The notes under the pieces are model-generated. The model saw only the letters and a list, made by a program, of their open reading frames with translations. It did no database searches and was not told the origin of the DNA. Positions 1-64,000 of a stretch of DNA of 64,000 nucleotides are shown one piece after another. The stretch lies in assembly GCF_003667575.1 (NCBI RefSeq), contig NZ_RCUY01000009.1:124001-188000 (forward strand), given 5' to 3'. This DNA is from Mycetocola lacteus (GTDB taxonomy: Bacteria; Actinomycetota; Actinomycetes; Actinomycetales; Microbacteriaceae). Position 1 is the stretch's first letter. Each line of letters opens with the position of its first letter. Made by a program: the position numbers and the translations under genes.

Positions 1-576
1 GAGCACGTTGTACCCGGCGGCCTGGGCGGTGGGAACCACGCGCAGGCCCTCGCCGCGACGGGTGCCCCGGCCGTGCACCACCACCAGCCAGGGTGCGTTC
101 TCCTCCTCCACCGGGAACAGCCAGGCGGGCGCCACGCCGTTCTCCACCGGAATGTGGACGTTTTCCCAATGCTCGGCCACGGTGGTGGGGTCGGCCTCGA
201 CCCAGGCGGTGAAGCGTCCGCCACCGTGCCCCACCAGGCCACGCAGGTTCTGCGCGGGCAGTTCACGGGTGACCGTATGCTCCCCCACCGCCAGCACCTC
301 ACCGATGCGTACCAGGCGCTCGGGACGGCCGTACCAGATGCCGTACTGTCCGGGCAGGACCGTGAAGTCGGTGCGGGAGAGCACGATGGTGCCCTCTATC
401 TCGTTGATTCCCAGGACCTGGGTGTCGGGCGCATCAGGTCCCGGAGGCGTCACCACCTCGCGGGCCAGGATCGCCGAAACCGTGGCGATTCCGGCCGCCA
501 CGACGGCGGTGGTGGCGGCGAGAGCCGCCGCAGGCAGGATTAACGCGCGAGCTCCGGCGCGGCGTGAAGAATTCAT
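1..576 (-). CDS. alpha/beta hydrolase, 5' part only (3' end outside window)
   Basis: Reading the minus strand from an ATG at 576 gives an open frame to the window edge (192 codons, no stop). The N-terminus has a basic MNSSRRAGAR start followed by an Ala/Val-rich segment (about residues 11-40), a membrane anchor or signal. A region of about 110 residues follows, then the strand and loop WLVVVHGRGTRRG, the oxyanion-hole HG motif typical of alpha/beta hydrolases just before the nucleophile elbow. The catalytic Ser, Asp and His would lie beyond the window. It is divergent from DUF3000 with only 25 bp between starts. Substrate unknown. Confidence 0.75.
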   Translation of the reverse strand, partial: MNSSRRAGARALILPAAALAATTAVVAAGIATVSAILAREVVTPPGPDAPDTQVLGINEIEGTIVLSRTDFTVLPGQYGIWYGRPERLVRIGEVLAVGEHTVTRELPAQNLRGLVGHGGGRFTAWVEADPTTVAEHWENVHIPVENGVAPAWLFPVEEENAPWLVVVHGRGTRRGEGLRVVPTAQAAGYNVL

Positions 577-589
577 AGCCAACTAACTC

Positions 590-601
590 TAGTCTGCAAT
601 C
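590..601 (+). promoter_or_regulatory. -10 element TAGTCT of DUF3000, leaderless type
   Basis: TAGTCT (590-595) is followed by exactly 6 nt and then the GTG start at 602, so transcription probably begins at the start codon. On the other strand TAGAGT (591-586) lies 9 nt before the hydrolase ATG. The two -10 boxes share the central CTAG. Confidence 0.55.
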
Positions 602-1219
602 GTGACTGATTCGGTAACGGACGGACTCGCACCGGCTGACTTTCTCCGGGCACGCGACGCCATCCGAAGTGTGATCCTACGCCCCGAACTGCGGGTCCAC
701 GAGATTACCGCACCGGAGCGTCTTGCGCCGTACGCTCTGGCCTTGGCTGCCGACGTGATTCCTCCCGAACTCGGGCGTGCACACGCTCCGCACACGGCGG
801 ACTCGGAGCATGGCGCCGGCCGGTTTGTCCTCCTCTACGACCCCGCGGCCCCCGAGGCCTGGGGCGGCGTCTTTCGGGTGATCTGTTTCGCCCAGGCACC
901 GCTCGAGCCCGAACTGGGTGTCGACCCATTTATGGCCGGTGTCGCCTGGTCCTGGTTGATGGATGCGCTGGAGTCTCGCGACGCCCAATTTGGCGCGGCG
1001 AGCGGCACCGCCACTAAGGTAATATCAACGGGTTTTGGCGAGCTCGCCCGTGCCGGAGACGGCACACAGCTTGAGCTGCGCGCGTCCTGGTCGCCCAGTA
1101 ATGCCGAAATCGGCGCCCATGTCGAAGGCTGGGGCGACCTGCTGTGTCTCCTCGCGGGCCTTCCCCCGACTGAAGAAGGAGTGACCATGATCGGTCGCCG
1201 CAGAGGCCCCCGTGCCTGA
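602..1219 (+). CDS. DUF3000 family protein
   Basis: A 205-residue protein starting with GTG. It resembles the actinobacterial DUF3000 family in length, in the N-terminal LRARDAIRSVILRPEL region and in its conserved position just upstream of an RNase D-like gene. No catalytic motif or membrane segment is visible. The C-terminus overlaps the next gene by 8 nt, implying translational coupling. The start is supported by a TANNNT element ending 6 nt upstream. Family function is unknown to me. Confidence 0.85.
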   Translation: MTDSVTDGLAPADFLRARDAIRSVILRPELRVHEITAPERLAPYALALAADVIPPELGRAHAPHTADSEHGAGRFVLLYDPAAPEAWGGVFRVICFAQAPLEPELGVDPFMAGVAWSWLMDALESRDAQFGAASGTATKVISTGFGELARAGDGTQLELRASWSPSNAEIGAHVEGWGDLLCLLAGLPPTEEGVTMIGRRRGPRA

Positions 1220-2651
1220 GCGCCGCAGACGAGCATCGGCTCCCGCAGGAAACACCGCACCGTCCGCCACTTCGAGCGAGCCCGTCTCCGCCGACACCGT
1301 CGAGGTCGAACAGGCGTCCTCCGGATCTGCGTCGCGCACCCGGTCCCGACGTGCGTCGGCCCCGGCCGGCGCTGCCGCGCAGGCACCCGTGGTGTCGGTG
1401 AGTGCCACGGCCGCGGCCGCCCAGGCGCTGGCTCAGAGCGACGGTGCCCCCGCGGGTACCGTGCGCAAGGTCATCGACACCCCGCGCGCCTACGCTGCGT
1501 CCCTCGAACTGCTGGCGGCCGGTCACGGCCCAGTGGCCGTAGACGCCGAGCGTGCTTCGGGCTACCGCTACTCCCAGCGGGCCTACCTGATCCAGGTCTT
1601 CCGCCGGGGATCGGGGATGTTCCTCTACGACCCGATCGCGCTGGGCTCAATGCATGAGCTCCAGGCCGTGATCGGGGACGCCGAATGGGTGCTGCACGCC
1701 GCAAGCCAGGACCTCCCCTGCCTGCGCGAGGTGGGCCTGGATCCACGTGAGATTTTTGACACCGAGCTGGCCGCCCGACTGCTCGGCATGCCGCGGGTAG
1801 GTCTGGGCGCCGTGGTGGAGTCCCTGCTGGGTATTCACCTGGCCAAGGAACACTCGGCCGCCGACTGGTCCACCCGTCCGCTCCCCCAGTCCTGGCTGGA
1901 ATATGCGGCCCTGGATGTGGAGCTCCTGGTGGATCTGCGTGACGAGGTTGAAAAGCTGTTGATCGAGGCCGATAAGACCGAGATAGCCCGGCAGGAATTT
2001 GCCGCCGAGCTGGCCAAGCCCGCGCCCGCGCCCAAGGTGGACCCGTGGCGCAAGCTGTCGGGTGCCCCAAGCGCGCGCAACCGGCAGATCCTCGCCGTGG
2101 CCCGCGAACTGTGGGTCGCCCGCGACACCCTCGCGCGTCGGCGGGATGTGGCCCCGGGACGCCTGGTCCCCGATGCCGCCCTGCAGGCGGCGGTCAAGGC
2201 CAACCCCAAGACCCGAGCCCAGCTCGCCGGCATGCGAGCCTTCACTGGCCGTGCCAGCCGGACCGAGCTGAACACGTGGTGGGAGGCCATCGAGCGCGGC
2301 CAGCACGAGACTGAGCTGCCGCCGCTGCGCATTCACACCGATACCCTTCCGCCGATCCGGGCCTGGGCCGAAAAGAACCCCGAGGCACACCACCGCCTGC
2401 GGGTGACCCGCCCGCGGGTGCAGGCGCATGCCGAAGAGATTCTGATGCCGGTGGAGAACCTGCTGACTCCGGAATTACTGCGTCGAGTGGCCTGGCAGCC
2501 GCCGACCGAGCTGACCGCCGAGGCGGTCGGCGCGGCCCTCGCCGAGCTCGGGGCACGCCCCTGGCAGGTTGAGGAAACCTCACAGCTAATCGCCGATGCG
2601 TTTGTAGAAGCCCCCCAAATTGTGTTGGAAGACGACGGCGCGGTTTCGTAG
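1212..2651 (+). CDS. RNase D-like 3'-5' exonuclease with HRDC domain
   Basis: A 479-residue protein. After an Ala/Ser/Arg-rich leader (about residues 1-85) comes a DEDD exonuclease domain. Exo I is DAE (111-113), Exo II is the LHAASQDLPCL segment, and Exo III is the WLEYAALDVELL segment with Tyr and Asp (DEDDy type). HRDC-like helical regions follow (about 280-360 and toward the C-terminus). Bacterial RNase D trims the 3' ends of tRNA and other structured RNA precursors. The GTG start lies inside the end of DUF3000 in another frame. The real start could be somewhat downstream, because the leader is low complexity. Confidence 0.88.
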   Translation: MPERRRRASAPAGNTAPSATSSEPVSADTVEVEQASSGSASRTRSRRASAPAGAAAQAPVVSVSATAAAAQALAQSDGAPAGTVRKVIDTPRAYAASLELLAAGHGPVAVDAERASGYRYSQRAYLIQVFRRGSGMFLYDPIALGSMHELQAVIGDAEWVLHAASQDLPCLREVGLDPREIFDTELAARLLGMPRVGLGAVVESLLGIHLAKEHSAADWSTRPLPQSWLEYAALDVELLVDLRDEVEKLLIEADKTEIARQEFAAELAKPAPAPKVDPWRKLSGAPSARNRQILAVARELWVARDTLARRRDVAPGRLVPDAALQAAVKANPKTRAQLAGMRAFTGRASRTELNTWWEAIERGQHETELPPLRIHTDTLPPIRAWAEKNPEAHHRLRVTRPRVQAHAEEILMPVENLLTPELLRRVAWQPPTELTAEAVGAALAELGARPWQVEETSQLIADAFVEAPQIVLEDDGAVS

Positions 2652-2725
2652 GAAGCATCAAAGGGGTAGCTGAGCGCCCGAGGTCATCCCTAGGATCGAA
2701 TCAATCGATTCCTCTAGGAGGCAGT

Positions 2726-3922
2726 GTGGCCAAGAAAAACGACGTCTATTTCGTCGATGGAACGCGAACCCCGTTCGGACGTGCCGGTGAAAAGGGCATG
2801 TACTGGAACACCCGCGCCGATGATCTCGTGGTGAAGGCCATGATCGGCCTACTTGAACGAAACCCCGGTGTCCCCGGGGAACGCATTGACGACGTCGCGA
2901 TTGCCGCCACCACCCAGCAGGGCGACCAGGGCCTGACCCTGGGTCGTACCGCGGCACTGCTCGCGGGCCTGCCCACTACGGTGCCCGGCTACGCGATCGA
3001 CCGAATGTGTGCGGGGGCGATGACCGCGGTCACTGCCCTCGGTGCCGGTGTCGGTTTTGGTGCCTACGATCTGGCCATCGCCGGTGGTGTGGAGCACATG
3101 GGTCGACACCCGATGGGATTCAACGCCGACCCCAACCCGCGCTTTTTGGCGGAGAAGATCGTCAGCCCGGACGCGCTGAACATGGGCATCACCGCCGAGA
3201 ACCTGCACGACCGCTTCCCGCAGCTGACCAAGGAGCGCGCCGACCACTTCGGTCTGCGCAGCCAGCAGAAGGTCGAGGCGGCATACCGCAACGGGAAGAT
3301 CCAGCCGGATCTGATCCCGATCGCGCTGCGCAGTGAGGCGGGCTGGGGCCTGGCCGACACCGACCAGGGCATGCGTCCAGAAACCACGATGGAGGGCCTG
3401 GCCACACTGCGCACGCCCTTCCGCCCGCACGGCCGCGTCACCGCCGGCAACTCCTCGCCGCTGACCGACGGGGCCACGGTGAGCCTGCTCGCCGGAAGCC
3501 AGGCGGTCCACGACCTCAAGTTGACCCCGAAGATGCGGATGGTCTCCTTCGCCTATGCGGGCGTCGAGCCCGAGCTGATGGGCCTCGGCCCGATCCCCTC
3601 AACCGAGAAGGCACTGGCCAAGGCCGGCCTGAAGATCGAGGACATCGGCCTGTTTGAGCTCAACGAGGCCTTCGCCGTGCAGGTGCTGAGCTTCCTGGAC
3701 CACTACGGCATCGGCGATGACGATCCGCGGGTCAACGCCTGGGGCGGCGCCATCGCCCTCGGCCACCCGCTGGCCGCCTCGGGTGTGCGCCTGATGATCC
3801 AGCTCGCCGCACAGTTCGCCGAGAACCCCGGCGTGCGTTTTGGGCTCACCGCGATGTGTGTGGGACTCGGCCAGGGTGGCACCGTCATCTGGGAGAACCC
3901 GAACTGGAACGGAAAGAAGTAG
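2726..3922 (+). CDS. fadA: acetyl-CoA C-acyltransferase (3-ketoacyl-CoA thiolase)
   Basis: A 398-residue thiolase, the last step of fatty-acid beta-oxidation (3-ketoacyl-CoA + CoA to acyl-CoA + acetyl-CoA). The acylated nucleophile is C95 in DRMCAGAMTAV. The His of the ALGHPLAASG motif and the second catalytic Cys in TAMCVGLGQGG are present near the C-terminus. GTG start with a clear TAGGAGG ribosome site just upstream. Three bases separate it from fadB, so the two form a trifunctional-enzyme operon. Confidence 0.93.
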   Translation: MAKKNDVYFVDGTRTPFGRAGEKGMYWNTRADDLVVKAMIGLLERNPGVPGERIDDVAIAATTQQGDQGLTLGRTAALLAGLPTTVPGYAIDRMCAGAMTAVTALGAGVGFGAYDLAIAGGVEHMGRHPMGFNADPNPRFLAEKIVSPDALNMGITAENLHDRFPQLTKERADHFGLRSQQKVEAAYRNGKIQPDLIPIALRSEAGWGLADTDQGMRPETTMEGLATLRTPFRPHGRVTAGNSSPLTDGATVSLLAGSQAVHDLKLTPKMRMVSFAYAGVEPELMGLGPIPSTEKALAKAGLKIEDIGLFELNEAFAVQVLSFLDHYGIGDDDPRVNAWGGAIALGHPLAASGVRLMIQLAAQFAENPGVRFGLTAMCVGLGQGGTVIWENPNWNGKK

Positions 3923-3925
3923 ATT

Positions 3926-6058
3926 ATGACCGACTACTCCACCATCGACTTTTCCCCGCTTGTCGAAGCCTCCGCCGATGAGGTGGTTACCCACAGCTTT
4001 GTGCAGGATGTTCGACTGGCCTCGGGCAAGACCCTGGCCCTGATCACCCTGGACAACGGCCGGGACCACACCCGCCCCAACACGTTCGGGCCGGCCACGC
4101 TGATCGAACTCGGTGAGCGCCTGGACGCGCTGCGTCTGCGCGCCTCCGCCGGCGAGATTGCCGGCGTCGCCATCACCGGTAAGCCGTTCATCCTGGCCGC
4201 GGGTGCCGACCTCTCCAAGGTGGGGGATCTCGACAGCATCGAGGTCGCACGCCTGCTCCCCCGCCTCGGCCACCACGTGTTTGGCAAGCTGCACACCCTC
4301 GGTGTGCCCACCTTCACCTTCATCAACGGCCTCGCCCTGGGCGGCGGACTAGAGATCGCGCTGAACAGCGATTACCGCACGGTGGATACCTCGGCGGCCG
4401 GTATCGGGCTGCCCGAGGTCTTCCTGGGCCTCATCCCCGGCTGGGGTGGGTCCTGGCTGCTGCCCAACCTGATCGGCATCGAAAACGCCCTCAAGGTCAT
4501 CATCGAGAACCCGCTCAAGATGAACCGAATGCTGCGTCCGGCGCAGGTCCTGGAGCTCGGGATCGCCGATGCGAGTTTCGGGTCGGCAACGTTCCTGGAG
4601 TCCTCGCTCGCTTGGGCCTCCGGGGTCATCGAGGGCACCACCAGGGCGTCGCGTCCGAACGTGCCGGGCAAGCTTGAGCGCCTGGCCAAGTGGGACATCG
4701 CCCTGGGCATCGCCCGCAAGACGCTGGAGTCGAAGATTGGCACCGAGCCGGTCGCCCCGTATCTGGCACTGGACCTGATCAAGGCGGCCAAGTCCGTCTC
4801 GCGTGAGGAGGGCTTCGCCCTCGAGGACGAGGCGCTCACCACGCTGATCGCCGGCGACCAGTTCCGCGCCTCGATCTATGCCTTCAACCTGGTGCAAAAG
4901 CGCGCCAAGCGGCCCGCGGGTGCCCCCGATAAGGCCCTCGCCAAGAAGATCACCAAGGTGGGTGTGATCGGGGCGGGCCTGATGGCCAGCCAGTTCGCGC
5001 TGCTGTTTGTGCGTCGCCTGCAGGTGCCGGTGGTCATCACCGACCTCGACCAGGCTCGGGTGGACAAGGGCGTGGCCCACATCCGCGACGAAATCCGGGC
5101 GCTGGCTGAGAAAGGCCGCATCTCCGGCGACGAGGCCAACCGTCTCGCCGCGCTGATCCACGGGACCACCGACCGGGCCGAGTTTGCCGACTGCGACTGG
5201 GTCATCGAGGCGGTGTTCGAGGAGCTGGAGATCAAGCAGAACGTGTTTGCCGACTTCGAGAAGATTGTGCGCGAAGACACCATCCTGGCCACCAACACCT
5301 CCTCGCTCTCGGTGGAGAAGATCGGAGCCAAGCTCGCCCATCCCGAGCGCCTGGTCGGCTTCCACTTCTTCAACCCGGTTGCGGTGATGCCGCTGATCGA
5401 GGTGGTCAAGGCACCGGCGACCAACGATGAGACCCTCTCCACCGCGATGGTCGTGGCCAAGAACCTGCGCAAAAACGCTGTCATCACCCGCGATACCCCG
5501 GGCTTCGTCGTCAACCGCGTGCTGGCGGTCCTGCTGGGCGAGGCGATGCGCGCGGTGGATGCCGGCACCGGATTCGGGACCGTGGACTCGGCCCTGGCCC
5601 CGCTGGGCCTGCCGATGGCACCCTCGGCGCTGCTCGACCTGGTGGGTCTCAAGGTGGGGGCACACGTGCTGGACACCCATCACAACGCCTTCCCCGAGCG
5701 CTTCTACCGCTCGGAAAACCTGCACAAGCTGGCCGACTACGGCACGCTGCTGGAGCGGGACGCCAAGGGCAAGGTCAAGGGATTCGATAAGGGTGCTCTG
5801 AAGCTCGTCTCGGGCGGCAAGAGCCCGGTGTCCGAGGCGGAGATCCTGCGCCGGGTGCAGGACGGCCTGGCCACCGAGATTCACCTGATGCTTGAGGACG
5901 ACGTGGTGCACGCCGCCGAGGACATCGACCTGTGCCTGATCCTGGGTGCCGGTTGGCCCTTCATCGATGGCGGGATCACCCCGTATCTGGACCGCGTCGG
6001 GGCGAGCTCGCGCACGTTTGGTGCGAGCTTCCACGACCCGCAGATTCGCGGGCTGTAG
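3926..6058 (+). CDS. fadB: enoyl-CoA hydratase / 3-hydroxyacyl-CoA dehydrogenase fusion
   Basis: A 710-residue multifunctional beta-oxidation protein. The N-terminal crotonase domain (about 1-310) has the oxyanion-hole stretch AAGADLSK, the GLALGGGLEIAL segment, and the acidic GLPEVFLGLIPGWGG catalytic loop. The NAD-binding domain starts at the Rossmann motif GVIGAGLMAS (about 346-355). The HFFNPVAVMPLIEVV segment supplies the dehydrogenase His, and the C-terminal helical 3HCDH domain follows. Length and order match FadB/FadJ. It is directly behind fadA and ends at a strong terminator, so the two genes form one unit. Confidence 0.93.
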   Translation: MTDYSTIDFSPLVEASADEVVTHSFVQDVRLASGKTLALITLDNGRDHTRPNTFGPATLIELGERLDALRLRASAGEIAGVAITGKPFILAAGADLSKVGDLDSIEVARLLPRLGHHVFGKLHTLGVPTFTFINGLALGGGLEIALNSDYRTVDTSAAGIGLPEVFLGLIPGWGGSWLLPNLIGIENALKVIIENPLKMNRMLRPAQVLELGIADASFGSATFLESSLAWASGVIEGTTRASRPNVPGKLERLAKWDIALGIARKTLESKIGTEPVAPYLALDLIKAAKSVSREEGFALEDEALTTLIAGDQFRASIYAFNLVQKRAKRPAGAPDKALAKKITKVGVIGAGLMASQFALLFVRRLQVPVVITDLDQARVDKGVAHIRDEIRALAEKGRISGDEANRLAALIHGTTDRAEFADCDWVIEAVFEELEIKQNVFADFEKIVREDTILATNTSSLSVEKIGAKLAHPERLVGFHFFNPVAVMPLIEVVKAPATNDETLSTAMVVAKNLRKNAVITRDTPGFVVNRVLAVLLGEAMRAVDAGTGFGTVDSALAPLGLPMAPSALLDLVGLKVGAHVLDTHHNAFPERFYRSENLHKLADYGTLLERDAKGKVKGFDKGALKLVSGGKSPVSEAEILRRVQDGLATEIHLMLEDDVVHAAEDIDLCLILGAGWPFIDGGITPYLDRVGASSRTFGASFHDPQIRGL

Positions 6059-6085
6059 CCCGCGAACCAGAAGCCCGCGAACCGC

Positions 6086-6120
6086 AAGCCGCCCCGGACC
6101 GTTTGGTTCGGGGCGGCTTT
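6086..6120 (+). terminator. intrinsic terminator after fadB
   Basis: Hairpin of AAGCCGCCCCG with its complement CGGGGCGGCTT, ending in a short T run, 28 bp after the fadB stop. Confidence 0.8.
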
Positions 6121-6226
6121 GTGTCGCACCTAGCTGGGATTCTTCCGAGCGTCCAGGGGAATTCGTCATCTTTGGTTGTGTGCTGTCATCCGCGTTCACC
6201 CTTCGTTTTTGTTGGCCAATCGGGCC

Positions 6227-6238
6227 TAGCGTTACCCC
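6227..6238 (+). promoter_or_regulatory. -10 element TAGCGT of the monooxygenase/ABC operon, leaderless type
   Basis: TAGCGT (6227-6232) followed by 6 nt and the ATG at 6239. No ribosome-binding sequence lies between. No clear -35 box is visible. Confidence 0.5.
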
Positions 6239-7294
6239 ATGACCGCACGCACCGATTCCATTCCCGCCACCCCGACCCCGTTTACCGTGGGGATCGTGCT
6301 GGATCCCGGCGGGCCGCTGCCTCCCGACACCGCTCCCGCCCTGCGCTTTGACCGTGCGTATTGGGCCGGGCTTGTGCACGCCGCCGAGGGTGGCGGATAC
6401 GACCAGGTGCTCTTCGCCGGATCCTCCGCGGGCGCGGCACCGGGACTGGACCCGGTACTTCTGGCCTCCGCATTGGCACCGGCCGCGGAGAGAATCGCGC
6501 TCGTCCCCGAGGTCATCACCGGCGTGCTCGAACCGTTCCATCTGGCCGCCGCAGTCCAGACACTTGATCACCTTTCTCGTGGACGCGCGGGCTGGCTGGT
6601 GCGTCCGGGCCCTGCGGGGGCTGGGGGCGTGCGAGAGGACATCGAGGATGCCTCCGAAACTATCGCGGCGAGCCGCCTCCTGTTTGACAGCTGGGAGGAG
6701 GACGCCGAGATTCGCGATGTGGCCACCGGGCGCTATATCGATCGGGATCGGGTACACCGGGTGGATTATCGAGGTTCCCGGTTCACGATTCTGGGACCGT
6801 CCTATGTCCCTCGATCGCCACAGGGATCGCCACCCCTGTTCATTCGGGTTCCCGCGCTTTCGGATGCGGAGGCGGCGGGCCGACTGGCGCGTGCGGAGCG
6901 TGATTTTGCCCTCGAGTATGCGGACACCATCATCCTCGATGCCACCTCGGGCGCACACCCGGAACACACCCTCCGGGCGTTGCGCGAGGCCGGGGCGACG
7001 CGGATTGTGATCGAGGTTGTGCCGCCGTCCGGGCCGGAGGCCGTCTCGGCTCTTGCCGAGCGCGCCCTGCGCTGGCACCGCGATGGGGTCACCGGAATTC
7101 TCCTACGGCCCACGATCCTCCCCGGCGGACCCGCGGATCTGGACACCCGACTCCTGGCCGAGCTGTGGGGCCTCGGGCTTCCGCCCACCCACGGCCGTTC
7201 AACGCCGAGCCTGCGAGCCCTGCTCGGATTGCAGCCTGCGCGCAATGCGTTTGCGGAGGCTCGTCTTGCGAAGGTGGGTACCCACGGTGAATAA
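6239..7294 (+). CDS. luciferase-like flavin-dependent monooxygenase
   Basis: A 351-residue member of the LLM (bacterial luciferase-like, FMNH2 or F420-dependent TIM-barrel) class. It has the FTVGIVLD first strand, the RAYWAGLVHAAEGGGYDQVLF segment, and a LDHLSRGRAGWLV motif as in the NtaA/SnaA/DszA branch. It is shorter and more divergent than the following gene, with a long basic insertion around residues 150-200. It starts the operon and overlaps the next LLM gene by 8 nt, so the two are probably made together and may act on one substrate. The reaction is likely C-S or C-N bond oxygenation, but the substrate is unknown. Confidence 0.75.
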   Translation: MTARTDSIPATPTPFTVGIVLDPGGPLPPDTAPALRFDRAYWAGLVHAAEGGGYDQVLFAGSSAGAAPGLDPVLLASALAPAAERIALVPEVITGVLEPFHLAAAVQTLDHLSRGRAGWLVRPGPAGAGGVREDIEDASETIAASRLLFDSWEEDAEIRDVATGRYIDRDRVHRVDYRGSRFTILGPSYVPRSPQGSPPLFIRVPALSDAEAAGRLARAERDFALEYADTIILDATSGAHPEHTLRALREAGATRIVIEVVPPSGPEAVSALAERALRWHRDGVTGILLRPTILPGGPADLDTRLLAELWGLGLPPTHGRSTPSLRALLGLQPARNAFAEARLAKVGTHGE

Positions 7295-8603
7295 CGCACG
7301 CACCGCGCGGCAGGTACACCTGGTGGGTTATTTCCCCGGCGTGAATCACTCGACGGTCTGGTCGGACCCCGGCTCGGGTAGTCAGGTGGAATTCGATTCG
7401 TTTGCACACCTCGCGCGCACCGCCGAGCGCGGCCTCTTCGACTACGTGTTTCTGGCCGAGGGGCTTCGGTTGCGCGAGCACAAGGGCGAGATCCATGACC
7501 TCGACGTGGTGGGCAGGCCCGCCGCGCTCCCGCTGTTGTCGGCTCTGTCCACCGTGACCGAGCGCATCGGCCTGGTCGCGACCGTCAACTCCACCTTCAA
7601 TGACCCCGCCGACCTGGCGCGGCAGTTTGCCACGCTGGACCATCTCTCGGCCGGTCGAGCCGGGTGGAACGTTGTCACCAGCTCGGAGGCGTTCTTCGGA
7701 GCCAACTTCCGCCGGGGTGGGTATCTTGACCGCAACGACCGTTACGACCGTGCTGCCGAGGTTCTCCGGGCGGCCGCGGCGCTGTGGCGGGCACGTCCCG
7801 GTGCCGAATTCGGATTCCGCGGGGCGCAAATCCGCCTTGACCGAGTCTCAGGCGTGACCCCCGGCCCGCAGGGTGCGCCGGTGATCGTGCAGGCCGGAGA
7901 CTCCGCCGACGGGCGCGAGTTTGCCGCCGAATACGCCGAGGTTGTGTTCTCTCCGCATGCCGACCCCGAACCCGCCGCGCGCCTGGCCGCGGACCTCACC
8001 GAGCGCCTGGCGCGGTTTGGTCGCACCCGGGAGGATCTGCGCATCCTTCCCTCGGCAACCTTCGCTCTGGGCGACACCGAAGCCGAGGCGCAGGAAAATG
8101 CGCGGGAGATTGCTCGCGCCCAGGTCACCCCACAGACGGCCATTGCCACGGTAGAGCGTATCTGGGGGCGCGATCTCTCGAATCTCGATCCGGACGGACC
8201 CCTCCCGCACGAGGAGCCCGGTGAGGATGAACTGCGGCGCGGGCAGGCACCGCATCTCGGGGAGCGTCGGAAGATCGCCGCCGACTGGCAGGAACACGCT
8301 CAGGCGGAGGGGCTGAGCCTGCGTGAGGTGGTGACGCGGAAGATCAGCTCCTTCACCCTGGTGGGCACCCCGGCTGCCGTGGCGGAGCGTATCGCCGCCG
8401 ACGTGGCCTCGGGCCGGGTGGACGGATATGTGCTGGTCCCGCACCTACAGCCACACGGACTCGACACCTTTGTGGATCGGGTCATCCCCGAACTGCAGGA
8501 GCGCGGCGTATACCGCACCGAGTATCCGGAGGGCACCACCCTGCGCGACGTGTTAGACCTTCCCCGGTCCCCGTTGCTCACCCGGGACATTCGGGCGAAT
8601 TAG
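7287..8603 (+). CDS. NtaA/SnaA/DszA-type FMN-dependent monooxygenase
   Basis: A 438-residue protein from the GTG at 7287; the open frame begins far upstream, inside the previous gene. It has the family's HLVGYFPGVNHSTVW start, FLAEGLRLREHKGE, a clear LDHLSAGRAGWNVVTS motif (flavin and active-site region), and a C-terminal LVGTPAAVAERIAADV helix. Family members use reduced FMN from a separate reductase to cleave C-S or C-N bonds (dibenzothiophene sulfone, nitrilotriacetate, S-alkyl cysteine derivatives). No reductase gene is nearby. The association with an amino-acid importer resembles the Bacillus S-alkylcysteine operon with CmoJ/CmoO monooxygenases. Confidence 0.87.
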   Translation: MNNARTARQVHLVGYFPGVNHSTVWSDPGSGSQVEFDSFAHLARTAERGLFDYVFLAEGLRLREHKGEIHDLDVVGRPAALPLLSALSTVTERIGLVATVNSTFNDPADLARQFATLDHLSAGRAGWNVVTSSEAFFGANFRRGGYLDRNDRYDRAAEVLRAAAALWRARPGAEFGFRGAQIRLDRVSGVTPGPQGAPVIVQAGDSADGREFAAEYAEVVFSPHADPEPAARLAADLTERLARFGRTREDLRILPSATFALGDTEAEAQENAREIARAQVTPQTAIATVERIWGRDLSNLDPDGPLPHEEPGEDELRRGQAPHLGERRKIAADWQEHAQAEGLSLREVVTRKISSFTLVGTPAAVAERIAADVASGRVDGYVLVPHLQPHGLDTFVDRVIPELQERGVYRTEYPEGTTLRDVLDLPRSPLLTRDIRAN

Positions 8604-8631
8604 CTGCGTACCGGTAATCGAAAGGAACCCC

Positions 8632-9645
8632 ATGACCACACATGTCACCGCGGCCTCCGTCTCCACCAACAACCATCATGATCCCACTCCACCATCCGGG
8701 GAGGCCACTCCCCTCCGGGTGGTGCCGCTGCGGCATCCCTGGCGCTGGGTCTTCGGATTTCTCGTTGTCTTCGCTGTTGCGCAGCTGGTCTGGACACTGT
8801 TCTCGAATCCGCGCTGGCGGTGGGACACCGTGGCCGACTATCTGTTCGCGCCCTCGATCATCAACGGCCTGTGGCTCACGCTCTGGCTGACCGCGGTTTC
8901 CGCGGTGCTGGGGTTTGTACTGGGTGCGCTCCTCGCCCTCGCCAGGCTCTCGGCTTCCCCGCTGCTGCGGTCATTCGCCTGGGGTTTCATCTGGTTCTTT
9001 CGGTCCATACCGCTCGTTGTGCAACTGGTCATCTGGTACAACCTCGGATATCTGTTCTCCACGATTGGGCTCGGGTGGCCCTTCACCTACGACTTCTGGA
9101 TCGTCGAGTTTAATACCAATCAGCTCATCTCCGCCGGTGCGGCCGCAGTTCTCGGGCTCTCCCTGCATCAGGCCGCCTACTCGGCCGAGATCATTCGGGC
9201 CGGAATCCTCTCGGTGGATCGCGGGCAGTTCGAGGCGTCGGCCGCGCTTGGTCTTCCCCGGCACACCCGGTTCTTCCGCATCGTGCTGCCCCAGGCGGCC
9301 CCGGCGATCATCCCCAACGCGTTCAACGAGGTGATCGGGCTTCTCAAGGGGACCTCGGTTGTTTTTGTGCTGGCGATTCCCGAGCTGTTTTACACGGTCC
9401 AGGTCATCTATAACCGCAATCAGCTGGTGATCCCGCTGCTTTTGGTGGCGGTGATCTGGTACACGGTGTTCACCACGGCGCTGAGCCTGCTCCAGAATCT
9501 GATCGAGCGCCGCTTTGCCCGCGGTGCCCAGCGAGCCCTTCCGCCCACACCCGGAGCCCGTCTTTGGGCGGTGATTCGGCGACGCCCGAGTCGAGACGGC
9601 GACACCGCCGCACACACGGGTACCCCCGAGGGAGCCCGGGCATGA
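8632..9645 (+). CDS. amino-acid-type ABC transporter permease
   Basis: A 337-residue integral membrane protein of the HisM/GlnP class. After a hydrophilic leader of about 45 residues come several membrane segments. The conserved SAEIIRAGILSVDRGQFEASAALGL EAA loop contacts the ATPase. A hydrophilic Arg-rich tail follows. The start is preceded by AAAGGAACCCC. The stop overlaps the ATPase start (ATGA). It is the single permease of this importer, so it probably acts as a homodimer. Confidence 0.9.
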   Translation: MTTHVTAASVSTNNHHDPTPPSGEATPLRVVPLRHPWRWVFGFLVVFAVAQLVWTLFSNPRWRWDTVADYLFAPSIINGLWLTLWLTAVSAVLGFVLGALLALARLSASPLLRSFAWGFIWFFRSIPLVVQLVIWYNLGYLFSTIGLGWPFTYDFWIVEFNTNQLISAGAAAVLGLSLHQAAYSAEIIRAGILSVDRGQFEASAALGLPRHTRFFRIVLPQAAPAIIPNAFNEVIGLLKGTSVVFVLAIPELFYTVQVIYNRNQLVIPLLLVAVIWYTVFTTALSLLQNLIERRFARGAQRALPPTPGARLWAVIRRRPSRDGDTAAHTGTPEGARA

Positions 9646-10496
9646 GCGCCGCAGTGCCGGCGGCGACCGATCGTCTGGGCCGGATTCGGATCGACGGCGT
9701 GAGTAAGTCATTTGGTACCCGCAGGGTTCTCGATGGGGTGTCCCTGACGGTCGAGCCCGGATCCGTGATCGCACTGGTGGGGCCCTCGGGCTCGGGAAAA
9801 TCCACGCTATTACGGGCGATCAACCACCTGGAAACCATCGATGCGGGCTCGATCACCATCGACGGAAACTATATTGGCTACACCCGTCACGGCGATCGGT
9901 TGTATGAGCTCCGCGAGAGCGAGGTGCTGCGGCGACGCACCGCGGTGGGCATGGTATTCCAGAATTTCCACCTGTTCCCGCACCTCACGGTGCTGGAGAA
10001 TATCGTCATTGCGCCGCTGTCGCTGCGCCGCGCGGACCGACCGGCCGCCGAGGCGCGGGCGCGTGAATTGCTCGCCCGGGTAGGCCTGGCCGAGTATGCC
10101 GAGGCGTATCCGCGGCGGCTCTCCGGCGGCCAGCAGCAACGGGTCGCGATCGCCCGGGCCCTCGCACTCGAACCTGCCGTCCTGCTCTTTGACGAGCCAA
10201 CCAGCGCCCTAGACCCCGAGCTGGTCGGCGAGGTGCTCGCGGTTATCCGTGAACTCGCACACGGCGGTACCACCCTGATCATCGTCACCCATGAGATTGG
10301 GTTTGCCCGCGAGGTCGCCGATCACGTGGTGTTCCTGGACCACGGGAGCATTCGCGAACAGGGCCCGCCGGATGTTGTCCTGGTGAATCCGTCACATGCC
10401 CGTACCCGCGCATTCCTGCGCCACCCCACCGCCACCGAAACCCCCGAATCGGACCATGAATCACCCGCCTCCCCCATCAACGCACCACAAGTATGA
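9642..10496 (+). CDS. amino-acid-type ABC transporter ATP-binding protein
   Basis: A 284-residue ATPase from the ATG at 9642, chosen because it overlaps the permease stop by 4 nt. Walker A is GPSGSGKST, the Q-loop is VFQNFHLFPH, the signature is LSGGQQQRVAIARALA, Walker B is VLLFDEPTSALDPE, and the switch His is in IVTHEIGFA. This is the polar-amino-acid import family (GlnQ/HisP/TcyC-like). It energises uptake with the permease and lipoprotein of the same operon. Confidence 0.92.
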   Translation: MSAAVPAATDRLGRIRIDGVSKSFGTRRVLDGVSLTVEPGSVIALVGPSGSGKSTLLRAINHLETIDAGSITIDGNYIGYTRHGDRLYELRESEVLRRRTAVGMVFQNFHLFPHLTVLENIVIAPLSLRRADRPAAEARARELLARVGLAEYAEAYPRRLSGGQQQRVAIARALALEPAVLLFDEPTSALDPELVGEVLAVIRELAHGGTTLIIVTHEIGFAREVADHVVFLDHGSIREQGPPDVVLVNPSHARTRAFLRHPTATETPESDHESPASPINAPQV

Positions 10497-10508
10497 GGGA
10501 GAAGCATC

Positions 10509-11489
10509 ATGAATATCCGCGCCACACGGCGTCGCCGAGGCCTGATCCTCGGTGCCGCACTCACCGCACTGGGGCTCCTGCTCGCCGGATGCGCCGCCGA
10601 ACCGCGGGCATCGGCACCCAGTACGGGCCCGTTTGATCTGACCACAAAAAACGTGCGGGCCCGGCCCCGCATCGATCCGGTTCCCGAGGCGGTGGCCGCG
10701 CTCCAGGCCTCGGGATTCACCCCCGCAAAGTCCGGGACGCTGACCGTGGCCCATGCACCGTTCACACCCCCGATTCTGTTTCTCGCCGAGGACGACAACA
10801 AGACGATCCTGGGCAGCGACGCCGATTTTGCCCAGCTGATCGCCGATGGGCTCGGGCTCACCTACGCACCCAAATCGGTGTCCTGGGCCGACTGGCCACT
10901 CGGGGTGCAGTCGGGAAAATACGACATCGGAGCCTCAAACATCACCGTGACCGAGGAGCGTAAAGACCTCTTCGATTTTGCCACCTACCGGGACGACGTC
11001 GTCTCCTTTGCGGTCGCCAAGGACAGCGCCATCACCCGCATCAGTGAGGCCAAGGACGTCTCGGGAAAGAAGGTTGTGGTGGGCAGCGGAACCAATCAGG
11101 AAAAGGTGCTGCTGGGGTGGTTTGCCGCCAATGAGGCGGCCGGACTCCCGCCGGGTGAGGCCGTGTACTTTGACGATGTGGCGGCCGCCACCCTGGCCCT
11201 CACCTCGGGCCGGGTGGACGCCACACTCGGGCCCAATGCCACCAATGCGTATCGGGCCGCCACCACCGGGGAAACCAAGCTGGTGGGAGCGATCAACGGC
11301 GGCTATCCGGCCAATGCCGAGATCGGGGCGGTGACCGCAAAGGGCAATGGCCTGGCCGAACCCATCCGACTCGTCCTCAACTCGTTGATCGCCGACGGTA
11401 CCTATGCGAAGGTACTGAAGCGCTGGTCGGTGGAGGTTGAGGGGTTGGATGTGTCTCTGGTGAACCCGCCGGGACTCCCGCGCGAATAG
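10509..11489 (+). CDS. amino-acid-type ABC transporter substrate-binding lipoprotein
   Basis: A 326-residue lipoprotein. A basic N-terminus and hydrophobic core lead to the lipobox LLAGC (cleavage before C28). The rest is a type II periplasmic-binding fold with the GSDADFAQLIADGLGL and ASNITVTEERKDLFDFATY motifs of polar amino-acid binders. It follows the ATPase by 12 bp and has a GAGGGAGAAG ribosome site. It would capture the substrate at the cell surface for this importer. The ligand is unknown; a sulfur-containing amino-acid derivative would fit the adjacent monooxygenases. Confidence 0.9.
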   Translation: MNIRATRRRRGLILGAALTALGLLLAGCAAEPRASAPSTGPFDLTTKNVRARPRIDPVPEAVAALQASGFTPAKSGTLTVAHAPFTPPILFLAEDDNKTILGSDADFAQLIADGLGLTYAPKSVSWADWPLGVQSGKYDIGASNITVTEERKDLFDFATYRDDVVSFAVAKDSAITRISEAKDVSGKKVVVGSGTNQEKVLLGWFAANEAAGLPPGEAVYFDDVAAATLALTSGRVDATLGPNATNAYRAATTGETKLVGAINGGYPANAEIGAVTAKGNGLAEPIRLVLNSLIADGTYAKVLKRWSVEVEGLDVSLVNPPGLPRE

Positions 11490-11503
11490 AGGCGCGACCG
11501 CTT

Positions 11504-11553
11504 ACCCAGGTTGCTGGCTCGACACTCTGGGGTGCCGAGCCGGCTACCTGGGT
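11504..11553. terminator. stem-loop between convergent operon end and dxs
   Basis: A two-level inverted repeat: outer ACCCAGGT/ACCTGGGT (perfect, 8 bp) and inner GGCTCG/CGAGCC. There is no T run on either side, so it is either a weak bidirectional terminator or an mRNA 3'-end stabiliser. Confidence 0.55.
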
Positions 11554-11589
11554 GGTGCTAGTTTCCGGTGACGCTCGTTTCTGCTGACA

Positions 11590-13545
11590 CTACTTGCCGG
11601 TGACCGCGTCGAAGCCGGGGCTCGTGGCCGGGTGCGGGTCCTCGCCGTCCGGACGGGCGACCGGGATGCGGCTGCCGAGTACCTGGGCGACCACGTCGCG
11701 GGCGATCTGCTGGCCGGTCAGCCCGGCATCGGTCAGGATCTGCTCACGCGAGGCGTGATCGATAAACAGGTCGGGCAGGCCCAGCTCGTCTACCGCGGTG
11801 TCCACTCCGGCCTCACGCAGACGCTGACGGATGCGGGTACCGATGCCGCCCACGCGCACACCGTCCTCGAGCGTGATGACCAGGCGGTGGCGACGTGCCA
11901 ACTCCACCACGTCTTCGTTCACCGGGACGACCCAGCGGGGGTCCACGACGGTCGCGCCGATGCCCTGCGCCCGCAGACGCTCGGCCACATCCAGCGCGAT
12001 CGTGGCCATCGGGCCCACGGCGACAATCAAGACGTCCTCACGGTCGCCCTCGGCCAGCACATCGACCCCGCCCTCGGTACGGCGCAGCGCGGCGATCTCC
12101 TCGGGTGCCGATCCCTTGGGGAACCGGATTACGGTCGGGGCGTCATCCACGGCCACGGCCTCGGCCAGCTCCTCACGCACACGAATCGCGTCACGCGGGG
12201 CGGCGATGCGGATACCCGGGACAACCTGCAGGATCGAGAGATCCCACATGCCGTGGTGAGAGGGGCCGTCGGGGCCGGTTACACCGGCCCGATCAAGCAC
12301 AAACGTGACGCCGGCCTTGTGCAGGGCCACATCCATCAGGATCTGGTCGAACGCACGGTTTACAAAAGTCGCGTACATCGCCACCACCGGGTGCAGACCC
12401 GCATAGGCGAGACCGGCCGCGGAGGTCACCGCATGCTGCTCGGCGATCCCCACGTCGTGAACCCGGGTCGGGAATCGCTCGGCAAAGGCGTGCAGACCGG
12501 TGGGACGCAGCATCGCGGCCGTGATCGCCACAACCTTCTTATTCCGGGTTCCCTCGGCGAGCAGGGCGTCGCTAAAGACGCCCGTCCAGCTCTGCTGCGA
12601 GCTCGTGCTCAGCGCACGGCCGGTCACGGGATCGATCTTGCCCACGGCGTGGAACTGGTCATCCTGGTCGTCGCGGGCGGGCTGGTATCCGCGGCCCTTC
12701 TCGGTGATCGCGTGCACGATGACCGGGGCACCGTAGTTCTTGGCCTGGGTCAGCGCCTCCTCCATCGCGTGGAGGTCGTGTCCGTCGATCGGACCGATGT
12801 ACTTAATATCGAGGTTCGAGTAGAGCGCCTCGTTGTTGCTGGCGCGGGAGAGGAACCCGTGGGTGCCACCACGCACGCCGCGGTAGAGGGCACGGCCGGG
12901 AGCGCCCAGCTTGGCAAAGAACTGCTCACTGCTGCGTCGCAGCGAGCGGTAGGACTTCCGGGTGCGGACGTCGTTGAGGTAGCGTGCCATGCCGCCGATG
13001 GTCGGCGCGTAGGAGCGGCCGTTATCGTTGACCACGATGACCATGCGACGCGCGTTGTCGTCGGTCATGTTGTTGAGCGCTTCCCAGGTCATGCCGCCGG
13101 TCAGCGAGCCGTCGCCCACCACTGCGACAACCGCCCGATCAGACTGTCCGGTCATCGCAAATCCGCGCGAGATCCCGTCGGCCCAGCTCAGTGAGCTCGA
13201 GGCGTGTGAGGACTCCACGATGTCGTGGTCGGATTCGCTGCGCTGCGGATATCCGGCCAATCCCCCACGCTCGCGCAGGTGGCTAAAGTCCTGGCGGCCG
13301 GTCAGTAGCTTGTGCACGTAGGACTGGTGTCCGGTATCAAACACGATGGGATCGTTCGGAGAGTCGAAGACGCGGTGGATCGCCAGGGTCAGCTCCACCA
13401 CCCCGAGGTTCGGTCCCAGGTGTCCCCCGGTGAGCGCAACCTTATTGATCAGGAACTCGCGGATTTCCAGGGCCAGCACCTTGAGCTGCGACTCGGTCAA
13501 ACCATCCAGGTCACGGGGGGATGAAATCTTCTCAAGAATCGACAT
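11590..13545 (-). CDS. dxs: 1-deoxy-D-xylulose-5-phosphate synthase
   Basis: A 651-residue ThDP enzyme condensing pyruvate and glyceraldehyde-3-phosphate, the first step of the MEP isoprenoid pathway. It has HLGPNLGVVELT, the ThDP/Mg motif GDGSLTGGMTWEALNN, the transketolase central domain with FVLDRAGVTGPDGPSHHG, and the C-terminal domain. The start MSILEKI at 13545 is preferred over an upstream in-frame codon because AAGGAGT lies directly before it. It is monocistronic and converges with the ABC operon. Only 175 bp separates it from acnA. Confidence 0.95.
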   Translation of the reverse strand: MSILEKISSPRDLDGLTESQLKVLALEIREFLINKVALTGGHLGPNLGVVELTLAIHRVFDSPNDPIVFDTGHQSYVHKLLTGRQDFSHLRERGGLAGYPQRSESDHDIVESSHASSSLSWADGISRGFAMTGQSDRAVVAVVGDGSLTGGMTWEALNNMTDDNARRMVIVVNDNGRSYAPTIGGMARYLNDVRTRKSYRSLRRSSEQFFAKLGAPGRALYRGVRGGTHGFLSRASNNEALYSNLDIKYIGPIDGHDLHAMEEALTQAKNYGAPVIVHAITEKGRGYQPARDDQDDQFHAVGKIDPVTGRALSTSSQQSWTGVFSDALLAEGTRNKKVVAITAAMLRPTGLHAFAERFPTRVHDVGIAEQHAVTSAAGLAYAGLHPVVAMYATFVNRAFDQILMDVALHKAGVTFVLDRAGVTGPDGPSHHGMWDLSILQVVPGIRIAAPRDAIRVREELAEAVAVDDAPTVIRFPKGSAPEEIAALRRTEGGVDVLAEGDREDVLIVAVGPMATIALDVAERLRAQGIGATVVDPRWVVPVNEDVVELARRHRLVITLEDGVRVGGIGTRIRQRLREAGVDTAVDELGLPDLFIDHASREQILTDAGLTGQQIARDVVAQVLGSRIPVARPDGEDPHPATSPGFDAVTGK

Positions 13546-13672
13546 GGGTACTCCTTCGCTGTCTGCCTGCGCGGGGGCGCGGACTCGTGGATCGGACAGC
13601 GTCCGAGGCACAGGGATAGTTTAGGTGATCCGAGCACATATTGGGTGTGAGCCGCGCGCCGAACAAACCAAA

Positions 13673-13706
13673 GCCGGCCCCGGAAGGTTCCTTCCGGGGC
13701 CGGACT
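13673..13706 (-). terminator. intrinsic terminator of acnA
   Basis: A strong GCCGGCCCCGGAAG hairpin with a 4-nt loop, followed on the minus strand by TTTGGTTTGTT. It lies 15 bp after the acnA stop. Confidence 0.85.
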
Positions 13707-13720
13707 TTCGGGGTTACGAA

Positions 13721-16471
<2,751 letters not shown>

Positions 16472-16603
16472 TACGCGTTCTCCTCTGGCTAGACAGGCGC
16501 GCCCGCACCTGCGTTCAAGGACCCTCCTCCCCTGCCGCAACAGCGGGGAACTCGGTGCCTTGGTTCGCATGTTCGCTACGTCGCGACTAAGGCTGTCCTT
16601 ATT

Positions 16604-16621
16604 TATCTTGATGTCGAGATA
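16604..16621. promoter_or_regulatory. palindromic operator-like site upstream of acnA
   Basis: An imperfect 18-bp palindrome (7 of 9 pairs match) reading TATCTCGACATCAAGATA on the acnA strand. It lies 133 bp upstream of the acnA start inside the 263-bp gap before DUF3159. It is probably a regulator-binding site. I cannot assign the regulator from sequence. Confidence 0.45.
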
Positions 16622-16683
16622 ATTCTATCAGTATTCCGACGCGGTGTCGCTCACATCCGTGCGTGGCGTGTGGGTAAACGACC

Positions 16684-16715
16684 GCGACCCCCGCCCGTTT
16701 CCGGGTGGGGGTCGC
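16684..16715 (-). terminator. terminator of the dut-DUF3710-DUF3159 operon
   Basis: GCGACCCCC(A/G)CCCG hairpin with a 4-nt loop, 20 bp after the DUF3159 stop. The T run is weak. Confidence 0.65.
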
Positions 16716-16734
16716 AGAGGAGTTTACGAGTGTT

Positions 16735-17523
16735 CTAGGAACGTTTATCCGCCGTTTCGCCGCGGCGATACACCGAGCGGACGATCAGCCAGGTCAACAC
16801 CAGGACCGGCGCGTAGAGCGGCAGGCCCATCGCGATCCGGGTCAGACCCAGCGCCGCGACGTTTCCGGAGAAGTAGAAGGGCAGCTGAACCGCCAGTCGG
16901 GCCACAAACATGCCCACCCAGGCCAGGGTCAGCCAGGTGAACACACGCCGCTTAAAGCGGTCGTGACGCCAGGCCACGCCGTCGCCCATCAGGTACCCGG
17001 CCAGCACGCCGATCAGCGGCCAACGGACGGCGATCGAGATCAGCAGTCCGAGGGCATATCCGGAGTTCACGTAGAACCCCAGCACAAAGTTGTCTTCGGC
17101 ACGGCCCGTAGTGAGAGCCAGCACGGCCGAGGCCACCACTCCCACCAGGCCGCCGATCGCGGCGGTGACCGAGGACTTGCCGATCAGTCGCGCCACGGTT
17201 GCCACCACGGCGATTCCCACCGCCAGGCCGGCGGCCCAGGGCAGGCTCTGCGTCAGCGTAAAAACGATGACAAAGAGCAGGCCCGGAACCACAGCCTCGA
17301 TGATGCCGCGGATGCCACCGATCGCACCCAGCAGGGCGGTGCCGGTATTACTGCCACCGGAGGCCAGCGCACCCAGTGAGGAGCGCGCCGCCACCTGGGC
17401 CAGCGTCTCACTGAGCTTGGGCGAGATCTCCTCGCCGTCCGCGGGTACCGGCTGGCTTGACTCCGGCTGGTGTGACCCTGACTGGTGTGACTCCGGCGGG
17501 GTGGTCGAGTCGGACGAGGTCAT
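16735..17523 (-). CDS. DUF3159 family membrane protein
   Basis: A 262-residue protein. A Ser/Pro/Gln-rich hydrophilic leader (about 1-45) precedes five or six membrane segments (GIIEAVVPGLLFVIVFTLT, AGLAVGIAVVATVARL, the SAVLALTTGR region, and the final VLVLTWLIVRSVY). This matches the actinobacterial DUF3159 family in length, topology and location behind dut and DUF3710. It is last in the operon, 3 bp after DUF3710. Function unknown; transport or envelope roles are possible but not shown. Confidence 0.85.
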   Translation of the reverse strand: MTSSDSTTPPESHQSGSHQPESSQPVPADGEEISPKLSETLAQVAARSSLGALASGGSNTGTALLGAIGGIRGIIEAVVPGLLFVIVFTLTQSLPWAAGLAVGIAVVATVARLIGKSSVTAAIGGLVGVVASAVLALTTGRAEDNFVLGFYVNSGYALGLLISIAVRWPLIGVLAGYLMGDGVAWRHDRFKRRVFTWLTLAWVGMFVARLAVQLPFYFSGNVAALGLTRIAMGLPLYAPVLVLTWLIVRSVYRRGETADKRS

Positions 17524-17526
17524 GCC

Positions 17527-18201
17527 CTACTCGGTTCCCGGGGCCACCGGCATCTTCAGCGCGAGCAGGTCGCGCGGAGGCATCGGGGTGTTGCCGCGGA
17601 CAACCACGACACTACGGAACAGGTCATCGATGGCCTCAATGGCCTCGGTGTTGCCCTCCTCGGCACCGGCACCGGCCACAACGCCGCGCAGGAACCAGCG
17701 GGGACCGTCCACGCCGATGAAGCGGGCCGCGCGTGCGCCGCCCGGGTTTTCGGGGGTGGTTTCGCCGGGCAGGGTCGCAAACAGCTCCGGGCCGAGAATG
17801 GTCTCGACCTCGCGAACCTTGCCGCCCTGACCGTTGATGCCCACGGTGATCTGCTCACGGGTCTCGTGCCAGAGGCCCGAGCTGCGCGGCGCGGCAAATG
17901 CCTGCACCTGCAGGGTCGAACCGGCATAGTCGAGTCCCACGGCGATGATGCGCTGGGTGGATTCCTCCACCTCGAGGCGCAGGTTCAGCCCCTCACGCGG
18001 GAGGATTTTGACGCCGCCCAGGTCGATGTAGGGACGAACCGGGTTCGCCTCGCTCTCGTCGTACGGGCCACCCTCCACGCGGTCGGCCGGAGCCGACTTC
18101 GCGTCGATAGGCTCGGCGACGCTCTCGGCGGCGGTGTCCTCTGCATCCACAACGTCCACCGCGTCGGTGGCGGGGGCGGTGCTGTTCTTTTTCCTAATCA
18201 T
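17527..18201 (-). CDS. DUF3710 family protein
   Basis: A 224-residue soluble protein with an acidic, low-complexity N-terminal 50 residues. A conserved core follows, from YIDLGGVKILPREG to the C-terminal LPPR-like PMPPRDLLALKMP segment (about 55-220). It matches the DUF3710 family that accompanies dut in actinobacteria. Its ATG overlaps the dut stop (ATGA), indicating coupled translation. No catalytic signature is visible and function is unknown. Confidence 0.85.
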   Translation of the reverse strand: MIRKKNSTAPATDAVDVVDAEDTAAESVAEPIDAKSAPADRVEGGPYDESEANPVRPYIDLGGVKILPREGLNLRLEVEESTQRIIAVGLDYAGSTLQVQAFAAPRSSGLWHETREQITVGINGQGGKVREVETILGPELFATLPGETTPENPGGARAARFIGVDGPRWFLRGVVAGAGAEEGNTEAIEAIDDLFRSVVVVRGNTPMPPRDLLALKMPVAPGTE

Positions 18202-18656
18202 GCCTGTGCTCCTGTCTGAGGACGACCATACCCGGTCGAACCGAATCCTGTCTCACCGCGTTCGCTTTCAGGTAACACATCTACCGGAATGAAGCGTGCC
18301 TGGGTGACCGGCATGATGATGATCTGTGCAATCCGATCCCCCACCGCAACCTCATACGGGGTCGAGGAATCGGTGTTCAGCAGGATGACCTTGATCTCGC
18401 CGCGATAGCCGGCATCGATGGTGCCCGGGGAGTTCACCACGGTGATGCCGTGCTTGGCGGCCAGGCCGCTGCGCGGAACCACAAACGCGGCATGCCCGTC
18501 GGGCAGCGCGATCAAGACACCGGTACCCACCAGGGCACGCTGGCCCGGGGCGAGGGTGACCGCCTCGGCGGCCATCAGGTCGGCACCCGCATCGCCCGGT
18601 TGCGCATAGCGCGGGGCTTCTCGGGCGATAATAGGGATATCAACACTTTCGGTCAC
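18198..18656 (-). CDS. dut: dUTP diphosphatase
   Basis: A 152-residue trimeric dUTPase hydrolysing dUTP to dUMP and PPi, which keeps uracil out of DNA and feeds dTMP synthesis. Family motifs in order: AGADLMAAE (I), VPRSGLAAKHG (II), NSPGTIDAGYRGEI (III, with catalytic Asp), DRIAQIIIMPV (IV), and the C-terminal ERGETGFGSTGYG arm (V). The GTG at 18656 is preferred because TACCCT ends exactly 6 nt upstream. An alternative ATG at 18695 would overlap the divergent DUF3093 start codon. Confidence 0.92.
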   Translation of the reverse strand: MTESVDIPIIAREAPRYAQPGDAGADLMAAEAVTLAPGQRALVGTGVLIALPDGHAAFVVPRSGLAAKHGITVVNSPGTIDAGYRGEIKVILLNTDSSTPYEVAVGDRIAQIIIMPVTQARFIPVDVLPESERGETGFGSTGYGRPQTGAQA

Positions 18657-18693
18657 AGATCGAGGGTAATGCACATCGATGAATGATTGAGAC

Positions 18694-19152
18694 ATGACCC
18701 AGTATCACGAACGACTTTTCCCTTCCGTAATGGTGTTTGTTGCCACCGCCCTGGTGATCCCCGCGAGCATTCTGGTGTTCTTCCCGATCTCACTGACGGT
18801 GGGATACGTGGTGGCCGCGGTGCTCTATCTGGGATCGGTCGCCCTGTTTTTGACGATGGCCCCCACGGTGTCGATCAACGACGGGGTACTGCGGGCCGGA
18901 CGCGCCCGCATCCCGGTCACCGAACTGGGCACCCCCGAGGCCTTCACCGGGGAGGCCGCGCGTGCCGAGCGCGGCGTCAACCTGCACGCCCGCGCGTACC
19001 TGCTGCTCAACGCCTGGGCGCAGCAGGCGGTGAAGGTCCCCGTGGTGGACGCGCAGGACCCGACCCCGTACTGGCTGATCTCGACCCGCCGCGCGGGTGA
19101 ACTGGCCGCGGCGATCGAGGCCGCCCGCCGCGAACAGGTCGAAGCCGCCTAG
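18694..19152 (+). CDS. DUF3093 family membrane protein
   Basis: A 152-residue protein with two N-terminal membrane segments (about 10-30 and 35-55). A soluble domain follows with VSINDGVLRAGRARIPVTELG and a conserved YWLISTRRAGELAAAI C-terminus. It matches the actinobacterial DUF3093 family and its usual position divergent from dut. AATGAT lies 6 nt before the ATG, consistent with a leaderless start. Function unknown; the soluble part resembles PH-like membrane-associated domains, which is inference. Confidence 0.85.
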   Translation: MTQYHERLFPSVMVFVATALVIPASILVFFPISLTVGYVVAAVLYLGSVALFLTMAPTVSINDGVLRAGRARIPVTELGTPEAFTGEAARAERGVNLHARAYLLLNAWAQQAVKVPVVDAQDPTPYWLISTRRAGELAAAIEAARREQVEAA

Positions 19153-19278
19153 CCGTCGTCACCGACACGGCGCGTGTTCGCCCGTCGCGAAACCGACGGG
19201 ACAGCACCCAAATGCGCCCTCCCGGGCCGGCTACGTCCCGCCGCCGCACGGTCCCGCGCGAAGCCGGCACCGGGCACA

Positions 19279-19316
19279 CAAAAGGCCCTCACGATTTTCA
19301 TCGTGAGGGCCTTTTG
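19279..19316. terminator. bidirectional terminator between DUF3093 and DUF4193
   Basis: A near-perfect hairpin (AAAAGGCCCTCACGAT and its complement) flanked by A and T runs, serving both convergent genes. Confidence 0.9.
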
Positions 19317-19334
19317 ACACTGTGTTGTTAGAGC

Positions 19335-19628
19335 CTAGGCGGCGCACTCCACACAAACCGGGCCGAGCTTGGTCTCGTGGTCGATCTGGGAGCGGAACTT
19401 CACCAGGAAGCAGCTCACACAGGTGAATTCGTCCGCCTGCGGGGGCAGAACGACCACGTCGAGGTCGAGGTCCGAGAGGTCGGCACCGGGCAGCTCGAAG
19501 CCACCGGGGTTGTCCGCATCCTCGTCACCTACAGCGCCCGAGAGTTTGTCCGGCACGCGCTCCTTAAGCGCTTCGATCGATTCGGAATCGTCGTCGCTTT
19601 TGCGAGGTGCGTCGTAATCCGTTGCCAT
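19335..19628 (-). CDS. DUF4193 family zinc-ribbon-like protein
   Basis: A 97-residue protein: MATDYDAPRK start, acidic middle, and a C-terminal pair of CxxC knuckles (CVSC at about 70-73 and CVEC at about 92-95) that probably bind zinc. It is typical of the actinobacterial DUF4193 family found beside sepH. The open frame extends far upstream, but this start is fixed by a purine-rich AGAGAAGTGG site and by the family N-terminus. Function unknown. Confidence 0.9.
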   Translation of the reverse strand: MATDYDAPRKSDDDSESIEALKERVPDKLSGAVGDEDADNPGGFELPGADLSDLDLDVVVLPPQADEFTCVSCFLVKFRSQIDHETKLGPVCVECAA

Positions 19629-19829
19629 GTTTTTCCACTTCTCTTCGCCTTTACCGATCTGAATCGGCGGCCATAGTTTGCAACAATCCGCGCTCAATAG
19701 CAAACCGAGCGACGTTTTTTCCCAGCGTTTTGTCGGGAACACACGCCGCGCCCGCGCGATTACGCGTTTCACCCGGCATTCATGGCACCATTGTTCACAG
19801 GATTTATGACGCCGAAAGAGGCAGGGCAC

Positions 19830-21050
19830 ATGCAGGAATTGAAGGTTGTTGGCATCGAGGATGGGGCCCTCATCGCTGCTGCGGAAAATGGGGACCGCTT
19901 CAAACTGGAAATCGATGAGGTGCTGCAGTCGCAGCTCCGTCGGATGAAGTCGCCGCTCGCGGCGACCCCGAAGATCAGGCCGCGCGAGGTTCAGGCACAC
20001 ATCCGTGCCGGACTCTCCGCCGAGGAGATTGCCGAGCTGACCGGCGCCGATGCCGACTACGTTCGCCGCTTCGAGGGCCCGATCCTGGCCGAGCGCGAGC
20101 ACATGGTTGCCGCGGCACTCAGCGTGCCCGTGGTGGCCGCCTCCGTGCCCGGGACCGAGGAGGGTGAGGCCAACTTCGGTTCGGCCATCCGTGCCCGCCT
20201 GGAATCTCTTGAGGCCGAGGGTGAGCGTTGGACCAGCTGGAAGGACGAGGAGGAGGGCTGGATTGTCAAGCTGTCCTTCACCGCCGCCCGGGTTGAACAC
20301 GATGCCCGCTGGACCTTCGATCCCAAGCGCCACGTCCTGAGCCCGCACAACAGCGAGGCCGTGACCCTCTCCAAGCAGGGCGAGATTGCCGCCCCCCTGA
20401 TCCCTCGTCTGCGCGCCGTGGAGCCCACCGTGGATCCCAGCGAGGCACGGTTTAGCACCGACGCGTTTGAGACCGGGGTCATCGCCCCGATTACCCCGGC
20501 GGCCCCTACCGAGGGCCCCACGGAGTCGGTCGCCAGCCTGATGGGACAGCGCCGGGTTGAGCCCGCCCACGCGGTGGAGTCACACCGTCGCGGACCCAAC
20601 GCCGCCGCCGATGCCGCAATCAACCGCGCCGAGGATCGTGGCGATGAGGGCAACCAGCACACCGCCGACCTGCTCCAGGCGCTGCGTAAGCGTCGTGGAG
20701 AGCGCGAGAACCGTGCCGAGCGGGAGTCGCGTCTGGAACACGACCAGCGTCAGGTGGAGCCCGCCGCGGACGCCGACACCGGGTTTGGACTGCGTCCGGT
20801 GGATGTGCCGCTGGAAAACTTTGAAACCCTGACCGGCGAGGTGCCGGTTCAGACCGAGGCCCCCGTCGCGGACACGCACACTGCCTCGGAGTCCGACACG
20901 TCGGGCCACACGGCATCGGCGCCGAACATCGAGCACGAGCCCTCCACACACGCGGATAACTCAACCGGCGCGATCCGCAACCGTCGCGGCCGTAAGGCCA
21001 TGCCGTCCTGGGACGAGATCGTCTTCGGCGCCCGCACCGAGGAAGACTAA
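19830..21050 (+). CDS. sepH: cell-division protein SepH (DUF3071)
   Basis: A 406-residue protein. The N-terminal DUF3071 domain (about 1-170: MQELKVVGIEDGALI, then the helix-turn-helix-like PREVQAHIRAGLSAEEIAELTG) matches SepH. In Streptomyces and mycobacteria SepH binds FtsZ and promotes filament assembly at the division site. The C-terminal half is long, charged and probably disordered, ending in KAMPSWDEIVFGARTEED, a conserved SepH tail. The start at the ATG at 19830 is chosen from the family N-terminus. The gene is divergent from DUF4193. Confidence 0.9.
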   Translation: MQELKVVGIEDGALIAAAENGDRFKLEIDEVLQSQLRRMKSPLAATPKIRPREVQAHIRAGLSAEEIAELTGADADYVRRFEGPILAEREHMVAAALSVPVVAASVPGTEEGEANFGSAIRARLESLEAEGERWTSWKDEEEGWIVKLSFTAARVEHDARWTFDPKRHVLSPHNSEAVTLSKQGEIAAPLIPRLRAVEPTVDPSEARFSTDAFETGVIAPITPAAPTEGPTESVASLMGQRRVEPAHAVESHRRGPNAAADAAINRAEDRGDEGNQHTADLLQALRKRRGERENRAERESRLEHDQRQVEPAADADTGFGLRPVDVPLENFETLTGEVPVQTEAPVADTHTASESDTSGHTASAPNIEHEPSTHADNSTGAIRNRRGRKAMPSWDEIVFGARTEED

Positions 21051-21064
21051 CTACCTAAACCTCT

Positions 21065-21098
21065 ACGGGCGGCCACGTGAAAACGTGGCCGCCCGTTT
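21065..21098 (+). terminator. intrinsic terminator after sepH
   Basis: ACGGGCGGCCACGT, GAAA loop, complementary arm, TTT; 14 bp after the sepH stop. Confidence 0.85.
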
Positions 21099-21146
21099 GC
21101 GGTTGGGAGCGCCGCGGTTTTGTGCGCCGTGCTGCGTGCGCTCCGG

Positions 21147-22157
21147 CTACGCCGACTCGCGAATGATCAGCTCGGCCGGAACGATGGTTTCCACCTCCGG
21201 GGACTCCCCCGCCAGAATCTCCAGGAGCCGCTGGGCGATCAGCTCGCCCTGCAGCCCCGAGGGCTGACGCACGGTGGTCAGCGCGGGGCTCACCTCGGTG
21301 GCCACCGAGGAGTCATCAAATCCGACCAGGGGAAGATCCTCGGGCACCATGATGCCCGCGCTGGTCAGCGTGCGCAGGGCCCCGCGCGCCATCAGGTCGC
21401 TGGCCACAAAGAGCCCGTCGATCCCGCCACGCTGCAGGAGCCGCTCCATCGCCAGTTCCCCGCTGTGCTCGGAAAAGTCACCGATTTCGATCAGGGTGTC
21501 CGGCAGGTCCGCCGCGCGCAGGGCCTCCTGAAATCCGGTCAGTCGGTCGAGGCCGGCGGGCATGTCCTGGGGACCGGTGATCGTGGCAATGCGCCGCGCC
21601 CCGCGCTCGATCAGGTATTGGGTGGCCATGCGGGCACCCTCGGCGTTATCGATGTCCACAAAATAGTCCCCCACGGTGCCGCGCATCCGATTGGGGCGCC
21701 CACCAAACACGACGGGAAGGGCGTCGGCGATGCGGTCCACGAAGCGGTCCCGTGCATGGTGGGAGATCACAATCGCCCCATCCACGTTGCCGCCACGCAG
21801 GTAGGCGGTAGTTTTGTCGCCGTCATCATCGGTGGCAATAAAGATGTTGAGTACGTAATCGGATTGACTCAGTCGACGATGCACCCCGGAGACCACGGTG
21901 GCAAAAAACGGATCGCCGAAAAATCGACTGGTGTCTTCGGGGACCACCAGCGCGATCGCCTTGGTCTGGCGCCGAACCAGGCTGCGGGCAGCCTGGTTCG
22001 GCACATAGGAGAGCTCGGCGATCGCACGTTCCACGGCCTCACGGGCCGCCGGACTCACCGCCTGGGCACCGTTAACCACACGGGAAACGGTGGAGCGAGA
22101 AACGCCCGAGCGGGCGGCGACCGCCTCGAGTGTGACCGGGGGTTGTGCGGGGCCCAC
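21147..22157 (-). CDS. LacI-family transcriptional regulator
   Basis: A 336-residue regulator. The N-terminal HTH is VTLEAVAARSGVSRSTVSRV (about 8-27), with the hinge helix around YVPNQAARSLVRRQ. A periplasmic-binding-like sugar-sensing domain follows. GTG start with AAGGAGG 6 nt upstream. It is the last gene of a five-gene minus-strand sugar locus, 15 bp after the beta-glucosidase. It probably represses this locus by binding the two operators at 27038-27084 and is released by a sugar, perhaps a beta-glucoside. Confidence 0.9.
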   Translation of the reverse strand: MGPAQPPVTLEAVAARSGVSRSTVSRVVNGAQAVSPAAREAVERAIAELSYVPNQAARSLVRRQTKAIALVVPEDTSRFFGDPFFATVVSGVHRRLSQSDYVLNIFIATDDDGDKTTAYLRGGNVDGAIVISHHARDRFVDRIADALPVVFGGRPNRMRGTVGDYFVDIDNAEGARMATQYLIERGARRIATITGPQDMPAGLDRLTGFQEALRAADLPDTLIEIGDFSEHSGELAMERLLQRGGIDGLFVASDLMARGALRTLTSAGIMVPEDLPLVGFDDSSVATEVSPALTTVRQPSGLQGELIAQRLLEILAGESPEVETIVPAELIIRESA

Positions 22158-22172
22158 TCGGTGCCTCCTTGA

Positions 22173-23654
22173 CTAGTGCGTGTGCAGGTACAGCGGCACA
22201 CCCGTGTACGTCGGAACGGACAGGGTCCGGTTCCGAATGATCCGATGATACTCCATGGCACTGTCCTTGAGCGTGCGCTGCTGGGTGTCGTAATCCACCC
22301 GCACGATACCGAAGCGCTTCCGGTATCCCCAGGCCCACTCATAGTTATCCACCAGGGACCAGTAGAAGTACCCGCGTACGTCCACCCCAGCCTCGGCCGC
22401 GTCCAACACGGCACCCAGATGTGACCGGAGGAATGCCGTGCGTTCGACATCGTGCACGCGCTCCTGACCGTCCTCGATCACCACCTCGTCATCGTAGGCT
22501 GCACCGTTTTCGGTGACAAACAGGACGGTGTCGGTGGGCCGCGCATACTCCTCCCACACCCGGGTGAGCACGCGGGTCAGTCCCTCGGGCTGAACCTCCC
22601 AGCCCTGTCCGGTGCGAGCAAGACCCCGCTCGTGCGGGTGGATGTCAGCCGGTGCCGGCCAGGGGGCCCGAATCGCGCGATCGGTGGGCGCCTCAAGCTC
22701 GATCGGCGGGACGGCCGGGGCGGTACCCGACACAAACTCGCCCTGGTAGTAGTTCACGCCCAGGGTGTCAATCGGCGTCGAAATCACGTCGAGGTCACCC
22801 TCGTGCACCGCCGCCTCCAGACGCTTCAGCGCCAGCGGTTCCTCGGTACGAATGTCGGCCAGGATGTCGGCCGGGTAGACGCCGCGGAACACCGGATCGA
22901 GGAACCAGCGGTTGAACTGACCGTCGAGCTTGCGGGCGGCATTGCGGTCGCCCTCGGCGTGCGGATCAACCGGGTCGGCCACGGTCAGGTTGAGGGTGAT
23001 CCCCAGGTTTAGGGACGCATCGCGGGCGCGCAGCTCGCGCACCACCTGCCCGTGCCCCAGCAGCAGGTGGTGCGCGGCGAGCAGCCCCTCACCGGCGTCC
23101 TGGTGTCCGGGGGCGTGTGCCCCGGCGATGTGGCTGAGGAACGAGGAGCACCAGGGCTCATTCAGGGTCGCCCAGTTGGTAACCCGGTCCCCCAGCGCAT
23201 CGTGGACCGAGAGGGCGTACTCGGTGAAGAGATCGGCAGACTCGCGCACGGTCCAGCCACCGCGCTCCTGGAGGGCCTGAGGCATGTCCCAGTGATACAG
23301 GGTCAGCCAGGGCATAATGCCGGCCTCCAGGAGCTCATCCACCAGGCGACTATAAAAGTCGATCCCCGCCGGATTGACAGCACCCGCATCCGGCCGTACC
23401 CGCGACCAGGAGGTCGAGAAGCGGTAGGACTCCAGGCCCAGGCCCTTCATCAGCGCCACATCCTCGCGATAGCGGTGGTAGTGGTCGCAGGCCACATCGC
23501 CATTATCGGCATTGATGACAGCACCCGGCACCCGGGCGAACTCGTCCCAGATCGACGCGGTGCGTCCATCCTCAAAGGCGGCACCCTCGATCTGGTACGC
23601 GGCCGTGGCCGCACCAAAAACGAAGTCCCGTGGGAAGGAGCGTGGTGATGACAT
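22173..23654 (-). CDS. GH1 family beta-glucosidase
   Basis: A 493-residue glycoside hydrolase family 1 enzyme of normal length. It has the N-terminal FPRDFVFGAATAAYQIEG signature, acid/base E166 in TLNEPW, and nucleophile E382 in FVTENG. The conserved SLVDNYEWAWGY segment that shapes the sugar-binding site is near the C-terminus. No signal peptide, so it is cytoplasmic. It would hydrolyse beta-glucosides imported by the ABC transporter encoded just upstream in the same operon. It may act on cellobiose, laminaribiose or aryl glucosides; specificity cannot be read directly. Confidence 0.93.
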   Translation of the reverse strand: MSSPRSFPRDFVFGAATAAYQIEGAAFEDGRTASIWDEFARVPGAVINADNGDVACDHYHRYREDVALMKGLGLESYRFSTSWSRVRPDAGAVNPAGIDFYSRLVDELLEAGIMPWLTLYHWDMPQALQERGGWTVRESADLFTEYALSVHDALGDRVTNWATLNEPWCSSFLSHIAGAHAPGHQDAGEGLLAAHHLLLGHGQVVRELRARDASLNLGITLNLTVADPVDPHAEGDRNAARKLDGQFNRWFLDPVFRGVYPADILADIRTEEPLALKRLEAAVHEGDLDVISTPIDTLGVNYYQGEFVSGTAPAVPPIELEAPTDRAIRAPWPAPADIHPHERGLARTGQGWEVQPEGLTRVLTRVWEEYARPTDTVLFVTENGAAYDDEVVIEDGQERVHDVERTAFLRSHLGAVLDAAEAGVDVRGYFYWSLVDNYEWAWGYRKRFGIVRVDYDTQQRTLKDSAMEYHRIIRNRTLSVPTYTGVPLYLHTH

Positions 23655-23679
23655 GGTGATCTCTTTCTTGAGAAACGAA

Positions 23680-24567
23680 CTAACCCTTGACCGCTCCTGC
23701 CATGATCCCACTGACCAGCTGCTTGCCGGTGAAGACAAACAGGACAAGCAGCGGAATCGTGGACAGTAGCACTCCGGCCAGCACGATCGAATAGTCCACA
23801 AAGTGGTTCGACTGCAGCAGCGAGAGGGCCACCGGAAGGGTCGGGTTTTGACGATCCAGCACGATAAACGGCCAGAAGAAATTGTTCCAGGAGGAAATGA
23901 AGGTAAACAGCGCCAGCATCGCCGCTGCCGGACGGGCGGCGGGCAGACCCACGGTGAGGAAGGTGCGGAAGGAACTGGCACCATCCACCCGGGCAGCCTC
24001 CAGGAGCTCGTCGGGCACCGCCTGACGCAGGTACTGGGTCATCCAGAACACCCCGAACGCGCTGGTCAGCGCGGGTACGATAATCGCCCCGATGGTGCCG
24101 GTCCAGCCCAGGTCCGAGAACAGAATGTACAGCGGAACAACACCCAGCTGGGTCGGCACGGCCATGGTCGCGATCACAAAGATCAGCAGCACATTGCCGC
24201 CGCGGAACTTGAGCTTGGCAAACGCCCAACCGGCCAGCGTGGAGAAGAAAACCACCGAGAGCGCGATCAGTGCCGAGCTGTAGAAGGAGTTCCAGAGTGC
24301 CAGCCAGAAGTTCACCGCCGGGTCGTTGATCACCGTGAGGGCGTTGTCGATGAAGTTTCCGCCAGGAATCCAGGAGGGGTTACGAATGGTCTGAGCATCC
24401 CCCGAACCGATCAGGAACGACCACCAGAACGGGAACAGGCTCCCGGCAATCATCGCCCCGAGAATCCCGTAGACGATCCAGCCGGGACGGGAGCCGCGCA
24501 CGGTTCGGCGGCGGCGCGGCTCGGGGGCCGGGGTCGCGCGAGACGGCGACAGGGTGGGTGCGCTCAT
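23680..24567 (-). CDS. carbohydrate ABC transporter permease (MalG type)
   Basis: A 295-residue membrane protein with a basic Pro/Arg-rich leader, six membrane segments and the EAA loop ELLEAARVDGASSFRTFLTVGLP. It has the CUT1 second-permease ending IMAGAVKG. It starts at an ATG that overlaps the stop of the first permease (ATGA) and has AGGAGG upstream. It forms the heterodimeric channel with the MalF-type partner. No ATPase gene is present in the locus, so a shared MsiK-type ATPase encoded elsewhere must energise it. Confidence 0.92.
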   Translation of the reverse strand: MSAPTLSPSRATPAPEPRRRRTVRGSRPGWIVYGILGAMIAGSLFPFWWSFLIGSGDAQTIRNPSWIPGGNFIDNALTVINDPAVNFWLALWNSFYSSALIALSVVFFSTLAGWAFAKLKFRGGNVLLIFVIATMAVPTQLGVVPLYILFSDLGWTGTIGAIIVPALTSAFGVFWMTQYLRQAVPDELLEAARVDGASSFRTFLTVGLPAARPAAAMLALFTFISSWNNFFWPFIVLDRQNPTLPVALSLLQSNHFVDYSIVLAGVLLSTIPLLVLFVFTGKQLVSGIMAGAVKG

Positions 24568-25634
24568 CGCGATACCTCCTGAGATGTCGAACTGGGTGCG
24601 GCCGCGGCGGACATGGCGGCCCGGTCGCGTGCGGCGATACGGCGCTCGCGCCGGGTGGGCGGACGGTGCCCACCCTCGTCCCGAACCAGATTGCGGGTGA
24701 CAAACAGGTTGATCACACCGATCAGCAGGATGATGATGAACAGGATCCAGGCCAGCGCCGCGGCACGACCGAAGTTCCACTCCCCCCAGCCGGTGTTGTA
24801 GAGGTAGAGCGAGATGGTCAGCCACTGGCTGTTGGGTCCTCCGGTGCCGGGCCGGTCATACATGCGCGGCTCGTCGAAGATCTGCAGACCACCAATAGTC
24901 GAGGTGATGATCACAAAGATCAGCGTGGGCTTGAGGCTCGGCAGGGTGATGGAGAAGAACTGGCGGATGGGGCCGGCACCGTCCACGGTGGCTGCCTCGT
25001 AGTAGTCCCGCGAGACCGCCTGCATCGCGGCCAGCAGAATCAGGATGTTGTAACCGGTCCAGCGGAAGTTCACCATCGTGGCGATGGCGACGTGGCTGAA
25101 GAAGGCGTTGGAGTGCCAGGGAATCGGGTCCAGGCCGATCGTCTGGATCAGGGTGTTGATGATGCCGTAGCGGTCACCAAACATGTTGCTGAAAATCAGG
25201 GCGACGGCCACCGGGGCCATCACGTAGGGCACCAGCACACCCATCCGCCAGAAGGTCTTGGCACGGATGTTTTTGTCCAGCAGTGAGGCGATGAACACGG
25301 CCACGATCAGCTGCGGAACGCTGGAGAGCAGGAAGATGCTGAAGGTGTTGCGCAGGGCCAGCCAGAACTTGGGCTGGCCGAGCACGTAGGCATACTGCTC
25401 AAACCCGATGAACTCACCGGTGCCGCGCACCAGGTCCCACTCCATGAAGGAGATGACCGCGGTAAAGGCGATTGGGAAGAGACCCACGACCGCGAACAGG
25501 ATAAAAAACGGGGAGATGTAGAGGTAGGGGGAAAGCTTCAGATCCCAGCGGGACAGGCCGCCGCCGAAACCCACGCGGCGGGTGGCGCGGGGGCGGGATC
25601 GGGCGCCGCCGGGCGCGGTGGTGGAAGAGGACAC
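24564..25634 (-). CDS. carbohydrate ABC transporter permease (MalF type)
   Basis: A 356-residue membrane protein with a basic leader, then YLYISPFFILFAVVGLFPIAF and further membrane segments. The EAA loop is YYEAATVDGAGPIRQFFSITLP, and the tail is hydrophilic and Arg-rich. GTG start with AGGAGC upstream. It is paired with the MalG-type gene by a 4-nt overlap. A 74-bp gap with a strong hairpin separates it from the substrate-binding protein gene. Confidence 0.92.
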   Translation of the reverse strand: MSSSTTAPGGARSRPRATRRVGFGGGLSRWDLKLSPYLYISPFFILFAVVGLFPIAFTAVISFMEWDLVRGTGEFIGFEQYAYVLGQPKFWLALRNTFSIFLLSSVPQLIVAVFIASLLDKNIRAKTFWRMGVLVPYVMAPVAVALIFSNMFGDRYGIINTLIQTIGLDPIPWHSNAFFSHVAIATMVNFRWTGYNILILLAAMQAVSRDYYEAATVDGAGPIRQFFSITLPSLKPTLIFVIITSTIGGLQIFDEPRMYDRPGTGGPNSQWLTISLYLYNTGWGEWNFGRAAALAWILFIIILLIGVINLFVTRNLVRDEGGHRPPTRRERRIAARDRAAMSAAAAPSSTSQEVSR

Positions 25635-25669
25635 GATGCTCCTAGACAGAACGTTTGACGGGGAAAGAG

Positions 25670-25698
25670 GGTGGGGCGGCTATCTCGCCGCCCCACCC
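25670..25698 (-). terminator. intercistronic hairpin between binding protein and permeases
   Basis: GGTGGGGCGGC with its perfect complement GCCGCCCCACC and a 6-nt loop, 11 bp after the binding-protein stop. Its place inside the operon suggests partial termination or 3'-end protection, so the binding protein is made in excess over the permeases. Confidence 0.6.
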
Positions 25699-25708
25699 GG
25701 GTACCTCG

Positions 25709-26983
25709 TTACTTAATGGCCTTGACCTCGGAAACCCACTGCTTCCAGGAGGTGTCCGCGTCCTGCGTACCCTCCTCGACGCGGGTGAGCGCCTTCTGCA
25801 TCGCATCGTTGATCTGGAAGTACTTCTCGCCCTTGAACGGCGACACGGTGACCGCCTGAGCTCGCTCGGAGAAGATCGACCCGATCGGGGCGTTGTTGAA
25901 GTACTCGTTGGTGGCCTCAAGCAGGGTCGCGTTGGTGAGAGCCTCGTTCTGGCTCGGGAAGTTGCCGGAGTTGCTAAACGCCTTGATCTGCTGCTCGGGA
26001 GCGGTCAGCCAGTCGGCGAGCTCCTGGGCGGCCTCGACGTTCTTGCCCTTGGCGGGGACGGTCAGGTAGGAACCGCCCCAGTTTCCACCGCCACCGGGGA
26101 AGACATTGGCAATGTCCCAGCCGGTCACATTCTTGGCGTTACCCTCGATCACACCGAGCATCCATCCGGGGCACAGCATGGTTGCGAAGGCGCCGTCGGC
26201 GAGTCCGGCGTTCCAGTCATCGGACCACTGTCCGAGCTTTGCCGACTGGGTCTTGCTGGCCGCGAGTACCTCATCGTAGATCTTGCGAACATCGGGGTTA
26301 TCGGTCGCGGTGACGTCGCCGGTCTTGGGGTTCTCATAGGCCGCCTCGACCTGGTTGATCATGCCCTGGTAGGTGCCGCCGGCGGAGTCGAAGAACGGCT
26401 TGCCGGTCTTGGTGCTATACTCGTTACCCACCTCGAAGTACTTGTCCCAACCGCCGGTCAGCAGCGCGGTGACCTCGGCACGGTCGGTGGGCAGCCCCGC
26501 CTCGGCGAACAGGTCGCCGCGGTAGCAGATGGCCTCGGGTCCGATGTCGGTGCCGTATCCGATCAGGTTCTTGTCGGAGTCGGTGGCGGCGTTGACCTTC
26601 CAGTCCAGCCAGCGATCGTGCAGCTTCTCGGGCACCGGGGCCAGCATGTCCGAGTACTTCATGACCTCGGGCAGCCAGTCCACCTCGATTGCCTCGATGT
26701 CCGCCAGACCGGACTTGCCGAGCTTCTGGAAGTAGTTTGCTCGGGCGTCGTTGCTGGTCGCCGCCCGGTTGTGCACAACCGTAACGTTCGGGTGGGCGTC
26801 GCTGTACTCCTTGAGCAGCGCATCGGTGTAGCCAAAGTCGTTAAACGTGGCCACGGTCAGGGTAATCTTGCCGTTCCCCGATCCCGCCTCGCCGCCGTCA
26901 CTCGCGCAGCCGGCCAGGACCAGTGCGGCGGCGGATACCAGCGCAACGGCGCCCGCACTCTTGCGGAAAGCACTCTTGTTCAC
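25709..26983 (-). CDS. carbohydrate ABC transporter substrate-binding lipoprotein
   Basis: A 424-residue extracellular solute-binding protein of family 1. The signal is MNKSAFRKSAGAVALVSAAA with the lipobox LVLAGC (Cys at about 26). The mature part has the ITLVWATFNDF-like first strand and a conserved CYRGDLFAEAGLP segment. The GTG at 26983 is chosen over the GTG at 26989 because the AAGGAG site overlaps the latter. It is first in the operon and probably captures oligosaccharides, possibly beta-glucans given the neighbours. Confidence 0.9.
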   Translation of the reverse strand: MNKSAFRKSAGAVALVSAAALVLAGCASDGGEAGSGNGKITLTVATFNDFGYTDALLKEYSDAHPNVTVVHNRAATSNDARANYFQKLGKSGLADIEAIEVDWLPEVMKYSDMLAPVPEKLHDRWLDWKVNAATDSDKNLIGYGTDIGPEAICYRGDLFAEAGLPTDRAEVTALLTGGWDKYFEVGNEYSTKTGKPFFDSAGGTYQGMINQVEAAYENPKTGDVTATDNPDVRKIYDEVLAASKTQSAKLGQWSDDWNAGLADGAFATMLCPGWMLGVIEGNAKNVTGWDIANVFPGGGGNWGGSYLTVPAKGKNVEAAQELADWLTAPEQQIKAFSNSGNFPSQNEALTNATLLEATNEYFNNAPIGSIFSERAQAVTVSPFKGEKYFQINDAMQKALTRVEEGTQDADTSWKQWVSEVKAIK

Positions 26984-27037
26984 AATCACTCCTTCGTGGT
27001 GGTGGGGTGAGCTTCATCGCTCTGGATTGAGACGCTG

Positions 27038-27051
27038 TGAGAGCGCTCCCA
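27038..27051. promoter_or_regulatory. LacI-type operator O1
   Basis: TGAGAGCGCTCCCA, an almost perfect palindrome around the central CG typical of LacI/GalR-family operators. It is 55 bp upstream of the binding-protein start. Confidence 0.8.
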
Positions 27052-27070
27052 ATCGGTGCCCCCGATCCTA

Positions 27071-27084
27071 TGAGAGCGCTCCCA
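27071..27084. promoter_or_regulatory. LacI-type operator O2
   Basis: An identical TGAGAGCGCTCCCA, 33 bp (about three helical turns) from O1, so two repressor dimers would bind the same DNA face. Confidence 0.8.
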
Positions 27085-27327
27085 ACTAAGTCAACTCGGG
27101 GTCGACGACCCTCCCGATTTTGGATGGCATTACCCTCTCCCCGTGCGTCAATTTTGGGCCGCCTAATCGACTCAAGAACGAGCCGCCTCGACGCCTCCCG
27201 CGGCGCCTTCAGACGATCGTGGTCATCCCGCAATTTCGCCAAATCAGCCAGTTTGTAAACCGGGATGAATATACGAAAATAGCCCGATATTCCGCGGAAT
27301 TCCAAGGTTTTCGAATCGGGTGGAAAT
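27085..27327. other. intergenic stretch between sugar operon and beta-helix gene
   Basis: Part of a 439-bp gap between divergent genes. It is more AT-rich toward 27240-27330 than the surrounding genes. I see no conserved ORF, and the short frames across it lack family resemblance. It must hold the promoter of the sugar operon (minus strand) near the operators, though no clear -35/-10 pair stands out. Confidence 0.5.
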
Positions 27328-27364
27328 TTACTTGTTGACAGGTAAGTAAGTAAATCGCTAGCCT
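27328..27364 (+). promoter_or_regulatory. promoter with overlapping inverted repeat for the beta-helix gene
   Basis: -35 TTGACA (27335-27340), 18-nt spacer, -10 TAGCCT (27359-27364). An inverted repeat TTTACTT (27328-27334) / AAGTAAA (27348-27354) flanks the -35 box, with a GTAAGTAAGTAA direct repeat inside. The layout suggests repression by a dimeric regulator other than the LacI protein. Confidence 0.6.
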
Positions 27365-27422
27365 GCACCTGTCGACGCCGAAGTCGATGAAACGCCCCTC
27401 ACATTTGTTCAAGGGAGAACAC

Positions 27423-29948
27423 ATGCGATCCAAATTATTGCGTGAAAAAAATGGGCCAAATTTAGCCGTGTCGGCCGCCGCGATTCTTGCGTTGGCAGCG
27501 GCCGGAACGATCGTCACGGCACCCGCCGCGCACGGTGCCGATCCACTCTTTGGTCCCAACGTCACGATCTTTGACGAAAACTGGAGTGTGGACGCGATTA
27601 ACTCCGCTCTTCAGGCCGCCTCCCACGAGGGAGAATTCAGCCTCAAGCGCCACCAGTTCTTCTTCGCCCCCGGCACCTACGGCGTGAACAACAACGCCGA
27701 CAACCCCCTGGCCGCGACCAACATCATCAACTCGGAACTCGGCTACTACCAGTCGGTCTCCGGGCTCGGGGCCTCCCCCGACGATGTGCTCATCAACGGG
27801 GCGATTCACGTCGAGCCCGAGCGAGTGTGCGAGGCGAACCCCTGGGACTGCCAGCAGCCGGGCTCGCTCACCAAGTTCTGGCGGTCGATGAGCAACCTGG
27901 CGTTCAACCCGATTCAGCAACCGGTCGGAGTGGATGCGACCCGCCCCTTCCCCAGCGGAATCACGGCCCCGCACCAGATGCGCTTTGCGGTCTCGCAGGC
28001 GGCACCGCTCCGACGCATTCACATCAAGGGTGACCTGACGGTGTTTGGCCGCGTGGGCGAGTATGCCAGCGGCGGCTACCTAGCCGACAGCAAGGTCGAC
28101 GGTCAGATCGTTACCGGATCCCAGCAGCAGTGGTTCACTCGAAACTCCGAGGTGGGAACCTGGGAGGGTGGCGTTTGGAACAACGTGTTCTCCGGGGTCA
28201 CCAACGCCCCGGCCACCGACTTTGGCCAGCCCCGCGCCGGCGGCGTCGGCGTGACCACCAACGTCGATAAGACCCCGGTTTCCCGCGAGATTCCGTTCCT
28301 GTACAAGGACGGCAACAACTTCAAGGTCTTTGTCCCCAAGGCCCACACGAACTCCACCGGCGCCAACTGGTCCACCGATGCGTCGGCCGGACAGTCCCTG
28401 CCGATTAGTGACTTCTACATCGCTAAGGCTGGCGACACGGCCGCATCCATCAACGCAGCCCTCGCCTCCGGCAAAAACCTCCTGCTGACCCCCGAGGTGT
28501 ACTACCTGAACGCCCCGATCAAGGTCACCCGGGCCAACACCGTGGTCCTGGGTCTCGGTTACGCATCGCTGGTACCGAACAACGGCACCGCGGCCATCGA
28601 GATTGCCGACGTTCCCGGCGTGAAGCTCGCGGGAATCACCGTGGACGCACACACCAAGAATTCCGACGTGCTGGTTCAGGTGGGCCCCCGGGGTGCCACC
28701 GCCGCCGAGGTGGCGAACCCCACCACCCTGTCCGACGTCTTCATCCGTGTGGGTGGCCCCTGGGCCGGAAACGCGACCACCTCGATCGAGGTCAACACCC
28801 CGAACACCCTCCTCGACCACATCTGGGCCTGGCGTGCCGACCACGGTGACGGTGTTGACTGGCACACCAACGTGGGCGACCACGGCGTGGTGGTCAATGC
28901 GGATAACGTGACCGCGACCGGACTGTTTGTGGAGCACTACGGCAAGAACCAGGTGATCTGGAACGGCAACAATGGCCGCACCATTTTCTACCAGAGTGAA
29001 CTCCCCTACGATCCGCCCACCCAGGCCGACTACATGGACGGCACCCGGCTGGGATACTCCTCCTACCGGGTGGCCGACACCGTGACCAGCCACCTGGCGC
29101 AGGGTATGGGTGTGTACTCGTTCTTCGATGACACCCGGAACAACGGCAACCACGTGTACGCCGAGAGTGGTGTTCAGGCACCGCAGAACGCCAACGTGCG
29201 CTTCGAGTCGCTGACCTCGGTGTTCCTCAACGGTACCGGCGGTATCAACCACGTCATCAACGGCACCGGTGCCCAGGTCAAGGGTGGTTCCCCTGCCACC
29301 ATGACCGCGCAGGTGGTGTCCTACCCCGGCGTGGATCGCAGTGCCCCGACCGTCTCGATCACCGCGGACCCCGCGGCGCCGGGCCCCAACGGTTTCTACA
29401 CCAAGAAGGTCACCCTCACGGTGACGGCCTCGGATGACTTCCTTCCGGCACCCCGGGTCGAGTACCGCTTCCTGTCCGCAGGAACCGTTGCAACCAAACC
29501 GGCCGCCCGGGTCGAGTCGGTGGCCCTGGCCGCCGCCGTCCCGACCGAGGACGCTGCCCAGGATGAGGTCCCTGTCGAGGACGACACCGAGTGGATTCGT
29601 GCCGAGGGTCCGATCGTGCTGGGGAACGGTGACCACAGCGTCGAGGTGCGCGCGGTGGATGCCGCCGGAAACATCTCGGCCAGCGCCAGCTGGTCCGGAA
29701 AGGTTCAGGTTGCCGTAGATGCGGAGACTCCGGACCCCGGCACCCCCTCGGTTACCCCGACCCCGGTCACCCCGGGTGACGGCGGCGCCGCAACCCCCGG
29801 CGTGATCGCCGCGCCGGGCGCTCAGCCGGGCGGAGGTCTCCCCCAGACCGGTGCCGCCGGTCAGGCGGGCGCGATCATCGCGCTGCTGCTGATGGCCGCG
29901 GGTATCGCCCTCGGTGCCGTGCGTCGCGCGCGGGCTCAGCGAGGCTAG
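27423..29948 (+). CDS. secreted, LPQTG-anchored beta-helix protein (GH55/pectate-lyase-like fold)
   Basis: An 841-residue protein from the ATG at 27423 (AAGGGAGAAC upstream). The signal peptide ends at AAHGA (about residue 39). The body (about 40-630) has two right-handed beta-helix-like halves and segments such as FFAPGTYGV, LADSKVDGQIVTGSQQQW and LLLTPEVYYLNAPI. It resembles a Streptomyces family that I recall being annotated as adenylyl cyclase or coagulation factor 5/8-type, but the fold looks like a polysaccharide hydrolase. A possible Ig-like domain (about 635-780), Pro/Thr linker, sorting motif LPQTG (about 806-810), membrane helix and RRARAQRG tail follow. It is probably wall-anchored by sortase. 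Beta-1,3-glucan is a plausible substrate given the neighbouring beta-glucosidase and importer. Confidence 0.75.
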   Translation: MRSKLLREKNGPNLAVSAAAILALAAAGTIVTAPAAHGADPLFGPNVTIFDENWSVDAINSALQAASHEGEFSLKRHQFFFAPGTYGVNNNADNPLAATNIINSELGYYQSVSGLGASPDDVLINGAIHVEPERVCEANPWDCQQPGSLTKFWRSMSNLAFNPIQQPVGVDATRPFPSGITAPHQMRFAVSQAAPLRRIHIKGDLTVFGRVGEYASGGYLADSKVDGQIVTGSQQQWFTRNSEVGTWEGGVWNNVFSGVTNAPATDFGQPRAGGVGVTTNVDKTPVSREIPFLYKDGNNFKVFVPKAHTNSTGANWSTDASAGQSLPISDFYIAKAGDTAASINAALASGKNLLLTPEVYYLNAPIKVTRANTVVLGLGYASLVPNNGTAAIEIADVPGVKLAGITVDAHTKNSDVLVQVGPRGATAAEVANPTTLSDVFIRVGGPWAGNATTSIEVNTPNTLLDHIWAWRADHGDGVDWHTNVGDHGVVVNADNVTATGLFVEHYGKNQVIWNGNNGRTIFYQSELPYDPPTQADYMDGTRLGYSSYRVADTVTSHLAQGMGVYSFFDDTRNNGNHVYAESGVQAPQNANVRFESLTSVFLNGTGGINHVINGTGAQVKGGSPATMTAQVVSYPGVDRSAPTVSITADPAAPGPNGFYTKKVTLTVTASDDFLPAPRVEYRFLSAGTVATKPAARVESVALAAAVPTEDAAQDEVPVEDDTEWIRAEGPIVLGNGDHSVEVRAVDAAGNISASASWSGKVQVAVDAETPDPGTPSVTPTPVTPGDGGAATPGVIAAPGAQPGGGLPQTGAAGQAGAIIALLLMAAGIALGAVRRARAQRG

Positions 29949-29960
29949 TTCAACGGATCC

Positions 29961-29996
29961 TCCGGATGCCCAGGACGCACGTCCTGGGCATCCGGA
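29961..29996. terminator. terminator between beta-helix gene and phosphodiesterase gene
   Basis: A perfect 16-bp stem (TCCGGATGCCCAGGAC and complement) with a GCAC loop between convergent genes. Confidence 0.8.
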
Positions 29997-30005
29997 GCGC
30001 GGCCG

Positions 30006-31178
30006 CTAGCCGCGGCCCGGCGGGGCCCAGGCCCCGAGGGTAATCCACGGCACCAGCACCTCGTCCTCGGTGAGGGAACCGTGCTGGCCCACCATTCGCC
30101 GCGAACTCTGATCCGTCGGTCGCGAATCGTAGTAGGCGATGCGCTTGCGTGCGGCCACCAGAATGTCGCCAATCCGGGGTGCGACCTCGGGTATCACCGT
30201 GCCAAACAGGCCCGCCGCGATCGCCTCCTCCCGGGAGAGCACCCAGGCGCGCTCCCCTTCGCTCTCCTGCCAGGCACCGAGGGTCGCAGCCCGTCGCTCG
30301 GGGGAAACACCCGCGTCAAAGTAGAGGTGCCGCATCCGAGGCTCCCCGCCGATCAGGCCGATCCCGGCCACCAGGTCGGGATCCTGATCAAAGAGGACGT
30401 GCGCATAGTCGGGGACATCCACGATGCCGTGGTCGGCGCTCAGGGCGATGCCCACGCCGGACCCCACACGCGCATGCAGCTTGCGAACCTCGGCGTCGAG
30501 ATCCTCGAGCGCGGCCAGCCAGCGCTCATCGGCCACGCCGAACCGGTGGGCGATCTGATCAAGCTCAGGGACATAGAGGTACACCAGTGCCCCGGGGGTT
30601 TCGGCGAGTTTAACCGCCTGTTCGAAGCGCTCGGCGATGCGGTCCGCGGGAACATAGGTGGCACCGCGCAGGATTGCCCGGGTCATGCCGCTGGTGGCAT
30701 ACTTCCCGGTGCCCACGGCGAAGGGACGCAGACCCAGCCGGCCGGCGTGTTCAAAGAGCGGCTCGCGGAGCTGCCAGGTTTCGGGAACCATCCGCTCATC
30801 CCAGCCGGTGAGTCCGTTAACGATGCGATTGTGTTGAGCATCGCGCATCTCATACCCGACCACGCCGTGCTCCCCGGGCCAGGCACCGGTCATGATCGCG
30901 GTGAGGCTAGCCGCGGTGGTGCTGGGGAACACCGATTGCAGGGTGGGAAACTTCTGAGCCGTCAAAAAGCGCGCATAGGGCTTGGCCGCACGCAGCTGCT
31001 GCGCACCCAGTCCATCTACCACGATCAGGATGGCCGACTGGACCGGACCGAGGGGCACACCGGGCATCGCCGCGGGCGTCGGCAGGCCCGTTTCGGGGTG
31101 CAGAGTGGCGACAAGATTCGGCAGGATATCGGCTTGGCTGCGGGAAACGTCGGTGCGTGTCGGTAACATTGAAGGCAT
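30006..31178 (-). CDS. nucleotide pyrophosphatase / alkaline phosphatase superfamily protein
   Basis: A 390-residue type I phosphodiesterase (NPP family) protein. The metal-binding Asp is in AILIVVDGLG. The nucleophile Thr is in QSVFPSTTAASLTAIMTG, followed by PGEHGVVGYE. Further metal ligands are in YVPELDQIAHRFG and SADHGIVDV. It probably hydrolyses phosphodiester or pyrophosphate bonds of nucleotides. No signal peptide is evident. The start is uncertain (ATG 31178 or 31169); the longer frame runs into the parC promoter. It is divergent from parC, as is common in actinobacteria. Confidence 0.82.
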   Translation of the reverse strand: MPSMLPTRTDVSRSQADILPNLVATLHPETGLPTPAAMPGVPLGPVQSAILIVVDGLGAQQLRAAKPYARFLTAQKFPTLQSVFPSTTAASLTAIMTGAWPGEHGVVGYEMRDAQHNRIVNGLTGWDERMVPETWQLREPLFEHAGRLGLRPFAVGTGKYATSGMTRAILRGATYVPADRIAERFEQAVKLAETPGALVYLYVPELDQIAHRFGVADERWLAALEDLDAEVRKLHARVGSGVGIALSADHGIVDVPDYAHVLFDQDPDLVAGIGLIGGEPRMRHLYFDAGVSPERRAATLGAWQESEGERAWVLSREEAIAAGLFGTVIPEVAPRIGDILVAARKRIAYYDSRPTDQSSRRMVGQHGSLTEDEVLVPWITLGAWAPPGRG

Positions 31179-31266
31179 CGGGTTAAGTGTGCCATAGAAG
31201 GCATGGTTACCCGGCTCCCATCCGCCCTCGCGCCGTTCTCCTCGCGCGGCCATCCGAAACTATGGA

Positions 31267-33936
31267 ATGACCCGAAAAGACTCCGCTTCCACCAGCGCTG
31301 CCCCCGCCGAACGCATCCTCGATGTTGATGTGACCGATGAGATGGAGGGCTCCTTCCTGGAGTACGCCTACTCGGTCATCTACTCGCGCGCGCTCCCGGA
31401 TGCGCGCGACGGACTCAAGCCGGTGCAGCGCCGCATCCTGTACCAAATGGCCGACATGGGTCTGCGCCCCGACCGCAACCATGTGAAGTCCGCCCGCGTG
31501 GTGGGCGAGGTCATGGGTAAGCTGCACCCGCACGGTGACGCCCCCATTTACGATGCTCTGGTGCGCCTGGCCCAGCCGTTCACGATGCGCCTGCCGCTGA
31601 TCGACGGCCACGGAAACTTCGGATCGCTGGATGATGGCCCCGCGGCTCCGCGTTACACCGAGGCGCGCCTGGACGCGACCGCGCTGGCGATGACCGAAAA
31701 TCTCGACGAGGACGTCGTGGACTTCATCCCCAACTATGACGGCGCCCTCATGCAGCCCGATGTTCTCCCCGCGGCCTATCCGAACCTCCTGGTCAACGGC
31801 GGCAGCGGTATCGCCGTGGGTATGGCCACCAACATGGCCCCGCACAACCTGATCGAGGTTGTGGGCGCCGCGCGCTTCCTGCTGGAAAAGCCCAAGGCTA
31901 CCCTCGAGGAGCTGATGGCGTACGTGCCCGGCCCCGACCTGCCCACCGGCGGAACGATCGTGGGTCTTGCCGGCATCAAGGATGCCTACGCAACCGGTCG
32001 TGGCGCGTTCAAAACCCGCGCCAAGGTCACGGTCGAAAACCTGACCCCGCGCAAAAAGGGCCTGGTGGTTACCGAGCTGCCCTATCTGGTGGGCCCCGAG
32101 CGGGTGATCGAGAAGATCAAGGACGGCGTCAACAACAAGAAGCTTTCGGGCATCTCGGACGTCACCGACCTCACCGACCGGACCAACGGTCTGCGCCTGG
32201 TCATCGGGATCAAGACCGGCTTCAGCCCCGAGGCCGTGCTGGAACAGCTCTACCGATTCACCCCGCTGGAGGACGGCTTCAGCATCAACAACGTCGCCCT
32301 GGTGGATGGCGGGCCGCGGACCCTGGGTCTGCGAGAACTGCTGCAGGTCTACGTGGATCACCGCATTCAGGTGGTCACCCGCCGCTCCAAGTACCGCCTG
32401 GCCCGGCGCAAGGAACGCCTGCACCTGGTGCTGGGACTCCTGATCGCGATCGTCGATATCGACGAGGTCATCCAGGTCATCCGCGCCAGCGATGACTCGG
32501 AGATTGCCCGCAAGAAGCTTCAGGAGGTGTTTGACCTCTCCAAGGTGCAGGCCGAGTACATTCTCGAGCTGCGTCTGCGTCGCCTGACCAAGTTCTCGCG
32601 GATGGAGCTGGAAACCGAGCGGGATGAGCTGCAGGCACAGATCGCCGAGCTGGAGAAGCTGCTGAGCAGCACCCGCCGGATCCGCACCCAGGTGTCCAAG
32701 GAGCTTGAGGCCGTGGCCGAGAAGTTCGGGACCCCGCGTCGCACCATGCTGACCGAGGCTGCCCCGAGCATCGCCGGATCCGCACGCAAGAAGGCCGGTG
32801 TTGTTCTTGAGGTCGCCGATGTGGCCTGCACCATCTTCCTGAGTGCCACCGGCCGCGCGCTGCGGGTGGACCGCCCGGCGGGCGAGGAGGTCACGATTAC
32901 CGCGCCGCCGCGCCGCGCCAAGCACGACGCGATTGCCTCGGTGCTGGAGACCACCTCACGCACCGAGATCGGTGCGGTCACCAACCTGGGTCGCCTGATC
33001 CGCTTCTCCCCCATCGACCTCCCGGCCGTGCCCGCCGCATCGATCCATCTGGCCGCGGGTGTGAAGATCTCCGATTACATCGCGCTGACCAATAAGAAGG
33101 AGCGAGTGCTGGCCCTGGTCGATCTGGGCAGCGATCGCCCGGTCGCGCTGGGTACCGCGCAGGGTGTGGTCAAGCGGGTGACCGCGAACGCCTGGCCGAA
33201 TAAGCCCGAGTTCGAGGTGATCGCGCTGAAGCCCGGCGACGAGGTTGTCGGGGTCAGCCAGCCGGCCGAAACCGATGAACTGATTTTTGTCACCTCGGAC
33301 GCCAAGCTCCTGCACTTTGTCGCCTCCTCGGTGCGCCCGCAGGGTGCTCCGGCGGGTGGTATGGCCGGCGTCGCACTGGTGGGGAGCGCGCGCGTGCTGT
33401 TCTTTGGCGCGGCACCGCATGCCGAGGAGATTATGGTGACCACGATTTCGGTGGCCGAGGGCACGATCCCCGGCACCGATCCGGGCCGAGCCAAGACCTC
33501 GACGTTTGCCGATTTCCCGGCCAAGGGTCGTGCGACCGGTGGTGTCCGGGCCCACGCGTTCCTCAAGGGTGAGTCTCACCTCGAACGCGCCTGGGTGGGA
33601 CCTGGTCCCGTGCGTGCCCTCTCGGTCGAGGGCTCGGCGCGTCCGCTGCCCGAGCCGGTGGGCCGCCGCGACGCCTCGGGTGCCGCGCTTGAGCAGGTGG
33701 TGACCTATCTGGGACGGGCGATCCAGCCCGACACCGGCTCCGGCTCCGCCGCCGCGCCCGACGCCGACGCCCCGCAGGATGGTCCCCTGGATGCCCCCTC
33801 GTTCGAGGATGGCGACGTGATCCGGATCCCCGCCCGCGCCTCGGCCACCCCGGCCCAGCCCCTCGGCTTTGACACCGACGGCGTGCTCTCGGTGGAACCC
33901 GCCGACACCGTCACCCTGGACCTCGATCTGGAATAG
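31267..33936 (+). CDS. parC: DNA topoisomerase IV subunit A
   Basis: An 889-residue type IIA topoisomerase breakage-reunion subunit. It decatenates daughter chromosomes using ATP hydrolysed by ParE. The active-site Tyr is Y130 in APRYTEARL. The quinolone region is HPHGDAPIYDAL (87-98), with Ala92 at the position of E. coli GyrA Ser83 and Asp96 at that of Asp87. Arg-rich helices and a beta-pinwheel C-terminal domain follow. No GyrA box (QRRGGKG) is visible, and parE lies next to it, so ParC is preferred over GyrA. GAAACT lies 12-7 nt before the ATG. Confidence 0.9.
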   Translation: MTRKDSASTSAAPAERILDVDVTDEMEGSFLEYAYSVIYSRALPDARDGLKPVQRRILYQMADMGLRPDRNHVKSARVVGEVMGKLHPHGDAPIYDALVRLAQPFTMRLPLIDGHGNFGSLDDGPAAPRYTEARLDATALAMTENLDEDVVDFIPNYDGALMQPDVLPAAYPNLLVNGGSGIAVGMATNMAPHNLIEVVGAARFLLEKPKATLEELMAYVPGPDLPTGGTIVGLAGIKDAYATGRGAFKTRAKVTVENLTPRKKGLVVTELPYLVGPERVIEKIKDGVNNKKLSGISDVTDLTDRTNGLRLVIGIKTGFSPEAVLEQLYRFTPLEDGFSINNVALVDGGPRTLGLRELLQVYVDHRIQVVTRRSKYRLARRKERLHLVLGLLIAIVDIDEVIQVIRASDDSEIARKKLQEVFDLSKVQAEYILELRLRRLTKFSRMELETERDELQAQIAELEKLLSSTRRIRTQVSKELEAVAEKFGTPRRTMLTEAAPSIAGSARKKAGVVLEVADVACTIFLSATGRALRVDRPAGEEVTITAPPRRAKHDAIASVLETTSRTEIGAVTNLGRLIRFSPIDLPAVPAASIHLAAGVKISDYIALTNKKERVLALVDLGSDRPVALGTAQGVVKRVTANAWPNKPEFEVIALKPGDEVVGVSQPAETDELIFVTSDAKLLHFVASSVRPQGAPAGGMAGVALVGSARVLFFGAAPHAEEIMVTTISVAEGTIPGTDPGRAKTSTFADFPAKGRATGGVRAHAFLKGESHLERAWVGPGPVRALSVEGSARPLPEPVGRRDASGAALEQVVTYLGRAIQPDTGSGSAAAPDADAPQDGPLDAPSFEDGDVIRIPARASATPAQPLGFDTDGVLSVEPADTVTLDLDLE

Positions 33937-33946
33937 GTTCCACGAT

Positions 33947-33992
33947 AAAGGGGCCCGGTCTCACTCAGATGAGTGAGACCGGGCCCCTTTTA
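33947..33992. terminator. terminator between parC and parE
   Basis: A 20-bp perfect stem (AAAGGGGCCCGGTCTCACTC and complement), AGAT loop, TTTTAT tail. Confidence 0.9.
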
Positions 33993-34072
33993 TGATTTGG
34001 TGCGCCAAGGTGACGTGGTGTGCCCCGGCGGGTTAGCACGCACCGTGGCGATCCGGCATACGCGGGAGCAGA

Positions 34073-36154
34073 TTAGACGTCGATGCGTTCGCGGCTGAGA
34101 TCCGCCGAGTGCTCCACGATGAAGTCCTTACGCGGCGCCACGTCGCTTCCCATCAGCAGCTCAAAAACCTTGGAGGCCCGCTCGGCGTCGCCCATGCGTA
34201 CGCGGCGCAGGGTTCGTCCCGAGCGTTCCATCGTGGTTTCGGCCAGCTGGTCGGCATCCATCTCGCCCAGACCCTTGTACCGCTGCGGATCCTGGTAGCG
34301 CTTTCCGGTGGCCTTGAACTCGGCCAGCAGGTCGTGCAGTTCCTGCTCGGAGTACGTGTAGATCGTCTCATTGGGCTTGGAGCCCGGGTTGATCTGCACC
34401 ACCCGGTGCAGCGGGGGCACCGCCGCGTAGACCCGGCCCGCATCGATCATCGGCCGCATGTAGCGGAAGAACAGGGTGAGCAGCAGGGTACGAATGTGCG
34501 CACCGTCCACATCGGCATCGCTCATGATGATGACCTTGCCATAGCGGGCGGCGTCCAGATCAAAGCTGCGGCCCGATCCGGCACCGATCACCTGAATGAT
34601 CGCCGCACACTCGGCGTTGGAAAGCATGTCGGACACCGAGGATTTCTGAACGTTGAGGATCTTGCCTCGGATCGGCAGCAGCGCCTGGTGCTCGCTGTCG
34701 CGAGCATTCTTCGCGGTACCCAGCGCCGAGTCACCCTCGACGATGAACAGCTCGGAGGTTTCCACATCGTTGCTGCGGCAATCCACCAGTTTCGCGGGCA
34801 GCGATGAGGACTCCAGCGCGTTCTTACGACGCTGGGTTTCCTTGTGGGTGCGCGCGGAAATGCGCGACTTCATCTCGGCGACAACCTTGTCCAGCACCAG
34901 GGCGGTCTGGGTCTTGTCGTCCCGCTTGGTCGAGGCGAAGCGTTCCTTGAGCTGTCCGGAGACCACCGAGGCAACGATCGCCCGCACCGCGGGGGTACCC
35001 AGGATCTCCTTGGTCTGACCCTCAAACTGCGGCTCGGCCAGACGCACGGTTAGGACCGCGGTCAGCCCGGCCAGGACGTCGTCCTTATCCAGCTTGTCGT
35101 TTCCGGCCTTCAGTCGACGCGCGTTGGCCTCGACCTGGGCGCGTAGGAAGCGCAGCAGCCCCTGGTCAAAACCGGTCTGGTGGGAGCCGCCCTTGGGGGT
35201 CGCGATGATGTTCACAAAGCTGCGCATCACCGTCTCATAGCCGGTGCCCCAGCGCAGAGCGATATCCACGGTGCACTCACGCTCCACCTCGGTGGGCACC
35301 ATCGCGCCACCGTCGGTGAGTACGGGCACGGTCTCGGTGAAGGTCGAGGTTCCGGTCAGGCGCCACACATCGGTGATCGCCGCATCCGGGGCCAGGTGAT
35401 CCACAAACTCGGAGATGCCGCCGTCAAACTCGAAGGCGTGTGATTCGGTCTCCTCGCCGCGGGAGTCCTCGATGGCGATACCGAGGCCGGGGATCAGGAA
35501 CGCCGTCTGCTTGGCGCGACCAATCAGGTCGTCCATCTGGAAGTTGGCACCCTTGGTGAAGATCTGCGGGTCGGCCCAGTAGCGCACGCGGGTACCGGTC
35601 TTGGCCTTGGCGACCTTGCCGATGGGCCGCAGCGCCGGCTCACCAAACTCGGTGAACGGGGTGAAGGGGGCATCGGGGGTGGGCGCGCCGGTGTCCTCGA
35701 AGACGCCGGGTACACCACGCTTGAAGGACATCAGCCAGGTCTTGCCGCCGCGATCCACTTCGACGTCGAGGCGGGCACTCAGCGCGTTGACCACCGAGGC
35801 ACCCACACCATGCAGACCACCCGAGGCCGCATAGGAGCCCGAGCCAAACTTTCCGCCGGCGTGCAGCTTGGTGAAGACCACCTCGACACCGCTCAGCCCG
35901 GTCTTGGGCTCGATGTCCACCGGGATACCACGCGCGGTGTCACGCACCTCGACCGAACCGTCGTGGTGCAGCAGGATGTTGATCTTGGTTCCGAAGCCCG
36001 CTAGCGCCTCATCCACCGAGTTGTCGATGATCTCCCAGAGGCAGTGCATGAGGCCGCGGGAGTCGGTGGACCCGATGTACATACCGGGTCGCTTCCGCAC
36101 CGCCTCAAGGCCCTCGAGGACGGAGAGGTGGCGCGCGGAGTATTCAGTGGTCAC
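34073..36154 (-). CDS. parE: DNA topoisomerase IV subunit B
   Basis: A 693-residue GHKL ATPase subunit of topoisomerase IV. It has EIIDNSVDEALAG with the Mg-binding Asn, the GRGIP-like ARGIPVDI segment and GGLHGVGASVVNALS. The TOPRIM domain has FIVEGDSALGTAKNARD and MSDADVDGAHIRTLLLTLFFRY, and the C-terminal YKGLGEMDADQLAETTM follows. EGDSALGTAK (not EGDSAGGSAK) favours ParE over GyrB. The start is a GTG, with TAGAAT 8 nt upstream and no ribosome site. It converges with parC across a strong terminator. Confidence 0.92.
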   Translation of the reverse strand: MTTEYSARHLSVLEGLEAVRKRPGMYIGSTDSRGLMHCLWEIIDNSVDEALAGFGTKINILLHHDGSVEVRDTARGIPVDIEPKTGLSGVEVVFTKLHAGGKFGSGSYAASGGLHGVGASVVNALSARLDVEVDRGGKTWLMSFKRGVPGVFEDTGAPTPDAPFTPFTEFGEPALRPIGKVAKAKTGTRVRYWADPQIFTKGANFQMDDLIGRAKQTAFLIPGLGIAIEDSRGEETESHAFEFDGGISEFVDHLAPDAAITDVWRLTGTSTFTETVPVLTDGGAMVPTEVERECTVDIALRWGTGYETVMRSFVNIIATPKGGSHQTGFDQGLLRFLRAQVEANARRLKAGNDKLDKDDVLAGLTAVLTVRLAEPQFEGQTKEILGTPAVRAIVASVVSGQLKERFASTKRDDKTQTALVLDKVVAEMKSRISARTHKETQRRKNALESSSLPAKLVDCRSNDVETSELFIVEGDSALGTAKNARDSEHQALLPIRGKILNVQKSSVSDMLSNAECAAIIQVIGAGSGRSFDLDAARYGKVIIMSDADVDGAHIRTLLLTLFFRYMRPMIDAGRVYAAVPPLHRVVQINPGSKPNETIYTYSEQELHDLLAEFKATGKRYQDPQRYKGLGEMDADQLAETTMERSGRTLRRVRMGDAERASKVFELLMGSDVAPRKDFIVEHSADLSRERIDV

Positions 36155-36168
36155 AGGGATAAATTCTA
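36155..36168 (-). promoter_or_regulatory. -10 element TAGAAT of parE
   Basis: TAGAAT (36168-36163 on the minus strand) ends 8 nt before the GTG start, so the mRNA would have almost no leader. Confidence 0.45.
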
Positions 36169-36232
36169 CCGAAAACCCCCGACATCGCTTGCCACCGACA
36201 CGTTGTGAACGGCCTGAGCGTACGCGCCTAGC

Positions 36233-36270
36233 GAAATTGCCCCGGAACGGAATGAAATTGCCCCCGGACG
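36233..36270. repeat. 17-bp direct repeat upstream of DUF7455 gene
   Basis: Two copies of a GAAATTGCCCC-GGA-ACG sequence (36233-36249 and 36254-36270), 21 bp apart start to start, just upstream of the probable promoter of the DUF7455 gene. A candidate regulator site. Confidence 0.45.
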
Positions 36271-36327
36271 TGGTTGGATAAGACGTGAGGCCGAACGATT
36301 GGCCTCCTCACCGGTCAGGAGGAAAAC

Positions 36328-36552
36328 ATGACACAGATCACCGAAAGCGCTCCGAGCGTGGTGGACGCCCCGGCACTGACCGCGGCCGACCGTTGCGACA
36401 GCTGCGGTGCACAGGCCTACGTCCGGGTAACCCTTGCCAATGGCGAGCTCATGTTCTGCGCTCACCACGGTAAGAAGTACCAGGAGAAGCTTGCCGCCGT
36501 CGCCTCGAACTGGCACGACGAGAGCGCCCGCCTCAGCGAGGCTCGCGCCTAA
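36328..36552 (+). CDS. DUF7455 family small zinc-ribbon-like protein
   Basis: A 74-residue protein. A CDSC knuckle (residues 23-26) and a distant CAHHGKK motif (about 44-50) could together bind one metal. The C-terminal helix is KYQEKLAAVASNW. This is the short actinobacterial family that sits between parE and murT/sigA. AGGAGGAAAAC precedes the ATG, an unusually good ribosome site for this window. Function unknown; zinc binding is inferred. Confidence 0.88.
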   Translation: MTQITESAPSVVDAPALTAADRCDSCGAQAYVRVTLANGELMFCAHHGKKYQEKLAAVASNWHDESARLSEARA

Positions 36553-36614
36553 GGCTCGCCCACACTCGCCGGCGCTGCTGATACAGCGCGAGAGCGGCGA
36601 GTCCCCAAACCACG

Positions 36615-36648
36615 CGTCGCCGTCCGGGAAACCGGACGGCGACGTTTT
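36615..36648 (+). terminator. terminator after DUF7455 gene
   Basis: CGTCGCCGTCCGG, GAAA loop, complement, TTTT. Confidence 0.88.
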
Positions 36649-36674
36649 GGTGTGCGGACACCATCCACCAACAA

Positions 36675-36712
36675 AAACACCCCGCCTGAACCGAGGTTCG
36701 GGCGGGGTGTTT
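36675..36712 (-). terminator. terminator of the sigA-murT-gatD operon
   Basis: AAACACCCCGCC stem extended by GAACC/GGTTC, followed on the minus strand by TTTTTGTTGG, 15 bp after the gatD stop. Confidence 0.9.
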
Positions 36713-36727
36713 GAGTGGTTGAACGGC

Positions 36728-37447
36728 TTAGCGGGGAAGCTTGCCAATCAGGATCTCGCGGGCGAGATCGATGGTCTGATCCAGCTCATCGTGCTTGTCG
36801 TTCTTGATGTAGGTGTCTCCGGTGCGGGCCACGGCCAGGCTGATCAGGTGATCGGCAAACACCGGGTTCAGGACCAGCGCCGGGCCGTGCAGGTGTGTGC
36901 CATAGGCATTGCCCACAACCGCGCCCTCCAGGCCGTCACCGTTACCGAAGCCGTTGCGCACCGCACCGATCGGCGCCATGCCCTGGGCAAGCGTGGTCAC
37001 GGCCGAGTGGTTTTCGGTACCGATCAGCAGACCAAACTGCCCATCGATACCAAACGCCTCGGTCACGATCCGCGCCGCGGTAGCATCCACGGTCACGTCA
37101 AAGACCCCGGCACCCTCGATCACGGTATTCGAATCGAGCTTGATCGTCTTGCCCAGCAGGTGGAACCCGGCACCGGCGGCCAGGAAGACCACACCCGCCT
37201 TCGCCCACTCGCGCAGCTGCTCGGCGATCTGCGCAAACTCCGGGGCGAGGGCACGCTGTGCACTCGAGGATCCGGTCCCCACCACGACGATGTCGGGGAG
37301 GATACCCAGGGTGTCCCCCGGGTTGTAGGTGCGCTGCTCGACCTCGATACCGGCGAGCTCCAGACGGTGCGCGAGCGCACGCCGGTTGCCGGTGTCCCCG
37401 TTCAGGGCCAGGTCGTTGGAGAAGAGTTCAAGAATGGAGACGGTCAC
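36728..37447 (-). CDS. gatD: GatD-type glutamine amidotransferase homologue lacking the catalytic Cys
   Basis: A 239-residue class I amidotransferase (CobB/CobQ-like) homologue. In known species GatD supplies ammonia from glutamine to MurT, which amidates the alpha-carboxyl of D-Glu in lipid II. The family framework is intact: VVGTGSSSAQ, TENHSAVTTL, and YGTHLHGPALVLNP with the catalytic-type His187. The nucleophile segment reads FLAAGAGFHLLG. Gly92 stands where LAxC has Cys, His96 where Gln is usual, and the whole protein contains no Cys. Glutaminase activity is therefore not expected. The GTG start overlaps the murT stop (GTGA), so the two are made together. Confidence 0.88.
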   Translation of the reverse strand: MTVSILELFSNDLALNGDTGNRRALAHRLELAGIEVEQRTYNPGDTLGILPDIVVVGTGSSSAQRALAPEFAQIAEQLREWAKAGVVFLAAGAGFHLLGKTIKLDSNTVIEGAGVFDVTVDATAARIVTEAFGIDGQFGLLIGTENHSAVTTLAQGMAPIGAVRNGFGNGDGLEGAVVGNAYGTHLHGPALVLNPVFADHLISLAVARTGDTYIKNDKHDELDQTIDLAREILIGKLPR

Positions 37448-38727
37448 GAGGCCGCACCTGCTTCCAGGTCCTTATAACCCAGGTACTTCCGGGTTGCCAT
37501 CATCTGGTCGTAGTCGAGGAAGAACGTGTGGCGTCCGCTCGCCGGGCGCGGCCCGTCAAGCACTGCCTGCACGGCCTCGGTCACGTCCGGGATGATCCGG
37601 TCAAAGGTCTTGCCCTCATAGGCCAGTCGGGTCGCGACAAACGCACCCTTGGGGCCCGAGATGACATCCACGTGCTTGATCTTGGACAGATCGGCGTTGT
37701 AGAGCCAGGAGGGGTCGTAGGACGACTCATCGTAGGCAAACAGCACCGAGTCCGGCTCATAGGTGAGCGAGTCCAGGTTCAGCTGCAGCGACGCCAGGTT
37801 CTTGAGCATCAGGATCTCAACCTCGCGGTCACCCACGGTCATGATCTCGCCGCGACCGTACACGGTCTTACCGGCCTGAACGGCCTTCAGCGCGATATTG
37901 ACGTCGAAGCGCTCACCCAGGGTGTGCGCGGCGAGGGTCAGCGTGGCGGCCACGTCGACCGCATAGTGCAGTCCGCGGCTCGGCATGGTGATCGGGTAGT
38001 CGGTGCCGGCGAAACGGATGACCGCCTCGTTACCGGCGGCCGAAACCACTTCGGCGACCGGGTGCGCGCCGTTAGCCGACGCCTCGATCTCCGAGTAGTC
38101 CCGGGCCGAAGCCTGACCGTGCGGAGCAGAAGCCAGAGCCTCGGGGGTCGAACCGAAGTACTCCACCCGGTGCTTGCCACCCTGCTCCAGCTCGGTACCG
38201 AGCTTGGCCAGGAAGTTGTCGTCACGGTTCAGCGCCACGTAGCCGTCCACCGCGTGAGCGATGTTGCGGAACATGGTCGCGACCCGGTCGGGCTCACCGA
38301 AACGGTAGATCTGGTCAACCAGCAGGTTGAGGATCACCGCGGCGCGCGGACGCAGCTGCTCGGCAATCACCACACCGTAGCCCTCATCAATCTCCAGGAT
38401 CGCAATATCCGCGTCCAGGCGACCGGTCAGCGAGGTCTCCTTGAGCAGTGCCGAGGCGATGCCCTGAGGCATGTTGGCACCACTGGGGTTGGTGAACACC
38501 TTGAGGCCGTGTGCACGCACAACGTCGGTCATGATGTTGGTGGTGGTGGACTTCCCGTTGGAACCCAGGATGAACACCACGCCGTGCGGGAGGCCTGCCG
38601 CCACGTCACGCATGACGTTGGGGGCGAGCTTCTGGACAACCACTCCCGGCAGGGCGCTGCCGCCCCCGCGCAGACGGGTCGCGAAACGCGCGGCCCGTCC
38701 GGCGAGGATCGGCAGGACGTACTTCAC
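37444..38727 (-). CDS. murT: MurT-type Mur ligase homologue without zinc ribbon
   Basis: A 427-residue Mur-ligase-fold protein with a C-terminal DUF1727 domain. It has the N-terminal RLRGGGSALPG, P-loop GSNGKSTTT (55-63), the NPSGANMPQGIASALL segment, and EIDEGYG with the Mg-type acidic residues. NLLVDQIYRFGE matches the family NLFRDQLDRYGE. MurT normally uses ATP to activate the alpha-carboxyl of D-Glu in lipid II. Two departures stand out. The four-Cys zinc ribbon after the YFG strand (here about 190-225) is absent and the protein has no Cys. The KNPAG motif reads KNLAS (309-313). The start lies 10 bp after the sigA stop. Confidence 0.88.
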   Translation of the reverse strand: MKYVLPILAGRAARFATRLRGGGSALPGVVVQKLAPNVMRDVAAGLPHGVVFILGSNGKSTTTNIMTDVVRAHGLKVFTNPSGANMPQGIASALLKETSLTGRLDADIAILEIDEGYGVVIAEQLRPRAAVILNLLVDQIYRFGEPDRVATMFRNIAHAVDGYVALNRDDNFLAKLGTELEQGGKHRVEYFGSTPEALASAPHGQASARDYSEIEASANGAHPVAEVVSAAGNEAVIRFAGTDYPITMPSRGLHYAVDVAATLTLAAHTLGERFDVNIALKAVQAGKTVYGRGEIMTVGDREVEILMLKNLASLQLNLDSLTYEPDSVLFAYDESSYDPSWLYNADLSKIKHVDVISGPKGAFVATRLAYEGKTFDRIIPDVTEAVQAVLDGPRPASGRHTFFLDYDQMMATRKYLGYKDLEAGAAS

Positions 38728-38737
38728 GCCGCCCGGC

Positions 38738-39961
<1,224 letters not shown>

Positions 39962-40260
39962 GGAGGCACCTTTCAGTCTTGAGGAGGGGTACGTGGTATC
40001 CCCCACCCATCCTCAATCCACGATAGTTTTCGGACATTACTAGGACCCATGTCAAGTCCGAATGTGATGCGCGGCAATTAAGCCACTTCACGCTCGGTCA
40101 AGAACGGGTCCTTCCTTCCATTATGCCATGCTTTGGAAGGTCTTTTTGCCACGACCCCTTGCGCAGCGGGCAAATCATGGGGTATTGGCGGGCATTTTTG
40201 ACGGGGGAACAGTGAATTTAACCGCAGGATCTGCGGTTTTATTCCCAAACTGGGGATAGG
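39962..40260. other. intergenic region upstream of sigA
   Basis: 299 bp without a recognisable gene. On the sigA strand TTGACA lies at 40055-40050, and TATCGT follows at too long a spacing, so the promoter is not certain. A hairpin ACCGCAG-GAT-CTGCGGT (40221-40237), flanked by A/T-rich sequence, probably terminates the MFS gene. CCTTCC/GGAAGG arms near 40114-40140 are unexplained. Confidence 0.45.
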
Positions 40261-41598
40261 TCAGGATGCGTCATGACCGTCGCGACCATCCTTGCGGCGC
40301 AAACGTGCAATCATCGCGACCCAGACTGGGCCGACCTCGATTCCGTCCTCGGAGAGAATCGAACGGGTGCGGCGACGGGCCCGGAACAGCATCACCACAC
40401 CGAAGGCGATCACCACAAACTGGACGATCATCGCAAAGCGGAACGAGTGCAGGGAGTACACCTCGGCGGGTGGGCCACCGTGGCCACCTACGAGGTCCAG
40501 GATCACTCCCATCAGGAACATGATCACAAAGCTCGCACTGAACCCGCCCACGTTGACCAGCCCATTGGCCGAGCCGAGTACGCGCGAGGGGTTATAGGTG
40601 CGGGCAAAGTCGAAGCCGATCAGCGAGCCCGGTCCCCCGGCGCCCATCGCAACCAGCAGGATGATGACCAGCCAGAGTGGCGGCGTCCCGGGCCAGAGCA
40701 GCACGGCGGCCCAGGCCACAGCGATCGCGAAGACCAGGCCCAGCACGATGTTGCTGCGCCGGTACGGGTAGCGCGCACTCAGCAGACCCAGAATCGGACC
40801 GATCGCGATACCGGAGGCCACCACCACGAGCAGCATCGCCGCCGCAAAACCCTCGGTGAAGCCGAGCCCGTAAACCATAAAGGGGATGCCCCAGAGTAGC
40901 GAGAACACGGTGCCCGGGGACTGGGTGGTGAAGTGCGACCAGAATCCCAGCTGGGTGCCCGGGCGGCGCAGCGCCATCCCGAGCTCGCGCACGGACTGTC
41001 CCCAGGTACCCACGGGCGGCGGAACCGGGGCGTCGCGCGGGCGATCACGCACGGTCGCCAGAACCAGCACCAGGGCCAGGACGCAGAGCGCGGCGGCACT
41101 CAGGAACGCCGGGCTCCACCCAAACTTGTGGAGGACCCAGGCAAAGGGAAGCGCCGAGAGGACCTGTCCCAGCTGGCCGATGTTTCCAATCCACTGCGAG
41201 AGCTGCGGAACCCACTTCCCGGTAAACCAGGAGGAAATCAACCGCAGCACCGAGACGAAGATGGCCGCGTCGCCCGCGCCCACCAGGATGCGCCCGAGGA
41301 CCGCAATGCCGAGCTGATCAGCAATCGCCAGGATGACCTGGCCTACCGCGAGTAGGCCCAGGCCGAAGAGGATCAGGACGCGCGGCCCCAGGCGGTCGAT
41401 GAGTACACCGACCGGCACCTGCATGGCCGCATAGATGACCAGCTGCATGACGGCGAGCGTGGAAAATGCCGCGGCGGATGCATCAAAACGCTCGACGGCG
41501 GCAACCCCGGCGACACCCATCGTGGCGCGCTGCAGGACGGCCACCATGTATGCCAGGGCACCGATCCAAAAAACAATCCAGGAGGTGCGCGTATTCAC
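40261..41598 (-). CDS. MFS transporter
   Basis: A 445-residue major facilitator with about 12 membrane segments, starting WIVFWIGALAYMVAVLQRATMG. It has the cytoplasmic loop 2-3 motif GVLIDRLGPRVLI (form of GxLaDrxGrrxxl) and a long central loop with VRDRPRDAPVPPP. It ends in a basic cytoplasmic tail. The substrate cannot be inferred. The GTG at 41598 is preferred over an upstream TTG because TAAGCT lies exactly 6 nt before it. It stands alone between sigA and the PAC2 gene. Confidence 0.87.
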   Translation of the reverse strand: MNTRTSWIVFWIGALAYMVAVLQRATMGVAGVAAVERFDASAAAFSTLAVMQLVIYAAMQVPVGVLIDRLGPRVLILFGLGLLAVGQVILAIADQLGIAVLGRILVGAGDAAIFVSVLRLISSWFTGKWVPQLSQWIGNIGQLGQVLSALPFAWVLHKFGWSPAFLSAAALCVLALVLVLATVRDRPRDAPVPPPVGTWGQSVRELGMALRRPGTQLGFWSHFTTQSPGTVFSLLWGIPFMVYGLGFTEGFAAAMLLVVVASGIAIGPILGLLSARYPYRRSNIVLGLVFAIAVAWAAVLLWPGTPPLWLVIILLVAMGAGGPGSLIGFDFARTYNPSRVLGSANGLVNVGGFSASFVIMFLMGVILDLVGGHGGPPAEVYSLHSFRFAMIVQFVVIAFGVVMLFRARRRTRSILSEDGIEVGPVWVAMIARLRRKDGRDGHDAS

Positions 41599-41610
41599 CA
41601 ATTCAGCTTA
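41599..41610 (-). promoter_or_regulatory. -10 element TAAGCT of the MFS gene, leaderless type
   Basis: TAAGCT (41610-41605 on the minus strand), 6 nt, then GTG. Confidence 0.5.
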
Positions 41611-41777
41611 TCGGGCCACTCGCAACGATTCGATCCGCCCCGCCATCGTATTCACTGCACACTTGTGATCCGTGGCTGCACGCCCATCCGAGCGGCAGCC
41701 ATCCGGCCCGAGACGCCCGCGCGGCGCGGGCAGGCGTCCGCAGCACGGAAGCCGGCGATGATCCCTCAGCGGCCGAG

Positions 41778-42719
41778 CTACTCCCCCGAATCGCGCAGGT
41801 CTTCGCCGTTGTCCTCACCCTCGGGACGGCCGGCCAGGAAGCGCTCAAGCTCGGCGGCAATCTCATCCGCAGAGGGCAGCGACCCATCCATCGCCACAAA
41901 CGGCGAGGCGGGCATATTCGATTCCATATAGGAGTCGTGCCGCTCCTCGAGGGTCGCCACCAGGCGACGTAGCTCATCGTTTCCGGCCACCTGCTCGTTC
42001 AGGCGCTCCACAAACTCACGAGCCTGGTCGCGCAGACCATCGGTGGGCAGGATCAGCCCGGTGGCCGCGCCCACGTACTCAATCGCCGCGATCAGGACAT
42101 CGGGGTACTGCGTGTCGCTGAGGTAATGCGGGGTGAGCAGTGCGAGACCCGCCACGGCGAGGCCGTGCTCGGTCAGGCGATACTCCAGCAGGTGCAGGAC
42201 GTTGGCGGGCAGCTGGGTCTGCGGACGCCAGACGGTCAACGACTCGATCAGGTCGGCGCGGGTACCGCTCACCGTCACCGGAACCGGGCGGGTGTGCGGC
42301 ACCGGCATCGGCACCGCGTGCAGCCAGGTGGTGCGGGCGATGCCCAGGGTGTCGATCAGCCCGGTAATGGAGCGCACAAACGCCTCCCACCTAAAATCGG
42401 GCTCGTAGCCACTCAGGAAGAGGAAGGGCTGGGAGAGCTCATCGTGGACGAGGGTCAGCTCCAGGCGCGGCGGCACGTAGTCGGAGAGGTGATCCTCGTC
42501 GAAGGTCGCGATCGGGCGACGGGCGCGATAATCCAACAGTTCGTCATTATCGAAGGTGGCCACAACCCGGGAATCCAGGTTTTCCCGAACGAAGTCGATG
42601 AACTGCGCCGACGCGCTACCGGCATCCGAATATCCGGTGAGTGCCACCACTAAATCGAGCCCGGCGGGAATGTCCGCGGGGTTCACATCGAGGGAAATAA
42701 GTCGGTCCGAGTCAGCCAT
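41778..42719 (-). CDS. PAC2 family (proteasome assembly chaperone 2-like) protein
   Basis: A 313-residue soluble protein of the PAC2 family common in actinobacteria. It has an LVVALTGYSDAGSASAQFIDF start, FLFLSGYEPDFRWEAF, and a central domain with LHAVPMPVPHTRPVPVT. An acidic tail rich in Glu/Asp (GRPEGEDNGEDLRDSGE) follows. Eukaryotic PAC2 helps assemble proteasomes; the bacterial role is not established, and no proteasome genes are in this window. ATG start with no strong ribosome site. Confidence 0.88.
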   Translation of the reverse strand: MADSDRLISLDVNPADIPAGLDLVVALTGYSDAGSASAQFIDFVRENLDSRVVATFDNDELLDYRARRPIATFDEDHLSDYVPPRLELTLVHDELSQPFLFLSGYEPDFRWEAFVRSITGLIDTLGIARTTWLHAVPMPVPHTRPVPVTVSGTRADLIESLTVWRPQTQLPANVLHLLEYRLTEHGLAVAGLALLTPHYLSDTQYPDVLIAAIEYVGAATGLILPTDGLRDQAREFVERLNEQVAGNDELRRLVATLEERHDSYMESNMPASPFVAMDGSLPSADEIAAELERFLAGRPEGEDNGEDLRDSGE

Positions 42720-42837
42720 GGATCCACTCTAGGGCTCACAACCGGAACAATCCTCCGTTTTTGGCCGCTCCCGCTTTGCCATCAGCGAACACGCATGTAA
42801 CCCGCGCGCATACGGGCGGTTCGACCACACATGGGCA

Positions 42838-42849
42838 TAGCATGGAGGC
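42838..42849 (+). promoter_or_regulatory. -10 element TAGCAT of pepA, leaderless type
   Basis: TAGCAT (42838-42843), then GGAGGC, then ATG. The 6-nt spacer happens to contain GGAGG, but the spacing to the ATG is too short for a standard ribosome site. Confidence 0.5.
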
Positions 42850-44352
42850 ATGACCGTTCCCGTTCTTAATATCTCCACCACCCCCGCCGATTCCGCGGCC
42901 GCGACCGTTCTGGTCCTCGCCGCCCACGGAACCGGCGACAACGTCACCCTGGTCGCCCCGGCCGGCTTTGAGGCCGTATCCGAGCTGGTTGGCCCGCTGG
43001 GCATCTCGGGTGCCGCCGACCGTCTGGTCCGCCTGCCCGCCGTGGCCGGTATCGCCGACACCCTCGCCGTGATTGGCCTGGGCGGCGAGCCCACCACCGA
43101 TCGTCTGCGTTCGGCAGCCGGATCCGCGATCCGTCAGCTGGCCGGTGTCGAGCACGTAGCCCTGGCGCTCCCGGTTGCAGACGTGACCGAGCTGTCGGCC
43201 GTGACCGAGGGTGCCGCACTCGGTACCTACTCGTTTGTGGACTACCGCGGCGCCACCCAGGCCGAGCAGAAGAGCGCGGTGGAGACCGTGACCGTGCTGA
43301 CCGAGACCGGAACCGGCACCGAGGACGAGCACCTGGCGATCATCGCCCGTGCCGCCGCCGTGGCCGAGGCCGTCTCGCTGGTCAAGGACCTGGTGAACAC
43401 CCCCGCCAACGACATGTACCCCGCCAGCATGGTGACCGCAGCCACCCAGGCCGCCGAGGGTCTGCCCCTCGAGTTCACCGTCTGGGACGAGGAAGCTCTC
43501 GCCACCGACGGCTTCGGTGGTCTGAGCGGCGTCGGCCAGGGCTCGACCCGCGGACCGCGCCTGCTGAAGATCAGCTACTCCCCCGAGGGCGCCACCCAGC
43601 ACCTCGCACTGGTGGGCAAGGGCATCACCTTCGACACCGGTGGACTCTCGCTGAAGCCCGCCAACTCGATGCTGGGTATGAAGTTTGACATGGCCGGCGC
43701 CGCCGCGGTGCTGGGCACCCTGACCGCCGCCGCCGAGCTGAACCTGCCCGTACGCCTCACCGGCTGGCTGTGCCTGGCCGAGAACATGCCCTCGGGCTCG
43801 GCGATCCGCCCGGGAGACGTCATCACCATCCGTGGTGGACGCACCGTCGAGGTCACCAACACCGACGCCGAGGGCCGCCTGGTTCTGGCCGACGGTCTGG
43901 TGGCCGCCGGCGAGGAGCAGCCCGACGCGATCGTCGACATCGCCACCCTGACCGGTGCCGCCCTGGTTGCCCTGGGCGACCGCTACATGGGTGTGCTCGG
44001 CGACGACGAACTGGTCGAGTCGGTCATCGCCAACTCCAAGCTCGTGGGTGAGCCCGCCTGGGCCATGCCGATGCCCGCCGAACTGCGCGGCATCCTGAAC
44101 TCCAACGTGGCCGACATCATGAACGCCAATGTCGGAAACCGCAACGGCGGCATGCTCGTAGCTGCGCACTTCCTGAAAGAGTTCACGACCCCGCGCGCGG
44201 ACGCTCCGGAGACCACCATCCCCTGGGCACACCTGGATATCGCGGGACCCGCCGATAATGGCGGTTCCGCATACGGCTTCACCGGCAACGGCGCAACCGC
44301 CTCGGGCGTGCGTCTGCTGCTGTCGCTTGCCGAAGAATATTCGCGTAGGTAG
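42850..44352 (+). CDS. pepA: leucyl aminopeptidase (M17)
   Basis: A 500-residue cytosolic di-metal aminopeptidase removing N-terminal residues from peptides. The N-terminal macro-like domain covers about 1-160. The catalytic domain has VGKGITFDTGGLSLKP (metal and catalytic Lys/Asp) and MKFDMAGAAAVLG. The M17 signature NTDAEGRL carries metal-binding Asp/Glu and Arg. The C-terminal NGGMLVAAHFLKEF and WAHLDIAGPA motifs are present. Length is normal. It precedes lpd by 92 bp and may share transcription with it. Confidence 0.95.
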   Translation: MTVPVLNISTTPADSAAATVLVLAAHGTGDNVTLVAPAGFEAVSELVGPLGISGAADRLVRLPAVAGIADTLAVIGLGGEPTTDRLRSAAGSAIRQLAGVEHVALALPVADVTELSAVTEGAALGTYSFVDYRGATQAEQKSAVETVTVLTETGTGTEDEHLAIIARAAAVAEAVSLVKDLVNTPANDMYPASMVTAATQAAEGLPLEFTVWDEEALATDGFGGLSGVGQGSTRGPRLLKISYSPEGATQHLALVGKGITFDTGGLSLKPANSMLGMKFDMAGAAAVLGTLTAAAELNLPVRLTGWLCLAENMPSGSAIRPGDVITIRGGRTVEVTNTDAEGRLVLADGLVAAGEEQPDAIVDIATLTGAALVALGDRYMGVLGDDELVESVIANSKLVGEPAWAMPMPAELRGILNSNVADIMNANVGNRNGGMLVAAHFLKEFTTPRADAPETTIPWAHLDIAGPADNGGSAYGFTGNGATASGVRLLLSLAEEYSRR

Positions 44353-44444
44353 TAAGGTTCTTATGGTGGCCTTTACCACCCAGGCGAGCCACACAATGGT
44401 CTCGCAAAAACAGCTCAATTCAAGACTCATGAGGGAGTAGCTCA

Positions 44445-45818
44445 GTGACGGAGCAGAATTTTGACATCGTCGTGCTCGGCGGTGGAAGTGGAGGCTACGC
44501 GGCAGCCCTGCGCGCAAGCGAGCTCGGCTTCTCGGTAGCACTGATTGAGAAGGACAAGGTGGGTGGCACCTGCCTGCACCGCGGCTGCATCCCGACCAAG
44601 GCGCTGCTGCACGCGGCCGAGGTTGCCGATGTCACCCGCGAGGCCGCTCAGTTCGGTATCTCCGCAACCCTGAACGGTGTGGACATGGCCGGCGTGACCG
44701 CCTACCGCGAGAACATCATCGCCAAGAAGTACAAGGGACTTCAGGGCCTGGTGAAGGCACGCAAGATCACCACCATCGAGGGTGAGGGACGCCTGGTCGC
44801 CCCCAACACCGTCCAGGTGGGCGACCAGACCATCGTGGGTAAGGATGTCATCCTGGCAACCGGTTCCTACAGCCGTTCGCTGCCGGGTCTGGAGATCGGC
44901 GGTCGCGTAATGACCTCCGAGCAGGCGCTTGAGCTTCCGTTTGTTCCGGGATCCGTTGCGATCCTCGGCGGCGGCGTGATCGGCGTCGAGTTCGCCAGCG
45001 TGTGGAAGTCCTTCGGTTCGGATGTGACCATCATTGAGGGTCTGCCGCACCTGGTTCCCAACGAGGACGAGGCCATCTCCAAGGGCCTCGAGCGTGCGTT
45101 CCGCAAGCGCGGAATCAACTACTCGCTGGGCATCCGCTTCCAGAGCGTCACCCAGCACGAGAACGGCGTTGTGGTCACCCTGGAAGACGGCAAGACCATC
45201 GAGGCCGAGATCCTCCTGGTGGCCGTGGGCCGTGGCCCCGCCACCGCAAACCTCGGTTTCGAAGAGGTCGGCGTGACCATCGACCGCGGCTTCGTGATCA
45301 CCAACGAGCGTCTGCAGACGAACATCCCCAACCTCTGGGCCGTCGGTGACATCGTTCCGGGTCTGCAGCTGGCCCACCGTGGTTTCCAGCAGGGCATCTT
45401 TGTCGCCGAGGAGATTGCCGGTCTGAACCCGGTCATCATCGAGGACGTCAACATCCCCAAGGTCACCTACAGCGAGCCCGAGGTCGCCTCGGTCGGCTAC
45501 ACCGAGGCCAAGGCCAAGGAGAAGTTCGGCGCCGACGCGATCACCAGCTACGACTACAACCTTGCCGGTAACGGTAAGAGCGAGATCCTGGGCACCGCCG
45601 GAAACGTCAAGGTTGTTCGTGTGAACGACGGCCCCGTGGTCGGCGTGCACATGATCGGCGCCCGCGTGGGTGAGCTGATCGGTGAGGCACAGCTCGTTGT
45701 CAACTGGGAAGCACACCCGGAGGACATCGCGCCGCTGATCCACGCACACCCCACGCAGAACGAGGCACTGGGCGAGGCGTTCCTGTACCTCGCCGGCAAG
45801 CCGCTGCACACCCTTTAG
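44445..45818 (+). CDS. lpd: dihydrolipoyl dehydrogenase (E3)
   Basis: A 457-residue FAD disulfide oxidoreductase that reoxidises lipoamide of 2-oxo acid dehydrogenases with NAD+. It has the FAD motif VVLGGGSGGYAAALRA and redox-active CysXXXXCys in GGTCLHRGCIPTK. The second Rossmann motif is VAILGGGVIGVEFA, with AVGDIVPGLQLAHRG, and the C-terminal dimer domain carries AHPTQNEALGEAF with the catalytic His-Glu. GTG start with GAGGGAG upstream. It lies 51 bp before sucB, whose lipoyl domain is its substrate. Confidence 0.95.
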   Translation: MTEQNFDIVVLGGGSGGYAAALRASELGFSVALIEKDKVGGTCLHRGCIPTKALLHAAEVADVTREAAQFGISATLNGVDMAGVTAYRENIIAKKYKGLQGLVKARKITTIEGEGRLVAPNTVQVGDQTIVGKDVILATGSYSRSLPGLEIGGRVMTSEQALELPFVPGSVAILGGGVIGVEFASVWKSFGSDVTIIEGLPHLVPNEDEAISKGLERAFRKRGINYSLGIRFQSVTQHENGVVVTLEDGKTIEAEILLVAVGRGPATANLGFEEVGVTIDRGFVITNERLQTNIPNLWAVGDIVPGLQLAHRGFQQGIFVAEEIAGLNPVIIEDVNIPKVTYSEPEVASVGYTEAKAKEKFGADAITSYDYNLAGNGKSEILGTAGNVKVVRVNDGPVVGVHMIGARVGELIGEAQLVVNWEAHPEDIAPLIHAHPTQNEALGEAFLYLAGKPLHTL

Positions 45819-45869
45819 TACGCACCGATACATCCGCACACACAATTTAGGTTTTAAGGAGACAAGGTC

Positions 45870-47267
45870 ATGAGTGAATCCGTGGTCCTGCCGGCTCTGG
45901 GTGAAAGCGTCACCGAGGGCACCGTTACCCGCTGGCTGAAAAACGTCGGCGATCAGGTCGAGGTCGACGAGCCGCTGCTCGAGGTTTCGACCGACAAGGT
46001 AGACACCGAGATCCCCTCGCCGATTGCCGGCGTTATTGAGGAGATCCTGGTAGAAGAGGACGAGACCGTCGAGGTTGGCGCCGTCCTGGTAAAGATTGGT
46101 GATGGCTCGGGCGCCGCGGCTCCGGCAGCTGAGGCACCCGCCGCCCCCGCCGCCGAGGCACCTGCTGCACCGGCACCCGCCGCTGCTCCGGCTCCGGCTG
46201 CTGCTCCGGCCCCCGCTGCCGCTCCGGCACCGGTTGCCGCCGCACCGGCACCGACCCAGGCCGTTGCACCGCCGCCCACCGCGGCCGTGAAGCCGGTCTC
46301 GGTTCCCGCCGCTGCCCCGGCAGCAGCAGCACCCGCCGCACCGGCAGCCGCTCCGGCCGCAAACGCCGGTGGCAACGGGTATGTCACCCCGCTGGTGCGT
46401 CGTCTCGCACAGCAGCAGGGTGTCGACCTGAACACCGTCGTGGGCACCGGCGTGGGTGGACGCATCCGCAAGGAAGACGTCCTCAACGCGGGCACCGCCG
46501 CACCGGCAGCATCGGCTTCGGCCGCGGCAGCACCGGTCGTGGAGAACTCGCCGCTGCGTGGCACCACCGTCAAGATGAGCCGCCTGCGCAAGGTTGTGGC
46601 CGAGCGTGCAGTGGCCTCGCTACAGCAGACCGCCCAGCTGACCACCGTGGTTGAGGTGGACGTCACCAACGTCGCCATCCTCCGCGACAAGTTCAAGGGT
46701 GAGTTCCTGGAGAAGACCGGCGCCAAGCTGTCCTTCCTGCCGTTCTTCGCCCTGGCCGCCGCCGAGGCGCTGCGTCAGTTCCCGATCATCAACGCGACCG
46801 TAGACGGCGACAGCATCGTGTACCCGGCCACCGAGAACATCTCGATCGCCGTGGACACCGAGCGTGGTCTGCTGACCCCGGTCGTGCGCGATGCCGGTGA
46901 GCTCTCGCTCGCCGACCTGGCCACCGAGATCGGTGACCTGGCCGCTCGCACCCGCGACAACAAGCTGACCCCGGACGAGCTCTCGGGCGGAACCTTCACG
47001 CTGACCAACACCGGTTCGCGTGGGGCTCTGTTCGACACTCCCGTGGTCTTCCTGCCGCAGAGCGCCATCCTCGGTACCGGCGTGGTCTTCAAGAAGCCCG
47101 CCGTCATCTCCAACGGTGGCGTGGACTCGATCGCCATCCGTTCGAGCGTCTACCTGGCCCTGTCCTACGACCACCGCATCGTGGACGGTGCCGACGCCGC
47201 TCGCTTCCTGACCACCATCAAGGCACGCCTTGAGGCCGGGAACTTCGAGGGTAACCTCGGTATCTAA
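45870..47267 (+). CDS. sucB: 2-oxoglutarate dehydrogenase E2 (dihydrolipoamide succinyltransferase)
   Basis: A 465-residue E2. One lipoyl domain (1-76) has the lipoylated Lys43 in STDKVDTEIP. A long Ala/Pro linker (about 80-165) precedes the E1/E3-binding domain (TPLVRRLAQQQGVDLNTVVGTG). The catalytic acyltransferase domain ends with SYDHRIVDGADAARFL (catalytic His and Asp). It matches the actinobacterial SucB type, which can serve both pyruvate and 2-oxoglutarate complexes in some species. Many relatives have two or three lipoyl domains; this has one. It is operonic with lpd and ends at a strong terminator. Confidence 0.93.
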   Translation: MSESVVLPALGESVTEGTVTRWLKNVGDQVEVDEPLLEVSTDKVDTEIPSPIAGVIEEILVEEDETVEVGAVLVKIGDGSGAAAPAAEAPAAPAAEAPAAPAPAAAPAPAAAPAPAAAPAPVAAAPAPTQAVAPPPTAAVKPVSVPAAAPAAAAPAAPAAAPAANAGGNGYVTPLVRRLAQQQGVDLNTVVGTGVGGRIRKEDVLNAGTAAPAASASAAAAPVVENSPLRGTTVKMSRLRKVVAERAVASLQQTAQLTTVVEVDVTNVAILRDKFKGEFLEKTGAKLSFLPFFALAAAEALRQFPIINATVDGDSIVYPATENISIAVDTERGLLTPVVRDAGELSLADLATEIGDLAARTRDNKLTPDELSGGTFTLTNTGSRGALFDTPVVFLPQSAILGTGVVFKKPAVISNGGVDSIAIRSSVYLALSYDHRIVDGADAARFLTTIKARLEAGNFEGNLGI

Positions 47268-47287
47268 CCCACGTTAGAACCCGCCTG

Positions 47288-47323
47288 GGCCGGGAACTCC
47301 GAACGGAGTTCCCGGCCTTTGTT
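47288..47323 (+). terminator. terminator after sucB
   Basis: GGCCGGGAACTCCG hairpin with its complement and TTTGTTGTT tail. Confidence 0.88.
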
Positions 47324-47366
47324 GTTGGATGTGCTCTGGGCGTACACACAAGCCCTCGGCAACCGG

Positions 47367-47378
47367 TATCCTGGGAGT
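47367..47378 (+). promoter_or_regulatory. -10 element TATCCT of DUF4191 gene, leaderless type
   Basis: TATCCT (47367-47372), 6 nt, ATG. Confidence 0.55.
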
Positions 47379-48086
47379 ATGGCACGTAAGGAAAAGCCCG
47401 CAAAGGCGCAGAAGGAACCCGGTCGCTTGAAGCAGATGTGGCAGGTCTTCCAGATGACCCGCCGCTACGACTCGAGTGTCGTTTGGTACATGGCTCTGGG
47501 CCTGATCGGCGGAATCGTCGTGGGTCTGGCAATGGCCCTCTGGCTCGCCTCGGGCAGCGTATTTGGTCTTGTTCTCTGGCTGATCGCCGGCCTGTTCGCC
47601 GGTATCCTGATCGCAATGATCATCCTGGGCCGCCGCGCCGAGCGCGCCGCCTACGGTCAGATCGAGGGTCAGCCCGGCGCCGTGGGCGCGATCTTCCGTA
47701 GCTCGCTGCCCCGCGGATGGCGCGGCGACGAGATGCCCATCCATGTGAACCCCCGCACCCAGGACGCCGTGTACCGCGCCGTGGGCCGTGGCGGAATCGC
47801 TCTGGTTGCCGAGGGCCCGCAGTCGCGCACCAAGCGCCTGCTGGACGATGAGCGCCGCAAGGTCGCCCGCATCCTCCCCAACGTGCCGATCAACACCTAC
47901 TTCGTGGGCCCGGACCCCGACTCGGTGCCGCTGCACCAGGTCCCCAAGACCCTGCGCAAGGTCAAGAAGAACCTCACCAAGCCCGAGGTCATTGCGGTGA
48001 ACAACCGTCTGTCCTCGCTGGGAAACAACCTGCCGATCCCCAAGGGCGTTGACCCCTTCAAGGTTCGCCCGCAGCGCGCCCGCTAA
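47379..48086 (+). CDS. DUF4191 family membrane protein
   Basis: A 235-residue protein. A basic N-terminus (MARKEKPAKAQK) and the LKQMWQVFQMTRRYD segment precede two membrane helices (about 37-60 and 63-85). A soluble C-terminal domain follows with INGPQSRTKR-like GPQSRTKRLLDDERRKVARI and a basic end. It matches DUF4191, conserved in actinobacteria after the lpd-sucB-lip genes. Start fixed by the family N-terminus and the -10 spacing. Function unknown. Confidence 0.9.
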   Translation: MARKEKPAKAQKEPGRLKQMWQVFQMTRRYDSSVVWYMALGLIGGIVVGLAMALWLASGSVFGLVLWLIAGLFAGILIAMIILGRRAERAAYGQIEGQPGAVGAIFRSSLPRGWRGDEMPIHVNPRTQDAVYRAVGRGGIALVAEGPQSRTKRLLDDERRKVARILPNVPINTYFVGPDPDSVPLHQVPKTLRKVKKNLTKPEVIAVNNRLSSLGNNLPIPKGVDPFKVRPQRAR

Positions 48087-48099
48087 ATCCCTTCGTTAC

Positions 48100-48132
48100 A
48101 AAACCGCCCACCGGCTTCCGGTGGGCGGTTTT
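48100..48132 (+). terminator. terminator after DUF4191 gene
   Basis: AAAACCGCCCACCGG, 3-nt loop, complementary arm, TTTT. Confidence 0.88.
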
Positions 48133-48161
48133 GTGTGTGGGATGCGGTCCACGAAACAAAG

Positions 48162-48191
48162 GGGCCGAGACCGCGTGTGCGGTCTCGGCCC
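48162..48191 (-). terminator. terminator of RDD gene
   Basis: GGGCCGAGACCGC hairpin, followed on the minus strand by CTTTGTTTCG; 15 bp after the RDD stop. Confidence 0.78.
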
Positions 48192-48206
48192 GAGGCGTTC
48201 GAGAAA

Positions 48207-48644
48207 CTAGGCGCGGGTGCGGATCAGCACGGTTCCGGCAACCTTGTCGTGGAAGCCTCGCTGGTCCGAGTCCCAGACCAGGGCGGGCACCACGAGCATC
48301 AGCAGCAGGGTGCGAACCACGGGCTTCCAGAATCCGATCCAGCCGCCCGCTCCCAGACGCACCAGGTGCAGCCCCATGATGCGGTGACCGAGGCTACCGC
48401 TGAGGGTGGGAATGAAAATAATCTGCAACACGCCGAACGCCACGTGGGTCCACAGCGTGCCCAGCGGGAGGCCGAAGGGCAGCAGCACCGCCGAGGCAAT
48501 GGCCCAGTCGATACAGAGCGCGGCGAAGCGTCTTCCGACACGCGCGATACTGCGCGGGCCCTGATTGGGCAGCCCCAGCCGCTCGCCGGGATACTTACTG
48601 GGTTCGAGTTCACCAAAGGTGGTGGGCCGTTTTTCACCTGACAC
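48207..48644 (-). CDS. RDD family membrane protein
   Basis: A 145-residue protein of the RDD family with about three membrane segments. It has RRFAALCIDWAIASAVLLPFG (the family's Arg-Asp positions: R in RRF and D in CIDW), a helix ending at IFIPTLSGSLGHRIMGLHLVRLG (typical GxSlGKrimGl signature), and LLLMLVVPALVWD. The GTG start is 6 nt after TAAACT, so it is probably leaderless. It is divergent from glnA. The role is unknown; RDD proteins are often linked with transport. Confidence 0.87.
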   Translation of the reverse strand: MSGEKRPTTFGELEPSKYPGERLGLPNQGPRSIARVGRRFAALCIDWAIASAVLLPFGLPLGTLWTHVAFGVLQIIFIPTLSGSLGHRIMGLHLVRLGAGGWIGFWKPVVRTLLLMLVVPALVWDSDQRGFHDKVAGTVLIRTRA

Positions 48645-48670
48645 ACCTCAAGTTTACGGTGAGTAGACTC

Positions 48671-48706
48671 GTAACATGCCCGAAACATGGGTGACACCAT
48701 CGGGAA
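48671..48706 (+). promoter_or_regulatory. GlnR-like box upstream of glnA
   Basis: GTAAC-N6-GAAAC (48671-48686) exactly matches the actinobacterial GlnR half-site pair GTnAC-N6-GnAAC. A second, weaker pair GTGAC-N6-GGGAA follows 4 nt later. It lies 78-113 bp upstream of glnA, where nitrogen control is expected. Confidence 0.6.
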
Positions 48707-48783
48707 ATGACTGCTGCGTACGCTCGGAGCAGGATGTTCCCCCTGCCATCCCCCTCTGAACAGATTTTTGGAGCTCAAACAAA

Positions 48784-50208
48784 ATGTTTACTGATTCCGC
48801 CGAGGTGCTTGCGTTTATCAAGGAAACGGACGTTAAGTTCGTTGACATTCGCTTCACCGACCTGCCCGGTGTCCAGCAGCACTTTAACATCCCGGCCGCG
48901 ACCGTCGACGAAGACTTCTTCGCCATTGGCCAGCTCTTTGACGGTTCGTCCATTCGCGGATTCGCAAACATCCACGAGTCGGACATGCAGCTGATCCCGG
49001 ACGTCACCACCGCCTACATCGACCCGTTCCGCAAGGAGCGCACCCTGATCATGGTGTTCGACATCTACAACCCGCGTAACGGCGAGCGTTACTCGAAGGA
49101 CCCGCGTCAGATCGCCCGCAAGGCCGAGGACTACCTCGCCTCCACCGGCATCGCCGACACCGCCTTCTTCGCTCCCGAGGCCGAGTTCTACATCTTCGAC
49201 GACATTCGTTACGAGTCGAAGCCGCAGGGTTCGTTCTACTCGCTGGACTCCGACGAGGCCGCCTGGAACACCGGCCGCAAGGAGGAGGGCGGAAACCTCG
49301 GTAACAAGACCGGTTATAAGGGTGGATACTTCCCCGTCAGCCCCGTTGACAAGCACGCCGACCTGCGCGACGACATCTGCCTCAAGCTGATCGACGCCGG
49401 CCTGATCCTCGAGCGTTCACACCACGAGGTGGGAACCGCCGGTCAGGGCGAGATCAACTACCGCTTCGACACCATGGTCCACTCGGCCGATGACATCCTG
49501 AAGTTCAAGTACATCGTCAAGAACACCGCCGAGCAGTGGGGCAAGACCGCAACCTTCATGCCGAAGCCGATCTTCGGTGACAACGGTTCGGGTATGCACA
49601 CCCACCAGTCGCTGTGGCTGAACGGTGAGCCGCTGTTCTACGACGAGAACGGCTACGGCGGCCTGTCCGACACCGCCCGCTGGTACATCGGTGGTCTGCT
49701 CAAGCACGCCGGTGCGGTCCTGGCCTTCACCAACCCGACCGTGAACTCCTACAAGCGTCTGGTTCCGGGCTACGAGGCACCGGTCAACCTGGTGTACTCG
49801 GCGGGTAACCGCTCGGCCGCGATCCGCATCCCGATCACCGGTACCAACCCCAAGGCCAAGCGCATCGAGTTCCGCGCCCCCGACGCCTCGGGTAACCCGT
49901 ACCTGGCCTTCGCCGCTCAGCTGATGGCTGGCCTTGACGGCATCAAGAACCGCATCGAGCCGATGGCTCCGGTGGACAAGGACCTCTACGAGCTGCCCCC
50001 GGAGGAGGCCAAGGAGATCCCCCAGGTTCCCGCGAACCTCGAGGCTGCCCTGTCCGCCCTGGAAGAGGACCACGACTTCCTGCTCGCCGGTGGCGTGTTC
50101 ACCCAGGAGCTCATCGAGACCTGGATTGGCTACAAGCGTAAGGTCGAAATCGAGGCGCTGGCACTGCGTCCGCACCCCTACGAGTTCGAGCTGTACTACG
50201 GCGTGTAA
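48784..50208 (+). CDS. glnA: type I glutamine synthetase
   Basis: A 474-residue dodecameric GSI making glutamine from glutamate, ammonia and ATP. It has DGSSIRGF near the N-terminus, metal site [24 protein letters not shown], the ATP-site signature [16 protein letters not shown], and NRSAAIRIP. The adenylylation loop is [10 protein letters not shown] with Tyr402. The 25-residue insertion present in beta-type GSI ([20 protein letters not shown] region) is visible. Activity is therefore likely controlled by GlnE, encoded 12 kb away, and transcription by GlnR. A GGAG site precedes the ATG. Confidence 0.96.
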
Positions 50209-50242
50209 AGACCGTACGAGGCGTGTAAAGCGTCTTCAGTAG

Positions 50243-50285
50243 CACCGAGGCCCTCGGGGAGTTTTGCTCCTCGAGGGCCTCGGTG
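50243..50285. terminator. terminator between glnA and subtilase gene
   Basis: CACCGAGGCCCTCG with its complement, plus an inner GGGGAG/CTCC extension, between convergent genes. Confidence 0.82.
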
Positions 50286-50289
50286 TGTT

Positions 50290-53200
50290 CTACGCGCGCC
50301 GTGCCTGGCGGAACCGAATTCCCGTGCCGGCCAGGGCGAGCAACACAGCGCCCAGCAGGAGCGGCACCCAGTTTGGCGCACCGGTCCGCCCCAGTTCACC
50401 GCCACCGGCGGCACCCGGCGGAAACACACTCGCCGACGGATCCGCGGTCGGGGCAATCGGCGCCACGGAGGTGGGTGCGGGCGACGGCGTGGCCGTGGTG
50501 CCGGTCTGCGGGATCGAGAGGACCTGTGTGCGCGCTCCCCCGTCGCCACCCTCACCGAGGTTCCCGGTGGGGTTATGCAGGTTGAGGAGCAGCAGCTTGG
50601 TGTTCTCGGTTGCTCCCGGACCGCTGTGCACGCGGAGCGCGGTATCGGAGAGTGCGGAATACAGCGGCCCGGCATCACCATTTGCCGCGTCCACCCAGAG
50701 GTCGGGGCTGGTCGGGTTAAACGTGATCGGATCGGTCTGGTCTACCGGTGTCGGCGTGCCGTCCGGTGCCCAGAACGGCGAATACGTGACCACGCGATAG
50801 CTCAGCGCACCCACCCGATCCGGCGCGATCCCCAGTGAATCCAGACTCACCGGTAACAGCAGCACGTTATTGTCAAACGTGTTGGTGTCCACCGAACCGT
50901 CCACCACGTTGACCGGCTGGGAATCCACGATCTGGTTCTCGGCTGGAGTTGCGCCCAGGCGGGTCAGCCTGGCCAGCGGTAGATCCAGTTCCACCTGGCT
51001 GGCAAACGCCACATCCACCCGATAGTCCTCGGTTCCACTGCCGGTGCTATCGATGTATACCTCGATGGCCGCACTGGGTGTCAACGCCGCCCAGTTACCC
51101 CAGGTGGCGACGCCAAACGACAGCCTCCCGGTGGAGAGATCTCCCCCACTCGCTCGCAGAGCCGGGAGCGTGCTGGATGCTCCCACCGCACGCAAATCCA
51201 GGGCGCGCACCGAGGGAACCTCCGCGCCATCGTCGCGCACCGTAAGATCGGTCCGGCGCGGGCTTTCGGCACCCAGCTGGAACGGCGCAACCAGGGACGT
51301 GTAGCCGTCCTTACCCAGGGTTCCCTGATTGAGCGCCCGCCCACTCAGCGTGAGCGGGGCGATGCCGCTCGCGGGATCGGACGGTGCGATGGATGCCGTC
51401 AGATCCGACGTCGGCTTGGGGGCCGCGTGTACGGCGATGCGCAGCGGCACCTCCCCCGGCGCCGTCACGCTTACCCGACCGGAGACCTCGGAGAGATACT
51501 GCCAGGCAACATCCCAGGTCGAACGGTTCCGGGTGGCGTCGATATTCTTGCGTAGTGCCGTCGGATCATCAATGCGCAGCGTGATCGGCACCCGCACGGT
51601 CTGCCCAGCGGGCACGCTGACCGAGGTCGGCACCTCAATGTCGGCACCGGGAATGGTGGTCGCCGCCTGGTACGCCAGCGTATAGGTTTGCTCGTTCTTT
51701 CCCTCATTACTGATGTTGATCCCCCGCTCCACCGAGGTAGCCTCGGTGCCGCTCTCCGAGACCCCAAATTCCACGCTCACCCCCTCGGCGTTCTCGCTGT
51801 CGGCCAACCGGGCGCTCGCACCGATCGCGGCCGCCGCGTTGACCAGCCCCGTGCCCACCCGTCCCGGACCATATTTTGCCTCCCCGGCAAACAGCTCGGA
51901 GTCGGCGGTGTTCACCACGGCCGTCTTGAGGGCGGTCCCGCGCAGGGCTGTGCCCTCGGCGACCAGGGCCGCAACACCGGCAACCTGAGGTGTGGACATG
52001 GAGGTACCCGTCGCTACCCGCACGCCGGTACCGCTGCCCGCTCCCGCCGAGGCGATCTGCGTGCCCGGTGCCGCGATGTCCGGCTTGACCACTCCGACCG
52101 AACCGTGTGGTCCACGCGATGAGCTCTCGGCCAGCGCTCCGGTCGAACCCGAATCACCCCGGGTGGCACCACGGCCCTCGGGTGAGAGCCGAATCCTGAG
52201 CGCGCCGATGCTCGGACGCAGCGCCTCGGAGCTCGCCCGGGTGAGCTGAATACCCGGCAGGGTCGCATTGCCCGCAATACCCGCGGTAAACGTGTCCAGC
52301 GTGGAGTCCAGCACCACCCCGCGGGCACCGGCCGCCGCAGCCCGGTCAAAGCGGACAGCCGATCCGCAGGCCCGCGAGCCCGGGTTGTCGTCCCAGCGTA
52401 ACCATACCCAGTTGCCCGCAACCCGCGCCGAATCCTCGGCGCTAAACGCCTCGCAGCCCTCGCTGTTGTCGTCACTGGGACCCGCCACTACCGTGCCGGT
52501 GAGATCATCGGGTGTGGCCCCCGTATAGGTGAAGTCGGCGCTGTACTGTCCGGTGGTGGTGCCGGGATCCGGGGACAACACCTCGGCACTGTCCAGCGCC
52601 AGGGTGGTACCGATCGAGTTGGCCACGGTGAGCGCCGCCGGCGCGTTTCCGGGAGAACCGGCCACGTCATAGAGGTCGCCGCCGTTGCCCGCGGCGATCA
52701 CCGGAAGCACGCCCTCCCGGGCCAGTTTCGCGATCATATCGTTCTCGGGATCATCAACCGGAGAGTAATCACTGCCCAGCGAGAGGCTGACGATGTCGGC
52801 GCGATCATCAAAGTTGCCGTCACCATTGGGATCCAGTGCCCGATCCAGCGCCTGCAGGACCAGGTTGGTGCTGCCCGAGCAGCCAAACACCCGATAGGAC
52901 AGGAGCTTTGCCCTCGGCGCCGCCCCCGGCCCGGGGAGCTGGGCTGCGAGTTCCTCATCGCTGAGCGCACCAAAGTCTGTCCGGGCATTTTGCGGGGTAC
53001 CATCGGCACGGATGCCATAGCCCGCCGCGGACCCCGCCACGTGGGTGCCGTGGCCGGCCGCGGCGCAGTCCAGCGGGTTTGCATCGGGCACCGGTACGGG
53101 CTGGTAGGTGGGACTCTGCGGGTTTGGGTCGTAGCCATCACCGGAGAAGTCATAGCCTCCGGCAAACTTCTCGGGGTCGAACAGCCCCTCCGGTGGCGTG

Positions 53201-53949
53201 GCGGCGGCAGAGGCCTGAGCAAACGCTTCGGTGGTGCCCGGACCACCGAAATCGGCGTGAGTGTAGTCAATGCCGCTATCCACCACGGCGATCGTGATGC
53301 CGGCACCCGTGCGTCCGGTCTTCCGCCAGGCGGCCGAGGCGCGGGTGTCGCTCACCGAACCCGCGTTATACGGCCGAGCTGCCTGAGCCTCGTCGGTCTG
53401 AGCCTCGGCCCGTGCAGGTTCGGTTTCGGCACCGGACCTCGGAGTTACCGGATCCCGGGGTGCCGACGTGGTCGCCAGCGTTTTGGTGATGATGGGCGTG
53501 ACTTTTTGCACATCGTCGCGGGCTCGCAACGCATCAATCTGGGCGGGGGTTGCCGTCACTGCCACCCCGGGCAGGGCGTCGGTGGTGACATAGAGCGGGT
53601 CCTGGCCGAGCTCGGCGGCCACACTTTTCCCCCGCTCGGCGATGTCTGCCCGGGCCGCCAGTGCACGTTCGGTGGGGTCTCCACCGCGTGCGCGACTCGA
53701 GGCATCAAACGCCCCCGCACCGCGCAGCTGAACATAGACCGGCACCGGGCCCGTAGCCGGGGTCGATGCCGGCCGTGTCTGGGTCGGAGTCTTGGCGTCC
53801 CCGGCCTGTGCCCGGCTCAGCCGTTCTCGATTATCTGGCGCCGGCCCAGCCGAATCTCCCTGTGCGCTGGCGGCGGGAAGGAGTCCCGCACCACCGGCAA
53901 TAATCGCGGCCGTCACGAGGGCGGCCGCAAAACCGCGATAAATAGCCAT
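50290..53949 (-). CDS. secreted S8 (subtilisin-like) serine protease with surface tail
   Basis: A 1219-residue protease. The signal peptide ends at AASAQ (about residue 29), and an inhibitor I9-like propeptide spans about 70-160. The catalytic triad is D224 (AVVDSGID), H300 (GHGTHVAGS) and S650 (GTSMSTP), with oxyanion N421 (AAGNGG). A PA-type insert (about 450-600) sits between N421 and S650, as in lactocepin-like enzymes. A long beta-rich region covers about 690-1110. A Pro/Thr/Ala linker leads to LGRTG (about 1186-1190), a membrane helix and RFRQARRA, resembling a degenerate sortase signal. CGGAGAG precedes the ATG. It probably degrades extracellular proteins at the cell surface. Confidence 0.9.
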   Translation of the reverse strand: MAIYRGFAAALVTAAIIAGGAGLLPAASAQGDSAGPAPDNRERLSRAQAGDAKTPTQTRPASTPATGPVPVYVQLRGAGAFDASSRARGGDPTERALAARADIAERGKSVAAELGQDPLYVTTDALPGVAVTATPAQIDALRARDDVQKVTPIITKTLATTSAPRDPVTPRSGAETEPARAEAQTDEAQAARPYNAGSVSDTRASAAWRKTGRTGAGITIAVVDSGIDYTHADFGGPGTTEAFAQASAAATPPEGLFDPEKFAGGYDFSGDGYDPNPQSPTYQPVPVPDANPLDCAAAGHGTHVAGSAAGYGIRADGTPQNARTDFGALSDEELAAQLPGPGAAPRAKLLSYRVFGCSGSTNLVLQALDRALDPNGDGNFDDRADIVSLSLGSDYSPVDDPENDMIAKLAREGVLPVIAAGNGGDLYDVAGSPGNAPAALTVANSIGTTLALDSAEVLSPDPGTTTGQYSADFTYTGATPDDLTGTVVAGPSDDNSEGCEAFSAEDSARVAGNWVWLRWDDNPGSRACGSAVRFDRAAAAGARGVVLDSTLDTFTAGIAGNATLPGIQLTRASSEALRPSIGALRIRLSPEGRGATRGDSGSTGALAESSSRGPHGSVGVVKPDIAAPGTQIASAGAGSGTGVRVATGTSMSTPQVAGVAALVAEGTALRGTALKTAVVNTADSELFAGEAKYGPGRVGTGLVNAAAAIGASARLADSENAEGVSVEFGVSESGTEATSVERGINISNEGKNEQTYTLAYQAATTIPGADIEVPTSVSVPAGQTVRVPITLRIDDPTALRKNIDATRNRSTWDVAWQYLSEVSGRVSVTAPGEVPLRIAVHAAPKPTSDLTASIAPSDPASGIAPLTLSGRALNQGTLGKDGYTSLVAPFQLGAESPRRTDLTVRDDGAEVPSVRALDLRAVGASSTLPALRASGGDLSTGRLSFGVATWGNWAALTPSAAIEVYIDSTGSGTEDYRVDVAFASQVELDLPLARLTRLGATPAENQIVDSQPVNVVDGSVDTNTFDNNVLLLPVSLDSLGIAPDRVGALSYRVVTYSPFWAPDGTPTPVDQTDPITFNPTSPDLWVDAANGDAGPLYSALSDTALRVHSGPGATENTKLLLLNLHNPTGNLGEGGDGGARTQVLSIPQTGTTATPSPAPTSVAPIAPTADPSASVFPPGAAGGGELGRTGAPNWVPLLLGAVLLALAGTGIRFRQARRA

Positions 53950-54270
53950 AACACTCTCCGTTCGGACGTATCTCAAATGGCTTTCGGGGCGAATTCGGCT
54001 GAATCACGACCCGATATCGGAGGGATCTCCGACGCCGATTGGGGAGAGCATGCTGAAGAAAAATGAGCGGTGTGCTGCGGGGTCAAGACACGGTCATGGG
54101 GAGAAGGTAGGCGCGAATGCTGGGTCTGTGCTCGAGGTACACCTGATATCCCATGCATGTTCGGAGGCGACAGCGCGGCGGGCCTCAGGCGCACGATGCG
54201 GGCCTGGACACGCCCGTCCCCTAAAATTGGGCTGATCGATTCACGATCCCCGAACCGAGGAGTATTTTCC
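53950..54270. other. intergenic region between subtilase and UPF0114 genes
   Basis: 321 bp between divergent genes with no recognisable ORF. A palindrome TCGGAG-GGA-TCTCCGA near 54016 lies upstream of the protease gene. TAAAAT at 54222-54227 is a candidate -10 for UPF0114, and GAGGAG (54257-54262) is its ribosome site. No clear -35 boxes. Confidence 0.45.
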
Positions 54271-54924
54271 GTGACCGACCAGACCGTCGCTCCCCAGCGC
54301 CCCGCACCCCGTCGTAACTCGGCCGGGACCAGCACGATGGCCTACCTTATTTTTGCCAGCCGGTGGATCCAGGCACCGCTCTACCTGGGACTGATCATCG
54401 CTCAGGTGGTCTATGTCTACGTCTTCGGCGTGGAACTCTGGCACCTCGTGGAGCACGTCATCACCGACGGCACCCACATCGATTCCAACCTGATCATGCT
54501 GAGCGTGCTCGGCCTGATCGACGTGGTCATGGTGGCAAACCTGCTGATCATGGTCATCATTGGCGGCTACGAGATCTTCGTTTCACGCATGCGCCTGGAC
54601 GGCCACCCGGACGAGCCGGACTGGCTCGCCCACGTGAACGCCAACATGCTGAAGCTCAAGCTCGCGGTGGCGATCATCAGTATCTCCTCGATCCACCTGC
54701 TCAAGACCTTCATCGAGATTGGCAAGCTCTCCACCGACGGCAAGGGCCTCGGAGACACCGAGTCCGCAATCCTCTGGCAGGTACTGATCCACCTCGCATT
54801 TATTGTTTCGGCGATCGCCCTGGCGTTCATTGACAAGATGCAACACTCCTATCAGATGGCCGCATCGCACTCGGCCGAGGCCGCCGCGCTTAACGCGCCG
54901 GCAGATGCCCGTATTCCCGCGTAA
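54271..54924 (+). CDS. UPF0114 (TIGR00645) family membrane protein
   Basis: A 217-residue protein. A Pro/Arg-rich leader (about 1-22) precedes the family core: ASRWIQAPLYLGLIIAQVVYVYVFGVEL, a helix with MLSVLGLIDVVMVANLLIMVIIGGYEIFVS, a third helix around LKLKLAVAIISISSIHLLKTFIEI, and a fourth near the C-terminus. It matches the YqhA/UPF0114 family, of unknown function. The GTG is chosen because GAGGAG lies 8 nt upstream; the longer frame is not conserved. Confidence 0.87.
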   Translation: MTDQTVAPQRPAPRRNSAGTSTMAYLIFASRWIQAPLYLGLIIAQVVYVYVFGVELWHLVEHVITDGTHIDSNLIMLSVLGLIDVVMVANLLIMVIIGGYEIFVSRMRLDGHPDEPDWLAHVNANMLKLKLAVAIISISSIHLLKTFIEIGKLSTDGKGLGDTESAILWQVLIHLAFIVSAIALAFIDKMQHSYQMAASHSAEAAALNAPADARIPA

Positions 54925-54960
54925 AGTCGCTAAAACACGGGGATTTTCACCCCAAACCCC

Positions 54961-55006
54961 CACGGCCCGCTTCCTTCGACCTTGCCGAGAAGAAAGCGGG
55001 CCGTTG
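54961..55006 (+). terminator. terminator after UPF0114 gene
   Basis: CGGCCCGCTT...AAGCGGGCCG outer stem with an inner CTTCG/CGAGAAG-type stem and a short T end. Confidence 0.7.
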
Positions 55007-55091
55007 CGCATGCCGCCAATTACAGGTGCATAATGTACGAGGTAATCATCCGGCGCACCCGTCGGGTGACGTTTTTATTGGGGAGCACAGC

Positions 55092-57215
55092 GTGCATAAC
55101 GAAGTTTCGCCGGGCGATCAACGCTCGGCTAAACGCATCCTTCTCGGCGATCCACTGCCGACGGACAAACTTGAGGGTCAGTTGCTCTCGAAGAGACTGG
55201 CCCTGCCGATCTTCGCCAGCGACGCCCTCTCCTCGGTTGCCTATGCACCGCAAGAACTGTTAATGATCCTGATGATCGGTGGCCTGGCGTTCCTGTCACT
55301 GGCACCGTGGATCGCCGCCTGCGTGGTCATCCTGCTGCTCGTGGTGATGCTCAGCTACCGTCAGCTGATCAAGGCCTACCCCTCCGGGGGTGGCGACTAC
55401 GAGGTGGCCCGGAAGAACCTCGGCGAGACCGCCGGACTGACCGTGGCCGCCGCCCTGCTGGTGGACTACGCGCTCACCGTGGCCGTATCCATCGCCTCCG
55501 GTGTGGACAACATCATCTCCGCCCTGCCGTTCCTGAACGAGTGGCGCGTTGAGCTCGCAATCGCCTTTGTGATCATCCTGGTCGCGGTCAACCTGCGCGG
55601 GGTCTCCGAGTCGAGCAAGCTGTTTGCGCTGCCGACCTACATCTTTGCCGGCAGCGTGTTCCTGATGATCGTGGTGGGCTTTGTCCGCATGGTCCTGGGC
55701 GACGCACCGGTGGCTGAATCGGCGAACTATACGGTTCACGGTGAGAGCCTCACCCAGGCCGCGATGGTGCTGCTAATCCTGCGCGCCTTTGCCAGCGGGT
55801 GTAGCGCACTGACCGGTGTCGAGGCGATCTCTAACGGCGTGCAGGCATTCCGTCTGCCCAAGATCCAGAACGCTCAGAAGACCCTGGTGGCCATGGGCGG
55901 CATCGCGATCGTGCTGTTTGCCGGCCTCACCGCCCTTGCGCTGACCACCGGTGTGCACTATGCCGAGAAGCCCTGCGATCTGCAGGGCTTTGCCGATTGT
56001 GCCTCGACCCCACAGCGCTCGCTGATCGCCCAGGTAGCCTCGGCGACCTTCGGCGACGGCAGCTTCCTGTTCTTCCTGGTGCAGGCCGCGACCGCCCTGG
56101 TGCTGCTGCTGGCCGCCAACACCGCCTTCAACGGCTTCCCGATGCTCGGCTCGGTCCTGGCTCGCGATGGATACGCCCCCAAGGCGCTGAACACCCGTGG
56201 TGACCGCCTGATCTACTCGAACGGCGTGATCATCCTCGGTCTGGTTGCAATCGGCATCCTGCTGGTCTTCCAGGCCAACCTGACCCAGCTGATCCAGCTC
56301 TACGTCATCGGTGTGTTCCTTTCGTTCACGCTGGGGCAGTTCGGCATGGTCAAGCACTGGCGTCGGGTACGTCGCGAAAATAAGTCGGCCCCCGGATCGA
56401 TGTCGGGTCTGCTGATCAACGGTCTCGGTGCCACGCTGACCCTGGTTGTGCTGCTGATCGTGACCGTGACCAAGTTCACCCACGGCGCGTGGGTTGTGTT
56501 TGTCATTATGCCGATCCTCGGTCTGCTGATGGCCGGTGTGCACCGCTACTACCGCGATGTCGCCCAGGAGATCCAGGTGGACCCGGACATCCGCTTCGGA
56601 TCCGACGGCGACCTCGCCGTGGTCCTGGTGGGCCGCCTGGACAAGCCGACCCTCAAGGCGCTGGACTATGCCCGCGCCGCCAAGCATGATCGCCTGATCG
56701 CGCTGCACGCGTCGATCGACCCCGAACGCAGCAAGCAACTCAAGGCCGAGTGGGAGGCCCTGGATCTCGGAATCGAGATCTCCTGCATCCCCTCGCCCTA
56801 CCGCGACGTGGCGATCCCGGTGTCGAAGTTCATCAAGCGCGACCGGGTGGAAAACGGCCCGGCCGTGGTCACCGTCTACATGCCCACCTACATCGTGGGC
56901 CACTGGTGGGAGCGTCTGCTGCACAACCACCGTTCCCGTCAGATCCAGCAGCGCCTGCTGCTGGTGCACGGCGTCACGGTGAGCCTGGTGCCCTGGCTGC
57001 TGGACTCCTCGGAGATGATCTACGGTCGCCGCTCCCGTCCGCTGCCCGGTGACGCCCGCCGCGGTCTGCCGCAGCGACCGGCACCGATGCGTCCGGCCGG
57101 AGCACGGGTGTCCAACGGTGCAATGCGTCTGCCCGAGGGTGCGGTCAAGCCGCCTCAAGAGCCCGGCGCGGACACGATTGCCAACACCGTCGTCCCCGAG
57201 CCCGAGGACAAGTAG
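55092..57215 (+). CDS. KimA-like APC-superfamily potassium transporter
   Basis: A 707-residue protein. The APC core (about 50-480) has about 12 membrane segments and starts with ALPIFASDALSSVAYAPQELL, very close to KimA/YdaO. It then has the SGGGDYEVARKNLGE and ASGCSALTGVEAISNGVQAF signatures. The cytoplasmic C-terminal domain (about 500-690) has GDLAVVLVGRLDKPTLKAL and VVTVYMPTYIVGHWWERLLHN. KimA imports K+ with protons and is inhibited by c-di-AMP in Bacillus. GTG start with TTGGGGAGC upstream; the longer frame is rejected. Confidence 0.88.
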   Translation: MHNEVSPGDQRSAKRILLGDPLPTDKLEGQLLSKRLALPIFASDALSSVAYAPQELLMILMIGGLAFLSLAPWIAACVVILLLVVMLSYRQLIKAYPSGGGDYEVARKNLGETAGLTVAAALLVDYALTVAVSIASGVDNIISALPFLNEWRVELAIAFVIILVAVNLRGVSESSKLFALPTYIFAGSVFLMIVVGFVRMVLGDAPVAESANYTVHGESLTQAAMVLLILRAFASGCSALTGVEAISNGVQAFRLPKIQNAQKTLVAMGGIAIVLFAGLTALALTTGVHYAEKPCDLQGFADCASTPQRSLIAQVASATFGDGSFLFFLVQAATALVLLLAANTAFNGFPMLGSVLARDGYAPKALNTRGDRLIYSNGVIILGLVAIGILLVFQANLTQLIQLYVIGVFLSFTLGQFGMVKHWRRVRRENKSAPGSMSGLLINGLGATLTLVVLLIVTVTKFTHGAWVVFVIMPILGLLMAGVHRYYRDVAQEIQVDPDIRFGSDGDLAVVLVGRLDKPTLKALDYARAAKHDRLIALHASIDPERSKQLKAEWEALDLGIEISCIPSPYRDVAIPVSKFIKRDRVENGPAVVTVYMPTYIVGHWWERLLHNHRSRQIQQRLLLVHGVTVSLVPWLLDSSEMIYGRRSRPLPGDARRGLPQRPAPMRPAGARVSNGAMRLPEGAVKPPQEPGADTIANTVVPEPEDK

Positions 57216-57235
57216 CCTCGCCCGAGGGCAACAAG

Positions 57236-57275
57236 AAGCCGGCCGTCACGATTACTCGTGACGGCCGGCTTTTTG
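57236..57275. terminator. terminator between KimA-like gene and membrane-protein gene
   Basis: AAGCCGGCCGTCACGA hairpin, TTAC loop, TTTTT tail. Confidence 0.92.
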
Positions 57276-57286
57276 CGTGGCGAAAA

Positions 57287-57697
57287 CTAGCGCGACTTGG
57301 GGGCGCGAATCATCGAGATGTAGGAGAAAACCCCCACGATCGCACCGAAGGCGATACCGGTGATCGCGAGGAAGCCGAGGACGTGCATCGTCCACTCGGC
57401 CGAACGCTCACCCTGGTTGACCAGCAGCGGCAAGATAATCAGGGCGAGACCCAGCACGGCACCGGCGGCGCGGTTACCCTTGGTCAGGCGCTTCCAGAAG
57501 GCCGCCAGAACCAGGAGCACACCGATCACGATGAGCACGGTGTTCACGATCGGGCCCACGGAGGTCTCGGGCGCGGTGGAGGTGGTGGCGTAGTAGATGA
57601 TTCCCGAAAGGAAGACACCCACTCCGAAAACAGAGAGGAGGGTTCCGGAACTGCGCTCGTCCGCCGGGCTCGTCTCACGGCTGTGTGTAGTGGTCAT
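57287..57697 (-). CDS. small four-helix membrane protein, unknown
   Basis: A 136-residue protein. A hydrophilic start (MTTTHSRETSPADERSSG) precedes four membrane segments (about 20-38, 48-68, 78-95, 104-128) and the end MIRAPKSR. I do not recognise a family. The ATG at 57697 is preferred because TAGCGT lies exactly 6 nt upstream; an in-frame GTG two codons earlier would fall inside that spacer. It lies just downstream of the helicase gene on the same strand, with its own promoter. Confidence 0.75.
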   Translation of the reverse strand: MTTTHSRETSPADERSSGTLLSVFGVGVFLSGIIYYATTSTAPETSVGPIVNTVLIVIGVLLVLAAFWKRLTKGNRAAGAVLGLALIILPLLVNQGERSAEWTMHVLGFLAITGIAFGAIVGVFSYISMIRAPKSR

Positions 57698-57722
57698 ATA
57701 CACACGCTATCAATACCGACCG

Positions 57723-60287
57723 CTATCCGAGAAGTGGACCCACCGCGGTGACCCGGAGGACCGCCTCGCCGGCCTCCACAGATTCGGCCAGATCGACCAC
57801 GGCCGAGATCCCCCAGTCGCCGTCGCCATCGGGATCTTCGAAGACCTGACGGACCTTCCAGACACCCTCGGACTCGGCCGGGGACTGGTCCACGGTGAGC
57901 AGCTGCGGGCCGCGGGCACTCGGGCCATCGCCGAGGGAATCGTAATCCTCGTAGTACGCGTCCATCGCCTCCGACCAGGCATCGGCATCAAAGCCGGCGG
58001 CACCATCCAGTGCGCCGAGCTCGTCGAAACGGTCGCGCGCTGCCAGCTGGACCCGGCGGAACATCTCGTTGCGGATCAGCACCAGGAATGCTCGCGGGTT
58101 GGAGAGAATGTTGCGCGGTGCCGGGGGCAATGCCTGGGCCTGCTCGGCATGCTTTTCGGGATCCGGGTGGGCGAGTTCCTCCCACTCATCCAGCAGGCTC
58201 GAGTCGACCTGGCGCACCAGTTCACCCAGCCACTCGATGATGTCGCGCAGCTCCTCGCTCTTGAACTCCTCGGGCACGCTCTGGCTGATCGCCCGGTAGG
58301 CGTCGGACAGGTAGCGCAGTACCAGGCCCTCCGAGCGGGCGATCTTATAGAAGCTCACGTACTCGGTGAAGGTCATCGCGCGCTCGTACAGGTCGCGCAC
58401 CACGGACTTGGGACGCAGCTCGAAGTCACGCGCCCAGGGGCGCTCGGTCGCGTACATCTCAAACGCCGCATCCAGCAGCTCGGCCAGCGGCTTCGGGTGG
58501 GTGACCTCCTCGAGCAGCTCCATCCGCTCGTCGTATTCGATCCCCTCGGACTTCATCGAGTTCACGGCCTCGCCACGGGCGAGGAACTGCTGCTGGTTGA
58601 TGATCGGACGCGGATCGTCCAGGGTAGATTCGATCACCGAAATCACATCGAGCGCGTGGGTGGGCACGTCGGGATCCAGCAGCTCCAGCGCGGCAATCGC
58701 AAACGGCGAGAGCGGCTGGTTGAGGGCGAAGTTTGCCTGTAGCTCGACGGTCAGACGGTACTGGATGCTGCCGTCCTCCTCGGTAAAACGCTCGATGATG
58801 CCCGCGGACACCAGGGTCCGATAGATCTCGATCGCGCGGCGGGCCAGCTCAAACTGGCGCGTCCGGGGCTCATGGTTGTCGAAGACCAGGGCACGCACCC
58901 GGGCAAACGCATCCCGACCGTGGGCAACCACGTTAAGGATCATCGAGTGGGTGATCTCCATATGGCTGACCAGCGTCTCGGGCTGCGCCTCGATGATGCG
59001 TTCGAAGCTCGCCTCACCCCAGGAGACAAAGCCCTGCGGGGCTTTCTTGCGGATGATCTTGCGCTTCTTCTTGGGGTCGTCCCCGGCCTTCTGAATCAGC
59101 TTGAGGTTTTCAATCTCATGCTCGGGGGCTTCGAGGACCACGTCGCCGGCGGTGTCAAAGCCCGCGCGTCCGGCCCGGCCGGCGATCTGGTGGAACTCAC
59201 GTGCCTGGAGTTGGCGCATCTTGACACCGTCGTATTTGGTCAGCCCGGAGAGCAACACCGTGCGAATCGGGACGTTGATGCCCACACCGAGCGTGTCGGT
59301 GCCGCAGATTACCCGCAGCTGCCCGCGCTGAGCCAGCTGCTCAACCAGGCGGCGATAGCGCGGCAGCATGCCGGCGTGGTGCACGCCGATACCCATCCGC
59401 ACCAGACGCGACAGGGTCTTGCCAAAGCCGGTGGTGAAGCGGAAGTCGCCGATCGCCTCGGCGATCTCGTCCCGCTGCTCACGGCTGACGATCTTGACGC
59501 TGGTGAGCGCCTGCGCGCGCTCGGCCGCGGCGGCCTGAGCGAAGTGCACCACGTAGATCGGGGCGCGCTGAGTCTGCAGCAGTTCTTCGATGGTCTCCTG
59601 GACGGGGGTCTGGACGTAGCTGTAGTGCAGCGGGACCGGACGGGTTGCCCCGGTGACCTCCACGGTGTCCCGACCGGTGCGGCGACTGAGGTCGGCCTTG
59701 AGGTCGGTGACGTCGCCCAGGGTGGCCGACAGGAGCAGGAACTGGGTTTTGGGCAGGGTCAGCAGCGGAACCTGCCAGGCCCATCCGCGGTCGCGGTCGC
59801 CGTAGAAGTGAAACTCATCCATAACCACCTGGCCGATATCGGCGTCCTCGCCCTCGCGCAGCGCCTGGTTGGCCAGAATCTCCGCGGTGCAGCAGATGAT
59901 CGGAGCATCGGCATTCACCGCCGAGTCACCGGTGACCATGCCAACGTTCTCGGCCCCGAAGGCCTCCACCAGGGCGAAGAACTTCTCGCTCACCAGCGCC
60001 TTGATCGGCGCCGTGTAGTAGGTGCGCTCCCCCGCGGCCAGGGCGGCGAAGTGTGCCCCCATCGCGACCAGGGACTTACCCGAGCCGGTCGGGGTGGAGA
60101 GGATCACGTTGGCCCCGGACACCAGCTCCATCAGCGCTTCCTCCTGCGCCGGATACGGGGTGATCCCGCCGCTGGTGGCCCAGTCGAGGAAGGACTCAAA
60201 CACGTCATCGGCGCTGGCCTTGGCGGCATACAGCTCATCGATGCGGGTGGAGAGTCCGGGACGGGAAGGTGCTGCGGAGGAAGACAT
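57723..60287 (-). CDS. DEAD/DEAH-box helicase with DUF3516 domain
   Basis: An 854-residue superfamily 2 helicase, Ski2-like. Motif I is TPTGSGKS (about 63-70), motif II is VMDEFHFYGD, motif III is LLSATLGD, and motif VI is HQIAGRAGRAGFD. The C-terminal 450 residues form the DUF3516 region with RRGYNPEE-like SEGIEYDERMELLEEVTHPKPL and RLNDYLEWLGELVRQVDSS-like segments. It probably unwinds structured RNA in decay or maturation; the partner is unknown. ATG with GGAGCC upstream; GAGAAT stands 6 nt before it. Confidence 0.9.
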   Translation of the reverse strand: MSSSAAPSRPGLSTRIDELYAAKASADDVFESFLDWATSGGITPYPAQEEALMELVSGANVILSTPTGSGKSLVAMGAHFAALAAGERTYYTAPIKALVSEKFFALVEAFGAENVGMVTGDSAVNADAPIICCTAEILANQALREGEDADIGQVVMDEFHFYGDRDRGWAWQVPLLTLPKTQFLLLSATLGDVTDLKADLSRRTGRDTVEVTGATRPVPLHYSYVQTPVQETIEELLQTQRAPIYVVHFAQAAAAERAQALTSVKIVSREQRDEIAEAIGDFRFTTGFGKTLSRLVRMGIGVHHAGMLPRYRRLVEQLAQRGQLRVICGTDTLGVGINVPIRTVLLSGLTKYDGVKMRQLQAREFHQIAGRAGRAGFDTAGDVVLEAPEHEIENLKLIQKAGDDPKKKRKIIRKKAPQGFVSWGEASFERIIEAQPETLVSHMEITHSMILNVVAHGRDAFARVRALVFDNHEPRTRQFELARRAIEIYRTLVSAGIIERFTEEDGSIQYRLTVELQANFALNQPLSPFAIAALELLDPDVPTHALDVISVIESTLDDPRPIINQQQFLARGEAVNSMKSEGIEYDERMELLEEVTHPKPLAELLDAAFEMYATERPWARDFELRPKSVVRDLYERAMTFTEYVSFYKIARSEGLVLRYLSDAYRAISQSVPEEFKSEELRDIIEWLGELVRQVDSSLLDEWEELAHPDPEKHAEQAQALPPAPRNILSNPRAFLVLIRNEMFRRVQLAARDRFDELGALDGAAGFDADAWSEAMDAYYEDYDSLGDGPSARGPQLLTVDQSPAESEGVWKVRQVFEDPDGDGDWGISAVVDLAESVEAGEAVLRVTAVGPLLG

Positions 60288-60435
60288 GGCTCCATTCTCC
60301 CAGAAACGCACCCTCGGGCGCCGCACACCGCACGGGCGCACGCAAACATCACCGGACCGATACACGCTATGCGCACGCACCCGACCGGGGTCCCACGATG
60401 CCCATCAGCGTTGATTCAAGCGCGGCATCTGCGCA

Positions 60436-61866
60436 TTAGACCATCGGGTCTCCCCGGCACCCCCGGCCAAGATCGGAGGCGGCACTACTGGCCGTCGCGG
60501 GTACCCCACGTTCGAGGATGTGCACGGTCTTGGTGAGGGTGATGGTGCCGAGGTCGGGGGCGCTCATGCGCACGGTCACCGTGTGCTCACCCGGGCTCTG
60601 GAACACCATTTCCAGCAGCGGGGAATCGCTCGCACGGTCAAAGACCCCGTTGCCGGTGGTGTCGTACTCGTAGTGCACCGGCGTCCCCAGGGGGAGTCCA
60701 GCCTCGGCGCCAAAGAGCATCGACTGACCCACCAGGCCCGAGGTTGCCGAGTTCAGGGCGGGCAGCGGTGCCGGGGCAGGTCGCGGCCCCGCCGCATCGG
60801 AGGTGCTATCTCGCGGAGCGGGGCGCGGAGCGACCGGCCCGGTCGGGCGATCGCCGGCCCACAGGGACGCTGCCACCTCGGCCAGTTCGCGCGCCTTAAT
60901 GGTGCCCTCGAGTCCCTCAAGATAGTTGAGGTGCGGCTCGGGAACCGTGAGTAGGGCACCGAGACCCCAGAGCCAGCTGTAGCTGCACACCGGATCGCGG
61001 GGGTGGCACAGGGCACTCTTGAACCCGGCAAAATCATAGAAGTTGTCGGTTGCCGTGCGCTGCTGCTCTCCCATCCACCAGCGAATGATCCCCTGGCCGG
61101 AAATCTCACGCTCATTACCGGCACCCGCGGGCTGCTGATAAGGGTCGCCGAAAGTCATGATTGCCGAGACCTGCCCGGGCAATGCCTGCGCGAGGGTGCG
61201 CGCCGCCATTGCACCCTGGGAGTACCCAATGGCGATGTAGCGGGTCCGGCAGCCGGCCGGCTGGGTTGCCGCAAAATCACGCATGACCCGCTCGGCATAG
61301 GTCGCTCCGTGGGCGGCCGAATCGATCATGTCATCAAAGATCGTGGTGCGTGCCTGAATCGGCACGGCCGTGTAGCCCGCATCGTCGGTACCGCCAACTC
61401 CGAGAACCGGGACCTCCCCCACTGAGAAGCCCGCGGGCCACCCAGATTCGGGCTCGACTCCGCCCAGCGCGTCCACCAGACGAGCAAGCGTGGGGCCTTC
61501 CCAGCCGTTGGTCACCCGACCGGAGCGGGGATACAGCGTGGGGGCACCGTCCAGGGCACTCACCCCCGGCGCCAGGTTGGCCTCGCCGCTCCCTCGGAAG
61601 GCAAGAATCGCCACCGGGGTGCACGTCGTGGACTCCTGCATGCTGTAGCGCGGGAGCGCGATCGCCTGAGCGGGCATCGGCGCGATCACCGCGGGCAGCG
61701 CCAGGGCTCCACAGAGCACCGCCATGCTCAGAAACGAGCGACCGATCGCACGCACCGCCCGCGGAGCGCCGCGTCCGGTTAACCAACGCCATCCCGCAGC
61801 AAGCACCGCCGTGTGGGATTTCACACGTGCGCTGGGTTCGGGATTTCGGGGGTGCTTGCGGGGCAC
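60436..61866 (-). CDS. secreted cutinase-like alpha/beta hydrolase with C-terminal PKD-like domain
   Basis: A 476-residue frame. The signal peptide is around FLSMAVLCGALALPAVIAPMPAQA (about 44-68). The cutinase-type domain (about 80-310) has the AILAFRGSGEA strand, nucleophile Ser in AIGYSQGAMAA, Asp in CHPRDPVC and His in PEPHLNYL, i.e. a full Ser-Asp-His triad. A Pro/Ala linker leads to a beta-sandwich-like segment (about 375-450) with YEYDTTGNGVFDRASDSPL and GEHTVTVRM, as in PKD domains. It may hydrolyse esters or lipids outside the cell. The start is uncertain: GTG 61866 gives a long basic leader before the signal. Confidence 0.75.
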   Translation of the reverse strand: MPRKHPRNPEPSARVKSHTAVLAAGWRWLTGRGAPRAVRAIGRSFLSMAVLCGALALPAVIAPMPAQAIALPRYSMQESTTCTPVAILAFRGSGEANLAPGVSALDGAPTLYPRSGRVTNGWEGPTLARLVDALGGVEPESGWPAGFSVGEVPVLGVGGTDDAGYTAVPIQARTTIFDDMIDSAAHGATYAERVMRDFAATQPAGCRTRYIAIGYSQGAMAARTLAQALPGQVSAIMTFGDPYQQPAGAGNEREISGQGIIRWWMGEQQRTATDNFYDFAGFKSALCHPRDPVCSYSWLWGLGALLTVPEPHLNYLEGLEGTIKARELAEVAASLWAGDRPTGPVAPRPAPRDSTSDAAGPRPAPAPLPALNSATSGLVGQSMLFGAEAGLPLGTPVHYEYDTTGNGVFDRASDSPLLEMVFQSPGEHTVTVRMSAPDLGTITLTKTVHILERGVPATASSAASDLGRGCRGDPMV

Positions 61867-62013
61867 GAGAGAAGGGCACTTTCTCTGGGTAAAGCTGCAT
61901 TCGGGGCAGTAGTGCGGGTGATCCGTTGGGGCAGATCGGGGTGGACCCCGGGGTGGGGGCCCGATGAATCTCGGGGCGAAACGGGTGATGCTGTGGTGCT
62001 GAGTGTGGCGAGA
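61867..62013. other. gap between cutinase-like gene and glnE
   Basis: About 147 bp of G-rich plus strand sequence. No gene, no clear promoter and no hairpin terminator recognised. Confidence 0.4.
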
Positions 62014-62052
62014 AGGGGGTGTCGCTAGGGGGTGTCGCTAGGGGGTGTCGCT
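62014..62052. repeat. three tandem 13-bp units at the glnE 3' end
   Basis: AGGGGGTGTCGCT repeated perfectly at 62014-62026, 62027-62039 and 62040-62052. The glnE stop codon (62040-62038, minus strand) lies at a unit boundary, so the last residues SDTP and the stop are encoded by the repeat. Confidence 0.9.
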
Positions 62053-64000
62053 CACGGAGTCATAAAACAGGTGTTCAAAGACGGCGCGGGAACGACGGGT
62101 AATTCGGAGGTAGTCCTGTTCCAGATCACCGGCGGATCCCGCCGGATATTCCAGAATGCGGGCGATACCCTCCAGTTGGTCTCGATCGCGTGGCAAAACA
62201 TCCGTAGTGCGATTCAACCACAGGGTCATGGCCGAGCGCACGCGCGACGCAAACAACCATGCTTTTTCGAGCTGATCGGCGTCTTCCTGACCCACAAACT
62301 GGTGACGCTGGGCGGCGTGCAGGGCGTCCAGCGTGCTCGTGGTGCGCAGCTCGGGGATCCCGGCCGCATGCTCCAGCTGGACCAGCTGGGTGAACCACTC
62401 CACATCGCTCAGCGACCCCCGGCCGAGCTTCACGTGCCGGGTCGGATCGGCGCCCTTGGGGAGGCGCTCCCCCTCCACTCGTGCCTTGATCCGGCGCACC
62501 TCGCGCAGCTCGGCGGCGTCGATCGAGGCCGGGTAGCGTACGGTGTCGGCCAGTGCGGTGAAATCCGCGCACAGGGTGGGGTCGCCGGCGACCGGGCGGG
62601 CACGCAGCAGGGCCTGCGCCTCCCAGGTGAGTGACCAGCGGGCGTAGTAGGCGCGGTAGGAGTCGAGCGTGCGCACCAGGGCACCGTTGCGCCCCTCGGG
62701 GCGGAGGTCGAGGTCCAGATCCAGCGGAAGGCGGGCATCTTGGCTCAAACGACTGAGTTCGGTGGCGATCTTCCCGGCCGCGCGGGCGGCGCGCTCGGGG
62801 TCGAGGGCGACGGGGCGATACACGTAAATGATGTCGGCGTCCGAGCCGAAGCCCAGCTCGCCACCGCCGAGGCGACCCATGCCGATGATCGCAAACTCCA
62901 GCTGGGTGTCGTCCAGCGTGGCATCCTCGCGGATCAAATCCAGCAGGCCGCCGATGGTCACCTCGGTGATGACCGTGAGGCCGGTGGCAATGGTGCGCAC
63001 GTCGCAGACCCCGAGCACCGAGGCCAGCGCGAGTCGCAGGATCTCCCGGCGACGCACCCGCAGCACCGCGCGGGCCGCACGGTCGGGCTCGCTATAGCGG
63101 CTGCGGATCGCCCGCACCTCGGCGGCCAGTGCGGCCTCGTCCCGCGGATGCATCAGGGTATCGGACTCCAGCCAGGCCGCGGCCTCGGGGAACTTATCCA
63201 GCAGCTCGCCGATAAAGCGCGAGCCACTCAGCACCTTGGTCAGGCGCTCGGCCACCCCCGAGGAGTCCCGTACCATGCGCAGGAACCAGTGGGTGCTGCC
63301 CAGGGCGTCGCTCAGGCGACGGAAGGCGAGCAGCCCGTAGTCGGGGTCCGCGCCGTCGGCCAGCCAGCGCAGCAGCACCGGGAGGAGGTTGCGCTGGATT
63401 GCCGCACTGCGGGAAATGCCGTTGGTGAGCGCGGCAATGTGGGCGAGGGCCCCGGCGGGATCACGGAAGCCGATCGCGGCCAGGCGAGCCCCGGCGGCCG
63501 CGGTAGTGAGCCTGGTCTCGTCCATGCCCAGTTCGGCCACCGCGCTCAGCAGCGGACGATAGAACAGGCGTTCATGCAACTGGCGCACACGCTGCTTGGT
63601 GGCCTCCCAGCGGCGCACCAGATCGCCCCCGGAGGCGGCCAGGTGGGAACCGCGGGCGAGGATGCGCAGGGCGTCATCCTCGCCCGGCATCAGGTGCGTG
63701 CGACGCATCTGCTGAAGCTGAAGTCGGTGTTCGAGGACCCGAAGCAGACGGTAGTCCGCCATGAACTCGCCGGATTCCTCGCGCCCGATATACCCGGCAT
63801 CCGCCAGGGCGCGCAGCGCGGCCACGGTGCCGCCCACCCGCACGCTCTCGTCGGCAAAACCGTGCACCAGCTGGAGCAGCTGCACGGTGAACTCGATGTC
63901 CCGCAGGCCCCCGGGGCCCAGCTTGAGCTGGAAGCTCACGTCCTCGGCCGGGATGTTGGCGGTCACCCGCTCGCGCATCCGCTGCACCGACTCGACAAAG
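62038..64000 (-). CDS. glnE: bifunctional glutamine synthetase adenylyltransferase/deadenylase, 3' part
   Basis: The open frame runs to the window edge, so the N-terminal part of the protein is missing (about 654 codons present). The first part has the end of the deadenylase domain (KLGPGGLRDIEFTVQLLQL, RVLEHRLQLQQMRRTH). The C-terminal adenylyltransferase domain has ELGFGSDADIIYVY with the catalytic GSDAD, LDLDLRPEGRNG, and the KLGRGSLSDVEWFTQLVQL repeat. GlnE attaches or removes AMP on GlnA (Tyr402 here) according to nitrogen state. Its C-terminus is encoded by a 13-bp tandem repeat. Confidence 0.93.
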   Translation of the reverse strand, partial: FVESVQRMRERVTANIPAEDVSFQLKLGPGGLRDIEFTVQLLQLVHGFADESVRVGGTVAALRALADAGYIGREESGEFMADYRLLRVLEHRLQLQQMRRTHLMPGEDDALRILARGSHLAASGGDLVRRWEATKQRVRQLHERLFYRPLLSAVAELGMDETRLTTAAAGARLAAIGFRDPAGALAHIAALTNGISRSAAIQRNLLPVLLRWLADGADPDYGLLAFRRLSDALGSTHWFLRMVRDSSGVAERLTKVLSGSRFIGELLDKFPEAAAWLESDTLMHPRDEAALAAEVRAIRSRYSEPDRAARAVLRVRRREILRLALASVLGVCDVRTIATGLTVITEVTIGGLLDLIREDATLDDTQLEFAIIGMGRLGGGELGFGSDADIIYVYRPVALDPERAARAAGKIATELSRLSQDARLPLDLDLDLRPEGRNGALVRTLDSYRAYYARWSLTWEAQALLRARPVAGDPTLCADFTALADTVRYPASIDAAELREVRRIKARVEGERLPKGADPTRHVKLGRGSLSDVEWFTQLVQLEHAAGIPELRTTSTLDALHAAQRHQFVGQEDADQLEKAWLFASRVRSAMTLWLNRTTDVLPRDRDQLEGIARILEYPAGSAGDLEQDYLRITRRSRAVFEHLFYDSVSDTP

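Follow-up and report, generated by a model that had tools for sequence, protein, structure and literature searches.

The locus analysed here raises the question of which regulator governs a predicted surface glucanase whose gene faces away from a neighboring sugar uptake operon. The window is a stretch of 64,000 nucleotides from Mycetocola lacteus, a member of a genus associated with mushrooms; its own assembly is 8.95% contaminated. A set of LacI, GH1, and CUT1 genes diverges in it from the gene of a secreted 841-residue LPQTG protein (Table 1). The original prediction described this arrangement, all of the genes were recovered where it had placed them, and Pfam and NCBIfam agree with the assignments. 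Gene identities, catalytic residues, the sorting signal, and the operators with their conservation were computed. Judged from sequence, the locus probably comprises an inverting, wall-anchored GH55 enzyme under a BgrT-like TetR regulon, beside a separately switched CebR-type operon.

Table 1. Positions of the genes, domains, and predicted operators within the window
Feature	Coordinates	Strand	Basis
DUF3071 flanking gene	19782..21050	+	Pfam; left flank of M. tolaasinivorans identical in kind
LacI-family regulator, likely CebR-like	21147..22157	-	assigned from boxes and context
GH1 beta-glucosidase, 494 aa, no visible signal peptide	22173..23657	-	TIGR03356, 554 bits vs cut-off 478.5
CUT1 permease, MalG/CebG type	23680..24567	-	Pfam BPD_transp_1 and NCBIfam
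CUT1 permease, MalF/CebF type	24564..25634	-	Pfam BPD_transp_1 and NCBIfam
CUT1 solute-binding lipoprotein, CebE-like	25709..26989	-	Pfam SBP_bac_8; 5ixp E 2.2e-108, 8bfy E 1.4e-70
CebR-type box TGAGAGCGCTCCCA	27038..27051		pattern search
CebR-type box TGAGAGCGCTCCCA	27071..27084		pattern search; flanked by -35-like TTGACT and -10-like TAGGAT of the binding-protein promoter (hexamers by eye)
TTTACTTGTTGACAGGTAAGTAAGTAAA with predicted TetR-type operator 27332-27349 (two mismatches from TTACTKACNNGTMAGTAA) over -35-like TTGACA 27335-27340	27327..27354	+	pattern search
Secreted LPQTG-anchored GH55 protein (predicted), 841 aa	27423..29948	+	ORF, profile and PDB sequence searches
GH55 catalytic region, residues 43-635	27549..29327	+	PDB 4pew and others, E 2.6e-149
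E526 codon, aligned to general acid Glu502 of SacteLam55A	28998..29000	+	alignment; Glu in 51/51 rows including the window
LPQTG sorting motif, then hydrophobic stretch and Arg-rich tail	29838..29852	+	sequence; genome-wide PF00746 scan
Phosphodiesterase flanking gene	30006..31253	-	Pfam; right flank of M. tolaasinivorans identical in kind

The secreted protein is a predicted GH55 beta-1,3-glucanase. A signal peptide (recognized by eye) is followed by a double beta-helix, an Ig-like region at approximately residues 716-757, a linker rich in proline and threonine, and the sorting signal. The catalytic part has no match in Pfam or NCBIfam, and its identity came from the PDB sequence search. The structure sequence of SacteLam55A, the exo-beta-1,3-glucanase of Streptomyces sp. 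SirexAA-E (4pew, 4tz1), is identical to it at 269 of 541 aligned residues (49.7%), and this match supports the GH55 identity. The beta-1,3-glucanase families covered were GH55 and GH16. The fold was judged by sequence against solved structures; a structure model of residues 39-773, built from a four-row alignment, reached a pLDDT of 48.7, which was too poor, and was set aside. The M. saprophilus orthologue has 97% identity across residues 1-841. The names given to relatives can mislead. Among 18 plasmid records of GH55 relatives, three are named adenylyl cyclase and one coagulation factor 5/8, so the suspicion of mis-annotation under these names was right for some relatives (4/18). Five more are named discoidin, a name that could fit an additional domain, while two are named glycoside hydrolase family 55 and seven have another name or none.

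The adjacent CUT1-GH1-LacI operon has operators of its own and looks like a cellobiose/beta-glucoside system of the CebR type. The best match of its binding protein is 5ixp, whose ligand is not stated, and a further match, 8bfy, is named cellobiose-binding; from both likenesses the operon appears to be an importer of cellobiose or beta-glucosides. No equivalog model attained its cut-off for the LacI-family regulator in the NCBIfam and Pfam profile scans. Both CebR-type boxes are one base off the 14-bp palindrome TGGGAGCGCTCCCA, which occurs exactly once in M. tolaasinivorans, and when the window was shuffled 100 times, two matches at one mismatch arose in three of the shuffled sequences. The window genome has one more CebR-type site besides the two at the binding-protein promoter. 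This site (C14:446462) lies inside a coding ORF of 1487 residues; it was taken as chance and rejected as an operator. The cellobiose genes of Streptomyces are known as CebEFG and BglC. The CebR systems of that genus, whose box has been described (PMC4898821), are alike in TGGGAGCGCTCCCA-type boxes, a CUT1 binding protein with permeases, and a GH1 enzyme. In contrast to them, the LacI gene stands last in the operon here and the genome holds few boxes.

We regard as unlikely a single polysaccharide utilization locus in which the LacI regulator, acting at the common intergenic region, governs the importer operon together with the GH55 gene opposite. The divergent genes do share a gap of 433 bases that contains both CebR-type boxes, and the same five genes (LacI, GH1, two permeases, and the binding protein) are neighbors of GH55 also in two other species, M. 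saprophilus (L003) and M. tolaasinivorans (L004), so that the adjacency is found in all three Mycetocola genomes having GH55. However, the boxes are close to the binding-protein gene, 49-95 bases upstream of its start, whereas they precede GH55 by about 340-385 bases. In M. tolaasinivorans, the GH55 and CUT1 modules are swapped in order between the same flanks, the phosphodiesterase gene and the DUF3071 gene, also known as SepH. Both boxes stay there with the binding-protein gene, and none was found upstream of GH55 by any of three patterns. A homologue of the GH1 gene was also absent, at the E-value used, from the other GH55 stretches examined, some of which were cut short by contig ends. Of the co-regulated locus originally proposed, the adjacency holds in Mycetocola, whereas the operators at the binding-protein and GH55 promoters are different.

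In other genera, GH55 does appear at times to be under LacI-type control. The CebR-like palindrome RGAGCGCTCY is found upstream of GH55 in 4 of their 48 loci (L005, L049, L070, and L087), compared with 0-1 of 51 at random places in ten draws. Among them, L070 has a full TGNGAGCGCTCNCA match, L049 carries both the CebR-like and the TetR-type palindromes, and in L087 a LacI gene diverges from GH55, with four CebR-like palindromes in the space that separates them. These palindromes also speak for the single locus. Because they occur elsewhere and the linkage is kept in Mycetocola, control of GH55 by both regulators is conceivable, and the constant adjacency of CUT1-GH1 in the genus favors some link to GH55. 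That GH55 lies near the CUT1 operon by accident, in a hotspot island, is doubtful. Such an island would accord with the placement of both modules between the DUF3071 and phosphodiesterase genes in either order and with the GH55 loci of other genera examined, which lack this GH1 gene alongside, but the modules remain neighbors in either arrangement, and each is predicted to act on beta-glucosides.

The predicted operator at the GH55 promoter itself suggests a TetR-type regulator. The TTTACTTGTTGACAGGTAAGTAAGTAAA stretch also precedes GH55 in M. tolaasinivorans and, with one base different near its end, in M. saprophilus. At two mismatches or fewer, TTACTKACNNGTMAGTAA occurs three times in the window genome. 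One site precedes GH55, another precedes a GH3 gene, and the third falls between a TetR gene and an operon of a family-5 binding protein (SBP_bac_5), ABC, and GH3 genes. M. saprophilus (G098), an assembly with 1% contamination, has the same three sites, and M. tolaasinivorans (G160) has four, three of them shared with the window genome. Only the tetR site is present in G017, where no GH55 catalytic match was found. Control sites numbered zero in all four genomes (window, G098, G160, and G017).

The association extends beyond Mycetocola. A search of 14 genomes with an exact pattern returned 19 sites, distributed over 9 of them, and no control sites. Seven of these lie at GH55, five between tetR and GH3, two before GH3, and one before tetR; one precedes a secreted GH3-CBM11 protein, one a surface protein, and two are near no clear sugar gene. 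The TetR and GH3 genes at these sites were mostly named by resemblance, with Pfam applied to the L142 TetR, the L136 protein, and the window-genome genes. The palindrome occurs in 16 of 51 GH55 upstream regions (one locus being a duplicate, L040 = L004), compared with 0-3 for randomly chosen positions within these loci. Across 299 genomes of the family, the motif at one mismatch is present in 19 of 22 genomes with a close GH55 and in 14 of the 277 others (Fisher p 2e-18, kinship ignored). It is missing from 3 of the 22 and from 30 of all 51 GH55 genomes, and TetR-type control would thus be confined to one clade. The Mycetocola operator before GH55 is weak, with two mismatches that both fall within one half, and the stricter exact pattern used on the 14 genomes gave no site in the window genome or M. 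saprophilus. A strict half-site pattern of the GH55 palindrome found the GH55 site only, in two of four genomes. It was insufficient and the 18-bp consensus from other genera was needed; hence the consensus was chosen after some sites had been seen.

A TetR regulator, a palindrome of 18-22 nt, and an adjoining beta-glucosidase gene were thus found together. The available text of PMC4746261 describes BgrT TetR regulators with 18-22-nt palindromes beside the beta-glucosidase gene bglX. The bifidobacterial BgrT regulons in that text are alike in the TetR regulator, the 18-bp palindrome, and the adjacent beta-glucosidase and transporter genes, a likeness drawn from gene content and palindrome length. 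In contrast to them, the predicted regulon here adds a distant surface GH55. Among the literature matches listed, no title or abstract start reports TetR control of a laminarinase in the family of Mycetocola, and the available text of PMC10229575 contains nothing on TetR control.

The sorting signal of the GH55 protein reached 24.5 bits in the genome-wide PF00746 scan, which is above the cut-off. In the single-protein scan it scored 17.8, under the cut-off of 20, and TIGR01167 gave 14.6, under the cut-off of 15.9. The proposed search for a class E or D sortase returned a single PF04203 match in the window genome, and this sortase is of class E (234.3 bits vs cut-off 160). The features of a sortase-anchored surface protein, namely a signal peptide, LPxTG, a hydrophobic stretch, a basic tail, and a sortase in the genome, are therefore all present, and the class E sortase would attach the protein to the cell wall through LPQTG. 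Class E sortases prefer LAxTG, whereas the signal here is LPQTG, which counts against this anchoring. The available text of PMC3544764 names one LPXTG protein and, separately, GH55, each in a different Cellulomonas species; a sortase-anchored GH55 is reported in no title or abstract start among the literature matches listed.

The role and substrate of the enzyme allow two further readings. Beta-1,3-glucan is a main polymer of fungal walls. According to the available text of PMC13364761 and PMC9659194, Mycetocola comes from mushroom-associated environments and inactivates tolaasin, which could suit an enzyme made for attack on fungi and their hyphae. This role is rather improbable, since the genes predicted to share its regulon encode glucosidases and an importer, which fits feeding. 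No report of Mycetocola with glucan appears in the titles and abstract starts of the literature matches.

The catalytic residues agree with beta-1,3-glucan as the substrate. The published letter was present at each of 13 SacteLam55A reference positions. E526 is kept, as are nine of the ten other residues mapped to the catalytic site, subsite -1, or the aromatic block, and each of these 10 of 11 positions is kept in 51/51 aligned rows, the window counted. They include the equivalents of Glu502, Tyr505, Gln174, Ser198, Glu480, Trp446, Asp449, and His481 and the whole aromatic block of Phe152, Trp444, and Trp446. The acidic residues (E526 and the Glu480 and Asp449 equivalents), on which the original prediction had made its enzymatic reading depend, are thus in place. 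The protein resembles SacteLam55A in the general acid, the water-activating Gln/Ser/Glu, and the aromatic block; it differs in having Leu for Thr149, Gly for Tyr194, and Tyr for Trp196, and in the added Ig-like region, linker, and LPQTG anchor. Thr149 is part of a proposed proton relay in SacteLam55A, and the fungal enzyme has Glu there. Of the 51 rows, 42 have Leu at this position, 8 have Thr, and 1 has Pro; Leu is therefore a trait common to most relatives, not a defect of the window protein. Another substrate is very improbable: diglycosidase (EC 3.2.1.168) activity, which could act on plant glycosides, does occur in GH55, and the replacement of Thr149 by Leu and of the stacking residue Tyr194 by Gly would allow for it, but the aromatic block and the equivalents of Trp446, Asp449, Glu480, and His481 are all kept and the predicted regulon contains beta-glucosidases.

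For the preferred reading of a TetR-controlled GH55, we infer the activity and product range of the enzyme, its anchoring, the binding of the TetR protein as a repressor, and the effector of the latter. The enzyme would be inverting and probably exo-acting as SacteLam55A. After secretion, it would cut beta-1,3-glucan at the surface into glucose and short oligosaccharides, with fungal walls as the likely natural source given the mushroom-associated genus. Its gene would be repressed mainly by the BgrT-like TetR regulator encoded elsewhere, which would also control its own gene, the family-5 (Dpp-type) binding-protein/ABC/GH3 operon that diverges from it, and a second GH3 beta-glucosidase, which is intracellular. 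Through this shared regulator, surface cutting, uptake, and final hydrolysis would form one regulon over three chromosomal places. The neighboring CUT1 operon would be switched separately and may import some of the GH55 products.

For the wider family, the case is evenly balanced that a clade uses a dispersed TetR regulon for beta-1,3-glucan, consisting of a surface GH55, a family-5 importer, and GH3 enzymes. In Mycetocola, the GH55 protein would be wall-anchored by a class E sortase via LPxTG, with the CebR cellobiose operon alongside under separate control, such that one polymer feeds two gated uptake systems, and in other genera GH55 would be under CebR-like operators. The analysis brings to light the misleading names on GH55 relatives, and the GH55 protein is a direct test case for the handling of LPxTG proteins by class E sortases. 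The adjacency of genes in such loci can mislead on co-regulation, and a testable regulon is offered for the use of beta-1,3-glucan by mushroom-associated actinobacteria.

The secreted LPQTG protein belongs with characterised GH55 enzymes. A search of PDB sequences returns four distinct sequences, each named 'Putative secreted protein', with 4pew at the top (E 2.6e-149); 4PEW and 4TZ1 are described as SacteLam55A, the GH55 exo-beta-1,3-glucanase of Streptomyces sp. SirexAA-E (PMC10637969). When published SacteLam55A residues are mapped through the 4pew alignment, the expected letter stands at 13 of 13 reference positions. The general acid E526 and its partner Y529, the water-activating Q192, S216, and E504, the subsite residues W470, D473, and H505, and the aromatic block of F152, W468, and W470 are each retained in the window protein and in 51 of the 51 aligned rows (the window protein plus 50 homologues). 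The original prediction would have counted a lack of acidic residues in the carbohydrate site against an enzyme; E526, E504, and D473 are present, and with the other residues kept this test speaks for one. In contrast to SacteLam55A, Leu replaces Thr149, and Gly and Tyr replace the plus-subsite aromatics Tyr194 and Trp196, respectively. The suspected mis-annotation of relatives is borne out among 18 plasmid records with a relative, where three are called 'adenylyl cyclase' and one 'coagulation factor 5/8 type'. Five carry 'discoidin domain-containing', possibly correct for an additional domain, two 'glycoside hydrolase family 55', and seven another name or none.

The C-terminus comprises LPQTG, a hydrophobic stretch, and an Arg-rich tail, and the protein is predicted to be wall-anchored through LPQTG. 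The class E or D sortase that had been looked for exists as a single match in the window genome, assigned to class E by NCBIfam (234.3 against a cut-off of 160 bits). Among solved structures 5uus is its best match and SrtE1 (5cuw) the third, and its neighbourhood, with genes named by eye, reads rhomboid, sortase, glutamine amidotransferase, and PASTA kinase. Class E sortases prefer LAxTG. In four Mycetocola genomes, 11 of 26 anchor loci (L091-L116) passed the filter, with LPxTG in eight, LSxTG in three, and LAxTG in none; the 15 that failed lie outside this tally. The one sortase found is of class E, yet all 11 classified loci carry LPxTG or LSxTG. Apart from the window protein, the 50 distinct GH55 homologues include seven with a sorting signal visible by eye at the end: both Mycetocola proteins (LPQTG and LPGTG) and five others (LASTG, LAATG, LASTG, LSATG, and LARTG).

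The genes of the locus lie where the original prediction placed them and belong to the families it named; the five on the minus strand (binding protein, two permeases, GH1, and LacI) are tightly packed. The GH55 protein is 97% identical to that of M. saprophilus NRRL B-24119 (residues 1-841) and 76% to that of M. tolaasinivorans (best segment, residues 43-766), which identifies the window genome as Mycetocola. Matches to it occur in 64 of 299 family genomes, 51 in the catalytic part and 13 elsewhere, as judged by reading the list. The loci compared are L040-L087 (48 catalytic matches, 46 genomes) and L003-L005, leaving out the fragmentary matches of G276, G150, and G261 and L088, which repeats the M. 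saprophilus region L003; L040 duplicates the M. tolaasinivorans locus L004, giving 50 distinct loci. A homologue of the operon GH1 (E 1e-8) is near GH55 in Mycetocola only, some stretches being short where contigs end. In M. tolaasinivorans, both modules sit between the same DUF3071 and phosphodiesterase flanks in swapped order, and the face-to-face arrangement of GH55 and the binding-protein gene is lost.

Coordinates of features in the window, in fetched stretches (L), and in genomes (G; G000, the window genome)
Feature	Location
CebR-type boxes, TGAGAGCGCTCCCA	window 27038, 27071
Subtilase-family protein	window 50290-53976
Protein with cutinase match	window 60436-61866
Sortase (class E)	G000:C9:20139-20531 (L038:7279-8598)
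GH16 protein with three F5/8 type C matches	L203:4944-7490 (G000:C21)
CebR-like palindrome before GH55	L005:1626
CebR-like palindrome upstream of GH55	L049:10814
Full TGGGAGCGCTCTCA before GH55	L070:6157-6170
Four palindromes before GH55	L087:13090-13210
TetR-type site before surface protein	L145:8719-8736 (G160:C17)
SdrD_B/SpaA-domain surface protein	L145:8839-12801
Two TetR-type sites, 745 bases apart	G173:C1:489169, 489914

The window, M. saprophilus, and M. tolaasinivorans share a palindromic element before GH55 that overlies the -35-like TTGACA. Related palindromes precede GH55 at 16 of 51 loci (one a duplicate), against 0-3 at random places in the same loci in five draws. Of 14 genomes, nine carry TTACTKACNNNTNAGTAA, at 19 sites altogether (reversed control, 0); the window genome and M. 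saprophilus lack it at that stringency. Seven are at GH55; the other 12 fall in tetR/GH3 gaps (five) or before GH3 (two), tetR, a secreted GH3-CBM11 protein, and a large surface protein (one each), and two (L135, L140) have no clear sugar gene adjacent. With up to two mismatches, the window genome has three sites: at GH55, at a GH3 gene (846 aa, signal peptide not visible), and in the intergenic space separating tetR from a divergently transcribed SBP_bac_5/permease/ATPase/GH3 operon. The window assembly has 8.95% contamination; M. saprophilus and M. tolaasinivorans (1% each) show the same three sites, the latter with one more, before a large SdrD_B/SpaA-domain surface protein, and this extra site was not seen in the other three Mycetocola. 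A fourth Mycetocola (G017), with no GH55 catalytic match, has the tetR site alone, and control sites number zero in all four. With one mismatch, the motif occurs in 33 of 299 genomes, in 21 of 51 with GH55 versus 12 of 248 without (p 1e-10), and in 19 of 22 with a close GH55 (a hand-made cut at 52% identity) versus 14 of 277 others (p 2e-18); these p-values ignore kinship, and the motif partly derives from the same genomes. One genome, G173, carries two neighbouring sites.

The binding-protein promoter has a different predicted operator. TGAGAGCGCTCCCA occurs twice in the window, and TGNGAGCGCTCNCA with at most one mismatch gives those two matches alone (3 of 100 shuffles also gave two); the whole genome adds one exact site, within a coding ORF. 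In M. tolaasinivorans, TGGGAGCGCTCCCA precedes the binding-protein gene together with a copy that differs by one base, at a spacing of 33 bases, and in both species the outer box lies, by eye, between -35-like and -10-like hexamers. The same consensus is described for CebR of Streptomyces (PMC4898821), and the operon facing GH55 is probably a second, CebR-type system. LacI and TetR may jointly control Mycetocola GH55 across the 433-base gap; in M. tolaasinivorans, no pattern tried found a CebR-type box before GH55. RGAGCGCTCY lies upstream of GH55 at 5 of 51 loci, against 0-1 at random places in ten draws. In M. saprophilus, one of the five, the boxes are those of the facing gene; the other four are L005, L049, L070, and L087, among 48 loci of other genera, and from these LacI-type control of GH55 seems to occur in some genera. 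The L070 box is just upstream of the likely GH55 start, a divergent LacI gene lies beyond the L087 palindromes, and L049 has CebR-like and TetR-type palindromes together. The distinct predicted GH55 operator in Mycetocola speaks against the single co-regulated locus of the original prediction, and the CebR-like palindromes at 4 of 48 other-genus loci speak for it. Between genera, control of GH55 may have passed from one regulator to another.

For the family-5 binding protein encoded in the tetR-linked operon, matches among solved binding proteins reach 167 bits and include 1zty (chitin oligosaccharide binding protein), as well as 4jsd and 2o7i, which we take to be a Thermotoga beta-glucan-binding protein, at 149 bits. 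BgrT of bifidobacteria, a TetR-family regulator, is reported to control beta-glucosidase genes through an 18-22-nt palindrome (PMC4746261), and the Mycetocola regulator looks like this kind. Given this likeness and the binding-protein matches, a single, dispersed regulon probably unites GH55, uptake, and GH3 hydrolysis. All four Mycetocola genomes contain a GH16 gene, and its protein could be the source of endo-cutting, as an endo-beta-1,3-glucanase partner; in the window genome, its 12-kb stretch contains no TetR-type site. Other window genes encode a 1228-residue Peptidase_S8 protein with an apparent signal peptide, and a second protein whose cutinase match exceeds the cut-off and whose PKD match falls short of it. 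Reports place Mycetocola in mushroom-associated environments and describe tolaasin inactivation by it (PMC13364761, PMC9659194), from which we infer that these bacteria may use fungal glucan.
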